Positions 1-64,000 of a stretch of DNA of 64,000 nt are shown piece after piece. Within the stretch, counting starts at the first letter, position 1. Each line of letters starts with the position of its first letter. Location: NCBI RefSeq assembly GCF_001190925.1, contig NZ_CP011072.1:1178001-1242000 (forward strand), given 5' to 3'. Origin of the DNA: Azoarcus sp. CIB. Its GTDB lineage: Bacteria; Pseudomonadota; Gammaproteobacteria; Burkholderiales; Rhodocyclaceae. The position numbers and the translations under genes are program-made. Below the pieces are notes generated by a model. That model had not been told where the DNA came from. It ran no database searches and saw only the letters and a list, made by a program, of their open reading frames with translations.

Positions 1-240
1 CTGCGCCTGCCGGCGGCGTCGGACTGGGAGCACTGGCTCGCCGTCGGCGAGCGGCGCCGCGCCGAAGTCCGCCGCCTCGAAGTGATCCGCCACGCCTTCC
101 GCCGTGCGCTCGAAGTGTGGCTGGTGATGGACCTCGCGCTGGGGCTGGAGGAGGCGGGCTTCGACGTGCAGGCGGGCACCTTCTGCGCACGCGCGCTCAC
201 GCCGCGCAACCTGCTGCTGCTCGCGCGGCGGCAGGCGTGA
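1..240 (+). CDS. C-terminal 79 residues of an unidentified protein
   Basis: An open frame enters from the left edge and ends at a TGA at 238-240. The visible 79 residues are rich in Arg, Leu and Glu and end in a TPRNLLLLARR segment. That kind of ending is seen in some class I SAM-dependent methyltransferases, but no cofactor motif is inside the window, so the family is not assigned. Composition and codon use match the neighbours. The start and most of the gene lie outside. Confidence 0.55.
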   Translation: MRLPAASDWEHWLAVGERRRAEVRRLEVIRHAFRRALEVWLVMDLALGLEEAGFDVQAGTFCARALTPRNLLLLARRQA

Positions 241-366
241 CGTTTGGAAACGTGCGATCGTTCCGGGCAGGAGGATAATATTAGGGCGTACTGTTCGACT
301 TGCCGGTCTGCCACATCGACGCAAGCCTCCGGCGATCCGGGGTCCCATCCGTTCGGGAGAATACAT

Positions 367-837
367 ATGTATAAAAAGCTCGCAATCGCGTCGCTCGCGG
401 CCCTCGTGCTCACTGCATGCGTCGTGGCGCCCCCGCATGGCGGCGCGGTGGTCGTCGCGCCGGCACTGCCAGCCCTCGTCGAATTCGACGTGGAGCCGTA
501 TTACTTCTACCGCGGCTATTACTACTACTACGATAACGCGCGTTGGCGTTATTCGAGCTCCCGGTCGGGCCCCTGGGTGGAGTTGCCCCGCAGTCACTAT
601 CCGCGGGAAATCCGCTTCAAGGGGCGCAGGGATGAAGGGCGCGGCGACCGCGACCGCGACGATCGGCGCTGGGATCGCGACGACCAGCGCCGCTGGGAAC
701 GGGAGCGCGAACGGGATCGTCGCCGCGACCGCGACGGCGACCGCCGGGGCGACGACGATGACGATCGCCGGCGTGACCGCCGGGGCGATGACGGTGGCGA
801 CCGCCCTTGGTGGGAGCGCAACGACGAGCGGCGCTGA
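367..837 (+). CDS. small lipoprotein with Tyr-rich core and Arg/Asp repeat tail
   Basis: A 156-residue protein of unknown function. The ATG at 367 was chosen over an upstream in-frame ATG because it starts a lipoprotein signal peptide (MYKKLAIASLAALVLTAC) with a lipobox ending in Cys18, and GGGAGA lies just upstream. The mature part has a Tyr-rich segment (about residues 46-60), then a conserved-looking SGPWVELPRSHYP stretch. From about residue 85 to the end it is almost only Arg, Asp, Gly and Glu in short DRDR-like repeats. It is probably anchored in the outer or inner membrane facing the periplasm. The polyampholyte tail may bind ions or cell wall, but this is a guess. Confidence 0.75.
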   Translation: MYKKLAIASLAALVLTACVVAPPHGGAVVVAPALPALVEFDVEPYYFYRGYYYYYDNARWRYSSSRSGPWVELPRSHYPREIRFKGRRDEGRGDRDRDDRRWDRDDQRRWERERERDRRRDRDGDRRGDDDDDRRRDRRGDDGGDRPWWERNDERR

Positions 838-921
838 TTCACCCGGGCAGGTCGGTGCGTTCCGCGCAGCGGTCCGATCTGCCCGCGATCCGGACCGCCC
901 GCTGGACGGGGCGGCGCCGGA

Positions 922-1305
922 TCAGATGGGCGAGTCCTTGTCGGCCTGCGGATTCAGTACGAAGGCGTTTTCCGCCGTCTCTTGATACGTCGTCCCGAAG
1001 CCCGCAAGGATCTCCTTCGAGCGTGCGTTGGGGTTACCCCAGCACTGACAGGTGATCTTGTCGCAGGCCTCGATCAGGGTCGCCAGCGGCACCTTGCCTT
1101 TTTCATTGGCAAGATGCGCCTCGAACGCCTCGTCGGTCGCGTAGATCTCGGTCCACTGACTCACGCGGGGCGAGGGGTAATCGGCGTGGTAGCAGATCAC
1201 CCCAGGGTGATCGAGCATCACCTTGCACAGCGCCGCCTGATTGGCCCGGAAATCGGCCTCGCGTCCGGCCTTGATGTCCCACTGGATCTTGAGCATGAAC
1301 GGCAT
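922..1305 (-). CDS. putative antibiotic-biosynthesis-monooxygenase-like (ABM fold) protein
   Basis: 127 residues, no signal peptide. The N-terminal half (MLKIQWDIKAGREADF, then an HPGVICYHADYPSPRVSQWTEIY-like strand pattern) resembles dimeric alpha/beta-barrel ABM proteins, in which a short helix follows the first strand and an Asp/Glu-rich helix follows the W-E-Y strand. The C-terminal third, with CQCWG, is not part of that core. GGAGGA sits 5 nt before the ATG, supporting this start. It lies 167 nt downstream of the leftward regulator operon and may be transcribed separately. Function is unknown; the fold assignment is moderate. Confidence 0.65.
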   Translation of the reverse strand: MPFMLKIQWDIKAGREADFRANQAALCKVMLDHPGVICYHADYPSPRVSQWTEIYATDEAFEAHLANEKGKVPLATLIEACDKITCQCWGNPNARSKEILAGFGTTYQETAENAFVLNPQADKDSPI

Positions 1306-1472
1306 GGGCTCCTCCTTGACTGCCTGATGGATGCACGACGTCGTTAGGCACCGGCGGCGCGAGGCACGATGCGTGATCGGTGTGAGGGCGGGAACGTCGA
1401 ACTACATAGTAGGACATGAATACGGGATGCGTCGCCGGGCGCATCGCGTTGCGCGTGAGGTGTGCGCGCCGC

Positions 1473-2120
1473 TCAGGCTTCGATCAGGCCGGAACGCACC
1501 GCGATCAGCGCCAGTTCGGCGGCATTCGCGGCGTTGAGCTTCTGCTTGATGTGGTAGAGGTGGGTGCCGACGGTGCTGGGGCTAAGCTTGTGGGTGCCGG
1601 CGACCTGGGTCACGGAATTGCCTTTCGCGAGTTCGAGGAAGACGGCGAATTCCTTGTCCGTGAGCGCGTCGGCGGGGTCGTTGCTGCCGCCGAACTGCGC
1701 GAGCGCGAGCTGCGGTGCGAGCTCGGGGTCGACGTAGCGCTGGCCGCGCGCGACCTGGGCGACGGCGCGCACCAGTTCCTGCGGCTGGGCGCGCTTCGAG
1801 AGGTAGCCGGTTGCCCCGGAGCGCAGCGCGCGCATTGGGATCTGCGAGTCCTCGTGCGCCGAGAGCATCAGCACGCGGGCGCCGGGGTGGTGTGCGCGCA
1901 GGCGGTCCAGAGCGCACAGGCCGCCCAGCCCGGGCATGGTCACGTCCATCACCAGGGCGTCGGGCTGGTGCTCGCCGAACGCGGCGATCGCGGCTTCGCC
2001 GCTGTCGGCCTCTGCAACGATGGTGGCGCCAGCGCCTTCGAGCAGCATGCGGAAGCCCATGCGGACGATGGCGTGGTCGTCGGCGAGGACGAGGCGGAGG
2101 TTTTCAAGGCTGCTGGCCAT
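1473..2120 (-). CDS. NarL/FixJ-family response regulator
   Basis: 215 residues. The N-terminal receiver domain (about 8-125) shows the acidic pair LADDH, the phospho-acceptor Asp in LVMDVTMPG and Lys in GYLSK. The C-terminal LuxR-type helix-turn-helix (about 150-210) carries the LSPSTVGTHLYHIKQKL recognition region. Its start overlaps the end of the kinase gene by 17 bp, so the two are translationally coupled. It is the last gene of a leftward operon that also encodes PQQ-dehydrogenase accessory proteins. It resembles the ExaE/AgmR type of regulators that govern quinoprotein alcohol oxidation, which is an inference from context. Confidence 0.9.
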   Translation of the reverse strand: MASSLENLRLVLADDHAIVRMGFRMLLEGAGATIVAEADSGEAAIAAFGEHQPDALVMDVTMPGLGGLCALDRLRAHHPGARVLMLSAHEDSQIPMRALRSGATGYLSKRAQPQELVRAVAQVARGQRYVDPELAPQLALAQFGGSNDPADALTDKEFAVFLELAKGNSVTQVAGTHKLSPSTVGTHLYHIKQKLNAANAAELALIAVRSGLIEA

Positions 2121-3489
2121 GGAGGCTTTCCTCGGTGGGAATCTCGGTGGGGATGGGGTGCGGCAGGCGGGCGCTGACGCGCAGGCCGCCGCCGGGGGAG
2201 GTGTCGAATTCGAGTTCGCCGTGCAGCTCGGCGACGCGCTCGCGCATGCCGGTCAGGCCGTAGCGGCCCGGGCGCGGGTCGGGCGGCAGGCCGCGGCCGT
2301 TGTCGCACACTTCGAGCGCGACGGCATCGGGCTGGAAATCGAGCCGCACTTCGACCCGCGTGGCGCCGGAGTGGCGCGCGACGTTGGTGAGGCTTTCCTG
2401 CAGCAGGCGCAGCACCGTGAGGCTCAACGCCTCGCCGGTCGGCGCACTGGCGGGGGCGGTGCGGCAGTCGACCCGGATGTCGGGATGGTGGCCGGACCAC
2501 AGGCGGCAGTAGTCGGCGACGGCGCGGTCGAGCTGGCCGGTGTCGGCGCCGGCGGGGCGCAGGCGCTGCAGGATCGTGCGCACGCCGTCCTGCATCTGGC
2601 CCGTCATCGCGAGGATGGCCTGGGCGCTGCCGTGGAGCTGCGGCTGGTCGTCACAGCGCTGCAGGATGGCGCCGGAGATGGCGCGCACCGCGGTGATGGC
2701 CTGTCCGAGTTCGTCGTGCAACTCGCGCGCGATCACGCGCCGCTCCTCTTCGAGACGGGCGTGCACGGCGCGCGTGAAGGCCTGATCCTCTTCGAGGCGC
2801 AGGTTGTGCGCGCGGGTGTCGTCCAGCGTATCGGCGAGGCGGTTGTAGCTCGCGGCGAGGCGGTCGAGTTCGGCGACGCGGTAGCCGGGCAGGCGGACGT
2901 CGAAGCGGCCGTCGGCGCCGCGCGCGAGGGCGGCGTCGATCTGCGCGAGCGGCGCGAGTGCGCGGTGCAGCGCGAAGCGCGCGGCGAGGGCGACGACCAG
3001 CAGTAGCGCGAAGGCGGTGCCGAGGCCGGCGGTGAGGTCGTCCCAGGCGTCGAGCACGGCACGCGAGGCGTCGGGGCGCAGCACGATCTGGCGGTCGCCG
3101 GCGTCGAAGTGGCGTACCGGCAGCGCGGGCGTCATGCGTTCGGCAAACCAGTCGGGGGCGAAGCGGCCGGGCTTGTAGGTCGATTCGGGGGACACGTAGA
3201 GGCGGGCGCCGTCGGGGGCATGCACTTCCAGCTGGTTCGCGCGCAGCCGCCCGACGGCGCGCAGGTGCGCCATCAGGCGGTCGGGGCCGTCGGCGCGGTC
3301 GCGCAGGGTTTCGGAGACGAGCACGGCGACCCATTGCTGCGCGACGTGGCTCGCGGCGAGCACTTCTTCGTGGATCGACTTGCGCGTCTCGCGCACCCAC
3401 CAGCCGGCGCCGACGAGCAGGAGCAGCGCAAGCGTGGCGGCGAGCACGAGGCCGACGCGGGTGCCGAGGGTGGTCGATCTAGCGCGCAT
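2104..3489 (-). CDS. membrane sensor histidine kinase (HisKA_3 / NarX-like)
   Basis: 461 residues. A transmembrane helix near residues 12-30 and a second near 158-178 flank a periplasmic sensing domain of about 125 residues. A HAMP-like linker follows, then a dimerisation domain with the phospho-acceptor His in ARELHDELGQ (HisKA_3 family), then an HATPase domain with the N-box around ESLTNVARHS and the G-box DNGRG. It overlaps the upstream hydrolase gene by 11 bp and the downstream regulator by 17 bp. Being in one operon with quinoprotein accessory genes, it likely senses an alcohol, the PQQ enzyme state or a metal. The signal cannot be read from sequence. Confidence 0.9.
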   Translation of the reverse strand: MRARSTTLGTRVGLVLAATLALLLLVGAGWWVRETRKSIHEEVLAASHVAQQWVAVLVSETLRDRADGPDRLMAHLRAVGRLRANQLEVHAPDGARLYVSPESTYKPGRFAPDWFAERMTPALPVRHFDAGDRQIVLRPDASRAVLDAWDDLTAGLGTAFALLLVVALAARFALHRALAPLAQIDAALARGADGRFDVRLPGYRVAELDRLAASYNRLADTLDDTRAHNLRLEEDQAFTRAVHARLEEERRVIARELHDELGQAITAVRAISGAILQRCDDQPQLHGSAQAILAMTGQMQDGVRTILQRLRPAGADTGQLDRAVADYCRLWSGHHPDIRVDCRTAPASAPTGEALSLTVLRLLQESLTNVARHSGATRVEVRLDFQPDAVALEVCDNGRGLPPDPRPGRYGLTGMRERVAELHGELEFDTSPGGGLRVSARLPHPIPTEIPTEESLHGQQP

Positions 3490-4456
3490 GGGCTTTCTCC
3501 AGTACGGCCTGTTCCGCGGCCGGATAGAGGTGCACGACCGAGCGGCGGTATTCGCGCTCGACCTCGGCGAGGCCGCGGAACTGCGGCGGGACGGCGCGGG
3601 CGAGCATCTCGGTCATGTCGAGACCGGACTCGGCGCCGTCGCGTATCGCGGCGGCGAGCCATTCGAGGTAGCCGCGCGTCTGGCGGATCGGCGTGTCGTC
3701 GGCCGACGGGGCGCCGTGGCCGGGTACCCACAGCTTTGCGGGGATCGCTGCGAGGCGATTCAATGCGGCGAGCCAGTGCGTGAGGTTCGCATGCGGCGTC
3801 GTCGCGGCGCGGTCGTGGAAGAGCAGGTCGCCCGCGAAGACGGTGCCGGTCGCGTGGTCGATCACGACGACGTCGGCCGGGGTGTGGCCGTCGAGCGCGA
3901 CGATCTCGATGTCGCGCCCGCCGACGCTGCGCGGCCCCGGCGCGAGCGCCTGGGCGGGCGTCACCCGCTCGGTGCCCTTCATCCAGTCGCCCGACATGCG
4001 GTAGAGGTTCTCGTTGAACGCCTCGCCGTCCTTCTGGATGCCGCGCAGGGTTTCGGGCAGCGCCGCGAGGGTGGCGGCGGGGAAGGCCTGGTTGCCGAGG
4101 AAGTGGTCCGGATGGTGGTGAGTGTTGATCGTCAGCACCACCGGTAGCGGCGTCACGCGCCGGATCGCCGCGAGCATCTGCTCGCCGTAGCGGCGCGAGG
4201 GGCCGGTGTCGATGACGATGACGCCGTCCGTGCCGACGAGGAAGCCGGTGTTGACGATGTTGCCGCCGTTGGCAGGCGTGAAGTCTTCGCGCAGGCCGAC
4301 GAAGACGTGCACGCCGGGGGCGATTTCACGCGGTTCCAGGTGGTAGTCGAAGCGGTCGGTGTCGGGGACGGCGGGGGGAGCGGCATTCGACGTCAGCACG
4401 GGCGTCAGGGCGAGACCGAGCACCAGCAGCATGCACGGCAGGGCGGACGTCTTCAT
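3479..4456 (-). CDS. quinoprotein-relay zinc metallohydrolase (metallo-beta-lactamase fold)
   Basis: 325 residues with a signal peptide (MKTSALPCMLLVLGLALT...). The zinc site of the metallo-beta-lactamase fold is present: THHHPDH, a downstream GHTPAD, the AGD aspartate and VPGHG. The ATG at 4456 overlaps the stop of the SoxYZ-like gene as ATGA. Exported SoxH-like hydrolases of this kind occur beside PQQ dehydrogenases together with a SoxYZ-like carrier, and the same trio is seen here. Its substrate is not established; action on a carrier-bound intermediate in the periplasm is inferred. An upstream in-frame extension exists but is antisense-like and lacks a signal peptide, so it was rejected. 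Confidence 0.85.
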   Translation of the reverse strand: MKTSALPCMLLVLGLALTPVLTSNAAPPAVPDTDRFDYHLEPREIAPGVHVFVGLREDFTPANGGNIVNTGFLVGTDGVIVIDTGPSRRYGEQMLAAIRRVTPLPVVLTINTHHHPDHFLGNQAFPAATLAALPETLRGIQKDGEAFNENLYRMSGDWMKGTERVTPAQALAPGPRSVGGRDIEIVALDGHTPADVVVIDHATGTVFAGDLLFHDRAATTPHANLTHWLAALNRLAAIPAKLWVPGHGAPSADDTPIRQTRGYLEWLAAAIRDGAESGLDMTEMLARAVPPQFRGLAEVEREYRRSVVHLYPAAEQAVLEKAHAR

Positions 4457-5244
4457 TGCGTCACCCATGCGTCGATGCGGTTGCCGTTGTTGTCGCGGCC
4501 GCGCGCATGGATGCGCGTTCCTGCCGCTGCGTCGGCGGGCATGTCGATGGTGAACAGCGGGTTCTCGGAAACCGGTTCGTAGGCGCGGATGCGCATCAGC
4601 TCCGCGCCGGATTCGTCGGCGAGGCTCAGTTCCTCGATATGGAACACCGGGATGCCGGGCGCGAGGCCGGTGTCCATCGGGTGGATCACGCGCACGCGCA
4701 GGCGCTCGCCGCCATCGGTGCGCGGAAAGATCCTGCCGCTGACCTGGTTCAGGCGCTCCTGCCACTCGGGCGAGCCCGATCCAGTGGACGGCGCCGTGCA
4801 CCCGCCGCCCGTCGCCGTGATCCACACGCCGCCCACGTGCCACACGCCGTCGGCGGTGCGGGCGGCGGCGCGCACCGGCGAGGACTGCTGCAGCTTGAGG
4901 CGGAAGGCGAGGGCGGGGCGCGACTTCTTCGGCTGGAAGCGCAGCACCGGGAGGATGGGATTGAAGTCGGCGAAGACGAGCACCTCTTCAACGCCGGGCA
5001 GTTCGCTCGCATCGACGGAGACCGGGACGTTGAGCGAATCCTCGGCGATCACTGGCGCCACGACTTTCACTCGCGCATCGAATACGACGCTGGCGCCCGC
5101 GAAGAAGGTCTTCACCATGTCGCCCCAGCGCGCCGAGTCGAGCGGATCCGCGCTGGCGGCTGCAGCAGCAGGGGGGGCGGCCGGCGCCTCCGTGACGGGG
5201 CACAGCCAAAACATCGCCAGCACGATCAGGGTCGAACTGCGCAT
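4453..5244 (-). CDS. quinoprotein dehydrogenase-associated SoxYZ-like carrier protein
   Basis: 263 residues with a signal peptide (MRSSTLIVLAMFWLCPVTEAPA). The N-terminal part resembles SoxY and ends in a Gly-rich loop TATGGGCTAPS, whose Cys is in the position of the substrate-carrying cysteine at the SoxY C-terminus. The C-terminal part (about 165-263) resembles SoxZ, so this is a YZ fusion. It is the first gene of a four-gene leftward operon with overlapping junctions and sits divergent to the PQQ dehydrogenase. A consensus sigma-54 promoter lies upstream at 5301-5316. The carried group in alcohol metabolism is unknown. Confidence 0.85.
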   Translation of the reverse strand: MRSSTLIVLAMFWLCPVTEAPAAPPAAAAASADPLDSARWGDMVKTFFAGASVVFDARVKVVAPVIAEDSLNVPVSVDASELPGVEEVLVFADFNPILPVLRFQPKKSRPALAFRLKLQQSSPVRAAARTADGVWHVGGVWITATGGGCTAPSTGSGSPEWQERLNQVSGRIFPRTDGGERLRVRVIHPMDTGLAPGIPVFHIEELSLADESGAELMRIRAYEPVSENPLFTIDMPADAAAGTRIHARGRDNNGNRIDAWVTQ

Positions 5245-5300
5245 CGGGTCTCCTCCACGGGGGCGGTCGATGCCGCCCTCCTTGTTTGTGCACCGATTCG

Positions 5301-5316
5301 AGCAAGGGGTGTGCCA
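5301..5316 (-). promoter_or_regulatory. sigma-54 promoter (-24/-12) for the SoxYZ-like / kinase operon
   Basis: Read on the minus strand: TGGCAC A CCCC TTGC T, a full match to the TGGCACRNNNNTTGCW consensus with correct spacing of the GG and GC pairs. It lies 57 bp before the ATG of the SoxYZ-like gene and faces away from the PQQ dehydrogenase promoter at 5490. Confidence 0.8.
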
Positions 5317-5349
5317 CGCGACGGATCAGCGCATCTGTGCAGGCCGCGG

Positions 5350-5374
5350 GGCGCAGTTGCTCCAAAACGGAACA
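5350..5374. promoter_or_regulatory. candidate upstream activator site A
   Basis: Half-sites GGCGCA, 2 bp, TGCTCC, 5 bp (AAAAC), GGAACA. The right-hand 17-bp palindrome is identical, spacer included, to the one at 53311-53327. It lies between two divergent sigma-54 promoters, 42 bp from the leftward one and about 115 bp from the rightward one, and so could serve both. It is one of five such sites in the window. Confidence 0.65.
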
Positions 5375-5489
5375 CGTGCTGTCAATCAGAGCAATGAAAA
5401 TCGCTAGATGTACCGATATCGCCTTGAAAAACTCGTTGCTTGGGCCATGTTTCAGGAACCGGAGAGGATTTTCGGCGGCAGCGGCCCGG

Positions 5490-5505
5490 TGGCACGCCCT
5501 TTGCG
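5490..5505 (+). promoter_or_regulatory. sigma-54 promoter for the PQQ alcohol dehydrogenase
   Basis: TGGCAC G CCCT TTGC G, a match to the -24/-12 consensus apart from the last base. It lies 79 bp upstream of the dehydrogenase ATG at 5585. The activator site at 5350-5374 is upstream at a normal enhancer distance. Confidence 0.8.
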
Positions 5506-5584
5506 AACCCTGCAGCCGAATCCGGTCGCCCGGTCAGGGAGGCGGTTTCCAACAATACGACGAGATTCGAAAAGGAGGATTCAA

Positions 5585-7381
5585 ATGGAGCAGATCCGGA
5601 AACGCGCAGGGTGGTCCGTCGCGGTGTCCGTCCTCGCGCTGTCCCTGGCAGGCATGGGGAGCGCGCAGGCCAAGGAGGTGACCGACGCGGACATCCTCGC
5701 GGACGGCACCGGCAATACCTCGCAGGTCGTTACCCACGGCCTCGGCACCAAGGGCCAGCGTTTCAGCCCGCTGGCGAAGGTGAACCCCCAGACGGTCAAG
5801 AACCTCGTGCCGGTGTGGTCGTTCTCGTTCGGCGGCGAAAAGCAGCGCGGCCAGCAGTCGCAGCCGCTGGTGCATGACGGCAAGATGTTCGTGACCGCCT
5901 CCTACAGCCGCATCTTCGCGCTCGACGTGAAGACCGGCGAGAAGCTGTGGAAATACGAGCACCGCCTGCCCGACGGCATCATGCCGTGCTGTGACGTCGT
6001 CAACCGCGGCGCCGCGATCTACGGCAACCTGGTGATCTTCGGCACGCTCGACGCGCAGCTCGTCGCGCTGGACAAGGACACCGGCAAGGTGGTGTGGAAG
6101 GAGAAGATCGAGGACTACAAGGCGGGTTACTCCTTCACCGCCGCGCCCCAGATCGTCAAGGGCATGCTCATCACCGGCAACTCCGGCGGCGAGTTCGGTA
6201 TCGTCGGGCGCGTGGATGCGCGCGATCCGAAGACCGGCAAGCTGATCTGGACGCGTCCGGTGGTCGAAGGCCACATGGGCTTCAAGTACGACAAGGACGG
6301 CACCCAGGTCGAGAACGGCATCAGCGGCACGACCAACGCCACCTGGCCGGGCGACCTGTGGAAGACCGGCGGCGCGGCACCGTGGCTGTCGGCCTACTAC
6401 GATCCGGACGTCAACCTGATCTTCATCGGCACCGGCAACCCGGCGCCGTGGAACAGCTGGCTGCGTCCGGGCGACAACCTGTACTCGTCCTCGACCGTCG
6501 CGATCGATCCCGACACCGGCAAGATCGTGTGGCACTACCAGACCACGCCGCACGACGGCTGGGACTACGACGGCGTGAACGAATTCGTGTCCTTCGAGTA
6601 CAAGGATCCGAAGAGCGGCAAGATGGTCAAGGCGGGCGGCAAGGCGGACCGCAACGGCTTCTTCTTCGTCAATGACCGCACCAACGGCAAGCTGCTCAAC
6701 GCCTTCCCGTTCGTGAAGCAGATCGATTGGGCCAAGGGCATCGACCTGAACACCGGCCGTCCGCTCTACGACGACAAGAAGCGCCCGGGCAACCCCTTCA
6801 CCGAAGGCGGCGGCGACGGCAAGAAGGGCGAGGTGGTGCTCAATGCGCCGTCCTTCCTGGGTGGCAAGAACCAGATGCCGATGGCTTTCAGCCCGAAGAC
6901 CGGCTACTTCTACGTGCCGGCCAACGAGTGGGCGATGGACATCTGGAACGAGCCGGTGTCGTACAAACGGGGCGCGGCTTACCTCGGCGCGGGCTTCACG
7001 ATCAAGCCGCTCAACGAGGATTACATCGGCGCGCTGCGCGCGGTCGATCCGGTCAGCGGCAAGATCGTGTGGGAAGTGAAGAACAACGCGCCGCTGTGGG
7101 GCGGCGTCCTCGCGACCGGCGGCAACCTGGTGTTCTACGGCACCCCCGAAGGCTACCTGAAGGCGATCGACGCGACCTCCGGCAAGGAAGTCTGGAAGTT
7201 CCAGACCGGCTCCGGGATCATCGCGCCCCCGATCACCTGGGAAGACGGCGGCGAGCAGTACATCGCGGTGGTGTCGGGCTGGGGCGGCGCGGTGCCGCTG
7301 TGGGGCGGGGATGTCGCCAAGCGCGTGAACTTCCTCGAGCAGGGCGGTTCCGTATGGGTGTTCAAGCTGCACAAGTCGTAA
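5585..7381 (+). CDS. PQQ-dependent alcohol dehydrogenase, lanthanide-type signature
   Basis: 598 residues with a cleavable signal peptide ending near SAQAKE. It is an eight-bladed quinoprotein propeller: repeated W-motif blades ([20 protein letters not shown]), the adjacent cysteine pair Cys135-Cys136 (MPCCDV) that lies over PQQ, and the catalytic Asp327 in [11 protein letters not shown]. The second acid Asp329, two residues on, is the extra ligand typical of lanthanide-dependent XoxF, ExaF and PedH enzymes; calcium enzymes usually have Ala or Ser there. There is no fused haem domain, so a separate cytochrome, such as that at 54257-54718, should accept electrons. AAGGAGGA 8 nt upstream fixes the start. 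It likely oxidises short alcohols in the periplasm; the exact substrate is unknown. Confidence 0.93.
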
Positions 7382-7388
7382 TCGCATC

Positions 7389-7413
7389 GCGGGACGGTGT
7401 CGTGCCGTCCCGC
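7389..7413 (+). terminator. hairpin after the PQQ dehydrogenase
   Basis: A 9-bp perfect stem (GCGGGACGG / CCGTCCCGC, 7-nt loop) starts 7 nt after the stop codon. There is no T-tract, and a second GC-rich hairpin (CCCCGG ttcg CCGGGG) follows near 7424-7440. It may be a weak terminator or an mRNA-stabilising element that sets the ratio of dehydrogenase to the downstream Cache protein. Confidence 0.45.
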
Positions 7414-7553
7414 ACGCAAGGCCCCCCCGGTTCGCCGGGGTGGCCCGCTGAGCCTGCCTGGGCCTGCCGTTTGGCGCCCGGGCGGGTTCAGCCGGCCATC
7501 TCGCCAGCGCCTCAACTTCCGATTTTCCGCATCTCGCCAGAGAGGAACCGCAC

Positions 7554-8408
7554 GTGAAACGTCTCCCCCTGAAGTCGCTCGCCGCCGCCACCCTGCTTGC
7601 CTTCGCCGCGCAGTCCGCCACGGCCGTGGACCGCAGCACCCCGCGCGAGGCCCGCACGCTGTTCGACCAGGCGGTCAAGTACATGGAAGCGAACGGCCCC
7701 GACCGCGCCTTCGCCGCCTTCAACGACCGCAGCGGCCAGTTCGTGCGCAAGGACCTGTACGTGTTCGTGATCGACGACAAGGGCGTGTATCAGGCGAGCG
7801 GCGCCGCACCCGAGGCGCTCGTCGGCCTGACCGTGCTGAACACCACGGACGCGGCGGGCAACCCGCTGTTCCGCGAGATGATCGACAGCACGCGCGTCAC
7901 GCCCGAAGCCACGGTGCGCTACATGTGGCTCAATCGCGTGACCAACAAGGTCGAGCCGAAGGTGAGTTACGTGCGCAAGATCGGTGGTTACGTGCTCGGC
8001 GTCGGCTACTCGGCACCGCGCGCGAGCGCCGACGACGCCCGCGCGATGCTCGACCGCGCCGTCGCGCTCGCGCGCGGCGAAGGTCACGTCAAGGCTGCCG
8101 CCGCGTTCAACGATCGTCGCGGCAATTTCGTGAAGGACGACCTCTACGTCTTTATGGTGAATCTCGATAGCGGCAAGTTCGAGGCGATGGGCATGAATCC
8201 TGCGTTATCCGATACCGACGCGAGCGGCCTCGCCGACGCCGAAGGCCACAAGATCGTCGCCGAGATGATCGAGAAGCTGAAATCGGCCGATGCGGCCACC
8301 GTGGACTATGTATGGCGCAATCCGGTGACCAACCGCGTCGAGAAGAAGCGCTCCTACGTACGGCGCGAGGGCGGCTCGCTGATTGGTGTCGGTCACTACG
8401 TGGAGTAA
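7554..8408 (+). CDS. periplasmic protein with two tandem single-Cache domains
   Basis: 284 residues with a signal peptide (MKRLPLKSLAAATLLAFAAQSATAVD). It holds two similar domains, about 30-150 and 155-284. Each has the pattern A-x-F-N-D-R-x-G-x-F-V-(R/K)-D-(L)-Y-V-F, a W-x-N-(R/P)-V-T-N turn and a K-x-S-Y-V-R strand, typical of small Cache ligand-binding modules. There is no membrane anchor or signalling domain, so it is a free binding protein. Its position after the PQQ dehydrogenase suggests a role in sensing or delivering an alcohol-related ligand, possibly to the kinase at 2104-3489. This is inference. Confidence 0.85.
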   Translation: MKRLPLKSLAAATLLAFAAQSATAVDRSTPREARTLFDQAVKYMEANGPDRAFAAFNDRSGQFVRKDLYVFVIDDKGVYQASGAAPEALVGLTVLNTTDAAGNPLFREMIDSTRVTPEATVRYMWLNRVTNKVEPKVSYVRKIGGYVLGVGYSAPRASADDARAMLDRAVALARGEGHVKAAAAFNDRRGNFVKDDLYVFMVNLDSGKFEAMGMNPALSDTDASGLADAEGHKIVAEMIEKLKSADAATVDYVWRNPVTNRVEKKRSYVRREGGSLIGVGHYVE

Positions 8409-8457
8409 GGTGCGGCAGCATCGAGCGCCGGAATTTCCGGTGCCGGGGGTGGAGAAG

Positions 8458-9339
8458 GTGGCAAGGACGAGGCAGGCGTTCCGATGGATGTTCGTGCAGG
8501 CGCTGGTCGCCCTGGGGGCGCTCGCCGCCGTCGTGCCGCACGCGCTTGCGGGGGACGGGGTTGCGCCCATCCCGGGGCTGTCGGGCCTCACAATTCGCGT
8601 GGACGGCGAGGACTGGGGCAGCGCCGCGCGCGACGAGGTCGAAACCCTGCTCAACGCCGTCGCGGACGAACTGACAGGGGGCGCCGCGCATGGACTCGTG
8701 AGCCCCATCGTCGTCCGCTACGCAGCGGGCAGTCCGGTGGCCCTGTTCGACAAGGGGCATGACGGGGAATATCGCGTGCACCTGTCCGCACGCAATCGTG
8801 GCTGGGCACAGTACGTGTACCAGTTCGGCCACGAGCTGTGCCACATCCTGTCGAACTATGACCACCGTGCGCACGACACGACGCGTCGCACGACACAGTG
8901 GTTCGAGGAGGCGCTGTGCGAGGCGGCCGGCCTCTACGTGCTGCGCAGCATGGCGGTGCGCTGGCGGACCGACGCGCCGTATCCGGGGTGGGAGGCGTAC
9001 GCGCCCAGCCTCGCCTCCTATGCCGAGGGGCTCGTTACTGAGCCGCATCGCCGGCTTCCGGCCGGCGTGTCCGCCGCTTCATGGCTGAAGTCGACGCTTC
9101 CCCGTCTGTCGGCCGATCCCTATCGCCGTGGTGACAACGAAGTCGTCGCCAATCTCCTTCTTCCGCATTTCGAGCGCGACGCCGCACGCTGGGTCGTGTT
9201 GCGCTATCTCAACCTCGAAGCGGCCGGAAGCTCAGCCGGAATTGCCGGCTACGTCCGCGAGTGGCGCAAGGAAGTGCCCGACGAACACCGGCCGTTCATC
9301 GACGCCCTCGCGAGCACGCTGGGCCTGGCCGAGGGGTAG
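8458..9339 (+). CDS. putative periplasmic zinc metallopeptidase-like protein
   Basis: About 293 residues. The GTG at 8458 is preferred because it gives a signal peptide with a basic n-region (ARTRQAFRW) and a hydrophobic core ending in PHALA. An ATG at 8488 would drop the basic residues. The core motif is FGHELCHILSNYD, an HExxH zinc site, followed about 25 residues later by WFEEALCEAAGLY, whose Glu could be the third ligand as in gluzincins. It lies 50 bp after the Cache gene, so it may be the last gene of that unit. Substrate unknown. Confidence 0.7.
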   Translation: MARTRQAFRWMFVQALVALGALAAVVPHALAGDGVAPIPGLSGLTIRVDGEDWGSAARDEVETLLNAVADELTGGAAHGLVSPIVVRYAAGSPVALFDKGHDGEYRVHLSARNRGWAQYVYQFGHELCHILSNYDHRAHDTTRRTTQWFEEALCEAAGLYVLRSMAVRWRTDAPYPGWEAYAPSLASYAEGLVTEPHRRLPAGVSAASWLKSTLPRLSADPYRRGDNEVVANLLLPHFERDAARWVVLRYLNLEAAGSSAGIAGYVREWRKEVPDEHRPFIDALASTLGLAEG

Positions 9340-9357
9340 TGGTGACGCCGGCCGCGA

Positions 9358-9660
9358 TCAGCGGAATCCGCTCGGATCGCGGTCCATGATGGCGTTGCGC
9401 AGGCGGATCTCCAGCGCCAGGCGCTGCACGTAGCGATCCATCTCGCGGTCGCCGACGGCGCTTGCCCGCGGGCCCTCGTCACCACTTCGGCCGGGCCGGC
9501 CGAATACGCCCGAGTCTTCCTTCAGCTTCATCCCTTCATCGATCGCCCGCGCCTGCTGGTCGAAAGATGCGTCGCTGACTGTGTCTGCTGCGAGCGCGGA
9601 CGGGAGCGCCAGGATCAGCACTGCACCGAGCAGTGCCACTATGGCGGATTTGTGTGTCAT
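9358..9660 (-). CDS. small exported protein of unknown function
   Basis: 100 residues with a signal peptide (MTHKSAIVALLGAVLILALPSALAAD). The mature part is short, charged and probably mostly helical, with no recognised domain. The ATG at 9660 is preceded by GGGGAGAG, whereas the in-frame extension upstream has no signal peptide. It is convergent with the metallopeptidase-like gene, with only 18 bp between the two stops. Confidence 0.6.
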   Translation of the reverse strand: MTHKSAIVALLGAVLILALPSALAADTVSDASFDQQARAIDEGMKLKEDSGVFGRPGRSGDEGPRASAVGDREMDRYVQRLALEIRLRNAIMDRDPSGFR

Positions 9661-10173
9661 GGGTCTCTCCCCGGGGTGAATGGCTCCCTGTTGACTTCTT
9701 GTGCTTGTGGGACTGCGGTGTTGCGTACGTTCACTATAGGTGAGGGGGGAGGGGATATCTGTGCCGTGGGGGATGGGCGGGAGGAAGGCCTGGGTGAGCA
9801 CCGGGACGGCCACGATCACGCCGGAGAACGATCCGCCGACTGAATGACTCGGTGCACGCCGCGCAAGCCGCCCCCGATTACAGTTTTGCGACATTTGCTA
9901 TCAGCTTTGCCCCTCCGGGCGCATCACCGCCGTTTGCGGATGGACCCGATTGACAGCGAAGGAACCTTGTAGCAAAGAGGGTTTGCGCAGGTCTGCGATT
10001 TCCCCGCGCAAATTTACTGCGCTGCAAAACGGTGGAGAGCCCTCATTGAGGCGCGGGGGTTTTTTTGCCACCATGCGCAGCGTTCCTGATTTTTACCCAA
10101 TGATGTCGTGGTCTTTCGTGCGTCCCTAACCACGGGCGCGAAACCGCTGTGAAGAACTCATGAGGAATTCCGG
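9661..10173. other. 513-bp intergenic region before the amino acid importer
   Basis: No convincing gene is seen on either strand. It contains a 7-bp inverted repeat TTTGCGC (9982-9988) / GCGCAAA (10006-10012), centre to centre 24 bp, and a run of seven T at 10051-10057. One or both could belong to the control region of the importer operon at 10174. No sigma-54 match was found here. Confidence 0.4.
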
Positions 10174-10965
10174 ATGAAAAAGACTGCACTGCTGTTCGCC
10201 ATGCTCGCCCTGACCGCGGGCGGCGCCTTCGCAAAAGACTGGAAAGAGATCCGCCTGGCGTCCGAGGGTGCCTACCCCCCGTTCAACATCACCGCCGCCG
10301 ACGGCTCGCTGCAGGGCTTCGACGTCGATATCGGCAATGCGCTGTGCGCCGAGATGAAAGCCAAGTGCACCTGGGTGAAGCAGGAATGGGACGGCATGAT
10401 CCCGGCGCTGGTCGCGCGCAAGTTCGACGCGATCATCGCCTCGATGTCGATCACCGACGAACGCAAGGCCAAGGTCGACTTCACCGACAAGTACTACGCC
10501 TCGCCGCTGGCGCTGATCGCCAAGAGCGGCTCGCCGCTGCGTCCCGACATGGCCTCGCTCAAGGGCAAGAAGGTCGGCGTGCAGCGCGGCACCGTCTCCG
10601 ACAACTTCGCCACCAAGTATTGGGAAGGCAAGGGCCCGGAGCTGGTCCGCTACGCCAAGCAGGATGAAGCCTACCTCGACCTGAAGTCGGGGCGCCTGGA
10701 CGCCGCATTCGCCGACTACCTCGAAGCCTACGGCGGCTTCCTGACCAAGCCCGAAGGCCAGGGCTACGACGTCGCCGGCGACCGCCTGTTCGGCAAGAAC
10801 GCCGAGGAGAAGGGCGTCATCGGCGAGGGCATCGGCATCGCCGTGCGCAAGAAGGACAAGGAGCTGACCGCGCAGCTCAACAAGGCCCTCACGGCCATCC
10901 GCGCCAACGGCAAGTACGAAGAGATCCGCAAGAAGTACTTCCCGATGGACATCTACGGCAACTGA
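10174..10965 (+). CDS. lysine/arginine/ornithine-type ABC transporter binding protein
   Basis: 263 residues with a signal peptide (MKKTALLFAMLALTAGGAFA). The amino acid SBP_bac_3 fold is clear: EGAYPPFN near the mature N-terminus, GFDVDIGNALC, the WDGMIPAL motif, and an FDAIIASMSIT strand typical of HisJ/ArgT/AotJ. A PMDIYG ending is common in this family. It is the first gene of an importer operon with two permeases, an ATPase and an ArgR-like AraC regulator, which favours arginine or ornithine as ligand. Confidence 0.92.
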   Translation: MKKTALLFAMLALTAGGAFAKDWKEIRLASEGAYPPFNITAADGSLQGFDVDIGNALCAEMKAKCTWVKQEWDGMIPALVARKFDAIIASMSITDERKAKVDFTDKYYASPLALIAKSGSPLRPDMASLKGKKVGVQRGTVSDNFATKYWEGKGPELVRYAKQDEAYLDLKSGRLDAAFADYLEAYGGFLTKPEGQGYDVAGDRLFGKNAEEKGVIGEGIGIAVRKKDKELTAQLNKALTAIRANGKYEEIRKKYFPMDIYGN

Positions 10966-10981
10966 TCATTGCCCTGAAGAC

Positions 10982-11015
10982 AAGCGCCGGATTGCTTTCG
11001 CAAGCGGCGCTTTTT
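10982..11015 (+). terminator. hairpin with T-tract between binding-protein and permease genes
   Basis: Stem AAGCGCC (10982-10988) / GGCGCTT (11006-11012) with a small inner hairpin, followed by TTTTTCTTTT. Located inside the operon, it probably causes partial termination so that the binding protein is made in excess over the permeases, a common arrangement in binding-protein operons. Confidence 0.65.
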
Positions 11016-11045
11016 CTTTTCCCGTTTCCCCGGAGTCCGTGAGTA

Positions 11046-11738
11046 ATGGATGCCCTGATCGAATACTCCCCCAGCCTTCTCGGCGGCGCGTGGGTCACCC
11101 TGAAGGTGGCGCTGCTGTCGCTGGTGCTGGCGGTCGCGACCGGCCTGCTCGGTGCGGCGTTCAAGCTGTCCGACTTCCTGCCGCTGCGCCTGTGGACCAT
11201 GCTCTACACGACGATCGTGCGCGGCGTGCCTGACCTGGTGATGATGCTGCTGGTGTTTTACGGCGGCCAGCTGCTGCTCAACGAGGTCGTCGACTACTTC
11301 GAGTGGGAGTTCATCGAGATCAACCCCTTCGTCGCCGGCGTGCTGACGATCGGCTTCATCTTCGGCGCCTATTTCACCGAGACTTTCCGCGGCGCCTTCC
11401 TCGCCGTGTCCGCCGGCCAGCTCGAAGCCGGCCGCGCCTACGGCATGACCGGCTGGCAGGTGTTCCGGCGGATCATGTTTCCGCAAATGTTGCGCTATGC
11501 GCTGCCCGGCATCGGCAACAACTGGCTCGTGCTGCTGAAGAGCACCGCGATCGTGTCGATGATCGGCCTGTCCGACATGACCTCGCTCGCCGACCAGGCG
11601 GGGCGCTCCACGCACCAGCCCTTCACCTTCTATCTCGCCGTCTGCGCTTTGTACCTGGCGATGACCGCGGTGTCGGGCTACGTCCTCAACCGGCTGACGA
11701 CCCGCTACAACGTCGGCGTCCGCGAAGCCAACGTCTGA
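11046..11738 (+). CDS. basic amino acid ABC transporter permease, HisQ type
   Basis: 230 residues, five predicted membrane helices. It carries the inner-membrane transport signature typical of polar amino acid permeases (EAGRAYGMTGWQVFRRIMFPQ, the EAA loop that contacts the ATPase, about residues 122-145). An RBS-like GGAG lies upstream of ATG 11046. It pairs with the second permease at 11755, to which it is joined by 16 bp. Confidence 0.9.
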   Translation: MDALIEYSPSLLGGAWVTLKVALLSLVLAVATGLLGAAFKLSDFLPLRLWTMLYTTIVRGVPDLVMMLLVFYGGQLLLNEVVDYFEWEFIEINPFVAGVLTIGFIFGAYFTETFRGAFLAVSAGQLEAGRAYGMTGWQVFRRIMFPQMLRYALPGIGNNWLVLLKSTAIVSMIGLSDMTSLADQAGRSTHQPFTFYLAVCALYLAMTAVSGYVLNRLTTRYNVGVREANV

Positions 11739-11754
11739 GGGAGCTGGAGTCATC

Positions 11755-12492
11755 ATGGAACTGTTCGATTTCCAGGTCATCACCACCAGCCTGCCGGAGT
11801 TCTGGCGCGGCCTGCTGATGACGTTGCAGCTCACCGGCATCGCGCTGCTGTGCGGCTTCGCCGCCGCCGTGCCGCTCGCCGTGGCGCGCGTGTCGAAGAA
11901 CCGCTGGATCAGCGGCCCGGTCGCCGCCTACACCTACTTCTTCCGCGGCACGCCGATGCTCGTGCAACTGCTGCTGATCTACTACGGCGCCGGCCAGTGG
12001 CAATGGATGCAGGCGGCGTGGGAGGCGGGCAACCCCTTGTGGCTGCCGTTCCGCGAACCCTTCTTCTGCGCGCTGGTGGCCTTCGGCCTCAACACCTGCG
12101 CCTACACGATCGAGATCATCGCCGGTGCCATGCGCAACACGCCGCATGGCGAGATCGAGGCAGCCAAGGCGATGGGCATGAGCCGTTTCAAGGCGCTGCA
12201 GCGCATCGTGCTGCCGTCGGCGTTGCGCCGCATGCTGCCCTCGTACAGCAACGAGGTGATCCTGATGCTGCAGGGTTCGGCGATCGCCAGCGCGGTGACT
12301 CTCGTCGACATCACCGGCGCCGCGCGCAACGTGTATTCGCGCCATTTCGCACCCTTCGAGGCCTTCGTCTTCGCGGGTCTCGTCTACCTCGTGCTCACCT
12401 TCCTGCTGGTGGGCATGTTCAAGTACGCCGAAGGCCGCTGGCTCGCCCATCTCGCACCACGCAAGGCCACGAAGCGCAAGGAGGCAGCATAA
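11755..12492 (+). CDS. basic amino acid ABC transporter permease, HisM type
   Basis: 245 residues, five predicted membrane helices. The EAA loop reads [22 protein letters not shown] (about 133-154). The TPMLVQL segment near residue 65 is typical of HisM/ArtM permeases. It forms the heterodimeric membrane channel with the previous gene. Its TAA stop shares one base with an ATG (TAATG) that opens an extended version of the ATPase gene. Confidence 0.9.
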
Positions 12493-12614
12493 TGAACCAC
12501 GCCGCGACTTTCGAACGGATCAGCGTCGGTGACCCGCATAACTCCCTCGGCCTGCACGAGGCGCCCGGGGATGCGCTCAACGACGTGCGCTCCGCCGTCA
12601 CGCAAGGAACCGCA
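12492..12614 (+). other. vestigial duplicate of the ATPase gene start
   Basis: This 123-bp in-frame stretch opens with ATG at 12492 and encodes [20 protein letters not shown], which mirrors the true ATPase start [20 protein letters not shown]. About 42 of the first 57-60 bases align without gaps. It contains no stop, so a longer ATPase of 301 residues with a 41-residue leader is possible. The ABC domain itself begins only after 12615. Confidence 0.6.
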
Positions 12615-13397
12615 ATGAATCAGACTGCCACCGTCGAACAGGTCCGCGTCGAGGATCTGCACAAGTCCTACGGCGACAACGAGGTGCTGAAGGGCGTATC
12701 GCTGTCGGCGAGTTCCGGCGACGTCATCAGCATCATCGGCTCGTCCGGCTCGGGCAAGAGCACCTGGCTGCGCTGCATCAACTTCCTCGAAAACCCCACC
12801 TCCGGCCGCATCACGGTTGGCGGCAAGGAGGTAGGGCTGGTGCGCAACCGCAAGGGCGACCTCGTCGTCGCCGACCCGAAACAGCTGCAGCTGATCCGCA
12901 CCCGCCTGTCGATGGTGTTCCAGCACTTCAACCTGTGGAGCCACATGACGGTGCTGGAGAACGTCATCGAGGCGCCGATCCACGTGCTGGGCCTCCCCAA
13001 GGCGGAGGCGCTGGAGCGCGCCGAGCGCTACCTCGAGCGCGTGGGCGTGTGGAATCTCCGCAATGCCTATCCGGCCCACATGTCCGGCGGCCAACAACAG
13101 CGCGTCGCGATCGCCCGCGCGCTGGCGATGGAGCCTTCCGTGCTGCTGTTCGACGAGCCGACCTCGGCGCTCGATCCGGAACTCGTCGGTGAGGTGCTGA
13201 AGGTCATGCGCTCGCTCGCCGAAGAGGGGCGCACCATGCTTGTCGTCACGCACGAGATGGGCTTCGCGCGCGAAGTCTCCAACCACGTGATCTTCGTCCA
13301 CCGCGGGCGCGTGGAGGAGCAGGGCAATCCCAAGGAAGTGCTGGTGCGCCCGCAGAGCGAGCGGCTGCAGCAGTTCCTGTCGGGCAACCTGAAGTAG
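12615..13397 (+). CDS. basic amino acid ABC transporter ATPase, HisP type
   Basis: 260 residues from ATG 12615, preceded by AAGGAA. It has the full ABC ATPase set: Walker [11 protein letters not shown]-loop [17 protein letters not shown], signature MSGGQQQR, Walker [14 protein letters not shown] and the switch His in VVTHEMGFA. The insert between Walker A and Q-loop ([14 protein letters not shown]) is characteristic of HisP/ArtP-class basic amino acid ATPases. It energises uptake through the permeases encoded just upstream. A longer form starting at 12492 is possible, see the entry there. Confidence 0.93.
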
Positions 13398-13443
13398 TCG
13401 CACGTTCGCGTCGGCGGACGAGCGCAGCCAGGGAGGGGCGAGG

Positions 13444-14490
13444 ATGCGCTGGGACCAGCCCGTCGATGCCGAGCGCGGCGCACAGCCGCTCGACGTCGCC
13501 GTGCTGCTGCTGCCGCCGGTGTCGCTCGGCACGATCGGCGCCATCGTCGATCCCTTCGTCGAAGCCAACCGGCTGGGCGGACAGCGCTACTACGCCGTGC
13601 ATCTCGTCTCGGCCGACGGCGCGCCGGTCGCGCTACCCGGCGGAGGCCGCCTGTCCGTGGGCGGTGCGCTGACCGCGCTGGTGCGCTGTGACGCCCTCGT
13701 CGTCGCCTCCGACCTGCATCAGTCCGGAATCAACGCGGCGGACATCGTCTCGCAACTGAAGCGCATCGCGCGCGTGGGCGCGGCCTTTTGCGGCAACCGC
13801 GGCGGCTCCGGCTGGCTCGCGGCGGCGGGGCTGCTGGACAATCGCCGCGTCGCCGTGCACTGGGAGGACATGACGTTCTACCGCGAGCGTCATCCCGCGC
13901 TGGTGCTGTGCGCGAGCCTGTACGAGATCGATGCCGACCGCCTGACCGCGTCGAGCAGCCAGGCAACGCTCGACATGATGCTGTGCGTGATCGCGCAGCA
14001 AATTTCGCCCCGGCTCGCCGACAACGTCGCGCGCCAGTTCGGGCTGGACCGCATCCGCCCCGGCCACGAGAAACAGGCGGTGCCGGCCTCTAGCCGCATC
14101 TCGCAGCACCCGCCCAAGCTCAACGAGGCGCTGCTGGTGATGGAGGCGAACCTCGAGGAGCCGCTCGGCTCGGACGAGATCGCCGAATGCGTCGGCATCT
14201 CGCGGCGCCAGCTGGAGCGGCTGTTCAAGCAGAACCTCGACATCCTGCCTTCGCGCTACTACCAGGAACTGCGCCTCGAGCGCGCGCGCCAGCTGATCGT
14301 GCGCACGCAGCAGTCCATCGTGCAGATCGGCCTGTCCTGCGGTTTCTCGTCGGGCTCGCACTTCGCCACCGCCTACCGCGCCCATTTCGGCATCACGCCG
14401 CGCGAAGACCGCGCGCGCGCCACGCTCACCGGCAGCCAGGGCCCGGATTCCCGCGCCGCCGGCACGCCCCCAACGGAGCCTTCATGCTGA
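13444..14490 (+). CDS. AraC-family regulator with DJ-1/GlxA-like N-domain (ArgR type)
   Basis: 348 residues. Residues about 17-200 form a glutamine-amidotransferase-like (DJ-1/PfpI) ligand domain. The usual catalytic-position Cys neighbourhood reads GAAFCGNRGGSGWLAAAGLL. The C-terminal region (about 225-325) has two AraC helix-turn-helices, with SSGSHFATAYRAHFGITP as the second signature. The arrangement resembles the arginine-responsive ArgR of Pseudomonas, which activates aot and aru genes. Here it sits between the importer and arginine succinyltransferase genes, and its end overlaps the latter by 7 bp, suggesting a shared transcript. Confidence 0.85.
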   Translation: MRWDQPVDAERGAQPLDVAVLLLPPVSLGTIGAIVDPFVEANRLGGQRYYAVHLVSADGAPVALPGGGRLSVGGALTALVRCDALVVASDLHQSGINAADIVSQLKRIARVGAAFCGNRGGSGWLAAAGLLDNRRVAVHWEDMTFYRERHPALVLCASLYEIDADRLTASSSQATLDMMLCVIAQQISPRLADNVARQFGLDRIRPGHEKQAVPASSRISQHPPKLNEALLVMEANLEEPLGSDEIAECVGISRRQLERLFKQNLDILPSRYYQELRLERARQLIVRTQQSIVQIGLSCGFSSGSHFATAYRAHFGITPREDRARATLTGSQGPDSRAAGTPPTEPSC

Positions 14491-15497
14491 CGATCCGACC
14501 CGCCCAGCATTCCGACCTGGACGCCCTGGCCGAGACCGCCGCGCGCGCCGGCGCGCCCGACGTATCGCTGCCGAACGACCCCCGGCTGCTCGAACGCCTC
14601 ATTGCGCAGAGCGAGGACGCGTTCGCGGCGGACATCGACTTCCCCGGCGAAGAGCAGTACCTGCTCGTCGCCACCGACGACGGTGCCCTCGTCGGCGCGA
14701 TGCTGGTCGTCGCCGCGGCAGGCTATCCCGGCGCCGACTATTCCTTCCGCAACGAGACCATCATCCACGCCTCGCCCGAGCTGGGCGTCAACCACCGCAT
14801 GTATGCGCTGACGCTGAGCCACGACCTCTCCGGCTTCACGCTGCTGCGCCCGCCGCTGGTCGCGCGCGACGGCCGCCGGGTGCGTGTCGAGCGCGCGCTC
14901 GTGCAGGCCGCGCTGGCGTTCATCGCGACGCAGCCCGGACGGTTTGCCGAGGACCTGATCGCGCCGCTGCCGGGCCTGGTCGATGACGACGGCGAGTCGC
15001 CGTTCTGGTCGGCGGTCGGGAGCAGGTTCTTCGGTGTCTCCTATCGCGAGGCGGAGCGGCTGGCGCTGGGCAAGGACCGCAGCTTCATGGCCGAGCTGAT
15101 GCCGCACCATCCGATCTATGTGCCGCTGCTGCCCGAGGGCGCGCAGAATGTGCTCGGCCAGACGCGCGCCGGGTACATGCCGACCTACGGCTTGCTGATC
15201 GACGAGGGCTTCGAGGCCGAGCGCTACGTCGATGTGTTCGACGGCGGGCCGACCTTCTGCGTCAAGCGCGGGCTGGCGCGCTCGATCCGCGTCGCGCAGA
15301 AGCTACCGCTTGCGGTGGATGGGGCCATCGGGCGCAGCGAACCCGAGTGCCTGCTCGCGAACGGCGAAGCCAGTCGATTCCGTGCCGTGCTCGCGCCCGC
15401 GCTGCGGCGCCCCGACGGCCGCCTCGCCACGACCGCGGATGCCGCGAGCCGGCTCGAACTGATCGACGACGACGAGGTGTTCTGTGTCCCGGCATGA
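14484..15497 (+). CDS. aruF: arginine N-succinyltransferase, alpha subunit
   Basis: 337 residues from ATG 14484, which overlaps the end of the regulator. The AstA family is recognisable from FMAELMPHHPIYVPLLP, the FWSAVGSRFFGVSYREAERL block, the GFEAERYVDVFDGGPT segment and the acyl-CoA-dependent GNAT-like N-terminus MLTIRPAQHSDLDAL. It transfers succinyl from succinyl-CoA to arginine, the first step of the AST pathway. Two different paralogues in tandem imply the heteromeric AruF/AruG form known from Pseudomonas. Confidence 0.9.
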   Translation: MLTIRPAQHSDLDALAETAARAGAPDVSLPNDPRLLERLIAQSEDAFAADIDFPGEEQYLLVATDDGALVGAMLVVAAAGYPGADYSFRNETIIHASPELGVNHRMYALTLSHDLSGFTLLRPPLVARDGRRVRVERALVQAALAFIATQPGRFAEDLIAPLPGLVDDDGESPFWSAVGSRFFGVSYREAERLALGKDRSFMAELMPHHPIYVPLLPEGAQNVLGQTRAGYMPTYGLLIDEGFEAERYVDVFDGGPTFCVKRGLARSIRVAQKLPLAVDGAIGRSEPECLLANGEASRFRAVLAPALRRPDGRLATTADAASRLELIDDDEVFCVPA

Positions 15498-16539
15498 ACA
15501 GGTTTCCCTTCCCGCTTCCGCCGGCCGCTTTATCGTGCGCGTCGCGCGTGCTGACGACGCAGCGGCCTTCCATGCGCTCGTGATCGAGGCCGACGGCGCG
15601 CTGGAGCGCCATGCGGAATCGCCCGAAGCAAGCCGCGCGACGCTGGAGCGGGTCGAGCGCAGCCTCGCCGGCGAGGCGAGCGATGCGGAGCGCGGCTATC
15701 TGCTGCTGCTGGAGGATTGTGCGAGCGGAGAAGTCGTCGGCTGCGTGCAGCTCGAGTGCAGCATCGGCCTGGATCAGCCGTTTTACGACTATCGCCTCGG
15801 CAAGATCGTCCATTCCAGTTCGCGCCTGAAGTCCTATCGCTGCCATGAGGTGCTGTACCTGTGCAACGACCTCACCGGCTGCAGCGAACTGCACAGCCTG
15901 TACGTGCGGCGTGACGCGCGCGGCATGGGCGGCGCGGAGCAGCTGACGAAGGCCGCACAGCTCTTCATCGCCACGCGCCTGGCCGAGTTCGCGCCGCGCA
16001 CCATCATCGAGATGCACGGCGTGCGCGATCCCGACGACACGTCGCCGTTCTGGGAAGCGGTCGGGCGGCACTTCTTCAAGGTCGACCAGCGCGGCGCCGA
16101 ACGCCTCGTCGCGCAGGGCCGCAAGGCCTTCATCGCCGAGCTGATGCCCAAGCATCCGGTCTACCTGAGCCTGCTGCCCGAATCGGCGCAAGGCACTGTC
16201 GGCGGCATCCACCCCGAGGTCGCCGGGCTCGCACGCCTGCTCGAACAGGACGGCTTCCACTTTGAGAACCACGTCGACATCTTCGATGCGGGCATGGTGC
16301 TCGAGGCGCATACGCGCACCCTCAACGGCGTCGCGAACAGCCGCGAGCTGGTTGTGGATGAGGGCGGTCCGGCGCAAGGGGCGGGATCGTGGTGGATCGC
16401 GGCGGGCGAGGGCGCGGGCTTCAGTATGTCCGCTGCCGCCGGCGAGCTCATCGATGACCGCCTGAGCCTGTCGCCAGACACCCTGTGCCGGCTCGGCGTA
16501 CAGTCCGGCGCCGCGTTGCGCGCGCTGGGTGCGACATAA
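15484..16539 (+). CDS. aruG: arginine N-succinyltransferase, beta subunit
   Basis: 351 residues. The GTG at 15484 overlaps the end of the alpha gene by 14 bp. It has the same AstA family blocks as its neighbour (FIAELMPKHPVYLSLLPESAQ; FWEAVGRHFFKVDQRGAERL; FHFENHVDIFDAG) and the stronger acyl-CoA motif LHSLYVRRDARGMGGAEQLTKAAQ. It would form the heteromeric enzyme with AruF. The remaining AST genes (aruC, aruD, aruB, aruE) are not in the window; a repeat cluster and a restriction-modification gene begin at the stop codon. Confidence 0.9.
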   Translation: MSRHEQVSLPASAGRFIVRVARADDAAAFHALVIEADGALERHAESPEASRATLERVERSLAGEASDAERGYLLLLEDCASGEVVGCVQLECSIGLDQPFYDYRLGKIVHSSSRLKSYRCHEVLYLCNDLTGCSELHSLYVRRDARGMGGAEQLTKAAQLFIATRLAEFAPRTIIEMHGVRDPDDTSPFWEAVGRHFFKVDQRGAERLVAQGRKAFIAELMPKHPVYLSLLPESAQGTVGGIHPEVAGLARLLEQDGFHFENHVDIFDAGMVLEAHTRTLNGVANSRELVVDEGGPAQGAGSWWIAAGEGAGFSMSAAAGELIDDRLSLSPDTLCRLGVQSGAALRALGAT

Positions 16540-16567
16540 GGGCTGCCGCCAGTCCCGGCTGCGGACC

Positions 16568-16665
16568 GTAGGGCGGGAGGAGCGCAGCGCATCCCGCCAA
16601 TCCAGGCTCCCGCGACGTACCCGACGCCGCATGGCGGGATCCGCCTTTGGCTCCTCCCGCCCTAC
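16568..16665 (+). repeat. 98-bp GTAGGGCGGG...CCCGCCCTAC element, copy 1
   Basis: Begins GTAGGGCGGGAGGAGCGCAG and ends with GGCTCCTCCCGCCCTAC. The outer arms are inverted repeats, with internal paired motifs CATCCCGCCA and TGGCGGGATC. The two arms differ in their inner arm (GCGCAGCGCA against CCTTTGGCTC), which gives it an orientation. It resembles REP/BIME-like extragenic palindromes. Confidence 0.8.
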
Positions 16666-16753
16666 GCCTGCTGCGGCGGTTTGGCGTGGAGTCCGACGCC
16701 GCGGTGTGCGCTGGGTGCGACATAAGGGCTGCCGCCAGTCCCGGCTGCGGACC

Positions 16754-16851
16754 GTAGGGCGGGAGGAGCGCAGCGCATCCCGCCAATCCACGCTCCCGCG
16801 ACGTACCCAATGCCGCATGGCGGGATCCGCCTTCGGCTCCTCCCGCCCTAC
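16754..16851 (+). repeat. 98-bp palindromic element, copy 2
   Basis: Same length and orientation as the element at 16568, as part of the tandem duplication. The few differences include CCTTCGGCTC in place of CCTTTGGCTC. Confidence 0.8.
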
Positions 16852-16852
16852 G

Positions 16853-16946
16853 TTCGTGCGATCGCCCTGTAGCGTCATTCCGCAGTCATGCCTGTGGCGC
16901 CCCGAGCGGTTAGAATCGAAGGTTTTGCCGCCCCGGACGCCCCACT
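16853..16946. other. short spacer before the restriction-modification gene
   Basis: About 95 bp lie between the repeat and the GTG at 16947. No clear promoter or operator was seen. Confidence 0.3.
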
Positions 16947-20378
<3,432 letters not shown>

Positions 20379-20461
20379 GCGTCGCGGCGATGGTTCGATC
20401 GTGATGCCAATGGCAACGGACATTCCTTCGGACAAAAATTTTCCGAGAACAACGCCAAGCA

Positions 20462-20493
20462 ACTGATATTGCGATATAAACGTCCATATCAGT
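20462..20493. promoter_or_regulatory. operator-like inverted repeat upstream of fic
   Basis: Perfect 8-bp inverted repeat ACTGATAT (20462-20469) / ATATCAGT (20486-20493), arms 24 bp apart centre to centre, in an AT-richer stretch 20 bp before the Fic ATG. An 11-bp direct repeat ACGGACATTCC is also present at 20416-20426 and 20495-20505. Both look like binding sites for an autoregulator or a restriction-modification controller. Confidence 0.5.
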
Positions 20494-20512
20494 CACGGAC
20501 ATTCCAGCGGAC

Positions 20513-21694
20513 ATGATCGCCCACGAAATCCCCGAAATCCGGCTTCGCGTCGACACCGACCGTTTCGGGCCGGTGCTGTTCGAGATCGGCGTCGATCCGG
20601 AACGACTCCGGCTGACGATGCAGCGCGTCGAGGACGCACATGCGCGGTTTGCGCACTCCCCCTTGGCGCAGGTCGCCAACAAGCTCGAGCGCGAGGTCAT
20701 CGCCAGCAGCATCTACGGGACCAACACCATCGAAGGTGGCACCCTCACCGAGGATGAGACCCGTGCGGCGATGGATCTCGACCCCGCGCAGGTACAGGAA
20801 ATCGAGCAGCGTCGCGTGCTCAACATCAAGGCGGCATACGGCCGGGCGCGGCAGGCTGCACTCGATCCGGCGTGGGCGCTCTCGATCGATTTCATCACCA
20901 CCATCCACGGACTGATCACCCACGACCTCCCGCACCCCGACAACCGGCCCGGGTTGATCCGCAACAATCCGAAAGGCCGCATCACTCACGTCGGCAGCCC
21001 GCAGCATGGCGGGCGGTACAAGCCGCCGCAGTATGAGCGCGACATCTGGCGGCTGCTGGAGGGACTGCTGGCATGGCACCAGCAACTCGCCGATGCCGGC
21101 GTGCCCCCCCTGGTGCGTGCGCCGTTGGTGCATTACTACTACGAACTGATCCATCCCTTCTGGGATGGCAACGGGCGTGTCGGGCGGGTCATCGAGGCCA
21201 CGCTGCTGCAGGCAGCGGGCTACGAGTACGCCCCCTTTGCGTTGGCGCGCTACTACCTCGACAACATCGACGCTTACTTCACGCTGTTCAGTTCCTGCCG
21301 CAAGGCGGCCGAAAAGCATCAGCCGCATCCGAACACGGCCTTCGTGCTGTTTCACCAGGAGGGGATGCTCCTGACGATCAACGCGCTGCACGATCGTGTC
21401 AATCGGCTCGTCAGCATCCTGCTTTTCCAGAGCCGGACCCGTGAGCTGCTGGACAGCAAGGCGATCAATGCGCGCCAATACACCATCGTGTCGCAACTGC
21501 TGACCCAGGGCCGCCCCGTGCCGCTTGGCGAACTTCGGCACACGCCGTGGTATGCGAGCCTCTACCTGAAGCTTAACGACAAGACGCGCAGCCGCGACCT
21601 GAAGAAGCTCCGGGAACTGGAACTACTCGTTCTCGACCAGGAGGACCAGCTGTGGCCGGGCTGCGTGCAGGTCCGCAATCCCAGAGCGCTGTGA
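20513..21694 (+). CDS. Fic-domain AMP-transferase (class II, self-inhibited)
   Basis: 393 residues. The Fic active motif HPFWDGNGRVGR begins at His214. The N-terminal inhibitory helix motif is seen as GTNTIEGG (about residues 69-76, the S/T-x-x-x-E-G-(N/G) pattern), as in class II Fic proteins that autoinhibit. The region 160-185 holds a flap (GRITHVGSPQHGGRYKPP). The C-terminal part (about 330-393) looks like a winged helix. Such proteins AMPylate Ser, Thr or Tyr of unknown targets. It follows the restriction-modification gene by 134 bp. Confidence 0.9.
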   Translation: MIAHEIPEIRLRVDTDRFGPVLFEIGVDPERLRLTMQRVEDAHARFAHSPLAQVANKLEREVIASSIYGTNTIEGGTLTEDETRAAMDLDPAQVQEIEQRRVLNIKAAYGRARQAALDPAWALSIDFITTIHGLITHDLPHPDNRPGLIRNNPKGRITHVGSPQHGGRYKPPQYERDIWRLLEGLLAWHQQLADAGVPPLVRAPLVHYYYELIHPFWDGNGRVGRVIEATLLQAAGYEYAPFALARYYLDNIDAYFTLFSSCRKAAEKHQPHPNTAFVLFHQEGMLLTINALHDRVNRLVSILLFQSRTRELLDSKAINARQYTIVSQLLTQGRPVPLGELRHTPWYASLYLKLNDKTRSRDLKKLRELELLVLDQEDQLWPGCVQVRNPRAL

Positions 21695-21766
21695 CCCTGC
21701 CAGCTCGCGCGTCGTTGAACGAGGTGGGCGCGCTGCGCTGAAGACACGGGGCGGGGACTGACCCGG

Positions 21767-24700
21767 TCAGGCCGCCGCAGCCGGCAGCGGTGCGAGCAGT
21801 GCGGCGATGTCGTCCGCACCGAACTTGGCGAGCGCGTCGGCGTCTTCCGACAGCACGCCGGCGGCGAGCGCGGCCTTGCGCTCCTGCAGCGCGAGGATGC
21901 GTTCTTCGATGCTGCCGGCGCAGATCAGCTTGAACACGAACACCGGCTTGTCCTGGCCGATGCGGTGGGTGCGGTCGGTGGCCTGGTTTTCGGCGGCGGG
22001 GTTCCACCACGGGTCGTAGTGGATCACGGTATCGGCCGCGGTGAGGTTGAGGCCGACGCCTCCTGCCTTCAGGCTGATGAGGAAGACCGACGCGCGCCCC
22101 CGCTGGAAATCCTCGACCGGCGTGCGGCGGTCGCGCGTGTCGCCGGTCAGGCCGACCCAGCTGATCCGGGCGCGGTCGAGTTCGGCGGCGATCAGCGCGA
22201 GCATCTGGGTGAATTGCGAGAACACGAGGATGCGCCGCCCTTCCGCGATCAGCTCGGGGAGCATGTCCATCAGGTGGTCGAGCTTGGCGCGCTCCTTGAC
22301 CCTCGCCGCGGCGGCCGTGCTCTTGAGCAGGCGCGGGTCGCAGCACACCTGACGCAGTTTGAGCAGCGCGTCGAGGATCACGATCTGGCTGCGCGCGAAA
22401 CCCTTCGCGGCGATCTCGTGACGGATCTTCTCGTCCATTGCCGAGCGCACGATCTCGTACAGGTCGCGCTGCCCGCCTTCGAGGCCGATGCTGCGCACGA
22501 TCACGGTCTTGGGCGGCAGCTCCTTCGCGACGTCATCCTTGCGCCGCCGCAGCATGAAGGGCTTGATGCGGGCGGCGAGGAGGTCGCGCCGCTGCATGTC
22601 GCCGCGCTTCTCGACCGGCGTGCGCCAGAGGCGGGTGAAGTCCTTTGCGGTGCCGAGAAAGCCGGGCAGCAGGAAATCGAACTGCGCCCACAGCTCGCCG
22701 AGGTGGTTTTCCAGCGGCGTGCCGGTCAGGCCCAGCCGGTGGCGCGCGCGCAGCTGGCGGATGACCTGGGCGCCCTTGCTCGCGGCGTTCTTCACCGTCT
22801 GCGCCTCGTCGAGGATCAGCAGGCTCCACTCGCGCGCCTGCAGCGCGTCGGCGTCGCGCCACAGCAGGGGGTAGGTGGTCAGCGCGACGTCGATGCCGTC
22901 GAGCTGGTCGAAACGGCTGTGACGGTCGGGGCCGTGCAGGTTCAGCACGCGCAGTCCGGGGGTGAAGCGCGCCGCTTCGGCCTGCCAGTTGAACACCAGC
23001 GAGGTCGGCAGGATCACCAGCGCAGGTCGGTCGAGCCGCCCGGCGTGTTTTTCCGTGAGCAGGTGGGCGAGCGTCTGCGCGGTCTTGCCGAGGCCCATGT
23101 CGTCGGCCAGGATGCCGGCCAGATCGTGGCGCACGAGGTGTTGCAGCCATGCGAGCCCTTCGAGCTGGTAGGGGCGCAGCACGGCGTTGAATCCTTCCGG
23201 GGCGGCGACGGCTTTGATGCCGCGGGCGTCGCGCAGGCGGCGGGCGAGCTCGGCGAGCGCGTCGCGTCCGCGCCCCGGCAGATCGAGATCGGCCAGCCGT
23301 GCGGCGTCCAGGCGCGACACGCGCAGCGCCCCTTCGGGGCGGTCGAACAGGTCCACCAGCGCACCGACGAGCGGCTTCAGGCGCCCGGCCGCGATGCGCA
23401 GCCGGCCGAGGTCGGCGTGATGCAGGATGATCGCCTCCGCATCGGCGATGCGCTGGAGGCCGCCGCCCAGCCAGCGCGCGTCGCGCCCGAAGAGTTCGGC
23501 CAGCAGCGGCGCGAGGGCGAGCGTGCGGCCGTCGACCTCGATGCCGGGCGAGATGTCGAGCCAGCCGCCGTCGGCCTCGTCCACGTCGAGCGTCACGTCG
23601 ATGATGTCGATGGCGTGGTGGCGGAAATCGGGCGGCAGTTCGATCGCCCAGCCTTCGGCGCGCAGGGCCGGAATTTCGTTGGCCGTGAACGGGCCCCAGG
23701 CGTCTTCGCTGGCGAGGCCGAAGGCATGTTCGGGGAGCGTGTCGTAGGCGCTGGAGACGCCCCGCAGGCCCACCTTGCCCAGCCCCGCCTGACCGAGGCG
23801 CCGGATGGCGGCCGATTCTGCCTTGGTGTCGCGCTGCAGCCGTGCGCTGCGGCCGTCGGGCAGGGTGTGGAACATCGGTGCCTCGCCGGGCGGGATCGTC
23901 AGCGGGCCGTAGCGGAACGCGAGCGTCGCGTAGTCGAACAGCGTCGCGCCATAGCGCGGGTAGCTGCGGAACTTGATGTCGTAGCTGGAAATCGTGTCGA
24001 CGCGCAGCACCGGGACGGGCGGGCCGGACAGCTCCAGTGGCGGTTCGCCGAGCGTGCTCGGCAATGGCAGGGCCGGGGCGAGTTCGGTCAGCGTCGCGCT
24101 GATCATCTCCGCTTCGACCGGCGTCAGCGGCGGCAGCCACAGCAGGCGCACGACATGTTCGGCGGGGGCGTCGAGGGTGATGGGGCCGGTTTCGTTCGCC
24201 TTGCGGTCCACGTACCAGGGCGGCAGCAGCGGCAGCACGACCTCCGCCGGAGGCGTCAGGCGTAGTCCCGGCGCGCGTCGTCCGTCCGCGGTGCTGAGCC
24301 ATTGCGGCGAACCGGGGCGTGCGTCGCCCAGGCTCAGCGGAGCGGCGCCGAGCTCGTCGAAATAGGCACGCTCGCAATGTGCCAGGCGCGTCATCAGTTG
24401 TTCGGCGTTGCGGCCATCGAGCGGCAGCGCGTCCTGGAAGAAGCGTCCGCGTGGCCGCTGGCTCCAGAGCAGGCCCAGGATCTCGAGATCCGCGTCATTG
24501 ACGAAGGACGGCGGCGTGTCGAGCGCCCGCTCGACGTTCTGCCAGCTTTCGGCCTGTCGAACCGAGCCGTCGCGGCCGAGCCGCGCCTTGAAGCAGGTCA
24601 CGGCGTACTGCTGATAACCGTTGTGGAAGCGGATCAGGTAGAGGAGCGTGTGCTGCGCGGTGGGCGCGGGCTTGCGCGTCGTAGGCGGCTGCTGTGCCGT

Positions 24701-25045
24701 GATGCCGCGGAACGCTTCGATCCAGGCGAGGATCTGTTCGCGCGGGCGTGACGGATCGCTGGTGCGCACCGTCAGCCAGCGGAGCAGGGTGGCGGCGACG
24801 TGTTTGCAGTCGATGGCAACCGGGCAGGAGCAGTATGAAACGGGGCGCTGCGAATGCGGGGCCCCCATGAATTGCACCACCACCTGATAGGGCCGCGACC
24901 GTGTGCCCTGGACGCGGGCGCGCAGGGTTTCGCCATCGCGGGCGAGGTCGGAGACAGCGCCCAGATAGGCACGCCCCTTCGCGACCTCGTGGGGCCCGAG
25001 CCAGCGCGTGATGTCGGTTTCGGTGCAGGTGTCGAGGATGCTCAT
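21767..25045 (-). CDS. SWIM zinc-finger SNF2/Rad54-family helicase
   Basis: About 1092 residues. An N-terminal SWIM zinc finger (YCSCPVAIDCKHVAATLL, CxC...CxH) is followed by a long bacterial SNF2 N-domain and then the two-lobe ATPase. Walker A is DDMGLGKTAQT, motif II is LILDEAQ (DEAQ box), and the C-terminal lobe has VFSQFTQML, SLKAGGVGLNLT and THRIGQ. It is a double-stranded DNA translocase of the HepA-related bacterial SWI2/SNF2 class, with a role in transcription recycling, repair or defence not decided by sequence. ATG 25045 is preferred; a GTG at 25090 adds 15 residues and neither start has a clear RBS. Confidence 0.88.
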   Translation of the reverse strand: MSILDTCTETDITRWLGPHEVAKGRAYLGAVSDLARDGETLRARVQGTRSRPYQVVVQFMGAPHSQRPVSYCSCPVAIDCKHVAATLLRWLTVRTSDPSRPREQILAWIEAFRGITAQQPPTTRKPAPTAQHTLLYLIRFHNGYQQYAVTCFKARLGRDGSVRQAESWQNVERALDTPPSFVNDADLEILGLLWSQRPRGRFFQDALPLDGRNAEQLMTRLAHCERAYFDELGAAPLSLGDARPGSPQWLSTADGRRAPGLRLTPPAEVVLPLLPPWYVDRKANETGPITLDAPAEHVVRLLWLPPLTPVEAEMISATLTELAPALPLPSTLGEPPLELSGPPVPVLRVDTISSYDIKFRSYPRYGATLFDYATLAFRYGPLTIPPGEAPMFHTLPDGRSARLQRDTKAESAAIRRLGQAGLGKVGLRGVSSAYDTLPEHAFGLASEDAWGPFTANEIPALRAEGWAIELPPDFRHHAIDIIDVTLDVDEADGGWLDISPGIEVDGRTLALAPLLAELFGRDARWLGGGLQRIADAEAIILHHADLGRLRIAAGRLKPLVGALVDLFDRPEGALRVSRLDAARLADLDLPGRGRDALAELARRLRDARGIKAVAAPEGFNAVLRPYQLEGLAWLQHLVRHDLAGILADDMGLGKTAQTLAHLLTEKHAGRLDRPALVILPTSLVFNWQAEAARFTPGLRVLNLHGPDRHSRFDQLDGIDVALTTYPLLWRDADALQAREWSLLILDEAQTVKNAASKGAQVIRQLRARHRLGLTGTPLENHLGELWAQFDFLLPGFLGTAKDFTRLWRTPVEKRGDMQRRDLLAARIKPFMLRRRKDDVAKELPPKTVIVRSIGLEGGQRDLYEIVRSAMDEKIRHEIAAKGFARSQIVILDALLKLRQVCCDPRLLKSTAAAARVKERAKLDHLMDMLPELIAEGRRILVFSQFTQMLALIAAELDRARISWVGLTGDTRDRRTPVEDFQRGRASVFLISLKAGGVGLNLTAADTVIHYDPWWNPAAENQATDRTHRIGQDKPVFVFKLICAGSIEERILALQERKAALAAGVLSEDADALAKFGADDIAALLAPLPAAAA

Positions 25046-25189
25046 AGGGTCGGGAGCGAGGAGCAGGGGGGGGCGGGGCGCTTGGGTCACCGCCGGTGTT
25101 TCAGTCGGGGCGGGATTCGCGGCGCCTGCGCAGAACGAAGGGTGGGCGCCTCACCACCCTCGGATCGGGTTACGAGCAAGTCGCGCGCA

Positions 25190-25621
25190 TCAGCCCGGCC
25201 GGTCCAGCTTCGTCGACAGCAATATCGTCGAGAAGGTGTCCACCACACCCCGTATCGCCCGCACCCGGTCGATCACCGCGTCCAGTTCGTGCGTGGTCTC
25301 CGTTTCCAGCATTCCGCACAGGTCGTAACGGCCGCTGACCGAGTACAACTTGGTGATCTCGTGGCGCTTTCTCAGCGCACGCACGACGTCGGGCTCGTTC
25401 TTCGACTCGATCGAGATCAGCACCATCGCCTGGATCGAGCGCGACGACTGCGGCTTCGTCACGCTGACCGTGTAGCCGCTGATCGTTCCCGAATCTTCCA
25501 GCGCCTTCAGGCGCAACTGCACGGTGCTGCGCGCGCAGCCGAGCGCCTGCGCGATCTTCACGACGGGCAGGCGGGCATTCACTTTGAGTAGCTCGATGAG
25601 CTGGCGGTCGAGTTCGTCCAT
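25190..25621 (-). CDS. Lrp/AsnC-family transcriptional regulator
   Basis: 143 residues. N-terminal helix-turn-helix (ELDRQLIELLKVNARLPVV, recognition helix around CARSTVQLRLKAL) and a C-terminal RAM effector domain (SGRYDLCGMLETETTHEL). It is divergent from the lysine 2,3-aminomutase gene with 167 bp between the starts, so it very likely controls the lysine pathway, perhaps with lysine as effector. Confidence 0.88.
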   Translation of the reverse strand: MDELDRQLIELLKVNARLPVVKIAQALGCARSTVQLRLKALEDSGTISGYTVSVTKPQSSRSIQAMVLISIESKNEPDVVRALRKRHEITKLYSVSGRYDLCGMLETETTHELDAVIDRVRAIRGVVDTFSTILLSTKLDRPG

Positions 25622-25666
25622 GGGTTTTGCGGGGTAAAAATCAGATTGTCCGAACGTCGGTCATTT

Positions 25667-25695
25667 TGACTGATTTGCGGGCATATTCAAAGTCA
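25667..25695. promoter_or_regulatory. candidate Lrp-type site in the kamA / regulator intergenic region
   Basis: Imperfect inverted repeat TGACT (25667-25671) ... AGTCA (25691-25695), extended by TTTG/CAAA-like flanks, in the AT-rich gap between the divergent regulator and kamA. Lrp proteins favour such AT-rich loose palindromes. This is weak evidence. Confidence 0.35.
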
Positions 25696-25788
25696 CTTTG
25701 CCTGTTCAGGCTGGCGCAGCCCGTCCCTAAACTCGTCTTCGTCAGGCCCCCGCGGCCATTCATAACGACGAACAAAAGGGACAGGAAA

Positions 25789-26970
25789 ATGCTGCAGAAA
25801 GTCGTCATCTCTCCCCGCCAACTGCTGACCCGCGCCGAACTGGAAGCCTATGATCCAGCTTCCGAACCCTGGCAGAAGCAGTTCGGCCGCCGCTATACCC
25901 ACCACTCCGAACTGAAGGACGTCCTGAACAACATGGAGGACGTGAACGAGACCGTGTACGAGAAGTTCGCGGTGTCGATCACGCCCTACATGGCGCAGCT
26001 GATGGACCCGAACGATCCGGATTGCCCGATCCGCCTGCAGTACCTGCCGTCTCGCCACGAGGAGCAGAAGGCCGGTTTCGCCACGCTGCTCGACGAACTG
26101 GGCGAGGAGGGCGACACCGTTCCCGGTACCAGCGTTGTGCACCGCTACCCGCGCCGCGTGCTGTTCCTGGTATCGAACACCTGCTCGACGCTGTGCCGGT
26201 TCTGCACGCGGAAGCGCATGGTGTCGCAGCCGGCAGGCTCGGTGCACAAGGACGAGATTGAGCGCTCGATCGACTACATCGCGAGCAACAAGGACATCGA
26301 CGACGTGCTGCTGTCGGGCGGCGATCCGCTGACCTTCGACGACGAGCGCCTCGACTACATCCTCGGCGCAATCCGCGAACGCGCGCCGCACGTGCGCTTC
26401 CTGCGCATCGGCTCGCGCATGGTCGTGCAACTGCCGACGCGCGTGACCCCCGAGTTGTGCGCGATCCTAGAGAAGCATCGCGTGCAGATGGTGAACATCC
26501 ACATCAACCACCCGAAGGAGATCACGCCGCTGCTGCGCGAGCGCGTCAAGCTGATCCAGAAGGCCGGCATCATGATGGGGCTGCAGACGGTGTGCCTGAA
26601 GGGCGTGAACGACGACGTCGCTGTGCTGCGTGAGCTCTTCATGCAGGCGATCGAGATGGGCGTGCGGCCGTACTACGTCTATTCGACGGACATGGTCGAG
26701 GGCGCGCACCACTTCATCGTGCCCTACCACCGCATGCTGGAACTGTACGAGGGCATCCGCGGCTGGATCAGCGGCCCGGCGGTGCCGACCTTCGTCGTCG
26801 ATGGCCTCGGCGGTCTCGGCAAGCTGCCGATCATCCCGACCTATGTGACGGAAGAGATCCGCCGCGACGGTCAGGGCACGACGATCAAGTGCCGCAACTA
26901 CAAGGGCGACACCGTCGAGATGCCCGGCCTGGGCCTGGACTTCCGCGTTCCGTCGCACAGCCGCGCGTAA
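25789..26970 (+). CDS. kamA: lysine 2,3-aminomutase
   Basis: 393 residues from ATG 25789, preceded by GGGACAGGA. Radical SAM enzyme: the CxxxCxxC cluster motif is Cys132-Cys136-Cys139 (CSTLCRFC), followed by the SAM-binding SGGDPL. The downstream regions VRPYYVYSTDMVEGAHHF and FVVDGLGGLGKLP match PLP-binding parts of KamA. It converts L-lysine to L-beta-lysine, step one of lysine fermentation to acetyl-CoA and butyrate or crotonyl-CoA. The six genes that follow supply the rest, which separates it from EpmB-type paralogues. Confidence 0.93.
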   Translation: MLQKVVISPRQLLTRAELEAYDPASEPWQKQFGRRYTHHSELKDVLNNMEDVNETVYEKFAVSITPYMAQLMDPNDPDCPIRLQYLPSRHEEQKAGFATLLDELGEEGDTVPGTSVVHRYPRRVLFLVSNTCSTLCRFCTRKRMVSQPAGSVHKDEIERSIDYIASNKDIDDVLLSGGDPLTFDDERLDYILGAIRERAPHVRFLRIGSRMVVQLPTRVTPELCAILEKHRVQMVNIHINHPKEITPLLRERVKLIQKAGIMMGLQTVCLKGVNDDVAVLRELFMQAIEMGVRPYYVYSTDMVEGAHHFIVPYHRMLELYEGIRGWISGPAVPTFVVDGLGGLGKLPIIPTYVTEEIRRDGQGTTIKCRNYKGDTVEMPGLGLDFRVPSHSRA

Positions 26971-26980
26971 GGGGAGCCGC

Positions 26981-28018
26981 ATGAAGCATGGTTCCCCCTA
27001 CGGCACGCATCGCGTCGTCGAGCCGCAAGGCGTGCTGCCGCAAGGTGCGTGGAAGATCGACAACTCGATGTCGCTCTGTGACAACGAGATCCTGATCGAC
27101 GTGTCCGCGCTGAACATCGATGCCGCGAGTTTCACGCAGATCAAGACCGAGGCCGAAGGCGACCTCGGCCGCATCGCGGCGAGCGTGCGCGACATCGTCG
27201 GCCAGCGCGGCAAGATGCACAACCCGGTGACGGGCTCGGGCGGCATGCTGATCGGGCGTGTCGCGGCGATCGGGCCCAAGCTTGCGGGCAAGATCGACCT
27301 CGCCGTTGGCGACCGCATCGCGACGCTCGTCTCGCTGTCGCTGACGCCGCTGCGCATCGACGCGATCCGCCAGATCCACGTCGACAAGGACCAGATCGAG
27401 ATCGACGGCCAGGCGATTCTGTTCGAGACCGGCCTGTACGCGAAGCTGCCCGACGACATCCCCGAGAAGGTCGCGCTCGCGATCCTGGATGTGGCCGGTG
27501 CGCCGGCGCAGACCGCGCGCCTCGTGCGTCCCGGCGATACGGTCGTGGTCGTCGGCGGGGGCGGCAAGTCCGGCACCTTATGCGTGTACGAAGCGAAGAA
27601 GCGCGCGGGGCCGACCGGCTGCGTGATCGGCGTGTCGCCCTTCGAGAAGGACTGCCGCCGCATGACCGAGCTCGGCTGGGTCGATCACGCGCTGCGGGCG
27701 GACGCGACCGACGCGGTGTCGATGATGGAGGCCGTCTCCGAGCTGACCGGCGGGCGCATGGCCGACGTCGTGATCAACTGCGTGAACATCCCGAACACCG
27801 AGATGGGCAGCATCCTGTCGACCCGTGACGGCGGGAAGATCTACTTCTTCTCGATGGCGACGAGCTTCACCGCCGCCGCGCTCGGTGCCGAAGGCGTCGG
27901 CAAGGACGTCGAGATGATTGTCGGCAACGGCTACGCGAAGGGCCACGCGGTGCTCGCGCTGGAACTGCTGCGCGAATCGCCCACGCTGCGCCGCCTGTTC
28001 GAGACGCTGTATGTCTGA
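26981..28018 (+). CDS. kdd: L-erythro-3,5-diaminohexanoate dehydrogenase
   Basis: 345 residues. A Rossmann nucleotide-binding motif (VVVVGGGGKSGTL, about residue 187) sits within an MDR-like two-domain fold. The N-terminal MKHGSPYGTHRVVEPQGVLPQGAWKID is typical of Kdd. It oxidises 3,5-diaminohexanoate to 5-amino-3-oxohexanoate with NAD(P)+. It begins 10 bp after kamA and overlaps the next gene by 8 bp. Confidence 0.92.
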   Translation: MKHGSPYGTHRVVEPQGVLPQGAWKIDNSMSLCDNEILIDVSALNIDAASFTQIKTEAEGDLGRIAASVRDIVGQRGKMHNPVTGSGGMLIGRVAAIGPKLAGKIDLAVGDRIATLVSLSLTPLRIDAIRQIHVDKDQIEIDGQAILFETGLYAKLPDDIPEKVALAILDVAGAPAQTARLVRPGDTVVVVGGGGKSGTLCVYEAKKRAGPTGCVIGVSPFEKDCRRMTELGWVDHALRADATDAVSMMEAVSELTGGRMADVVINCVNIPNTEMGSILSTRDGGKIYFFSMATSFTAAALGAEGVGKDVEMIVGNGYAKGHAVLALELLRESPTLRRLFETLYV

Positions 28019-29090
28019 GGCGCGCGCCATGACCGGGAGCGCGCTGTGGCGCGAGATCCGCGCGGCCGGCATGACGACGCTGGCAGTGATGGGGATGACG
28101 AAGAACACCGGCAAGACGGTGTGCCTGAACCATCTCCTCGCGCAGGCCCACGCGCAGGGTACGAGCGTCGGCATCACGTCGATCGGCCGCGACGGCGAGG
28201 ACCGCGACCAGGTGTTCTCGATCCCGAAGCCGCCCGTGCTCGTGTGGCCGGGCAGCCTCGTCGCCACCGCGCGCGACACGCTGCTGCGCGCGAAGGTGCG
28301 CTGGAAGCAGATCGGCACGACCGGCATCGAGAGCCCGATGGGCGAGATCCTGATCGTGCGTGCACTCGACCACGGCGAGATGGAGATCGCCGGCGCATCG
28401 CGCAGCTCGGACCAGCAAAAGGTGATTGCGATCCTGAAGGGCTGCGGCTGCGCGCTCGTGCTGCTCGACGGCGCACTCGGACGGAGCCATCACGCGTCGC
28501 CTGCGATTGCGGACGGTGTGGTGCTCGCGACCGGCGCGGCGATCGGCGGTGGCATCCCCGACGTGATCCGCAAGACGCGCGACCGGCTCGCGATCCTCGG
28601 CATTCGGGCGGTCGATGAAGTTCTCGCCGAACGTTGCGCGCACGTCTTCGCACATGGCGGCATAGGCGTGTGGAATCGCGCTGGCGAAGCCGTGTTCGAC
28701 GCACGCATCCCGACGCTTAACGCAGCGTCGACGCTGCTCGGCCTGCACGAGCCCGCAACCATCGCCGTCAGCGGCGCGGTCGGCCGCGCGCTGTGGCACG
28801 CGCTTAACACGCTGATCGCGCGCCATCCGGGGCTCTCGGTCGTCGTCGCCGACGGCACCAAGCTCTTCATCGACGCCACCGACGTCGCGACCTTCACGGC
28901 GAAGGGCGGGCGGCTCGCGGCCTTCCGCGGCATCCGCATCGCCGGCATCACCCTCAACCCGTTTTCGCCGCTCGGCGGCAGCTTCGACGCCGGGGACTTC
29001 CTCGACGCGGCACGCCGGGCCTTCCCCGATCACGTCGTCACGGACGTTATGCGCAAGGAACAACGATTAACCCGACAGGCAATTACGTGA
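28011..29090 (+). CDS. P-loop protein of the lysine pathway, KamB-like reactivase subunit
   Basis: 359 residues from ATG 28011, overlapping kdd; ATG 28029 is a close alternative. A clear P-loop MGMTKNTGKT lies near the N-terminus (about residues 27-36), with further nucleotide-binding-like strands (LVLLDGALGRS). Proteins of this type are encoded between kdd and the 5,6-aminomutase genes in lysine fermenters and are annotated as reactivase subunit KamB of the B12-dependent aminomutase. The usual MutS-like partner KamC is not in the window. Identification rests on position and P-loop, so it is moderately sure. Confidence 0.65.
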   Translation: MSEARAMTGSALWREIRAAGMTTLAVMGMTKNTGKTVCLNHLLAQAHAQGTSVGITSIGRDGEDRDQVFSIPKPPVLVWPGSLVATARDTLLRAKVRWKQIGTTGIESPMGEILIVRALDHGEMEIAGASRSSDQQKVIAILKGCGCALVLLDGALGRSHHASPAIADGVVLATGAAIGGGIPDVIRKTRDRLAILGIRAVDEVLAERCAHVFAHGGIGVWNRAGEAVFDARIPTLNAASTLLGLHEPATIAVSGAVGRALWHALNTLIARHPGLSVVVADGTKLFIDATDVATFTAKGGRLAAFRGIRIAGITLNPFSPLGGSFDAGDFLDAARRAFPDHVVTDVMRKEQRLTRQAIT

Positions 29091-29117
29091 ATGAAGCTTG
29101 AGTGCTGCACGGTCGCT

Positions 29118-29235
29118 CCCTCCCCTTCAAGGGGAGGGTTGGGGTGGGGATGGGTTTCGGACGGGGCTCGTACAGGCCCTGGTGGGTTCCGACGGAAAAC
29201 CCCATCCCCTCCTAGCCTCCCCCTTGAAGGGGAGG
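29118..29235. repeat. long imperfect inverted repeat with CCCTTCAAGGGG cores
   Basis: Left arm 29118-29156 has core CCCTCCCC TTCAA GGGGAGGG. Right arm 29197-29235 has CTCCCCC TTGAA GGGGAGG. The arms are mutual reverse complements with a few mismatches, and each core is itself a palindrome. It lies between the KamB-like gene and kamD, and its transcript would form a strong cruciform that may stabilise the mRNA or lower downstream expression. Confidence 0.7.
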
Positions 29236-29302
29236 AACACGGTGCCCGAGCGGACCTCGTGTATTTCTTTGCCGCCTTGATGATGCAGGAAGGAGTTTTC
29301 GA

Positions 29303-30850
29303 ATGACCCAATTAAACCTGGACCAAGGCCAGATCGACCGCGCGCGCGAGTCGGCACGCCGCATCGCGCACCGCGTGTTCGACGACATGAGCCAATACAC
29401 GACGACCACCGTCGAACGCGCAACGCTGCGCCTGATGGGTGTCGACGGCGTGGACGACAATCAGATCCCGCTGCCGAACCGCCTCGTCGGGCACCTGCAC
29501 GAGCAGGGGCTGCTGCAGCACGGCGCGGCGGCAGTCGTCGCGGGCGCGATGACGGAGCATGCTCTGAGCGCTCAGCAGGTCGCCGAAGCCGTCGCCGCAG
29601 GCAAGCTCGTGCTCGCCCGCCCGAAGCACGACAAGGCCGCGCGTCAGGCCGCCGAAGCGATCGCCACGAAGATGTGCGACCACATCGCCGCCCAGCGTGC
29701 CGTGCGCGCCGAGCAGATCGACAAGGTCGGCGAAGCGCGCACGCCGTGGCTGTACCTCATCGTCGCCACCGGCAACATTTTTGAGGACATCGTGCAGGCC
29801 CGCGCCGCCGCGGAGCAGGGCGCCGACATCGTCGCGGTGATCCGCTCCACCGGCCAGAGCCTGCTCGACTACGTGCCCTATGGCGCGACGACCGAAGGCT
29901 TCGGCGGCACCTACGCGACGCAGGAAAACTTCCGCCTGATGCGCGCCGCGCTCGACGAGGTCGGCGCAAAGATCGGCCGCTACATCCGCCTGACGAACTA
30001 CTGCTCCGGCCTGTGCATGCCCGAGATCGCGGCGATGGGCGCGATGGAGCGTCTCGACATGATGCTCAACGACTCGATGTACGGAATCATCTTCCGCGAC
30101 ATCAACATGAAGCGCACCTTCATCGACCAATTCTTCTCGCGCATGGTCAACGCCTACGCCGGCATCATCATCAACACCGGCGAGGACAACTACCTGACGA
30201 CCGCCGACGCGTTCGACGCCGCTCACACGGTGCTCGCGTCCCAGCTCATCAACGAGCAGTTCGCCTACATCTCGGGCCTGAAACCCGACCAGATGGGCCT
30301 CGGCCACGCCTTCGAGATCAACCCGGACCTCGAGAACGGTTTCCTGTGGGAAGTCGCCCACGCCCAGCTCGTGCGCCAGGTCTTCCCGGAAGCGTGCCTG
30401 AAGTACATGCCGCCGACGAAGCACATGACCGGCAACATCTTCAAGGGGCATGTCCAGGACGCGCTGTTCAACGTCGTCAGCACGCTCACCGGGCAGAACA
30501 TCCACCTGCTCGGCATGATGACCGAGGCCATCCACACCCCCTTCATCCAGGACCGCTTCCTCGCGATCCAGAACGCGAAGTACGTGTTCGGCACGATGCG
30601 CGATCTGCACGACGAGGTCGAATTCAGGGCCGGCGGACGGATCGAATCCCGCGCGCAGCAGGTCCTCGCCGAAACCGTCGGCATCCTCGCCGACATCGAG
30701 AAGATCGGCCTGCCCGCGGCGATCGGCCGCGGCACCTTCGCCGACATCTCGCGCACGATGGACGGCGGCAAGGGCCTCGACGGCGTGATCGCCAAGTCTC
30801 CCGACTACTACAACCCCTTCCCGGACCTGATGCTGGCGGGAGCGAACTGA
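29303..30850 (+). CDS. kamD: lysine 5,6-aminomutase, alpha subunit
   Basis: 515 residues, the usual length of the PLP- and adenosylcobalamin-binding large subunit. The family is recognisable from TPWLYLIVATGNIFEDIVQARAAA, the SLLDYVPYGATTEGFGGTYATQENFRLMR block and MNMKRTFIDQFFSR-like central segments. An AAGGAG lies 9 nt before the ATG. With KamE it moves the epsilon-amino group of beta-lysine to carbon 5, giving 3,5-diaminohexanoate. The stop and the kamE start are one base apart. Confidence 0.95.
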   Translation: MTQLNLDQGQIDRARESARRIAHRVFDDMSQYTTTTVERATLRLMGVDGVDDNQIPLPNRLVGHLHEQGLLQHGAAAVVAGAMTEHALSAQQVAEAVAAGKLVLARPKHDKAARQAAEAIATKMCDHIAAQRAVRAEQIDKVGEARTPWLYLIVATGNIFEDIVQARAAAEQGADIVAVIRSTGQSLLDYVPYGATTEGFGGTYATQENFRLMRAALDEVGAKIGRYIRLTNYCSGLCMPEIAAMGAMERLDMMLNDSMYGIIFRDINMKRTFIDQFFSRMVNAYAGIIINTGEDNYLTTADAFDAAHTVLASQLINEQFAYISGLKPDQMGLGHAFEINPDLENGFLWEVAHAQLVRQVFPEACLKYMPPTKHMTGNIFKGHVQDALFNVVSTLTGQNIHLLGMMTEAIHTPFIQDRFLAIQNAKYVFGTMRDLHDEVEFRAGGRIESRAQQVLAETVGILADIEKIGLPAAIGRGTFADISRTMDGGKGLDGVIAKSPDYYNPFPDLMLAGAN

Positions 30851-30851
30851 C

Positions 30852-31604
30852 ATGAGCGAACAGATCACCGAAAACTGGGTGAAACCCTACGGCGACACGA
30901 TGAACGATGGCCGCGTGCAGCTTTCCTTCACGCTGCCGGTCGCGCTCGACGAGAACGCGAAGGAGGCCGCGCGCCAGCTCGCGCTGGAGATGGGCCTCGA
31001 CGAGCCGGCGGTCGTGCACGCCGAGGACATGGGGCAGGGCTTCTCGTTCTACGTCCTCTATGGCCAGTGCAGGCATCGCGTGGATCTCTCGCGCATCAAG
31101 GTCGCGAAGCCCGAGTTCGAGACCCTCGACAAGGACGCGATCAATGCGCTGATCGCCGAGAAGATGGGCCGCAAGATGGTCGTTCTCGGCGCCTGCATCG
31201 AGACCGACGCCCACACCGTCGGCATCGACGCGATCATGAACATGAAGGGCTACAACGGCCACAAGGGGCTGGAGAGTTACCACGAGGTGCGCGCGATCAA
31301 CATGGGTGCGCAGGTGGACTCCGAGGACCTCGTCGCGCGCGCGATCGAGGAGCAGGCCGACGTGATCCTCGTGTCGCAGGTCGTCACGCAGAAGAACATC
31401 CACCTCGACAACCTCACGCGCCTGTCGGATCTCCTCGAAGCCGAAGGCATCCGCGACCGCGTGATCCTCGTCGTCGGCGGTCCGCGCATCTCGCACGAAC
31501 TTGCGAAGGAACTCGGCTACGACGCCGGCTTCGGTACCAAATCCTACGCCGAGGACGTCGCGTCCTTCGCGATCCACGAATGGGCCAAACGCCACGCCGC
31601 ATGA
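30852..31604 (+). CDS. kamE: lysine 5,6-aminomutase, beta subunit
   Basis: 250 residues. The B12-binding DxHxxG motif is D119-A-H121-T-V-G, where His121 is the lower axial cobalt ligand. Lys132 in NMKG is the counterpart of the lysine that holds PLP in the Clostridium enzyme (spacing of 11 from the His is conserved). A C-terminal Rossmann-type B12 domain follows (VILVSQVVTQKN, LVVGGPRIS). It completes the heterodimer with KamD. Confidence 0.95.
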   Translation: MSEQITENWVKPYGDTMNDGRVQLSFTLPVALDENAKEAARQLALEMGLDEPAVVHAEDMGQGFSFYVLYGQCRHRVDLSRIKVAKPEFETLDKDAINALIAEKMGRKMVVLGACIETDAHTVGIDAIMNMKGYNGHKGLESYHEVRAINMGAQVDSEDLVARAIEEQADVILVSQVVTQKNIHLDNLTRLSDLLEAEGIRDRVILVVGGPRISHELAKELGYDAGFGTKSYAEDVASFAIHEWAKRHAA

Positions 31605-31615
31605 AGCGATGAATC

Positions 31616-31713
31616 GTAGGGCGGGAGGAGCCGAAGGCGTATCCCGCCAAACAAACTTCGGATGTATCGGAAACGCGGTAATGGCGGGATGCGCTGCGCT
31701 TCTCCCGCCCTAC
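31616..31713 (-). repeat. 98-bp palindromic element, copy 3, inverted
   Basis: Same length and end sequences (GTAGGGCGGG ... CCCGCCCTAC) as the copies at 16568 and 16754. The inner arms are swapped (GAGCCGAAGGC on the left, GCGCTGCGCT on the right), so it is in the opposite orientation. It starts 12 bp after the kamE stop and separates kamDE from kal. Confidence 0.8.
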
Positions 31714-31791
31714 GGTCCGGTCGCATACGACAAAGGCGGGAGTAGATCTCGCCTCCGAACCGGAAAACAATGAGTATCAGAGGGATGCATC

Positions 31792-32190
31792 ATGACTGAA
31801 ATCACCAGCCTCATCCGCCTGCGCATCAGCGCCCATGACGCCCACTACGCCGGCGACCTCGTCGACGGCGCGAAGATGCTGCAACTCTTCGGCGACGTCG
31901 CCACCGAACTGCTGATCCGCAGCGATGGCGACGAGGGCCTGTTCGTCGCGTACGACAAGGTCGAATTCCTCGCGCCGGTGCGCGCGGGCGACTTCATCGA
32001 GGCGACCGGCCGCATCGTTTCGATGGGCAAGACTTCGCGCAAGATGGAGTTCGAGGCGCGCAAGGTCATCGTGCCAGCCGGGATCAAAGGCCAGCCTTCG
32101 GCCTGCGACGTGCTGCCGGAGCCGATCGTCGTCTGCCGCGCTGCCGGCACCTGCGTTGTGCCGGCAGAGTGCCAGCGCAATATTCGCTGA
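31792..32190 (+). CDS. kal: 3-aminobutyryl-CoA ammonia lyase
   Basis: 132 residues, a small hotdog-fold protein ([28 protein letters not shown], then [18 protein letters not shown]). Size and sequence fit Kal, which removes ammonia from 3-aminobutyryl-CoA to give crotonyl-CoA, the end of the lysine branch. It sits just before kce with five bases between stop and start. Confidence 0.85.
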
Positions 32191-32195
32191 AGAAC

Positions 32196-33011
32196 ATGGA
32201 AAAGCTGATCATCACCGCCGCGCTGACCGGCGCCGAAGTCACGCGAGAACAGCAACCCGCGCTACCCGTCATGCCGGATGAGATCGCGCGCGCGGCGGAG
32301 GAGTGCGCCGCGGCCGGCGCATCCATCGTCCACGTCCACGCACGCCGGCCCGACGGCACGCCGACGCAGGACAAGGCCGTCTACGCCGAGATCATCGACG
32401 CGATCCGCGCGCGCTGCGACGTGATCGTGCAGGTGTCGACCGGCGGCGCCGTCGGCATGAGCGCCGCCGAACGCCTCGCCCCAGTCGAACTGCGCCCCGA
32501 GATGGCGACGCTGTCGATGGGTTCGGTGAATTTCGGCGACGACGTGTTCCTCAATGTCCCTGCCGACATGGAAGCCTTCCTCGCCGCGATGAAGGAATTC
32601 CGCGTCAAGCCCGAGTTCGAGATCTTCGACGCAGGCATGCTGCACAGCCTGCAGCGGTGGCTGAAGAGGGGCGTCGTTGAGGGACCGGTGCACGTCGACT
32701 TCGTGCTCGGCGTGCCGGGCGCGATGGCCGGCACGCCCGAGTCGCTGATGTTCCTGCGCTCGCAACTGCCGCCCGGCGCGACCTGGACTGTCGCCGGCAT
32801 CGGCTCCGCGCAACTGCCGCTCGGCGCGATCGCGATCGCGCTTGGAGGACATGTGCGCGTCGGCTTCGAGGACAACGTCTGGTACCGCAAGGGCGAACTC
32901 GCGACCAGCAACGCCCAGCTCGTCGCACGCATCGCGCGGATTGCCCGCGAGATGGAGCGGCCGGTCGCGACGCCGGGCGAGGCGCGGGAGATCCTTGGCA
33001 TCATGCGCTGA
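32196..33011 (+). CDS. kce: 3-keto-5-aminohexanoate cleavage enzyme (BKACE family)
   Basis: 271 residues from ATG 32196; a GTG at 32169 would add nine residues that overlap kal. It is a TIM-barrel beta-keto acid cleavage enzyme: the N-terminal EKLIITAALTGAEVTR motif, the zinc-binding HVHARRPDG, the STGG loop, and a later GHVRVGFEDN carrying the conserved Glu-Asp pair. It cleaves 5-amino-3-oxohexanoate with acetyl-CoA into 3-aminobutyryl-CoA and acetoacetate, linking Kdd to Kal. Confidence 0.93.
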   Translation: MEKLIITAALTGAEVTREQQPALPVMPDEIARAAEECAAAGASIVHVHARRPDGTPTQDKAVYAEIIDAIRARCDVIVQVSTGGAVGMSAAERLAPVELRPEMATLSMGSVNFGDDVFLNVPADMEAFLAAMKEFRVKPEFEIFDAGMLHSLQRWLKRGVVEGPVHVDFVLGVPGAMAGTPESLMFLRSQLPPGATWTVAGIGSAQLPLGAIAIALGGHVRVGFEDNVWYRKGELATSNAQLVARIARIAREMERPVATPGEAREILGIMR

Positions 33012-33059
33012 GCGCATCGGGCGGCAGGGGGCCGCTCGCTGCGTTCGCCCGCGGCCGTA

Positions 33060-33083
33060 AAGATGTAAATAATATGAATTTTA
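33060..33083. promoter_or_regulatory. AT-rich NsrR-like half-site before the hmp remnant
   Basis: AAGATGTAAATAATATGAAT resembles the AAGATGYATTT half-site bound by the nitric oxide sensor NsrR. It lies about 20 bp before the start of the flavohaemoglobin remnant. The second half of the palindrome is poor, so this is tentative. Confidence 0.35.
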
Positions 33084-33099
33084 TAGGAATGACCCCCCA

Positions 33100-33390
33100 A
33101 TGGCTTCAAGACGTACCGTCGAACTCGTCCAGGCAACCGTTCCAGCGCTGCAGGCTCACGGCCTGGCGCTGACGACGCATTTCTATACCCTGATGTTCAC
33201 GCACGAGCCCGAGCTGAAGAACATCTTCAACCTCGGCAACCAGGCTGGCGGCCAGCAGCAACAGGCTCTTGCGCAGGCCGTGCTCGCCGATGCCGACTAC
33301 TACCTGTGCGGCCCGCTGCTCTCGTGGGGCGTGCCGGCCGGACGCGTTCACTACGAAGTCTTCGGGCCCGACCAGATCGTCAGCGCCTGA
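33100..33390 (+). pseudogene. hmp: flavohaemoglobin remnant with in-frame internal deletion
   Basis: 96 residues. Residues 1-60 match the start of the Hmp globin domain (VELVQATVPALQAHGLALTT, FYTLMFTHEPELKNIFNLGNQA). Residues about 66-96 match the extreme C-terminus of the NAD-binding domain (YYLCGPLLSWGVPAGRVHYEVFGPD). The roughly 300 residues between, including the haem-binding His region, the FAD domain and most of the NAD domain, are missing. The join is in frame with no stop, so a small protein could still be made, but it cannot work as nitric oxide dioxygenase. Confidence 0.85.
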
Positions 33391-33444
33391 GGGCCGGCGC
33401 TGGTAGACTCGGCCGCCCAGCCGCAGCATGGAGACCGCAGCATC

Positions 33445-34038
33445 GTGAACCTGTCCGACCTCGAACGGCAACTGGCCTTCCTCAGGGAGATCGATCGGCT
33501 CAAGAGCGTCGTCCGCCTGTCGCCCCTGATCGACCGCTCCCGGCGCGAGAACAGCGCCGAGCATTCCTGGCACCTCGCGCTCTATGCGCTTGTGCTGGCG
33601 CAGCACGCCGCCGGCGCGGTCGATGTGCTGCGCGTCGTCAAGATGCTGCTGATCCACGACATCGTCGAGATCGACGCGGGCGACGTGCCATTCCATGTGC
33701 CATCGACGCACGCCGGACAGGCCGAACGCGAGCGCCTGGCGGCTGAGCGCATCTTCGGCCTGTTGCCCGAGGCGCAGGCCGCCGAATTCCGCGAGCTGTG
33801 GTTCGAATTCGAGGCCGCCGCGAGCGACGACGCGAGATTCGCCAAGGCGCTCGACCGCTTCCAGCCGATGCTGCACAACGCCGCGACCGACGGCGGCACC
33901 TGGGTCGAATGCGAGGTCACCCTCGATCAGGTCGAGGCGCGTTGCCGACCACCGATCCAGGGCGGCGCGCCGGCGCTCTGGGAGGCTGCGGCCGGGATGG
34001 CCGCCGATCACTTTCGCAAGCGATCGCAGGCGGATTGA
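33445..34038 (+). CDS. HD-domain hydrolase (YfbR / 5'-nucleotidase-like)
   Basis: 197 residues from GTG 33445, with GGAG upstream. The HD metal site is seen as AEHSWHLAL and LLIHDIVEIDAGD, with a later conserved Asp in the DDARFAKALDRFQPMLHN helix, the pattern of YfbR and its oxygen-insensitive relatives. It probably hydrolyses deoxyribonucleoside monophosphates. No operon partner is evident. Confidence 0.85.
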   Translation: MNLSDLERQLAFLREIDRLKSVVRLSPLIDRSRRENSAEHSWHLALYALVLAQHAAGAVDVLRVVKMLLIHDIVEIDAGDVPFHVPSTHAGQAERERLAAERIFGLLPEAQAAEFRELWFEFEAAASDDARFAKALDRFQPMLHNAATDGGTWVECEVTLDQVEARCRPPIQGGAPALWEAAAGMAADHFRKRSQAD

Positions 34039-34140
34039 CCCGCCCTCCGCTGCGGGGCCGGGAGCCGCGAGCCGTCGTCGGTCACCCTGCCTGTGCGCGG
34101 CGCCTCCTGGCGCTGCACGGCGGATGATCCGGCAACGGGG

Positions 34141-35001
34141 TCAGCGATCCTCCCCGAGCAGAAACGCCACGACTGCATTCCACCAGCGATCGTCGACGCG
34201 CTCGACCCAGTCGTTGTGGTCGGCCGCCGGCACGACGATCTGGCGTTTCGGGCCCGTCAGGCCCTCGTACAGCGCAGCGCCGAAGCGCGCGGGCACGATG
34301 CTGTCCCGTTCCGCGACGACTACCAGCACCGGGCGGTCGAATGATGTGAGGTGCGCGGCGCTGTCGTAGCGGTCATGCAGCAGCCATCGCACGGGCAGCC
34401 ACGGAAAGTGGAAGGCGGCGACGTTTTCGAGCCTGTCCCACGGCGTGACGAGCAGCAGGCCCGCGAGCCTGTCGCGCTGGCGCTCGGCGACCGCCGCGAC
34501 GACGCCGGCGCCGAGCGATTCCCCGACAAGGAGCAGCGGCGCCCCGTACAGGCGATGGGCCAGCGCCACGGTCGCGTCGGCGTCATCGACCAGTGCTCGT
34601 TCGCCGGGCTTGCCGTCGCGCGGGCCGTAGCCGGGATATTCCGCGAGGATCACGCGCAGGCCGAGTCGTGTGAGCGCCGCGGCGTAATACCCGCGGTGGC
34701 CGGCGTGGCCCGCGTTGCCGTGGAAGACGACCGCGGTGCCGCGCACGGGGCCGGCCGGTTCGGCGACGAGCCCGCGGAAGTCATCCGGCGTCGGCCATGC
34801 ACGCAGCGGCCCCGAGACCAGCGCCTCCAGCGGCGCCTTGTCAGGGTAGTAGAGCGACTGGTCCTGGAACATGGTGACCCCCGCGAGCATGAGGATGAAG
34901 GCGATAGTCAGCCGCAGCATCACTCTGGCAAGCGGCGCGGCGGGGGCGGGGTCGGCGACGAGCCGGTCCAGTCGGTCGTGATCCGGTTTGTCCATCGGCA
35001 T
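34141..35001 (-). CDS. membrane-anchored alpha/beta hydrolase
   Basis: 286 residues. A membrane helix (about 25-43, LARVMLRLTIAFILMLAGV) is followed by an alpha/beta hydrolase domain of the BEM46/YfhR-like type. It has an oxyanion region VFHGNAGH, nucleophile Ser in VGESLGAG, acid Asp in VVAERDSIVP and His in AADHNDW. The substrate is unknown; an esterase or peptidase-like role at the inner membrane is likely. It converges with the HD gene and is divergent from the cytochrome gene at 35350. Confidence 0.85.
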   Translation of the reverse strand: MPMDKPDHDRLDRLVADPAPAAPLARVMLRLTIAFILMLAGVTMFQDQSLYYPDKAPLEALVSGPLRAWPTPDDFRGLVAEPAGPVRGTAVVFHGNAGHAGHRGYYAAALTRLGLRVILAEYPGYGPRDGKPGERALVDDADATVALAHRLYGAPLLLVGESLGAGVVAAVAERQRDRLAGLLLVTPWDRLENVAAFHFPWLPVRWLLHDRYDSAAHLTSFDRPVLVVVAERDSIVPARFGAALYEGLTGPKRQIVVPAADHNDWVERVDDRWWNAVVAFLLGEDR

Positions 35002-35349
35002 TCACCCGCATCGCAGCCTTGAAACACATTGTCGCGCGGCTGGAGGCTCGATTCAAATGCCCCGGCCCGATCGGTACAGGCGAACTCGACGCCCGCGCCT
35101 CGGGTACATCCCGCGCGCCGCCCCGATCCACACATGACACCAGTGTGTCGGCGGACGGAGCTGTCGTCACGGTGCGAGACCGGTTCTGTAGCCTTTCCGA
35201 TGATGTTCATCCATAGGGATATTGATCTAGCGAAACAGACGCTCATACCAATTCCTGCGCACATGCCATCCATCTATTGTGCAAACCAGGGAAGCGGGAT
35301 CCGGAAACGACGGTTCCCTCCTGGATGACCAATCAGGACGGAGGCAACG
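35002..35349. other. 348-bp divergent intergenic region
   Basis: Between the alpha/beta hydrolase and the dihaem cytochrome. It is less GC-rich than the genes. A small inverted repeat GACAC cagt GTGTC lies near 35136-35150. No sigma-54 promoter, gene or strong operator was recognised. Confidence 0.4.
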
Positions 35350-36378
35350 ATGAGTGCGAAACTGAATGTAGCGGTGGTGGCTTTGGCCGTAGCCGCAGGA
35401 TCTTCGATCGCAGCCGAACCGGCCCAGCCGGTTCCCGCCGCTCCGGCGCCCGCAGCGGCCGCGCCTGCCGTGCCGGCGGTCTATCCGTGGGTGGTGCCGG
35501 ACGTCGACAAGCTGCCGAACGACAAGTACGGGCAGATGGTGCGCATGGGCCGCGACCTCGTTCTGAAGACCCACCAGTTCATCGGGCCGGAGGTCGCCGA
35601 TCCCGCCAAGCGCTTCGCCGGCAACAATCTCGCCTGCACGACCTGTCACCTCGACGGCGGCACGAAGAAGGACGGCAACGGTTTCGTCGGCACCTACGTC
35701 GGCTACCCCTCCTACAAGGCGCGCGAGGACTCGGTGCAGACGATCGAGGAACGCATCAACGGCTGCATGGAGCGCTCGATGAACGGGCGCCGGTTGCCGC
35801 TCGACAGCGTCGAGATGAAGGCGATGACGAGCTACATGCGCTTCATGTCGACGAATGTGCCGGTCGGCGCGAACGTGGCCGGCCTCGGGCTGCCGAAGCC
35901 GGGAAAGTTCCCGGATCGTCCGGCCGACCCGGTGCAGGGCAAGCAGGTTTATGACCAGTTCTGCGTCGCCTGCCACGGCCCGGAAGGCCAAGGCGTGCGC
36001 GTGGGACAGGCCGGCGATGCGCAAGGCTACGTGAATCCGCCGCTGTGGGGGGCGGACAGCTACAACGACGGCGCCGGCATGAACCGCGTGATCATGGCGG
36101 CGCGCTTCATCCGCAACAACATGCCCAAGGGCGTGACCGCGGAAGCTCCGGTCCTCACCGATGAGCAGGCGTTCGACGTGGCAGCCTTCATCAACAGCCA
36201 GCCGCGCCCGAAGAAGGCGGGGCTCGAGGCGGATTTCCCGGCGCGCATCAACAAGGTCGTCGATGCGCACTTTCCGCCGTACCGCGAAGGCTTCACCCCC
36301 GAGCAGCACAAGTACGGGCCGTTCAAGCCGATCATCGATGCGATGAACAAGGAGGTCGCGGCGGCGAAGAAGAAGTGA
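35350..36378 (+). CDS. dihaem c-type cytochrome, TsdA-like (thiosulfate dehydrogenase family)
   Basis: 342 residues. Signal peptide followed by a Pro/Ala-rich linker (about 22-45). Two haem sites: CTTCH (about residue 97) and CVACH (about 208). The RINGCMERSMNGR motif in the first domain matches the TsdA family, where the Cys is the distal ligand of the catalytic haem. TsdA oxidises thiosulfate to tetrathionate, or the reverse, in the periplasm. No tsdB-like partner gene is adjacent. A Lys-rich tail ends the protein. Confidence 0.8.
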   Translation: MSAKLNVAVVALAVAAGSSIAAEPAQPVPAAPAPAAAAPAVPAVYPWVVPDVDKLPNDKYGQMVRMGRDLVLKTHQFIGPEVADPAKRFAGNNLACTTCHLDGGTKKDGNGFVGTYVGYPSYKAREDSVQTIEERINGCMERSMNGRRLPLDSVEMKAMTSYMRFMSTNVPVGANVAGLGLPKPGKFPDRPADPVQGKQVYDQFCVACHGPEGQGVRVGQAGDAQGYVNPPLWGADSYNDGAGMNRVIMAARFIRNNMPKGVTAEAPVLTDEQAFDVAAFINSQPRPKKAGLEADFPARINKVVDAHFPPYREGFTPEQHKYGPFKPIIDAMNKEVAAAKKK

Positions 36379-36402
36379 CGGCGCGCGCGCGGCTGTGACC
36401 TG

Positions 36403-36434
36403 AAAGGACCGGGTGCGATGGCATCCGGTCCTTT
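36403..36434. terminator. hairpin between converging cytochrome and kup genes
   Basis: A 10-bp perfect stem AAAGGACCGG (36403-36412) / CCGGTCCTTT (36425-36434) with a 12-nt loop. The stem ends in AAA on one strand and TTT on the other, so it can end transcription from both sides. Confidence 0.75.
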
Positions 36435-36454
36435 CATTTGTGCATCCGTAGACG

Positions 36455-38317
36455 CTAGATCACGAGCTGCGTGCCGAGCTCCACGACGCGATTGTTCGGA
36501 ATGCGGAAGAAGTCCGTCGCGCTGGTCGCATTCTTCGTCATGAACGCGAACAGGCGCGCGCGCCACGGCGCGATGCGGCTGCGGCTCAGGCGCGGGATCA
36601 CCGTTTCGCGCGACAGGTAGAAGGTCGTCTCCATCATGTCGAAGGGTTCGCCGAAGCGGCTGCAGTGGTCCAGCGCGCTCGGGATGTCCGGGTCTTCCAT
36701 GAAGCCGTAGCGCAGGATCACGCGGATGAAGCCTTGTTTCAGGTGGTGCAGGTAGATGCGGTCTAGCTCGCTGACGTAGGGGGTGTCGGCGGTCTGCACC
36801 GTGACCAGCACGACGCGTTCGTGCAGCACCTGGTTGTGCTTGAGGTTGTGCAGCAGCGCGGCGGGTACGCCGTCCTTCGAACTGGTCATGAACACGGCGG
36901 TGCCATGCACGCGGTGCACGCTGCCGATCATGGCCATGAAATCGTTCATCGACAGGCCTTGCTTGGCGATCTCCTCCTGCACGATGCCGCGTCCGCGGCG
37001 CCAGGTCGTCAGCACCGTGAAGGACACGAGCCCCATCGCGATCGGGAACCATCCGCCCTGCGGGATCTTGATCGCGTTGGCGGCGAAGAAGGCGATGTCG
37101 ACAGCCAGCAGCGAGCCGGCGACGAGGACGACGAGCAGCCGGTTCCACTTCCATAGCAGGACCATCACGAAGGCGATGAGCACGGTGTCGATCATCATCG
37201 TGCCGGTGACCGCGATGCCGTACGCCGCGGCGAGGTTGGAAGAGCTCTGGAAGCCCACGACAAGCGCGATCACGGCGAGGTAGAGCGTCCAGTTGGTGAA
37301 GGGTACGTAGATCTGGCCCTCTTCCTGGCCGGAGGTGTGCACGATCAGCATGCGCGGCAGCAGGCCCATCTGGACGGCCTGGCGCGCCACCGAGAAGGCG
37401 CCCGAGATGACCGCCTGCGACGCGATCACCGTGGCGAGCGTGGCGAGGATCAGCATGGGAATCATGGCCCACGTCGGCCCGAGGTGGAAGAAGGGGCTCT
37501 CGATGGCGGCGGGCTCGTTCAGCAGCAGGGCGCCCTGGCCGAAGTAGTTGACTACCAGGGCCGGCATCACGAAGGCGAACCATGCGAGGCGGATCGGAAA
37601 GGGGCCGAAATGACCCATATCGGTGTAGAGCGCCTCGCCGCCGGTCACCGCGAGCACGACCGCGCCGAGGGCGAGGAACGCGAGGGCGGTGTGGTTGCCG
37701 ATGAAGCCGAGCGCGTACATCGGGTTCAGTGCTGCGAGCACTTCCGGATGGCGGACGATTTCGTTGAAGCCCAGTACGGCCAGCACGGCGAACCAGCCCA
37801 CCATGACCGGGCCGAAGAACAGGCCGACGGCGCCGGTGCCGCGGCGCTGGATCATGAACAGCGCCGTGAGGATCACTACCGTGATGGGTACGACGAAGGA
37901 TTGCAGCCCCGGCGCGACGATGCCCAGGCCCTCGACGGCCGACAGCACCGAGATGGCCGGCGTGATCATGCTGTCGCCGTAGAACAGCGCCGCCGCGAAC
38001 ACCCCCAGCATCGACACGGCCCAGGTGAGCCGCCGGCTCTTCGCCTTGTCGACGATCAGCGCGAGCAGCGCCAGCGATCCGCCTTCGCCGCGGTTGTCCG
38101 CCCGCATGATGATCAGCACGTACTTGAGCGTCACCAGCACCATGATCGACCAGAACACCATCGACAGGATGCCGAGGATGTTCTCCGGGGTGACCGGGAT
38201 GGGATGGTGGCCGTTGAAGATTTCCTTCAGGGCGTAGAGCGGACTCGTGCCGATGTCGCCGAACACCACGCCGATCGCGCCGACCGTGAGGGTCGGCAAA
38301 GCCTTGCGCGAATGCAT
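36455..38317 (-). CDS. kup: Kup-family potassium uptake transporter
   Basis: 620 residues, about twelve membrane helices and a cytoplasmic C-terminal domain, the normal size for Kup. Typical motifs are [21 protein letters not shown] at the N-terminus and [17 protein letters not shown] in the core. It is a K+/H+ symporter of the inner membrane. It is divergent from the TonB receptor gene, 200 bp apart. Confidence 0.95.
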
Positions 38318-38517
38318 GCGCTATATCCTGTGTTGTTGTTTTGGGTGTAGCGGCGCGCATTGTAAGGTCACAAGGGGCAAGGCGGCATGCTTTGGCAGGA
38401 TGTCCTGAGAATCGTCGAGTCGCTGTCGCTGGCAGGCTGCATCCGCGTGTCGAGATTGACGCACTGCAGCGGCTCCTTCGATACTCATGCACTTTGAGTC
38501 ACGGCCGCGGGAGTCGT

Positions 38518-40578
38518 GTGCAGGTGAATACAAGAAAAATCAACAGCGGCGGGGCGTCTGTCCTGGCTGTGGCTGTGGCGGTAGCGCTTGTCGGTGCGCC
38601 GGCGGCGGCGGACGATAATCTCTTCTTCAGCGAATTGCCCGTGGTGGCGAGCGTGAGCCGCTTGCCGCAGCGGCAGGTGGATGCGCCGACCGCGGTCACG
38701 GTGATCGACCGCGAGACGATCAAGGCCGCGGGCGTGCGTGCGCTCAATGACGTATTCCGCCTCGTGCCGGGCTTCCAGACCTTTCCCCACAACACCGATC
38801 CGGCGCGGGTGACCTATCACGGCATTACCGACGAGGACTTCTCGCCGCGGGTGCAGGTGCTGGTCGATGGCCGCTCGCTGCATTCGCCGCTCTTCCGCAG
38901 CGGCGTCAACTGGGCGCTGATGCCGGTCGCGCTCGAGGACATCGAGCGCATCGAGGTGGTGCGCGGGTCGAACACCACGTCCTACGGCACGAACGCGTTC
39001 CTCGGCGTGATCAACATCGTCACCGTCGATCCCGCGTTGGTGCGCGGCGTGTCGGTGTCGGCTCACCACGGCAGCCAGGGCGTGCGCGACTACACGCTGC
39101 GCGGCGGCGTGCGGCTGGGCGAGGACGGCGAGCTTCGCCTGACCTACCAGCAGCTCGACGACGACGGGCTGGAGGACCAGTACGACTGGATCGACAGCTT
39201 CCGCTCGCGTCTGCTGGACCTGCGCGCGACCTGGCGTCTCGGCGTGCGCGACGAACTCGACCTGCACGCGGGCCGGATCGAGGGTGTGATGACCGTCGGG
39301 CGCCTGGACAAGGACTTCGTGAGCCGCAACGGCGAGCTGTTCCGCAGCGATCCGGAGAATCCGATCCGCGATTTCGATCAGTCGAGCAACTGGCTGCAGC
39401 TTCGCTGGCTGCGAACCCTGTCCGAGAGCTCCGATTTCTCGCTGCGCTATGCCTACTCGGCCGACGAGGCGAGCGACGACTACGTTGCTCCGGGGCTACC
39501 GGCGGATTTCGCACACGTCGACGAGTCGGGCGACAGAGGTCACCGCAGCGAGGTCGAGGCGCAGCACACCTTCTCGCCCTTCGACAAGACGCGGCTCGTG
39601 TGGGGTGCGAGCTGGCGTCAGGACACGCTGCGCTCGAAGAGCATGCTGTACGGGCAGAACAAGGTGTCGCGCGACGTCAGCCGTGCCTTCGCGAATGCGG
39701 AATGGGCGCCGGTGGCATGGTTTACCGGCAACCTCGGTTTCTCCTCCGAATACGACTCGATTGCCGGCAACAACGTGTCGTCGCGCGCGAGCGGCAGCTT
39801 TCACCTGAACGCCGAGAATACCGTCCGCGCCGGCTATACACGGGCGTGGCGCACGGCCAGCATCCTGGACTACCGCGCGAACTTGCGCAGCAGCACCACG
39901 CGCGCCGTGTTCACGGGAACGCGCAATCTTCCCGCTGAGAGCCTGGACAGCTGGGAGGTCGGTTACCTCGGCGACTGGAAGGACTGGCGCATGAGCCTGG
40001 ACGTCAGGCGCTTCCGCGAGCGCGTGGGCGACCGCTTGTTCCTGATCGACCCCAACGTGCGCGACCGCCTGGGCGATCAGGTGATGCCGATCCAGGACAT
40101 CCGCATCGACGGCGTCGAATACCAGTGGAAGTGGCAGCCGCTCGACGCGACGCGCCTGATGGTTTCGCAGAGCTTCATCCGCATCGACAGCGAATACTCG
40201 GGTGGTGCGCTCACGCCAACGAGCAACCTCGTGACCCGTCGCGGCCGCAAGGAGCTGGTCGATGCGTTCGCCGAGGAATCCGCGCCGCGGCGGGCGTCTT
40301 CGCTGTTGTGGATGCAGAAGCTGCCGTACGGCCTGGAAGGTTCGGTCGCGCGTTACTGGGTCGATCCGATGCGATGGACGCGCAACACCTCGGTCGGCAG
40401 CTATGTGCGCACCGACGCGCGCCTGGGCTACCCGTTCCGCATCGCGGGGCAGGGCGGCGAACTGGCTTACACGGTGCAGTCGCTCGACGGCGACCACGGC
40501 GAGTTCAAGTCCAACGGCAGCCCGGCCGACCGGGTCGTCGGCCGTCGCCACTGGGTGTCGCTGCGGCTCGACTTCTGA
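38518..40578 (+). CDS. TonB-dependent outer-membrane receptor
   Basis: About 686 residues. GTG 38518 is chosen because GGGAG lies five bases upstream and it opens a signal peptide (NTRKINSGGASVLAVAVAVALVGAPAAAD). The plug domain is clear: PVVASVSRLPQRQVDAPTAVTVIDRETI, then RIEVVRGSNTTSYGTNAFLGVINIVT. The rest is a beta-barrel ending in an aromatic residue (LRLDF). The TonB box is not obvious. The ligand is unknown; there is no adjacent ferric reductase, ABC importer or riboswitch to indicate siderophore or B12. Confidence 0.88.
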   Translation: MQVNTRKINSGGASVLAVAVAVALVGAPAAADDNLFFSELPVVASVSRLPQRQVDAPTAVTVIDRETIKAAGVRALNDVFRLVPGFQTFPHNTDPARVTYHGITDEDFSPRVQVLVDGRSLHSPLFRSGVNWALMPVALEDIERIEVVRGSNTTSYGTNAFLGVINIVTVDPALVRGVSVSAHHGSQGVRDYTLRGGVRLGEDGELRLTYQQLDDDGLEDQYDWIDSFRSRLLDLRATWRLGVRDELDLHAGRIEGVMTVGRLDKDFVSRNGELFRSDPENPIRDFDQSSNWLQLRWLRTLSESSDFSLRYAYSADEASDDYVAPGLPADFAHVDESGDRGHRSEVEAQHTFSPFDKTRLVWGASWRQDTLRSKSMLYGQNKVSRDVSRAFANAEWAPVAWFTGNLGFSSEYDSIAGNNVSSRASGSFHLNAENTVRAGYTRAWRTASILDYRANLRSSTTRAVFTGTRNLPAESLDSWEVGYLGDWKDWRMSLDVRRFRERVGDRLFLIDPNVRDRLGDQVMPIQDIRIDGVEYQWKWQPLDATRLMVSQSFIRIDSEYSGGALTPTSNLVTRRGRKELVDAFAEESAPRRASSLLWMQKLPYGLEGSVARYWVDPMRWTRNTSVGSYVRTDARLGYPFRIAGQGGELAYTVQSLDGDHGEFKSNGSPADRVVGRRHWVSLRLDF

Positions 40579-40609
40579 GCCCGGCCGCGCGCCGGAGCTT
40601 GGCGCCGGT

Positions 40610-41551
40610 TCAGCGGTTGCCGCGCGTCTGCCGGTGCATGCGCATCAGCGTGCTCTTGCCGAACAGGCTCTCGACGAGATCGACGGCCAGTTCGGCGGTC
40701 ATGTTGCGGTGGTCGAGCGCGGGGTTGAGTTCGACGATGTCGAGCGAGGCGAACTGCTCGGTGTCGGCGATCATCTCCATGCACAGCTCGGCCTCGCGGT
40801 AGGTCGGGCCGCCGCGCACGGTGGTGCCGACGCCCGGTGCGATCGTCGGATCGAGCCAGTCGACATCCAGGCTGACGTGCAGGTGCGTGTTCTCGTCCAC
40901 GCCGGCGAGCGCTTGTTCCATCACCGCGCGCATGCCGACTTCGTCGATGTAGCGCATGTCGAAGACTTCGACGCCGAGTTCGCACAGGAAGCGCTTTTCG
41001 CCCTCGTCGACGCTGCGGATGCCGATCTGGCGGATCTCGGCCGGGAGCATCGCCGGGATGTGGCCGCCGATGCGCGTCAGCACTTCCGGGCCGTGGCCGC
41101 ACAGGCAGGCGACGGGCATGCCGTGGATGTTGCCGGAGGGCGTCATCGTCGCGGTGTTGAGATCGGCGTGCGCATCGAACCACAGCACGCGCAGCTTCTT
41201 GCCGACCGTGCGGCAATGGCGCGCGACGGCGCTGATCGAGCCGATCGCGAGGCAGTGGTCGCCGCCCATCATCACCGGCAGCCGGCCGGCACGCAGTTCG
41301 GCATACACGGCCTCGTGCAGGATCTCGTTCCACTGTGCGACCTCCTGCAGGTGACGGAAGCCGTCGACTGCAGGCAGGTTGGGATTCGCGGGCCCCACGA
41401 GGTTGCCGCAATCGCGCACGTCGGCGCCGAAGGCCGCGATCGCCGCGTGGATGTCGGCGACGCGCAGGGCCTCGGGGCCCATGCTGGCGCCGCGCGTGCC
41501 GGCCCCGGCGTCGGTGGGAACGCCAATCAGGCTAACGTTCAGAATCGTCAT
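40610..41551 (-). CDS. rocF: arginase
   Basis: 313 residues. It has the manganese-binding arginase motifs GGDHCLAIG, FDAHADLNT and SLDVDWLDPTIAPG, and the C-terminal SLDIVELNPALD. It hydrolyses arginine to ornithine and urea. No urease or ornithine aminotransferase is adjacent. With the succinyltransferase at 14484-16539 the cell has two entry routes for arginine. Confidence 0.93.
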   Translation of the reverse strand: MTILNVSLIGVPTDAGAGTRGASMGPEALRVADIHAAIAAFGADVRDCGNLVGPANPNLPAVDGFRHLQEVAQWNEILHEAVYAELRAGRLPVMMGGDHCLAIGSISAVARHCRTVGKKLRVLWFDAHADLNTATMTPSGNIHGMPVACLCGHGPEVLTRIGGHIPAMLPAEIRQIGIRSVDEGEKRFLCELGVEVFDMRYIDEVGMRAVMEQALAGVDENTHLHVSLDVDWLDPTIAPGVGTTVRGGPTYREAELCMEMIADTEQFASLDIVELNPALDHRNMTAELAVDLVESLFGKSTLMRMHRQTRGNR

Positions 41552-41979
41552 GGTGTCGGTTTACCCCAGTGCGGGCGCCGCAGTCCGCGGTGCGAAGATT
41601 CGGTTCGACCCGCACGACGTGGTGTGGTTCGTCGTGCGGGGCGGGTAGCGTCCGGGCACCGGATTGGTGTCGTTTCGCAGGGCCGAACTTTGAAGGAAGC
41701 GTCGCTCAAACAGAATGGTTAATTTCGTATCGAAATGCCACGGCTCTGACGAAATGACAGAGTTGAATAGCGTTCTGCGCAAAATCCGGCGTGTACCCCC
41801 TCCAGCGACGCCCCCGGCTCGGGTATAAAGGCGCCTCGGCTGGTCCGAGGCGGTATCCCCGCCCGGGTGCATTGTCGGCGCGCGGGGCGGCGTTCGTCGA
41901 GCTTTTGCGCGCCGGGATCCGCCCGGATGCCGGCCGAATGGATAGCGATGTCGAAGTAGATTGCATAGGGAGTCGGTGA
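41552..41979. other. 428-bp region between rocF and the DMT transporter
   Basis: Divergent gap with no gene recognised. It contains an 11-bp perfect stem CCCGCACGACG (41609-41619) / CGTCGTGCGGG (41630-41640) in what would be the 5' leader of rocF. Near 41700-41780 it is AT-richer and could hold the promoters. Confidence 0.4.
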
Positions 41980-42885
41980 ATGAAGCGCGCGCAGGCCAAT
42001 GGCCTCCTGTTGGTTGCGGCACTGATCTGGGGGACGGCCTTCGTCGCCCAGCAGGCGGGTATGCGTGATGTCGGTCCGTTCACCTTCACCGGCGTGCGCT
42101 TCCTGTTCGGCGCCGTGGTGATCCTGCCGCTGGTGGCGCGCGAGCTGCGCCGGCTTGGGCGGCGTGGCGTGTGGCTGGATGGTCGCGACCTGGCAGGCGG
42201 GCTGCTGCTGGGCGTCGTGTTGTTTCTCGGCGCGGCATTCCAGCAGATCGGCATCGCCGGCACCACCGTGAGCAACGCCGGCTTCCTCACCGCGCTGTAC
42301 GTGCCGCTGGTGCCCGTTGCGAGCGCGCTGCTGTTGCGCGAACGCCTGCACTGGTCGGTGTGGCCGGCGAGTGCCGGCTGCCTCGGCGGCACGTTTCTGC
42401 TCGGCGGCGGCAGCCTCTCGGCGCTGTCGACGGGGGATCTGTGGGTGATGGCGAGCGCGCTGTTCTGGGCCGCGCACGTGATGATGGTCGGGCGGGTCGC
42501 GGCACGCCACGGCGCCCCGATCACGATCGCATGCCTGCAATTCCTGATGTGCGGCGCGCTGGGGATGGCTTGCGGGTTCTCCCTGGAGGTCGTCAGTGTC
42601 GATGCGCTGGAGCGCGCGCTGCCGTCGATCGCCTACGCCGGCATCCTTTCGGTGGGGCTGGGCTTCACGCTGCAGGTGGTCGCGCAGCGCCACACGCTGG
42701 CGGCCGACGCGGCGATCCTGCTCAGTTGCGAGACGCTGTTTGCGGCGATTGCGGCACGCATTTTCGTCGGCGAGGTGCTCACGCCGATGCAGCTGCTGGG
42801 CGGCGGGCTGATCTTCGCGTGCGTGATGGCGATCCAGTTGCTGCCGCTCGTCCGCGCGCGCAACGAGGCGGCGCAGCCGGCGTGA
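41980..42885 (+). CDS. EamA-family (DMT) transporter
   Basis: 301 residues with about ten membrane helices in two EamA repeats (about 8-140 and 150-285). Typical signatures are ALIWGTAFVAQQAG at the N-terminus and LSCETLFAAIAARIFVGEVLTPMQLLGGGLI in the second repeat. It is probably an exporter of amino acids or other metabolites; the substrate cannot be told. Confidence 0.88.
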   Translation: MKRAQANGLLLVAALIWGTAFVAQQAGMRDVGPFTFTGVRFLFGAVVILPLVARELRRLGRRGVWLDGRDLAGGLLLGVVLFLGAAFQQIGIAGTTVSNAGFLTALYVPLVPVASALLLRERLHWSVWPASAGCLGGTFLLGGGSLSALSTGDLWVMASALFWAAHVMMVGRVAARHGAPITIACLQFLMCGALGMACGFSLEVVSVDALERALPSIAYAGILSVGLGFTLQVVAQRHTLAADAAILLSCETLFAAIAARIFVGEVLTPMQLLGGGLIFACVMAIQLLPLVRARNEAAQPA

Positions 42886-42897
42886 CGCCGCTGCCGC

Positions 42898-44595
42898 TCA
42901 GGCGGCGTTCTCGAACAGCTCCGGCGGGATGTCCTCGGGGCACAGCTGGCTGGCCTCGTCCCCCATCAGCGCGAGCATGAGGCGCAGTTGGTTGCGCAGC
43001 TCGCGCAGGTTGCCCGGCCAGCGGTGGCGGTGCAGCAGCGCAAGCGCGTCGGGGCACACGTAGACCGGTCTCCCGGCGGCGGCCTCGCGCACGAAATGGC
43101 GCACGAGCTCGTCGAAATCGTCGCGCTCGCGCAGCGGCGGCAGGCTGATGATCCGGCCGCTGGCCGCCTCGAAATTGCGCAGGTCGAGTCGCCCCTCGCG
43201 ACGCAGTTCGGCGAGCGGCCGCCGTGCCGCACCGATCACGCGGGCGCGGCTGCCGTCGTGGGCGTCGAAGAGTCGCGCCTGCAGCGTTGTGGGTAGTGCG
43301 TCGATCTCCACGAGGAAGAGGATGCCGTTGGCCGCCTGCACCCAGGCGCGGTCCAGTTCCGCCTCCGCGGCTTCGCCAGCGGGCAGGGCCGCACAGTCGA
43401 TGCCGATCAGCGGCGCGTCCGCGGTCGGTTTGTGGTCTTCGTGGAACGCCCGCACGAGATGCGCCTTGCCGGTCCCCATCTCGCCTTCGATCAGCAGCGG
43501 GGTGGCTTCCGCGGCGCAGTTGCGCAGCGTGCCGACAATGCGCGCGATGCGCCCGTCGCCGCGGCCGATCGCGCCCAGACGGGAGTCGTCGTGGCGGGTA
43601 GTTGCGCTGCGCGGTCCCGTGTCGACGTGGCGTCGCGAACGCAGGTTGGCGCGGGCGATGAGCGTGCGGCCTTTCAGGTCGTAGAGCGGAAAGGGCGCGT
43701 CGGGCGCCTGCGCTGCCCAGCCGACCAGGCTGCTCCAGGGCGTCGCGAAGCAGGCTTCATAGGTCGTTGCGGGATGTGACGCGTCCAGACCGAGCATTCC
43801 GCGCGCTTTGCGATTGCTCGCGACGAGGCGGCCGCCTTCGTCGAACACGACGAGCGCATGCAGCGGGTCGGCGAGCGCATCGCGGCGCGTGTGGAAGTGC
43901 AGCGTGAGGAAGCCGTCGTCCAGCGTTTCCAGCAGGCGGTGCTCGATCAGTTCGGCCGTTGTGCGCAGCAGCGCTTCGGCGTGCGTGAGGTTTTCGCGCG
44001 CATCCGACGACACGTCGAGGATGCCGAGCATGCCGCCGGTGGGTGCGAGGATGGGTGTGGCGACGCAGGTGAAGATGCGGTTGCGTGCGAGGTAGTGCTG
44101 ATCGCCGTGCACCGTGACGACCGTCCCGGAGTGCAGCGCCGTGCCGATCGCGTTGGTGCCCATCGTGGCCTCGCTCCAGTCGACGCCGGGCCGCAGGGCG
44201 ACGCGGCTGGCGCGGTCGAGGAAGTCGGTGTGGCCCAGCGCGCTGAGGATCATGCCCTGGCGGTCGGCCAGCAGCACCGTGGATGAGGGGCTGCCGATCT
44301 GGCGATACAGGCCTTCGATCATCGGGCGCGAAAACGCGAGCAGCCGGTTGTTTGCCGCGATGCGGTCCGTGAGTTCGCCCGGCGCGAGCGCCGTGTCGTT
44401 GAGCGGTTCGTCCGGACGCAGGCCGTGCTCGCGGCTGCGCTGCCACGATGCGATGAGCGGTTCCGGTCGGGATCTGGGGGGTGAAGCTTCCATCATGGGG
44501 AGCGATGAAGCATGAATCATTCCGTCGGCGTCGAGCCGCGCGAGTAAAGGGGTTTTTGCGGCAGCGGGGCGTGCGTGGTGCGGCGCCGTTGTCAC
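42898..44595 (-). CDS. degenerate AcoR-type sigma-54 activator homologue lacking GAFTGA and DNA-binding domain
   Basis: Up to 565 residues from GTG 44595; later starts (ATG near 44520-44500) are possible. The N-terminal AcoR architecture is normal: SWQRSREHGL, a GAF domain with SEATMGTNAIGTAL, and a PAS-like region. The AAA+ domain is damaged: Walker A is GEMGTGKA, the part holding the GAFTGA loop is missing, Walker B reads LFLVEID with Val in place of the Asp, and the protein ends after WPGNLRELRNQL without a Fis helix-turn-helix. It therefore cannot bind DNA or open sigma-54 complexes by the usual means. It is divergent from the aldehyde dehydrogenase, so it may be a ligand-sensing modulator. 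Confidence 0.8.
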   Translation of the reverse strand: MTTAPHHARPAAAKTPLLARLDADGMIHASSLPMMEASPPRSRPEPLIASWQRSREHGLRPDEPLNDTALAPGELTDRIAANNRLLAFSRPMIEGLYRQIGSPSSTVLLADRQGMILSALGHTDFLDRASRVALRPGVDWSEATMGTNAIGTALHSGTVVTVHGDQHYLARNRIFTCVATPILAPTGGMLGILDVSSDARENLTHAEALLRTTAELIEHRLLETLDDGFLTLHFHTRRDALADPLHALVVFDEGGRLVASNRKARGMLGLDASHPATTYEACFATPWSSLVGWAAQAPDAPFPLYDLKGRTLIARANLRSRRHVDTGPRSATTRHDDSRLGAIGRGDGRIARIVGTLRNCAAEATPLLIEGEMGTGKAHLVRAFHEDHKPTADAPLIGIDCAALPAGEAAEAELDRAWVQAANGILFLVEIDALPTTLQARLFDAHDGSRARVIGAARRPLAELRREGRLDLRNFEAASGRIISLPPLRERDDFDELVRHFVREAAAGRPVYVCPDALALLHRHRWPGNLRELRNQLRLMLALMGDEASQLCPEDIPPELFENAA

Positions 44596-44625
44596 GCATC
44601 GGAACAGGTGTTGCCTTGTTGAGCA
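44590..44625. promoter_or_regulatory. candidate upstream activator site B
   Basis: Half-sites TGTCAC, 5 bp, GGAACA, GG, TGTTGC, 5 bp, TGAGCA. Geometry is the same as the sites at 46539 and 53292, with more mismatches. It lies 113 bp upstream of the sigma-54 promoter at 44738. Confidence 0.5.
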
Positions 44626-44737
44626 GGCGGGAGCAGGGCAGGGCGGCGGGGCACTCGGTGCCGAGATATGCCGGATCGTGGTGCAAGTATTTGTTTGAGC
44701 GTTGAAAGATGTCTCTGGAGAAGGTGGCGGCGCTTGC

Positions 44738-44753
44738 TGGCACGCGCCCTGCG
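44738..44753 (+). promoter_or_regulatory. sigma-54 promoter for the aldehyde dehydrogenase
   Basis: TGGCAC G CGCC CTGC G: the -24 element is perfect, the -12 element is CTGC instead of TTGC, and the spacing is correct. It lies 63 bp before the start codon at 44816. Confidence 0.7.
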
Positions 44754-44815
44754 GAAGGGATGGCGACGCGAGACAGCGTTTCGACCAATCAACACAGCTT
44801 CTGGAGACAAGTTCA

Positions 44816-46336
<1,521 letters not shown>

Positions 46337-46386
46337 GCGCTCGCGTTTCTTCTCTCCCTCTCGTCCGCCCACAGCGGAAGAGCTTC

Positions 46387-46417
46387 ACGGGCGGCTTCGG
46401 CCGCCCGTTTTTTTTTT
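46387..46417 (+). terminator. strong intrinsic terminator after the aldehyde dehydrogenase
   Basis: Perfect 9-bp GC-rich stem ACGGGCGGC / GCCGCCCGT closed by a TTCG tetraloop, followed by ten T. A textbook Rho-independent terminator, 50 bp after the stop codon. Confidence 0.95.
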
Positions 46418-46538
46418 GGTGCATCGCTGCGGCAAGGGGCGAGCGCGCTTCTCGCGAACGAGGGCTAATCGTGCACTATGCTTGAAGCGGATTTCCGATC
46501 TGCCCGACGTGCCCGCGATGTGCCGTTATGTCGGCATG

Positions 46539-46574
46539 TGTTCCGAAATGGAGCACCTGTTCCGTGGTGGAACA
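46539..46574. promoter_or_regulatory. candidate upstream activator site C (best copy)
   Basis: Two 17-bp palindromes in tandem: TGTTCC N5 GGAGCA at 46539-46555 and TGTTCC N5 GGAACA at 46558-46574, the second perfect in its arms, centres 19 bp apart. It lies 42 bp upstream of the -24/-12 element at 46616 that precedes the transporter operon. Confidence 0.7.
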
Positions 46575-46615
46575 CCCGATTCCGCAGGCGACGGATTGGC
46601 GGAGCCTTCACCGGC

Positions 46616-46631
46616 TGGATCGAATCCTGCA
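46616..46631 (+). promoter_or_regulatory. weak sigma-54 promoter for the transporter operon
   Basis: TGGATC G AATC CTGC A keeps the essential GG and GC pairs with the right 10-nt gap but differs from consensus at three other positions. It lies 66 bp before the first ATG (46698) and next to activator site C. Confidence 0.55.
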
Positions 46632-46697
46632 TTGGAAACACGACCGTCCCCGGCTCGATCCGGCGGGCGCTGACACAAGAACGATGGAGACACATCA

Positions 46698-47690
46698 ATG
46701 CTGCGACCCTTTGCGCGTGCGTGCCTTGCCGCGGCTGCGCTCCTTGCCTGCCTGATTGCACCGGTGCGCGCCGCCGAGCCTGCGCCGATCCGCATCGGCG
46801 TGCTGCAGTACGGCACCGTGAGCTGGGAGCTCGAGGTGATGAAGCGCATGGGCTACGCCGAACGCGAGGGGGTGCGGATCGAGGTCGTGCCGCTCGCGCA
46901 GAAGGACGCCGCCAACGTCGCGCTGCAGGGCGGGGCGGTCGACGTCATCGTCAATGACTGGATCTGGGTCGCACGTCAGCGCGCCGAAGGGCGGGATTTC
47001 GCCTTCGTGCCGTACTCGCGCGCGGTGGGCGGCATCATGGTGCGACCCGATGCGAACGTGCGCTCGCTCGCCGACCTGCGCGGGCAGCGTCTGGGAGTCG
47101 CCGGCGGCGCGCTGGACAAGAGCTGGCTGCTGCTGCGGGCGTGGTCGCGCAGGACGGTCGGCGAGGACGCAGCGACCTTCCTGAAGCCCGATTTCGGCGC
47201 GCCGCCGCTCCTCAACGCCTTGATGCTGAAGGGCGAACTGCCCGCGGTGATGAACTTCTGGCACTTCTCCGCGCGCCTCAAGGCCGCCGGCATGCGCGAG
47301 CTGCTCACGCTGGACGACATCCTGAAGGGGCTCGGCGTCGACGGCGAGCTGCCGATGATCGGCTGGGTGTTCCGCGAGGAGTGGGCGGCGAAGAACCGTG
47401 CGGCCTTCGAGGGCTTCCTGCGCGCCGGCGCCCAGGCGCGGCGGCACATGCGCGAGTCCGACGCGGTGTGGGAGGAGTTGCGTCCGCTCACGCGCGCCGA
47501 GGACGACGCGACGCTCGCGGCGCTGCGCGACGGGTTCCGTGCCGGCATTCCCGGCGAGGACATCGCGCAGGCCGAACGCACCGCGCGGCGCGTGTTCTCG
47601 ATCCTCGCCGAGGAGGGCGGCGCCGAACTCGTCGGCAGCGCCACGACCCTGCCCGCGGGCACCTTCTGGCGTGCGGGTGGGGCCCGCTGA
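46698..47690 (+). CDS. NitT/TauT-type ABC transporter binding protein
   Basis: 330 residues with a signal peptide ending at PVRAAEP. Fold of the NMT1/SsuA/ThiY type: IRIGVLQYGTVSWELEVMK, the DVIVNDWIWVARQRAEGRDF segment, a LADLRGQRLGV hinge and GGALDKSWLLLRAW. In this family the ligand may be a sulfonate, nitrate, a pyrimidine or other small anions; none can be chosen. It is the first gene of a long operon that continues into the PedABC-like genes, and its stop overlaps the permease start (TGATG). Confidence 0.85.
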   Translation: MLRPFARACLAAAALLACLIAPVRAAEPAPIRIGVLQYGTVSWELEVMKRMGYAEREGVRIEVVPLAQKDAANVALQGGAVDVIVNDWIWVARQRAEGRDFAFVPYSRAVGGIMVRPDANVRSLADLRGQRLGVAGGALDKSWLLLRAWSRRTVGEDAATFLKPDFGAPPLLNALMLKGELPAVMNFWHFSARLKAAGMRELLTLDDILKGLGVDGELPMIGWVFREEWAAKNRAAFEGFLRAGAQARRHMRESDAVWEELRPLTRAEDDATLAALRDGFRAGIPGEDIAQAERTARRVFSILAEEGGAELVGSATTLPAGTFWRAGGAR

Positions 47691-48511
47691 TGAAGGCAGG
47701 CACCGATGACTCCGCGTCCTGGCCCGCGCCGGCCATGAGCGCCCGGCCAGCGATGAAGCGCATCCGGCCGCTGGGCGAGGGCTGGCTGCGCGCGGCCTCG
47801 CTCGTCGCCTTCCTCCTGCTGTGGCAGATCGCCGCCGCGCTGCTGCAGAGCCCGACGCTGCCGCCCCCGGCGACGGTCTTCGCGCGCATCGTCGCCGAGA
47901 CGAGATCGCTCGCCTTGCCCTCGCATCTGGCCATCACGCTCGCGCGCGTCACGGTTGCCTTCCTCCTCGCGATGGCGATCGGCGCGGCCATCGGCATCGC
48001 GATGGGACGCTGGCGCCGGCTCGACCTGCTGCTCGACGGCTGGCTCGTGCTCGGACTCAACATCCCCGCGCTCGTCACCATCATCCTGTGCTACGTGTGG
48101 TTCGGCCTCAACGACGCCGCGGCGATCGTCGCCGTCGCCGTGAACAAGATCCCCACCGTCGTCGTCACCGTGCGCGAGGGTGCGCGCGCGGTGGACGCCC
48201 GCCTGATGCAGGTCGCGCGTGCCTACCGGCTGCCGCGCGTGCGCACCTTCACCCACGTCTACCTGCCCCAGCTCGTGCCCTACCTGATGGCCTCGGCGCG
48301 CTCGGGCCTGTCGCTGATCTGGAAGATCGTGCTCGTCGTGGAACTGCTCGGGCGCAGCAACGGCATCGGCTTCCAGCTCAACATGTTCTTCCAGCTCTTC
48401 GATATCACGGGCATCCTTGCCTACACGCTGGTGTTCGCCGCGATCGTGCTCGTCGTCGAGGCGGCGGGCCTGCGCCCACTGGAGCGGCGCCTGACGCGCT
48501 GGAGGTCCTGA
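47690..48511 (+). CDS. NitT/TauT-type ABC transporter permease
   Basis: 273 residues, six predicted membrane helices. The EAA loop is VDARLMQVARAYRLPRVRTFTHVYLPQLVPY (about 164-194). SsuC-like features include the LPPPATVFARI start and GRWRRLDLLLDGW. It begins within the stop of the binding-protein gene and ends directly before the ATPase ATG. Confidence 0.88.
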   Translation: MKAGTDDSASWPAPAMSARPAMKRIRPLGEGWLRAASLVAFLLLWQIAAALLQSPTLPPPATVFARIVAETRSLALPSHLAITLARVTVAFLLAMAIGAAIGIAMGRWRRLDLLLDGWLVLGLNIPALVTIILCYVWFGLNDAAAIVAVAVNKIPTVVVTVREGARAVDARLMQVARAYRLPRVRTFTHVYLPQLVPYLMASARSGLSLIWKIVLVVELLGRSNGIGFQLNMFFQLFDITGILAYTLVFAAIVLVVEAAGLRPLERRLTRWRS

Positions 48512-49276
48512 ATGCTCGACATCGCCATCGACCGCAAGGCCTACCCCGACCGCGGCGGGGCGCCCCACGTCGCGCTCGCGGGCCTGCACCTCGCGGCCGC
48601 GCCGGGGGAGTTCGTGTGCGTCGTCGGCCCCTCGGGCTGCGGCAAGAGCACGCTGCTCAACGTCGTCGGCGGGCTCGACCGCGACGTCGATGGCCGCGTG
48701 CGGCTCGCCGGCGCGGATGCCGCGCACGACATCGGCTTCATGTTCCAGGAGCCGCGCCTGATGCCCTGGCTCACGGTGCTGGACAACGTGCTCCTCGTCA
48801 CCGGGGCTTCGCCCGCGGCCAGACTGCGCGCATGCGAACTCCTCGCCGCGATGGGCCTCGGTGACGTGCTCGACGCCTTTCCGGGCCGCCTGTCCGGCGG
48901 CATGCAGCGCCGCGTAGCGCTCGCGCGTGCCTTCGTGATCGAGCCGAAGCTGCTGCTGATGGATGAGCCTTTCGTGTCGCTCGACGTGCCCACCGCCAAC
49001 CGCCTGCGCGCGATGCTGGTGGAACTGTGGCAGCGCTCCCGGGCGACGGTGCTCTTCGTCACCCACGATCTGCGCGAGGCGCTGGCGCTCGCCGACCGCA
49101 TCTGCTTTCTCTCGCCCGCCCCAGGGCGGGTCGTGCTCGAACTCCCCATCGTGCTGCCACGGCCGCGTCTGCCCGACGATGCGGCGGTGCAGACGCTCCA
49201 GGCGGAGCTTCTCGCGCAGCACCCCGAACTGCTTGCCGGACTCGCGACCAGCCCGGACGGGACCACGGATGAATGA
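48512..49276 (+). CDS. NitT/TauT-type ABC transporter ATPase
   Basis: 254 residues. Walker A GPSGCGKST, Q-loop FMFQEPRLMPWLTVLDN, signature LSGGMQRR, Walker B LLLMDEPFVSLD, switch His FVTHDLREAL. The Q-loop EPRLMPW is typical of SsuB/TauB ATPases. GGAGG precedes the ATG. It completes an importer with the two previous genes. The next ATPase start overlaps its stop by 8 bp. Confidence 0.9.
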   Translation: MLDIAIDRKAYPDRGGAPHVALAGLHLAAAPGEFVCVVGPSGCGKSTLLNVVGGLDRDVDGRVRLAGADAAHDIGFMFQEPRLMPWLTVLDNVLLVTGASPAARLRACELLAAMGLGDVLDAFPGRLSGGMQRRVALARAFVIEPKLLLMDEPFVSLDVPTANRLRAMLVELWQRSRATVLFVTHDLREALALADRICFLSPAPGRVVLELPIVLPRPRLPDDAAVQTLQAELLAQHPELLAGLATSPDGTTDE

Positions 49277-50069
49277 TCGTATGAGTATCGGCAGCGAAGG
49301 GCCGCAATCCGCATCCACGGCGCAGGAGGGGGGCGCCCTCCTGAAGCTGGCCGACGTGCGCAAGTCCTACGGCGCGCGCGAGGCATTGTGCGGCGTGAGC
49401 CTCGCCGTCGGCCGCGGCGAGTTCGTCGCGCTGCTGGGGCCCAACGGCGCGGGCAAGAGCACCCTGTTCCAGCTCCTCACCGGCCTGTTCAACGCCGACG
49501 CCGGTCGTATCGAAGTGTGCGGCCACGACATCCGCCACGACGCGGTCGCGGCGCTCGCGCACCTGGGCGTCGTGTTTCAGCAGAGCACGCTCGACCTCGA
49601 TCTGGGCGTCGCCGCGAACCTGAAATTCCACGCCGCGCTGCACGGCTTGGGTGGGCGACACGCACGCGAACGCGTCGCCGACGCGCTGGGCCGCCTCGGC
49701 CTCACCGAACGCGCGAACGACCCCGTGCGGGAGCTCTCCGGTGGCAACCGCCGCAAGGTCGAGCTTGCGCGTGCGCTGGTGCACGAGCCGGCCGTGCTGC
49801 TGATGGACGAGGCAACCGTCGGCCTCGACCCGGCCTCGCGCCGCCAGCTCCTCGACGAGGTGCTGGCGCTGCGTGCGCGCGGTGTCGGCGTGCTTTGGGC
49901 GACCCACCTTGTCGATGAGGCAGAGGCCGCCGACCGCGTCATCGTGCTGCACCGCGGCCAGATCCTCGCCGAGGGCGCCCCGCAGGCACTCGCCGCGCAG
50001 GCCGGCACGGCCACCCTCGCCGACGCCTTCCTGCAGATGACCGGCGGCGGCAGCGAGCGCAGCGACTGA
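49269..50069 (+). CDS. PQQ-dependent alcohol dehydrogenase system ABC ATPase (PedB-like)
   Basis: 266 residues from ATG 49269 (ATG 49281 also possible). ABC-2-type export ATPase with Walker A GPNGAGKST, the VVFQQSTLDLDLGVAANLKFHAALHGL region, signature LSGGNRRK, Walker B LLMDEATVGLDP and WATHLVDEAE. Followed by a beta-propeller, a binding protein and an ABC-2 permease, it matches the transporter set found near quinoprotein alcohol dehydrogenases. In Pseudomonas putida a related set (PedA1A2BC) supports growth at low lanthanide levels. Confidence 0.85.
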   Translation: MNDRMSIGSEGPQSASTAQEGGALLKLADVRKSYGAREALCGVSLAVGRGEFVALLGPNGAGKSTLFQLLTGLFNADAGRIEVCGHDIRHDAVAALAHLGVVFQQSTLDLDLGVAANLKFHAALHGLGGRHARERVADALGRLGLTERANDPVRELSGGNRRKVELARALVHEPAVLLMDEATVGLDPASRRQLLDEVLALRARGVGVLWATHLVDEAEAADRVIVLHRGQILAEGAPQALAAQAGTATLADAFLQMTGGGSERSD

Positions 50070-50124
50070 ACGCCTACAAACCAAAAAAACCGTCCTGGAA
50101 ATCCGACCCCGAGAGGAGACCCGC

Positions 50125-51102
50125 TTGATTCCCCGCACCCGACTCATCGCCGCCGGCGTCCTCGCGCTCGCTGCCGGCGCCGCCACCGCCAAGGGCACCG
50201 GCTACGTGTTCGTCAGCAGCGAGAACGACCATGCCGTGACCGTGCTCGACAGCAAGACCTGGCAGGTCGTGAAGACCATCGCCACCGGCCAGCGCCCGCG
50301 CGACATGCGCCTGTCGCCCGACGGCAGCCAGATCTATGTGGTCGCGAGCAAGGCCAACCGCGTCGACGTCATCGACATCGCCCAGCTCAAGGTGAGCCAC
50401 AGCATCCCCGTCGGCGAGGATCCGGAGATGTTCGACCTCTCGCCCGACGGCAAGCGCCTCTACGTCTCGAACGAGGAGGGCGCGCAGGTGTCCGTGATCG
50501 ATGTCGCGACGAAGAAGTCGGTCGCGCGTATCGAGGTCGGCGAGGAGCCCGAAGGGGTGCGCCTGTCGCCCGACGGCAAGCGCGTGTATGCGACCTCCGA
50601 GGTCGCGAACATGGTGCACGTCATCGACACCACGACCCACAAGATCCTCGCCAACGTCGTCGTCGCCAACCGCCCGCGCCGCTTCGCGATGACGCCGGAC
50701 GGCGCCGAAGTGTGGGTCACCTCCGAACTCGGCGGCAAGGTCACGGTGCTCGACGGCGCCACGAACGCGGTCAAGGCCACGATCGCCTTCACGCCCAAGG
50801 GCTTCCGCGCCGACGATGTCACCCCCGTCGGCATCGCGATGACGGGCGACGGCAAGACCGCGTACGTCACGCTCGGGCGCGCCAACCACATTGCCGTCGT
50901 CGATGTCGCCAGTCGCAAGGTGCAGGACTACGTGCTCGTGGGCAACCGCGCCTGGGGTGCGAGCCTGAACCGCAACGGCAGCCTGCTCTTCGTCGCCAAC
51001 GGCCTGTCCGACGACATCTCCATCGTCGACACCAAGACCCGCAAGGTGCTGCGCTCGGTGCCGGTCGGGCGCGTGCCGCACACCGTCGTGATCGACGACT
51101 GA
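50125..51102 (+). CDS. PQQ-dependent catabolism-associated beta-propeller protein
   Basis: 325 residues, TTG start at 50125 with GAGAGGAG upstream. A signal peptide (MIPRTRLIAAGVLALAAGAATA) is followed by seven YVTN-type beta-propeller repeats, each with an LSPDGKRLY-like strand and VIDxxTxK turn. It is periplasmic and part of the transporter set with the genes on either side. It probably binds a ligand or scaffolds the binding protein; its role is not proven. Confidence 0.88.
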   Translation: MIPRTRLIAAGVLALAAGAATAKGTGYVFVSSENDHAVTVLDSKTWQVVKTIATGQRPRDMRLSPDGSQIYVVASKANRVDVIDIAQLKVSHSIPVGEDPEMFDLSPDGKRLYVSNEEGAQVSVIDVATKKSVARIEVGEEPEGVRLSPDGKRVYATSEVANMVHVIDTTTHKILANVVVANRPRRFAMTPDGAEVWVTSELGGKVTVLDGATNAVKATIAFTPKGFRADDVTPVGIAMTGDGKTAYVTLGRANHIAVVDVASRKVQDYVLVGNRAWGASLNRNGSLLFVANGLSDDISIVDTKTRKVLRSVPVGRVPHTVVIDD

Positions 51103-51115
51103 GGGCGGACGACCC

Positions 51116-52303
51116 ATGCGCACCCGCCCGAACCTGCTCCTGCGAGTCGTCCTCGGCAGCCTCGCCGCGCTCGTCGCCGCCTCCGCGTTCGCGGCGACCA
51201 GCGTGCGCCTCGCCCACCTCGAACTCGAAACCGATTCCCGCTACGACGAGACGAAGCTCTTCTTCCGCGGCCTCGCCCAGCCCCTCGGTCGGCCCTTCGC
51301 CGGCGCGGAGGTCGCGCTGCGCGAGGCGCGTTTCGTCGGCCAGGCGGTGGGCGCCGAATTCGCGCTCGAACGCGTCACCGGCGCCGATGCGAAGGCGCTT
51401 CTCGCCGCGATCGACAAGCTCAACAAGGAAGGGGTGCGCTACTTCCTCCTCGATGCGCCCGGCGCCGTCGTCGCCGAGCTCGCCAAAGCCGTGCGGGGCA
51501 GGGAGCTCCTGCTCTTCAACGTCTCCGCCCCCGACGACGCACTGCGCCAGGCGCAGTGCCAGCCGAACCTGCTGCACACGCTGCCCAACGACGCGATGCG
51601 CATGGACGCGCTCGCGCAGTACCTGGTGTCGAAGAAGTGGCGCAACGTCCTGATGCTCGAAGGCCCGCGCCCCGAGGACAAGCTCGTGGCGGAAGCCTTC
51701 GACCGCGCCGCCAAACGCTTCGGCCTGAAACTCGTCGAGCGCCGCCCCTTCGTGCTCTCCAACGACCCGCGCCAGCGCGACCAAGGCAACGTCGCGCTGC
51801 TCACGGCCGGCAGTGAGCACGACGTCGTCTTCGTTGCCGACAGCGACGGCGAGTTCGCGCGCAGCGTTCCCTACCGCACGGTGCGCCCGCGCCTCGTGGT
51901 CGGCACCGAAGGCCTCGCCGCGGCCGCGTGGTCCTGGGCGTGGGAGCGCCACGGTGCACCGCAATTGAACAGTCGCCTCGAGAAACACGCCGGCCGCAAG
52001 ATGGCCGACCCCGACTGGGCCGCGTGGATGGCGGTGAAGGCGGTTGTCGAGGCGGTCGTGCGCACGCAGAACGGCCCCTTCGGAACGGTCGCGAAATACC
52101 TCAAGAGCGAGGAGATCACGCTCGACGGCTTCAAGGGCAACCGCCTCGGCTTCCGCGCCTGGGACAACCAGCTGCGCCAGCCCGTGCTGCTCGCGACCCA
52201 CAACGCGGTCATCGAGCGCGCGCCGATCGCGGGTTTCCTGCATCCGACCAACAACCTGGACACCCTCGGCTTCGACCAGCGCGATAGCCGCTGCGCGTTC
52301 TGA
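51116..52303 (+). CDS. PQQ-dependent alcohol dehydrogenase system binding protein
   Basis: 395 residues with a signal peptide (about 1-28, ending SAFAATS). The fold looks like branched-chain amino acid type (periplasmic binding type I) proteins: RYFLLDAPGAVVAELAKAV, FNVSAPDDALRQAQCQPNLLHTLPND and KKWRNVLMLEGPRPEDKLVAEAF. Such proteins occur beside quinoprotein alcohol dehydrogenases with an ABC-2 permease. It starts 13 bp after the propeller gene and is followed 16 bp later by the permease. Confidence 0.87.
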   Translation: MRTRPNLLLRVVLGSLAALVAASAFAATSVRLAHLELETDSRYDETKLFFRGLAQPLGRPFAGAEVALREARFVGQAVGAEFALERVTGADAKALLAAIDKLNKEGVRYFLLDAPGAVVAELAKAVRGRELLLFNVSAPDDALRQAQCQPNLLHTLPNDAMRMDALAQYLVSKKWRNVLMLEGPRPEDKLVAEAFDRAAKRFGLKLVERRPFVLSNDPRQRDQGNVALLTAGSEHDVVFVADSDGEFARSVPYRTVRPRLVVGTEGLAAAAWSWAWERHGAPQLNSRLEKHAGRKMADPDWAAWMAVKAVVEAVVRTQNGPFGTVAKYLKSEEITLDGFKGNRLGFRAWDNQLRQPVLLATHNAVIERAPIAGFLHPTNNLDTLGFDQRDSRCAF

Positions 52304-52319
52304 ATCGGGACCCCGCCCC

Positions 52320-53132
52320 ATGAGACTCTCCCACGCGTGGCTCGCGCTGCAGGCGATCACCGGCCGCGAAATCGCCAAGTTCGTGCGCCAGGGCGGGCGC
52401 TTCGCCTCGGCGCTGGTGCGGCCGCTGCTGTGGCTCGTCGTCTTTGCGGCGGGCTTCCAGAACGTCTTCGGCGTGTCGATCATCCCGCCCTACGACACCT
52501 ATATCCCGTACCAGGTCTACATCGTGCCGGGCCTATTGGGCATGGTGCTGCTCTTCAACGGCATGCAGTCTTCGCTGGCGATGGTGTACGACCGCGAGAT
52601 GGGGATGATGCGACTCTTGCTGACTGCGCCGCTGCCGCGCAGCTTCCTCCTCTTCGCCAAGCTTCTCGCGGGCACCCTGCTGTCGGTGCTGCAGGCCTAC
52701 GTCTTCCTCGTGATCGCGTTTTTCTTCGGCGTCGAGGTGCCGTGGGCGGGCTGGCTCACCGCGCTGCCCGTGATCGTCCTCGCGGGCATGATGCTCGGTG
52801 CGCTAGGGCTGCTGCTGTCCGTGCAGGTGCGTCAGCTCGAAAACTTCGCCGGCACGATGAATTTCGTCATCTTCCCGATGTTCTTCGTCTCGCCCGCGCT
52901 GTATCCGCTGTGGAAACTCGAGGAATCCGGTGCCGCCATCGTACATGCGGTCGCGCAGTGGAACCCCTTTACGCACGCGGTCGAGGCGATCCGCTTCGCG
53001 CTCTACGGCCAGCTCGCCGCGACCTCGCTCGCGATCGTCGCCGGCTGCCTCGCCGTGTTCTTCACGCTCGCGGTACGCGGCTACGATCCGCAACGCGGCA
53101 TGCTGAAGCGGGCGGGCGGCAAACCGGCTTGA
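52320..53132 (+). CDS. ABC-2 type permease of the PQQ alcohol system (PedC-like)
   Basis: 270 residues from ATG 52320, six membrane helices. ABC-2 features: GLLGMVLLFNGMQSSLAMVYDREMGMMRLLLTAPLPRSFLLFAKLLAGT, then the central FPMFFVSPALYPLWKL. It forms the membrane part of the transporter with the ATPase at 49269. Last gene of the rightward operon; a partial palindromic element follows 25 bp after the stop. Confidence 0.88.
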   Translation: MRLSHAWLALQAITGREIAKFVRQGGRFASALVRPLLWLVVFAAGFQNVFGVSIIPPYDTYIPYQVYIVPGLLGMVLLFNGMQSSLAMVYDREMGMMRLLLTAPLPRSFLLFAKLLAGTLLSVLQAYVFLVIAFFFGVEVPWAGWLTALPVIVLAGMMLGALGLLLSVQVRQLENFAGTMNFVIFPMFFVSPALYPLWKLEESGAAIVHAVAQWNPFTHAVEAIRFALYGQLAATSLAIVAGCLAVFFTLAVRGYDPQRGMLKRAGGKPA

Positions 53133-53157
53133 CGGAGGCGGGCGAGGGAAGCGATCC

Positions 53158-53195
53158 CGTAGGGCGGAAAAGCGCAGCGCCTTCCGCCGCATGGC
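53158..53195 (+). repeat. half copy of the GTAGGGCGG palindromic element
   Basis: CGTAGGGCGGAAAAGCGCAG then CGCCTTCCGCC, a shorter relative of the 98-bp elements with only the left half. It lies just after the permease stop. Confidence 0.6.
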
Positions 53196-53291
53196 AGGGG
53201 TGATCGGAGCGCATGCGGCGGAGCAGTTGGCAAACTCGGCCTTCGCTCGTCCGTCCAGCCGGAATTGCGCCGACGACGCGGAAAACGCCTC

Positions 53292-53327
53292 TGTTTCAAT
53301 GCGGAGCAGGTGCTCCAAAACGGAACA
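53292..53327. promoter_or_regulatory. orphan activator site D
   Basis: TGTTTC, 5 bp, GGAGCA, GG, TGCTCC, AAAAC, GGAACA: all four half-sites are close to consensus, and the right palindrome is identical to that of site A. No -24/-12 element or gene start lies within about 150 bp on either strand, since both flanking operons end here. Confidence 0.6.
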
Positions 53328-53343
53328 ACGAGATCAAAAACAA

Positions 53344-53397
53344 GCCGGATGTTCAGCAAAACCGTGCATAGGTTTTGCTGAACATCCGGCAATTTTT
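53344..53397. terminator. 20-bp perfect-stem bidirectional terminator
   Basis: Arms 53344-53363 and 53371-53390 pair without mismatch (start GCCGGATGTTCAGC), loop GTGCATA. T-rich runs follow on both strands (AATTTTTC to the right, TTGTTTTTG on the minus strand). It separates two converging operons. Confidence 0.9.
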
Positions 53398-53424
53398 CAG
53401 GGCGCCGAGTGCCCCGAAAGTCGT

Positions 53425-54267
53425 TCAGGGAACTCTGTGCGTGACCCCGTGGGCCGAGAAGATCCGCCCAAGCTCGCCCGACCGTTGCAGGTCCGCCAGC
53501 GCCGCCGCCAGCGCCGCCGCCAGCTCCTTGCTGTCGGCCTTCACGGCCATGCCGAGCGGCCAGCCTTTCACACGCAACTCGGGCATGGTCAGCGCATCGA
53601 TCGCGAACTGCCTGTGCTCCTTCATCGCCGCTTCCAGCTGGCTGCGCGGGGCCATCACGGCACTGACTTCGCCCTTCGCCATCGCGGCTGCCGCGTCGGC
53701 AACGCTGCGGAAATGCACGACGTTGTCGCGCAGCCGGCCATTCAGCACGTGCAACATGAAGTCGCTCGCGTGCGTGTCGAGCTCGACGCCGATCTTCTCG
53801 CGTGTAAATACTTCGAAGGCCACCGCGGCCGAACCCGACACCGACGGCACGCGCTCTGGATTGCGCGCGATCGCGATCGTCTCGAGGTGATAGGGGCCGA
53901 AGATCGCCACCTTGTCGTTCTGTGCCGCGAACTGCGCATCCACGGGCACATGCAGCATCACGTCGGCCGGACGCCCGCCGAGGTAGTGCCCTTTCCACAC
54001 CATGTTGCGCAGGTCGTCGCTCATGTTCTCGTCGGGCGGGAACTCGACGATCTCCGCGCGCATCCCCAGGCGCTCGGCCAGGGACTGCGCGAGGGCCACG
54101 TCGATGCCCTTGCCGCGTGCCGAGAAGGGCGCGTAGTCGGCATACACGGCCACCCGCAGGGTGCCCGCCTGCTGCACTTCGGGCTGTGCGGCCGCGTGGG
54201 CCGGGAGCAGGGCGCCTGCCAGCAGGGCGCCCGCGCCGATCAGGAATGCGCGTCGTTCATTTCTCAC
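53425..54267 (-). CDS. quinoprotein dehydrogenase-associated extracellular solute-binding protein
   Basis: 280 residues from GTG 54267, overlapping the cytochrome gene by 11 bp. Twin-arginine-like start (RNERRAFLIGAGALLAGALL). SBP_bac_3 fold: GTLRVAVYADYAPFS, GIDVALAQSLAERLGM, and WPLGMAVKADSKEL. Proteins of this group accompany methanol and ethanol quinoprotein dehydrogenases (MxaJ-like) and may help maturation or donor access rather than import. No permease is next to it. Confidence 0.88.
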   Translation of the reverse strand: MRNERRAFLIGAGALLAGALLPAHAAAQPEVQQAGTLRVAVYADYAPFSARGKGIDVALAQSLAERLGMRAEIVEFPPDENMSDDLRNMVWKGHYLGGRPADVMLHVPVDAQFAAQNDKVAIFGPYHLETIAIARNPERVPSVSGSAAVAFEVFTREKIGVELDTHASDFMLHVLNGRLRDNVVHFRSVADAAAAMAKGEVSAVMAPRSQLEAAMKEHRQFAIDALTMPELRVKGWPLGMAVKADSKELAAALAAALADLQRSGELGRIFSAHGVTHRVP

Positions 54268-54718
54268 GTACGGTCTCCAGCCAGGCCTTGATTGCCCACA
54301 TCGCCTCCTGCGACAGCATGCCCTCGAACGGCGGCATATACACCGCGCCGTTGCGGCTCACGCCATTGCGGATGCGCTGCAGGAAATATTCGTCCGTTTC
54401 GGGCGCGATGTCGAGCTTGCGCAGATCCGGCGCGATGCCGCCCGAGACCGCACCGAGGCCGTGGCAGCGCGCGCAGTTCTGGTTGAAGGCCGAATCGCCG
54501 ATGCGGATCGCCTCCGCGTTGTCGCGGTAGGGGTTCACCGCACGCCATTCCTCGCCGAGCTTGGGCAGCGTCGATACATCCACCGCCTGCGGCGTCACGT
54601 CGCCGTGTGCGTGGGCCAGTCCCGCTCCGAGCGCGAGTCCCGCGGCGAGGGCCGCTGCGCGCAGTTTGCGGGTCAATGTCTCCTTGTCGTTGTACTTATC
54701 CACCTTCTGATTCCTCAT
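54257..54718 (-). CDS. cytochrome c-550, PedF-like electron acceptor
   Basis: About 153 residues from ATG 54718; a GTG at 54703 or TTG at 54676 with better RBS are alternatives. Signal peptide RKLRAAALAAGLALGAGLAHA, then one haem site CARCH and a distal Met in the YMPPFEGMLS segment. It matches the PedF/ExaB-type cytochrome that takes electrons from quinoprotein alcohol dehydrogenase. Co-transcribed with the solute-binding protein from a consensus sigma-54 promoter at 54762-54777. Confidence 0.87.
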   Translation of the reverse strand: MRNQKVDKYNDKETLTRKLRAAALAAGLALGAGLAHAHGDVTPQAVDVSTLPKLGEEWRAVNPYRDNAEAIRIGDSAFNQNCARCHGLGAVSGGIAPDLRKLDIAPETDEYFLQRIRNGVSRNGAVYMPPFEGMLSQEAMWAIKAWLETVREK

Positions 54719-54761
54719 CTCTGATTGACGACGCCCGGAGTGCCGGATCTGCACGGTCCTT

Positions 54762-54777
54762 CGCAAGCCCTGTGCCA
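54762..54777 (-). promoter_or_regulatory. sigma-54 promoter for the cytochrome c-550 operon
   Basis: Minus strand: TGGCAC A GGGC TTGC G, matching the -24/-12 consensus apart from the last base. It lies about 45-60 bp before the possible start codons of the cytochrome gene and 105 bp from activator site E. Confidence 0.8.
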
Positions 54778-54835
54778 CGTCGACCGAGCGATCCGGAATC
54801 CTGCGTATTTCCTTGGTAAGGCGCCTGAAAGCTGC

Positions 54836-54851
54836 TGGCAGGAAAATTGCT
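54836..54851 (+). promoter_or_regulatory. sigma-54 promoter for the AcoR-type activator gene
   Basis: TGGCAG G AAAA TTGC T, one mismatch to the consensus, spacing exact. It faces the activator gene at 54971. Site E lies just downstream of it, so binding there could repress this promoter while activating the divergent one. Confidence 0.7.
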
Positions 54852-54881
54852 CCTCTGTTGTTGCCGGGTCGGATGAACGAT

Positions 54882-54917
54882 TGCTTCGACCTGGTGCAGG
54901 TGCTACTTTCTGACACA
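54882..54917. promoter_or_regulatory. candidate activator site E
   Basis: TGCTTC, 5 bp, GGTGCA, GG, TGCTAC, 5 bp, GACACA. It has the four-half-site geometry of sites C and D with several mismatches. Located between the divergent cytochrome and activator genes. Confidence 0.5.
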
Positions 54918-54970
54918 AGGGACAAACAAAAAAATAGTCCCCAAAGTGACGCGCAGGAGAGGAGGAGAAG

Positions 54971-57040
54971 ATGGCCGTATTGCCGCAATTGCGGGATCGC
55001 CGCGAGAACACCATTTCGGACGCGCGACGATTTTTCTTCGAGCTTGGCCAGACGCCGGAGGCCGGGCTCGCCCCTCCTGTGCTGCGTTCCTGGCAGCGCT
55101 GTCGCACCGGCGGGCTCGACCACCTCGATGCCTACCTGATCGACCCCGCCGGCCGCGCCCAGCTCTCCGACGCACGCGACCGCAGTGCGCGGCTGCTGGA
55201 GCACGCGGGCGGGATCATGGAACACGTGTTCGAACAGATCCGCGCCTCGGGCAGCATGGTCATCCTCGCCGACACGAAGGGCATGATCCTGCACTGCCTC
55301 GGCGACCCCGATTTCGTCGGCCGCGCGCAACGCGTCGCACTCCAGCCGGGCGCATCGTGGGACGAAACCTTCCGCGGCACCAATGCGATCGGCACCGCGA
55401 TCCTCGAAGGCGCACCGGTCGAAATCCACGGCGCCGAGCACTACCTGGAACGCAATGGCTTTTTGACCTGCAGTGCCGCGCCGGTGTTCAACGCACAAGG
55501 GTGCATCGCCGGTGTGCTGGATATCTCGGGCGACTCGCGCAGCAACCAGCGCCATACGCTGGGCCTCGTGCGCCTTTCGGTGCAGTTGCTCGAAAAGCGG
55601 CTCTTCGAGGCAGAGTTCGCCAAGGAAATCCGCATCGCCTTCCATCCGCGCCCCGAATACGTCGGCAGCCTGCAGGAAGCGATGCTCGCGGTCGATGCCG
55701 ACGGCCGCATCGTCGGCGCCAACCCCGTCGCGCGCGAATGGCTGGGGCTTACGGCCGGGCTCGCCGACGCACCGTCCTTCGGCACGCTCTTCCGCGCCGG
55801 CTTCGGCCAGGTGCTCGACCGTGCCGCCAACGCGCCCGACGACCTGCTGCTGCTCGAAATGCGACGCGGCGATGCCGTATACGTGCAGGTGCGCGGCCAC
55901 CGGCGGACGCGCCCGGAAGTCCATGCGCCCAGATTGCAGGAAACTGCCCCGGCGTCGGCGAAGGGGGGAGCGAAAAACCCGGAGGGTTCGAAGGTCCGCA
56001 TCACCCTCGACTGCCTTGCGACCGGCGACGCCCGCCTGCAACTCGCGCTCGACCGCGCGCGCCGCGTCCAGGGCAAGGACATCCCGCTGCTGATCCAGGG
56101 CGAATCGGGTGTCGGCAAGGAACTCTTCGCGCGTGCCTTCCACAACAGCGGCGTGCGCAGCGACGGCCCCTTCGTCGCGCTCAACTGTGCGGCGATTCCC
56201 GAAAACCTCATCGAATCGGAACTCTTCGGCTACGTCGGCGGCTCCTTCACCGGCGCGCGGCGCGAGGGCGCGGTCGGCAAGCTGCAGCAGGCCCACGGCG
56301 GCACGCTGTTCCTCGATGAAATCGGCGACATGCCGCTCGGCATGCAGGCGCGCCTGCTGCGCGTGCTGCAGGAGCGCAGCGTCACGCCGATCGGTTCGAT
56401 GAAATCCATCCCGGTCGACATCTCCCTCGTGTGCGCAACGCACCGCGTGCTGCGCGACGCCGTAAAGCAGGGCGTGTTCCGCGAGGATCTCTACTACCGC
56501 GTCAACAGCCTCACCGTCACCCTGCCGCCGCTGCGCGATCGCACCGACGTCCGCCGTATCGTGCTGAACCTGCTCGAGATCGAAGCGGCCGACCGGCGGC
56601 GCGGGCCGCTCGGCATCAGCGAAGAGGTCATGGACTTCTTCGAACGCTACCCTTGGCCGGGCAATGTCCGCCAGCTCCAGAACGTCATCCGCGTCGCGGT
56701 CGCGCTGCTCGACGACAACGAGGACGAGATCGCGTCGATCCATCTGCCCGAGGAGCTCTTCGGTATCGACGGCGGGGACGACATTTCGGAGCCCGCCACG
56801 CGACCAGCGGTCGCGATGGCCCCGGCTTACGCCTCGCCTTTTGGCGCCGCAGTGCCCACGGCGGCCGCTGCGCTTGCCCCCTCGGCACCCGCACCCGGCG
56901 CCCCGCGCAGTCTGGATGAAATCGAACTCGAAGCGATCACCACGGTCATGCGCGAGGTGGGCGGAAACGTCTCGGCCGCTGCGCGCAGGCTGGGCGTCAG
57001 CCGCAATACGCTCTACCGCAAACTCGGCAAGTTGAACTGA
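54971..57040 (+). CDS. AcoR-type sigma-54-dependent transcriptional activator
   Basis: 689 residues, AGGAGAGGAGGAG upstream. N-terminal domain with SWQRCRTGG, GAF domain with DETFRGTNAIGTA, PAS-like middle, then an intact AAA+ domain: Walker A GESGVGKE (about 377), GSFTGA loop (about 424, Ser variant of GAFTGA), Walker B LFLDEIGD, arginine finger region FREDLYYRVN, and C-terminal Fis helix-turn-helix (NVSAAARRLGVSRNTLYRKL). It lies between the cytochrome operon and the aldehyde oxidoreductase operon, both with sigma-54 promoters, and is the best candidate for the activator of the whole regulon. Confidence 0.92.
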   Translation: MAVLPQLRDRRENTISDARRFFFELGQTPEAGLAPPVLRSWQRCRTGGLDHLDAYLIDPAGRAQLSDARDRSARLLEHAGGIMEHVFEQIRASGSMVILADTKGMILHCLGDPDFVGRAQRVALQPGASWDETFRGTNAIGTAILEGAPVEIHGAEHYLERNGFLTCSAAPVFNAQGCIAGVLDISGDSRSNQRHTLGLVRLSVQLLEKRLFEAEFAKEIRIAFHPRPEYVGSLQEAMLAVDADGRIVGANPVAREWLGLTAGLADAPSFGTLFRAGFGQVLDRAANAPDDLLLLEMRRGDAVYVQVRGHRRTRPEVHAPRLQETAPASAKGGAKNPEGSKVRITLDCLATGDARLQLALDRARRVQGKDIPLLIQGESGVGKELFARAFHNSGVRSDGPFVALNCAAIPENLIESELFGYVGGSFTGARREGAVGKLQQAHGGTLFLDEIGDMPLGMQARLLRVLQERSVTPIGSMKSIPVDISLVCATHRVLRDAVKQGVFREDLYYRVNSLTVTLPPLRDRTDVRRIVLNLLEIEAADRRRGPLGISEEVMDFFERYPWPGNVRQLQNVIRVAVALLDDNEDEIASIHLPEELFGIDGGDDISEPATRPAVAMAPAYASPFGAAVPTAAAALAPSAPAPGAPRSLDEIELEAITTVMREVGGNVSAAARRLGVSRNTLYRKLGKLN

Positions 57041-57050
57041 AGTGTGAAAA

Positions 57051-57067
57051 CCATGCTTGCGGCATGG
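57051..57067. promoter_or_regulatory. perfect palindrome abutting the aor promoter
   Basis: CCATGC TTGCG GCATGG, 6-bp arms and 5-bp spacer, ending 4 bp before the -24 box of the aor promoter. It could be a repressor site or a small hairpin ending the activator transcript. It does not match the TGTTCC-type sites. Confidence 0.45.
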
Positions 57068-57071
57068 TCAG

Positions 57072-57087
57072 TGGCATGATATTTGCG
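57072..57087 (+). promoter_or_regulatory. sigma-54 promoter for the aor operon
   Basis: TGGCAT G ATAT TTGC G: -24/-12 match with correct spacing, 50 bp before the ATG of aorA. Confidence 0.8.
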
Positions 57088-57137
57088 ATCTGCGACACGT
57101 TGTCCCGAAGCGAAACAAACGACGGAGGAGTACATCG

Positions 57138-57614
57138 ATGTGGAAATCCCTTCACATTGACCCCGCGAAGTGCACCGGCTGCCTGCAGTGCGAAATGGCC
57201 TGCTCGTATGAGCACACCGGGGTCATCAATCCCAGCAACTCGCTGATCAAGGTCTTCAACTTCGAGCACGAAGGGCGCAAGGTGCCCTACACCTGTACCC
57301 AGTGCACCGACGCGTGGTGCATGCACTCCTGTCCGGTCGATGCGATCCGGCTCGATCTGACGACCGGCGCGAAGATGGTGTTCGAGGACACCTGTGTCGG
57401 CTGCAAGGTGTGCACGATCGCCTGTCCGTTCGGCACGATCAATTACAACCAGGCTACCGGCAAGGTGCAGAAATGCGACCTGTGCGAGGGCGACCCGGCC
57501 TGTGCGAAGGCCTGTCCGACCGCCGCGATCACGTACATCGATGCCAACTGGACGGGGCTCGGCCGCATGCAGGCCTGGGCTGCCAAGGCCAACACCCCTG
57601 CATCCGCAGCCTGA
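57138..57614 (+). CDS. aorA: aldehyde oxidoreductase iron-sulfur subunit
   Basis: 158 residues from ATG 57138 with GGAGGAG upstream. Four [4Fe-4S] cluster motifs can be counted: CTGCLQCEMAC, CTQCTDAWCMHSC, CVGCKVCTIAC and CDLCEGDPACAKAC. As the polyferredoxin subunit it passes electrons between the tungsten subunit and the flavoprotein AorC. First gene of the aor operon. Confidence 0.93.
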   Translation: MWKSLHIDPAKCTGCLQCEMACSYEHTGVINPSNSLIKVFNFEHEGRKVPYTCTQCTDAWCMHSCPVDAIRLDLTTGAKMVFEDTCVGCKVCTIACPFGTINYNQATGKVQKCDLCEGDPACAKACPTAAITYIDANWTGLGRMQAWAAKANTPASAA

Positions 57615-57629
57615 GAGGAGAGCAAGACC

Positions 57630-59477
57630 ATGGGATGGAATCGCAAAGTCCTGCGGGTGAACCTGACTCAGGGCACGTGCAAGGAAGAACCGCTCAATAT
57701 GGAGTGGGCCAACGAATACCTCGGCTCGCGCGGCTTGTCGGCCAAGTATCTGGTCTCGGAAATCGACCCCAAGGTCGATCCGCTATCGCCCGACAACAAG
57801 CTGATCATGGCGACCGGCCCGCTCACTGGCACGATGGCCTCGACCGGGGGGCGCTACACCGTCACTTGCAAGGGGCCGCTCACCGGCGCGATCGCCTGTT
57901 CGAACTCGGGCGGCTTCTTCGGCGCCGAGATGAAGTTCGCCGGTTGGGATATGGTCATCTTCGAGGGCAAGTCGCCGAAGCCCGTCTACCTCTTCATCGA
58001 GAACGACAAGGCCGAGCTGCGCGACGCCTCGCACCTGTGGGGCACGAGCTGCTGGCATACCGAGGAGCAGATCAAGGCCGACCACCAGGACCCCCTGATC
58101 CGCGTGTCGTCGATCGGCAAGGCGGGCGAGAACCTGGTGCTGTTCGCGGTCGTGATCAATGACCTGCACCGCGCGGCCGGGCGCTCCGGTGTCGGCGCCG
58201 TGATGGGTTCGAAGAACCTCAAGGCGGTGGCGATCCGCGGTACCAAGGGCGTGTCCGGGATCAAGGACTTCCCGGCCTTCCTCAAGGCCACGACCGAAGC
58301 GAAGAAGGTGCTCGCCGACAACGCGGTGACCGGCCAGGGGCTGCCGAAATTCGGTACCCAGGTGCTGATGAACGTCATCAACGAAATCGGTGCGCTGCCC
58401 ACCCGCAACCACCGCGACGTGCAGTTCGAGGATGCCTCCAAGATCTCCGCCGAGGCGATGCACGAGAAGCGTGAATCCGACGGCAAGAGCCACCTCATCA
58501 CCAACGCAGCGTGCTTCGGCTGCACGATCGCCTGCGGGCGCATCTCGCAGATCGACAAGAACCACTTCACGGTCAAGAACAGTCCGCAGTACTGGGGTGC
58601 GTCCGGGGGCCTGGAATACGAAGCCGCGTGGGCGCTCGGTGCCGCCAACGGCGTCGGCGATCTCGAAGCCCTGCAGTACGCCAACCTGCTGTGCAACGAA
58701 CAGGGTTTCGACCCGATCACCTTCGGTGCCACCGTCGCTGCGGCGATGGAGCTGTACGAGATGGGTGTCCTGACCAAGGAGCAACTCGGCCTCGATGCGC
58801 CGTTCGGCTCGGCCCAGGCGCTGGCGAAGCTCGCCGAGATGACCGCGGCCGGCGAAGGCTTCGGCAAGGAACTCGGGCAAGGCTCGGCACGCATGTGTGC
58901 CAAGTACGGCCACCCGGAACTGTCGATGAGCGTCAAGAAGCAGGAATTTCCTGCCTACGACTCGCGCGGCATCCAGGGCATGGGCCTCGCGTACGCCACC
59001 TCTAACCGCGGCGCCTGCCACCTGCGCGGCTACACGGTCGCGTCCGAAGTGCTGGGCATCCCCGTCAAGACCGACCCGCTCGTCACCGACGGCAAGGCAG
59101 AGCTCGTCAAGGCCTTCCAGGATGCCACCGCGGTGTTCGACGCGGCCGGGATCTGCGTGTTCACGTCCTTCGCGTGGACGCTTGCCGACGTGCAGCCGCA
59201 ACTCGCGGCGGCCTGTGGCGAGGAATGGACGATGGACAAGCTCAACGCCGTCGGCGAGCGCATCTGGAACCTCGAGCGCCAGTTCAACAATGCGGCCGGC
59301 TTCACCAGCAAGGACGACAATCTGCCGCCGCGCCTGCTGACCGAACCGGCCAAGACCGGTCCGGCCAAGGGGCTCGTCAACGGCCTCGACAAGATGTTGC
59401 CCGAGTACTACAAGGTGCGCGGCTGGACGCCGGACGGCGTGCCGACGGCGGAAACGCTGGAGCGACTGGGACTCTGA
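57630..59477 (+). CDS. aorB: tungsten-dependent aldehyde:ferredoxin oxidoreductase, large subunit
   Basis: 615 residues. AOR family from end to end: LRVNLTQGTCKEEPL at the N-terminus, the VTCKGPLTGAIACSNSGG bis-pterin region, cluster cysteines Cys295, Cys298, Cys302 (CFGCTIAC) and a fourth at Cys509 (GICVF). It oxidises aldehydes to acids with a W-bis-metallopterin cofactor. The AorA, AorC and MoaD-like neighbours match the heteromeric AOR of Aromatoleum aromaticum rather than a BamB-type reductase. Confidence 0.95.
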   Translation: MGWNRKVLRVNLTQGTCKEEPLNMEWANEYLGSRGLSAKYLVSEIDPKVDPLSPDNKLIMATGPLTGTMASTGGRYTVTCKGPLTGAIACSNSGGFFGAEMKFAGWDMVIFEGKSPKPVYLFIENDKAELRDASHLWGTSCWHTEEQIKADHQDPLIRVSSIGKAGENLVLFAVVINDLHRAAGRSGVGAVMGSKNLKAVAIRGTKGVSGIKDFPAFLKATTEAKKVLADNAVTGQGLPKFGTQVLMNVINEIGALPTRNHRDVQFEDASKISAEAMHEKRESDGKSHLITNAACFGCTIACGRISQIDKNHFTVKNSPQYWGASGGLEYEAAWALGAANGVGDLEALQYANLLCNEQGFDPITFGATVAAAMELYEMGVLTKEQLGLDAPFGSAQALAKLAEMTAAGEGFGKELGQGSARMCAKYGHPELSMSVKKQEFPAYDSRGIQGMGLAYATSNRGACHLRGYTVASEVLGIPVKTDPLVTDGKAELVKAFQDATAVFDAAGICVFTSFAWTLADVQPQLAAACGEEWTMDKLNAVGERIWNLERQFNNAAGFTSKDDNLPPRLLTEPAKTGPAKGLVNGLDKMLPEYYKVRGWTPDGVPTAETLERLGL

Positions 59478-59513
59478 CCGCCGTCTGAAACGCGGCATCC
59501 GAGTCTGGTAGTA

Positions 59514-59547
59514 CCCCTTTCCCGGCGATGCACCGCCGGGAAAGGGG
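59514..59547 (+). other. 14-bp perfect hairpin between aorB and aorC
   Basis: CCCCTTTCCCGGCG (59514-59527), loop ATGCAC, CGCCGGGAAAGGGG (59534-59547). No T-tract follows. It is placed 36 bp after the aorB stop and 28 bp before aorC, so it likely protects the upstream mRNA from 3' decay or attenuates aorC. Confidence 0.75.
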
Positions 59548-59575
59548 CGTCATCGCCCAATCGAGGACATTTCCC

Positions 59576-60847
59576 ATGAAACACGTGATACTCGGCAACG
59601 GACCCGCCGGCGTCGTCGCGGCCGAAACGCTGCGCCGCGCCGCGCCCGCCGACGAGATCCTGATGGTCGGCAGCGAGGACGCCCCGCCGTACTCGCGCAT
59701 GGCCATCCCCTACCTGCTCGAAGAGAACATCGACGAAACGGGCACTTACCTGCGCAAGGCGCCCGACCATTTCCGCAGGCTGAACATCGGCGAACTGCGC
59801 GCGCGCGCTGTGTCGCTGGATACCGACAAGCGCCGAATCCTGTTCCACGACGGCCACTTCGAGGACTACGACCGCCTGCTGATCGCGACCGGCTCGCATC
59901 CGGTGCGTCCGCCCATCCCGGGCGTCGACCTGCCCGAAGTGCAGACCTGCTGGACGCTGGACGACGCCCGCGCGATCGCCAGTCTGGCGAAGCCCGGCTC
60001 GCGCGTGCTGCAGCTCGGCGCCGGCTTCATCGGCTGCATCATCATGCAGGCCCTCGCCTCCCGCGGCGTGCAGCTCACCGTCGTCGAAATGGGCGACCGC
60101 ATGGTGCCACGCATGATGACACCCAAGGCCGGCGGCATGATCAAAAGCTGGGTCGAACACAAGGGCATCCGCGTCGTCACCAACGCCGGCGTGCAGCGCA
60201 TCGACCGCGGGGCGGCGGAAGGCAGCGTCGATGTGACCCTGTCGACCGGCGAAGTGTTGCCCTGCGATCTCGTCATCGTCGCAGCCGGCGTCGCGCCCAA
60301 CGTCGCCTTCCTCGACTCCACCCCCGTGCATGTCGCCAAGGGCGTGCTCGTCGACGACAAGCTCGAAACCAGCGTCCCCGGCATCTTCGCCGCCGGCGAC
60401 GTCGCAGAGGCGCCCGACCTCTTCACCGGTGCCCACCTCGTCGCGGCGATCCAGCCCAACGCCGCCGACCAGGCCCGCGTTGCCGCGCTCAACATGGCGG
60501 GGCGCCACACGCAGCTCAACGGCGTGCTCGCGATCAACGTGCTCGACACGCTGGGGCTGATCTCGGCGTCCTTCGGCCAATGGTGGGGCGAGGGGAGCGA
60601 AACCGGCGGAGCGGGTGTCGAACACGTCGACGAGAACCGCTTCCGCTACCTCAGCCTGCAGTTCAAGGACGACGTGATGATCGGCGCAACCTCCATCGGC
60701 CTCACCCAGCACGTCGGAGCGCTGCGCGGCCTGATCCACGGGCAGGTGAAGCTCGGGGCGTGGAAGGACCGCCTGCTCGCCAACCCGCTGCAGTTCGTCG
60801 AGGCCTACGTCGCCCGTTCGCAGCAACCCATGGCGCTCGCGCGCTGA
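59576..60847 (+). CDS. aorC: FAD-dependent NAD(P)-linked subunit of aldehyde oxidoreductase
   Basis: 423 residues from ATG 59576. Pyridine-nucleotide-disulfide oxidoreductase fold: FAD motif ILGNGPAGVVAAETLRR at the start, second nucleotide motif LQLGAGFIGCIIMQAL (about 144) and the GIFAAGDVAEAPD flavin motif. It links the iron-sulfur chain to NAD+. An N-terminal extension from 59528 overlaps the hairpin and was rejected. Confidence 0.92.
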   Translation: MKHVILGNGPAGVVAAETLRRAAPADEILMVGSEDAPPYSRMAIPYLLEENIDETGTYLRKAPDHFRRLNIGELRARAVSLDTDKRRILFHDGHFEDYDRLLIATGSHPVRPPIPGVDLPEVQTCWTLDDARAIASLAKPGSRVLQLGAGFIGCIIMQALASRGVQLTVVEMGDRMVPRMMTPKAGGMIKSWVEHKGIRVVTNAGVQRIDRGAAEGSVDVTLSTGEVLPCDLVIVAAGVAPNVAFLDSTPVHVAKGVLVDDKLETSVPGIFAAGDVAEAPDLFTGAHLVAAIQPNAADQARVAALNMAGRHTQLNGVLAINVLDTLGLISASFGQWWGEGSETGGAGVEHVDENRFRYLSLQFKDDVMIGATSIGLTQHVGALRGLIHGQVKLGAWKDRLLANPLQFVEAYVARSQQPMALAR

Positions 60848-60866
60848 TGCCGGAGTGGACGCGCCC

Positions 60867-61118
60867 ATGAAGATCGGCTTCAAGCTCTTCGCCTCCCTCA
60901 CCGACCACCTCCCGTCCGACCGCAAGGGCAACCGCGTCGAACTGGAGGTCGGCGAGGGGACGACCATCGCCGAGCTGATCACGCGCTTCAACGTCCCCGA
61001 GCGCAGCGCCCATCTCGTGCTCGTCAATGGCCACTTCATCCCGCCCGCACAGCGCGCCTCGCGGTCGCTCGCGGACGGCGACGAACTGGCCATCTGGCCG
61101 CCCATCGCGGGCGGGTAG
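60867..61118 (+). CDS. aorD: MoaD/ThiS-like small protein of the aor operon
   Basis: 83 residues, beta-grasp fold with the C-terminal Gly-Gly ending (WPPIAGG) needed for adenylation and thiocarboxylate formation. It likely supplies sulfur for the tungsten pterin of AorB, as MoaD does for molybdopterin. ATG 60867 is used; an in-frame GTG at 60855 adds four residues. Confidence 0.87.
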   Translation: MKIGFKLFASLTDHLPSDRKGNRVELEVGEGTTIAELITRFNVPERSAHLVLVNGHFIPPAQRASRSLADGDELAIWPPIAGG

Positions 61119-61120
61119 GC

Positions 61121-61429
61121 TTGGTGTTCATCAGCGGCCCCGTGCCGGAGCGCTTCGAGCGCGAGGTGACCGCCTCGCCCGCCGAGTTCGAGCGCGACCT
61201 GCGCAAGGCATCGCCCGGTGCGGTGGAAGCCGTCGCCCCTGATCACTTCCGAGTGAGCGCCGGGCCGACCCGGCTCGACATCCATGTTGCCGCGCGCGGT
61301 GTGCGGCGGCTCGGCCTGCTTCAATTGCAGACACTCTGCGTACGTTACGAATTCTCCGGCGGGGCCGAATCCGACCGCAGGGCCTTGCTCGTTCCGCTCG
61401 ACCGCGCGATGCAGCGCGGTGGCGGATGA
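61121..61429 (+). CDS. small conserved protein following the MoaD-like gene
   Basis: 102 residues, TTG start at 61121 (GTG 61124 possible), two bases after the MoaD-like stop. There is no recognised motif. It is compact with alternating strand/helix pattern (VFISGPVPERFEREV, LDIHVAARGVRRLGLLQLQTL). Operon position suggests an accessory role in tungsten cofactor supply or AOR maturation. Confidence 0.65.
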   Translation: MVFISGPVPERFEREVTASPAEFERDLRKASPGAVEAVAPDHFRVSAGPTRLDIHVAARGVRRLGLLQLQTLCVRYEFSGGAESDRRALLVPLDRAMQRGGG

Positions 61430-61483
61430 GGCAGTTCCCGATCCGCATGCGGTGCAGGGCTGTCGAAACGCGGCGCTTGCGCT

Positions 61484-62200
61484 ATGCTCCGCCGAATGTA
61501 CGGACTCGCCGCGACCTTTGCCGACGCCTTCGCTCTCCTCGCCACCTTCGATCACCGCGCGGTCGAAATCGTCAGCCTTTCGCTGCGGGTCAGCGGTTCG
61601 GCCGTAATCCTCGGTACCCTCATCGGTCTGCCCCTCGGTGCCTGTCTCGCCGTGGGCCGCTTCCCCGGGCGCAGCGTCGCGCTGGTGGTCATCAACGGCC
61701 TGATGGGTGCACCATCCGTCGTTGTCGGCGTGGTCGTCTATCTCATCCTGTCACGCTCGGGTCCGCTCGGCGGGCTGGGGATGCTCTACACGCCCGCTGC
61801 GATGGTCGTCGCGCAGACCCTGCTGGTCGTCCCGCTGATGGCCGCCATCGCCCGCCAGATCATCGAAGATACCTGGCAGCGCTATGCCGAGGAGTTCAGG
61901 GCGATGCGCTTCACATGGCTGCAAAGCGTCACGACGCTGCTGCATGACTGCCGCCATTCCCTGCTCGTTGCCGTCCTTGCCGGACTCGGGCGCGCCATGA
62001 GCGAAGTCGGCGCAGTGATGATCGTCGGCGGCAACATCGACCATGCCACGCGCGTCATGACCACCGCGATCGCGCTGGAAACCAGCAAGGGCGACCTGCC
62101 GCTCGCGATCGCATTGGGCATCGTGCTCGTCGCGGTCATCCTGGTCCTCAACGCTGCCGCATTCGCCATGCGGGCGTGGGCGATGCGCAGGTACGGCTGA
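61484..62200 (+). CDS. tupB: tungstate-type ABC transporter permease
   Basis: 238 residues, six membrane helices; ATG 61484 or 61496. It has the TupB/ModB-like EAA loop (FRAMRFTWLQSVTTLLHDCRHSLLVAVLAGLGRAMSEVGAVMIVGGNI). The closing AMSEVGAVMIVGGNI is typical of tungstate permeases. It follows the aor operon by 54 bp and would feed the metal to AorB. Confidence 0.87.
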   Translation: MLRRMYGLAATFADAFALLATFDHRAVEIVSLSLRVSGSAVILGTLIGLPLGACLAVGRFPGRSVALVVINGLMGAPSVVVGVVVYLILSRSGPLGGLGMLYTPAAMVVAQTLLVVPLMAAIARQIIEDTWQRYAEEFRAMRFTWLQSVTTLLHDCRHSLLVAVLAGLGRAMSEVGAVMIVGGNIDHATRVMTTAIALETSKGDLPLAIALGIVLVAVILVLNAAAFAMRAWAMRRYG

Positions 62201-62202
62201 GC

Positions 62203-62916
62203 ATGTTTCCGCTTCGCCTGCGTGACGTCCGCTTCCAGCCCAACGGCCGCAAGGTCCTTGACGGCGTCGAGCTCGAACTGGGCGGCGAGGGCATCACGCT
62301 CGTTCTCGGCCCCAACGGTGCGGGCAAGAGCGTGCTGCTGCGCACCATCTGCGGCCTGCTCGAACCGACCGGCGGGCAGATCGACTGGGGCGGCGGTGCG
62401 CGCCCCCATCTCGGCGTCATGATGGTGTTCCAGCATCCGATGATGCTGCGCGCCTCGGTGCTCGAAAACGTCGCTCTTGCGCTCAAGCCCCACGGCGTAC
62501 CGCGCATCGAGCGCCGCCGCCGCGCGGCCCGCGTGCTCGATCGCGTCGGCCTGCTCGCACGCGCGTCCGACAGCGCCAGATTGCTATCCGGCGGCGAGCA
62601 GCAGCGCCTCGCGCTCGCCCGCGCCTGGGTGACCGCGCCGCGCCTGCTGCTGCTGGACGAACCCACCGCCAGTCTCGACCCCTCCGCGACGGCCGAGGTC
62701 GAACGCATCGTGCGCGAGATCCGTACCGACGGCACCCGCATCCTCATGACCACCCACAATCTCGGTCAGGCCACCCGCCTCGGCGACGACGTCGTTTTCA
62801 TGAGCGCCGGACGGGTGCGCGAACACGCCCCGGTGCAGCGCTTCTTCGCCCGTCCCGCATCCGACGAAGCCCGCCTGTTCATCCAGGGCGAGCTGCCGTG
62901 GCGGATGAATTTCTGA
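62203..62916 (+). CDS. tupC: tungstate-type ABC transporter ATPase
   Basis: 237 residues from ATG 62203, 2 bp after tupB. Walker A GPNGAGKSV (Val in place of the usual Thr at the last position shown), Q-loop VFQHPMMLRASVLENV, signature LSGGEQQR, Walker B LLLLDEPTASLDP, switch His TTHNLGQA. Family TupC-like. No binding protein (tupA) is present in the window, so it must be elsewhere. Confidence 0.85.
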   Translation: MFPLRLRDVRFQPNGRKVLDGVELELGGEGITLVLGPNGAGKSVLLRTICGLLEPTGGQIDWGGGARPHLGVMMVFQHPMMLRASVLENVALALKPHGVPRIERRRRAARVLDRVGLLARASDSARLLSGGEQQRLALARAWVTAPRLLLLDEPTASLDPSATAEVERIVREIRTDGTRILMTTHNLGQATRLGDDVVFMSAGRVREHAPVQRFFARPASDEARLFIQGELPWRMNF

Positions 62917-62921
62917 GCGGT

Positions 62922-63818
62922 TCAGTCCCAGTACGGAACCGGCCCGATGCGCTCCGCCAGATAGTCGACCAGCGTGCGCACCCGGTGTGGCACATAGCGC
63001 GTGCCGGGAAACACCGCGTAGATGTGCAGCTCGGTCGCCGAGTACTCCGGTAGCAGCACCTCCAGCAGCCCGGCCCGAACCGCCTGCGAGGTCAGGAAGG
63101 TCGGCTCGCGCACGATCCCCAGCCCGCGGATCGCCGCATCGAGCAGGGCATCGCCGTTATTGGCGCGGAAACGCCCCTTGATCGGCACCGAATACGGTTC
63201 CCCATTTACGCTGAAGCTCCAGCCGAGGCTGGAGCCCAGCGTGTAGGTCAGGCAGTGGTGCTGCAGCAGCTCGTCGGGATGCTGCGGCCGCCCGTGCCGG
63301 TCCAGATAATCCGGCGAGGCGACCACCGCCAGCGAGCTGCGGCTCAGGCGGCGGATCACCAGCGACGGATCGATCTGCTCCGAGATGCGCACGGCGAAAT
63401 CCATGCCTTCCTCGATCAGATTCACGCGGCGATCGCTGAACTCGACGTCCACGCTGACTTCCGGGTAGGTCGTGATGAAGTCCGCCACGAGCGGCATCAG
63501 GTGGCGCACGCCGAAGCTCATCGGCACGCTGGCGCGGATCTGGCCACGCGGCGCCTGCTTCTCGCCCGCCAGGTCGCCCTCCGCCGCCTCGACCATCGCC
63601 AGGATGTCGCGGCACTTTTCCAGGTAGGCCGAACCGGATGACGTCAGGCTCAGTCTTCGCGTGCTGCGCGCGAGCAGCTTCGTGCCCAGGTGTGCCTCGA
63701 GCGCCGCGATCTGCCGCGTGATCGCCGAGCGGGCGACATTCAGCCGGTCCGCGACCGCAGTGAAGCTTCCCGCTTCCGCAACGCGAACAAACACTTCCAT
63801 TGCCTGCAGGCGATCCAT
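62922..63818 (-). CDS. LysR-family transcriptional regulator
   Basis: 298 residues from ATG 63818. N-terminal winged helix (MDRLQAMEVFVRVAEAGSFTAVADRLNVARSAITRQIAALE) and a C-terminal effector domain. It belongs to the DsdC/CrgA-type group near quinone and aldehyde stress regulators. It is divergent from the SDR-like gene at 63926, which it probably controls. It converges on tupC with 5 bp between stops. Confidence 0.92.
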   Translation of the reverse strand: MDRLQAMEVFVRVAEAGSFTAVADRLNVARSAITRQIAALEAHLGTKLLARSTRRLSLTSSGSAYLEKCRDILAMVEAAEGDLAGEKQAPRGQIRASVPMSFGVRHLMPLVADFITTYPEVSVDVEFSDRRVNLIEEGMDFAVRISEQIDPSLVIRRLSRSSLAVVASPDYLDRHGRPQHPDELLQHHCLTYTLGSSLGWSFSVNGEPYSVPIKGRFRANNGDALLDAAIRGLGIVREPTFLTSQAVRAGLLEVLLPEYSATELHIYAVFPGTRYVPHRVRTLVDYLAERIGPVPYWD

Positions 63819-63847
63819 TGTTGTTCTCGATGCAACAAAGAGTTTGC

Positions 63848-63871
63848 TTGGTTCCGCTATTTTAGAACCAA
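63848..63871. promoter_or_regulatory. candidate LysR operator
   Basis: Perfect 7-bp inverted repeat TTGGTTC (63848-63854) / GAACCAA (63865-63871) in the 107-bp divergent gap. A second weaker repeat TTGTT ... AACAA lies at about 63820-63837. Such T-N11-A-like palindromes are typical LysR sites. Confidence 0.6.
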
Positions 63872-63925
63872 TCAATCCCATAAAGTGCGCCCATACGCTA
63901 ACGACGCACCGCCAAGGACGACCAC

Positions 63926-64000
63926 ATGATTCTCGTAACCGGAGCAACAGGGCAGTTGGGCCTGCAGATCGTGCAGCAGCTCGCCGTGCGACTGCCGGAC
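63926..64000 (+). CDS. NmrA/SDR-type NAD(P)-binding protein, N-terminal fragment
   Basis: Only 25 codons are in the window. The start MILVTGATGQLGLQIVQQLA carries the Rossmann TGATGQLG motif of atypical short-chain dehydrogenases such as QorB. The gene runs off the right edge. Confidence 0.8.
   Translation, partial: MILVTGATGQLGLQIVQQLAVRLPD

Follow-up and report, generated by a model that had tools for sequence, protein, structure and literature searches.

A tandem palindromic element shared by the alcohol-oxidation operons of Azoarcus sp. CIB, its probable sigma-54 activator, and a conserved copy between converging operons

The closest described systems each resemble part of the locus analyzed here, and the likenesses and differences given below are drawn from portions of the sources cited. 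AorR and AdhR of Clostridiales are, like the regulator proposed here, sigma-54 EBPs with alcohol- and aldehyde-related targets and inverted TGT/ACA-type sites (TGY-N11-RCA in the present case), and the AorR regulon covers the aor genes (PMC6615313). Unlike the sites of AorR and AdhR (PMC6615313), those found here form a fixed tandem, separated by 2 bp, of palindromes whose TGYTCC half-sites are longer, and they would belong to a PQQ-dehydrogenase regulon that has an extra site in a convergent gap. BmoR, the regulator of PBMO in Thauera butanivorans, is similarly an alcohol-responsive EBP with a sigma-54 promoter and an inverted-repeat UAS, a likeness judged from the description; it differs in having an alkane monooxygenase as its target and a UAS 193 bp upstream (PMC8899819). 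The gene set is similar to that of Pseudomonas ped/exa, with its quinoprotein alcohol dehydrogenase, PedI/ExaC aldehyde dehydrogenase, and PedA1A2BC transporter, but regulation in Pseudomonas is of a two-component, LuxR type, whereas an EBP with sigma-54 boxes is found here (PMC12997753). In the EBP regulome of Desulfovibrio vulgaris, TGT/ACA sites have spacers of 9, 11, or 12 bp and a few EBP sites lie 40 to 70 bp downstream of promoters; a conserved site between converging operon ends, which is present here, is not described in the portion of that study cited (PMC4641369). In the open-access literature covered, mostly as titles and abstracts, no description of the present regulon, or of a site where operon ends converge, was recognized. 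Sigma-54 activators that act through palindromic sites are already familiar; what is unusual here is the conserved site in the convergent gap.

The DNA analyzed was a 64-kb stretch (64,000 nucleotides) of the Azoarcus sp. CIB genome, called the window below, and its features are collected in Table 1. The products of the ABC operon scored above the cut-offs of TIGR03866, TIGR03863, and TIGR03861 and also matched NMT1, BPD_transp_1, and, for two of them, ABC_tran. The window additionally contains an aldehyde:ferredoxin oxidoreductase (AOR) operon, whose sigma-54 box is conserved, yet no tandem palindrome of its own was found within the window. At an AOR operon in a related stretch, about 8 kb from the activator, a strong site (L187, 4397-4432, score 43.2) lies 63 bp from the box. 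Two genomes of the genus showed irregular genes, with a stop inside the PQQ dehydrogenase reading in L225 and an activator in two overlapping pieces in L164, which may reflect sequencing error or decay.

Table 1. Features of the window. Match counts are to the ideal 36-mer; matrix scores are from the leave-genus-out matrix.
Feature	Position	Strand	Remarks
SoxY/SoxZ-like protein	4453..5244	-	Pfam SoxY, SoxZ; divergent from PQQ alcohol dehydrogenase
-24/-12 box TGGCACACCCCTTGCT, SoxY/SoxZ-like gene	5301..5316	-	score 20.7; 41 bp from site E
Site E	5358..5393		between PQQ alcohol dehydrogenase and SoxY/SoxZ-like gene; 18/24; matrix 21.7
-24/-12 box TGGCACGCCCTTTGCG, PQQ alcohol dehydrogenase	5490..5505	+	score 20.3 of 21.3; 96 bp from site E
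PQQ-dependent alcohol dehydrogenase	5585..7381	+	TIGR03075, 778.6 bits, cut-off 480 (query started two codons earlier, at 5579)
AcoR-like paralogue	42898..44496	-	without GAFTGA loop, without HTH
Site D	44590..44625		between ExaC-type aldehyde dehydrogenase and truncated AcoR-like gene; 19/24; matrix 25.8
-24/-12 box TGGCACGCGCCCTGCG, aldehyde dehydrogenase	44738..44753	+	score 19.3; 112 bp from site D
ExaC-type aldehyde dehydrogenase	44816..46336	+	NF050026, 951.5 bits, cut-off 900
Site A	46539..46574		upstream of PQQ-associated ABC operon; 23/24; matrix 50.4; best place in the genome
-24/-12-like box TGGATCGAATCCTGCA, ABC operon	46616..46631	+	score 17.6; 41 bp from site A
ABC operon	46698..53132	+	NMT1-like SBP, permease, two ATPases, PQQ beta-propeller, PQQ_ABC_bind, PedC-type permease
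Site B	53292..53327		between 3' ends of PedC-like permease and SBP genes; 21/24; matrix 39.8
Bidirectional terminator, 20-bp stem	53344..53390		16 bases from site B; -39.2 kcal/mol, z -8
Periplasmic substrate-binding-type protein	53425..54267	-	Pfam SBP_bac_3
Cytochrome c	54257..54670	-	Pfam Cytochrome_CBB3
-24/-12 box TGGCACAGGGCTTGCG, cytochrome/SBP operon	54762..54777	-	score 19.7; 104 bp from site C
Site C	54882..54917		between AcoR-type gene and divergent cytochrome gene; 16/24; matrix 19.3
AcoR-type activator	54971..57040	+	Pfam GAF, Sigma54_activat (GSFTGA loop), HTH_8 (Fis-type HTH)
-24/-12-like box, AOR operon	57072..57087	+	GGYATG...TGC core kept in 13 aligned sequences

The element is 36 bp long and consists of the 17-bp palindrome TGYTCC-N5-GGARCA repeated twice, 2 bp apart, and the window holds five copies of it. 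The preliminary description had proposed such an element at five places with a constant 5-2-5 spacing; all five are present and the spacing holds in 5 of 5, with the correction that site E, which had been placed at 5350-5374, was in the wrong register. The third base of the half-site is T in 41% and C in 56% of cases. With its 11-bp spacer the palindrome falls inside the TGT-N10..12-ACA class of UAS, the TGT itself being present in part of the half-sites. Copies were counted against an ideal 36-mer with 24 fixed bases (TGTTCC-N5-GGAACA-N2-TGTTCC-N5-GGAACA), for which 20 Markov copies of the window reached a maximum of 17/24; since site C matches at 16, it is not significant alone by that count. 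The sites were also scored with a leave-genus-out matrix trained on 28 sites, all from genera other than that of the window. By this matrix the five sites were the top five non-overlapping matches of the window, the sixth-ranked independent match reached only -6.4, and 15 order-2 Markov nulls peaked at 9.5.

When the search was extended to the complete 5.26-Mb genome, sites A, B, and E were the sole matches to the 36-mer at up to 3 mismatches, and a reversed-pattern control gave 0. A profile built from 84 sites outside the genus of the window was then applied to the same genome, with the best 150 of 1503 first-look candidates scored, and among these the five sites ranked first, with E-values of 1.8e-6 for A, 4.7e-5 for B, 0.024 for E (which aligned only over profile positions 1-23 of 36), 0.068 for D, and 0.13 for C. 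Partial matches followed from an E-value of 0.43 among the same candidates. Sites C and D are individually weak, and it is conservation that supports them. The tandem 36-bp element itself is real. A third full palindrome beside the 36-mer was sought in every site class, and none scored above 5 at the expected register, where the mean was -12.6 at convergent sites versus about -18 to -25 elsewhere; the six third-palindrome matches above 5 all lay at other registers. Elsewhere in the window, single 17-bp palindromes occur at 51955 (16.8) and at 57101 (16.0, 3' of the AOR box), and the latter was rejected as a motif after it was found not to be kept in the relatives aligned.

Sigma-54 boxes were scored with -24/-12 weights that we take to represent the consensus. 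Such a box was found next to sites A, C, D, and E and not next to B; the boxes near C, D, and E (on both sides of E) are near-perfect, and the one near A is weaker. The expectation that all five sites would lie near a promoter, at 105 to 116 bp for several of them, was therefore only partly borne out: the distances are close to this range for C and D and not for A or B, and B has no promoter. We also surveyed 17 genomes of the genus for site E, 15 of which had a PQQ dehydrogenase match at 1e-200. The position of the site is kept in all 15, with scores of 10.8 to 30.5 that reach at least 12 in 13 of the 15 and are lowest in L222 (11.3) and L223 (10.8), and the box on the SoxY/SoxZ side stands 41 to 42 bp from the site in 15 of 15 loci, scoring 18.3 to 20.7. 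In relatives, sites also occur upstream of homologues of the substrate-binding protein gene at 46698, and the 41-bp distance to the box recurs in 5 of the 9 sites of the ABC-operon type.

The protein encoded at 54971 has the features of a sigma-54 EBP, namely an AAA+ domain, a GAFTGA-type loop, and an HTH. Its C terminus, GNVSAAARRLGVSRNTLYRKLG, is nearly identical among homologues, and the HTH core SRNTLYRKL is conserved in nearly all of the homologues printed. Among the 25 of 30 named EBP families of NCBIfam that were shown, none exceeded its curated cut-off with this protein, the best being PrdR (304.2 of 795) and DhaR (270.7 of 551); "AcoR-type" is used here as a label for architecture only, and no acetoin gene was named among the window proteins scanned. 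The truncated paralogue at 42898-44496 is retained beside the aldehyde dehydrogenase gene in several genera. In still others the nearby AcoR-like gene either is full length and carries a different HTH helix, TRTTLYRKL, or combines this helix with the absence of the GAFTGA loop. EBP hetero-oligomers have been described in the part of the literature cited (PMC9542535), and the truncated paralogue might assemble with the activator into mixed rings.

We then compared the distribution of the element with that of the activator across the family. At up to 2 mismatches, the 36-mer was found in 35 of 297 family genomes (its own included), representing 10 of 68 genera, and the reversed control gave 0. 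A homologue of the N-terminal part of the activator, sought with at most 7 first-look candidates scored per genome (E of 1e-79 or lower, a threshold chosen afterwards to take in the weakest motif genome at 6.7e-80), was present in 35 of these 35 genomes compared to 46 of the 262 others (Fisher 2.4e-23), so that 46 genomes have an activator homologue and no site at this stringency; at the looser threshold of 1e-30, some homologue is found in 160 of 297 genomes. In 34 of the motif genomes the nearest site stood no more than 5 kb from the activator homologue, and in all 35 no more than 10 kb, which agrees with the proposal in the preliminary description that 54971 encodes the likely regulator. 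Because the activator gene clusters with its presumed targets, this linkage carries less weight as evidence. It is helped by L165, L173, and L185, in which a cytochrome gene was not detected beside the activator homologue and the site still lies just upstream of it, and by sites that stand away from the activator, such as those at an aldehyde dehydrogenase gene on another contig (L018), at a PQQ dehydrogenase gene about 50 kb off (L025), and at an AOR operon about 8 kb off (L017). Outside the family, where the profile was run at E of 1 or lower on 40 of 80 named loci, sites were found in L053 and L057 and a weak partial one in L058, and none was found in the other 37. The preliminary description would have been refuted by a motif scattered at random or missing from the corresponding promoters of relatives; this check, made computationally, gave no such result, and sites recur at orthologous promoters in other genera and, for site E, also within the genus.

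The genomic setting of the sites was examined in 49 stretches (948,646 bases) that were picked for the motif or an activator homologue and do not amount to a census. Gene classes were assigned by tblastn with the window genes plus three extra queries (cytochrome c, DUF779, and cytochrome b561). The stretches gave 132 matches scoring at least 12, compared to 0 with the reversed matrix, and these condensed to 123 sites, comprising 69 divergent, 16 one-sided, 25 convergent, and 12 of no assigned class, and a single intragenic site within a kinase gene. No site of at least 12 was found in L167 or L171, both of which surround an activator homologue. A sigma-54 box of at least 17.5 was found within 180 bp in 67/69 divergent and 10/16 one-sided sites, for a total of 77 of the 85 promoter-side sites (the 6 other one-sided sites lacking one), and in 1/25 convergent sites, compared to 10.5% of 2000 random positions. 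By target, such a box faced the cytochrome gene in 44 of 44 cases, the aldehyde dehydrogenase gene in 22 of 22, and the ABC operon in 6 of 9. Conversely, a box faced the activator homologue in only 9 of 56 sites beside such genes, a set that includes paralogues, and this low number suggests that transcription of the activator gene probably does not itself depend on sigma-54.

Site B is upstream of nothing, as it lies in the gap 53132..53425 between two converging operons. The same placement was found at 25 loci in seven genera (the window and 24 others), of which 8 belong to the genus of the window, closely related genomes being non-independent. The flanking genes vary, the pairs being permease/SBP, cytochrome b/cytochrome c, SBP/cytochrome c, DUF779/SBP, cytochrome b/DUF779, and beta-propeller/cytochrome c. 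In the window, 163 bp separate site B from the permease gene, versus 12 to 94 bp in relatives of the genus, and the region 53132-53290 contains a short inverted repeat that looks REP-like. A hidden sigma-54 promoter beside B was considered and rejected: a box of at least 18.5 within 400 bp was found at 0/25 convergent sites versus 70/85 promoter sites and 10.3% of random positions, and the best candidate near B in the window scored 17.1 and had no GG core. A search near B for sigma-70-like promoters likewise found 0. The idea that a strong site B offsets a weak site C was not supported by eye, as several stretches (for example, L189 and L193) are strong at both.

What a site in this position might do can be read in several ways. 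It may be a remote enhancer common to the two convergent operons, from which the activator would reach, by looping, promoters lying 1.4 and 6.7 kb off in the window, and which would raise its local concentration for both, a possible reading that we regard as less likely than not. Enhancers acting over kilobases are described in the parts of the literature cited (PMC7408454, PMC4641369), and the placement of site B stays while its neighbors change and no strong box accompanies it. The convergent sites also come closer to the consensus, with at least 3 perfect half-sites in 13/25 compared to 8/85 promoter sites, and they are the top-scoring site of their stretch in 16/25 by a matrix that leans toward the convergent type. 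The difference in strength is small when the matrix is trained on promoter sites (medians of 34.7 versus 32.3, p 0.046); it is therefore partly a bias of training, yet the counts of perfect half-sites still differ. Against a remote enhancer, both target promoters already have upstream sites, and the corresponding gaps of L163 and L164, both of the genus of the window, and of L169 contain no site of at least 12. Alternatively, the site may act as an insulator, either because the bound activator stops read-through and the collision of polymerases or because the site has a second function as a hairpin at the 3' ends, which we consider somewhat doubtful. The filtering of read-through by a UAS is described in the part of a source cited, itself citing earlier work (PMC7408454), and perfect stems of at least 9 bp are found at 12/25 convergent and 3/12 class-less sites, compared to 1/69 divergent sites, 2/16 one-sided sites, and 4/400 random positions, with a T-run following the stem in L175 and L180. 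In most of the sites that form hairpins, however, no clear T-run follows, and site B of the window has a stem of only 5 bp and no T-run, and so does not qualify as an intrinsic terminator, while a separate terminator with a 20-bp stem adjoins it. That the activator at this near-consensus site provides both a shared remote enhancer and an insulator, fused in some genera with a transcript-ending hairpin, is a combination that we regard as rather unlikely to hold in full.

It is very improbable that the convergent-gap site is a mere terminator hairpin that resembles the motif. Long hairpins do occur at roughly every second convergent site, but a matrix built solely from promoter sites finds 25/25 of the convergent sites with a minimum of 22.9, compared to a maximum of 9.5 for the reversed control, and site B of the window is not a long hairpin. 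Nor do we think it at all likely that a regulator other than the 54971 protein occupies the sites. One candidate is the LuxR-type response regulator encoded at 1473-2120, whose gene lies together with a kinase gene near that of the PQQ dehydrogenase; AgmR is likewise of the LuxR type. The ped clusters of Pseudomonas use LuxR-type PedR2 and, in addition, AgmR, according to the portion of the source cited (PMC12997753). Against such a regulator, the promoter-side sites pair with sigma-54 boxes, and sites stand just upstream of activator homologues, including the three for which no cytochrome homologue was found. The other candidate, the truncated AcoR paralogue at 42898, has no HTH.

Taken together, computation shows the motif, where it lies, how far it is conserved, how it pairs with sigma-54 boxes, and how closely it is linked to the activator gene, and from these results we infer, with a probability of roughly 0.85, that the 36-bp element is the site pair of the 54971 sigma-54 EBP and serves to control the alcohol-oxidation operons, with site B as an auxiliary site. 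The two palindromes would be adjacent dimer sites for the 54971 protein, and an alcohol or aldehyde may be sensed through its N-terminal GAF region. At sites A, C, D, and E the activator would work on -24/-12 promoters 41 to 112 bp away, so that the PQQ alcohol dehydrogenase, the ExaC aldehyde dehydrogenase, the cytochrome c/SBP pair, and the PQQ-associated ABC operon are very probably under the control of the 54971 protein via sigma-54 and are presumably turned on by it. Site B would be an additional binding site at the point where two of these operons converge, most likely an auxiliary enhancer or insulator for both. The earlier idea of a single regulon is supported for the operons of A, C, D, and E, and its promoter role for B is not.

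This analysis gives PQQ-dependent alcohol oxidation a concrete candidate regulon that is distinct from the two-component scheme of Pseudomonas, with its putative activator, sites, and promoters placed base by base. If the reading of site B is true, the convergent-gap site would be a natural bacterial enhancer or insulator located behind genes, in seven genera, and the role of a sigma-54 activator away from promoters becomes a testable question.
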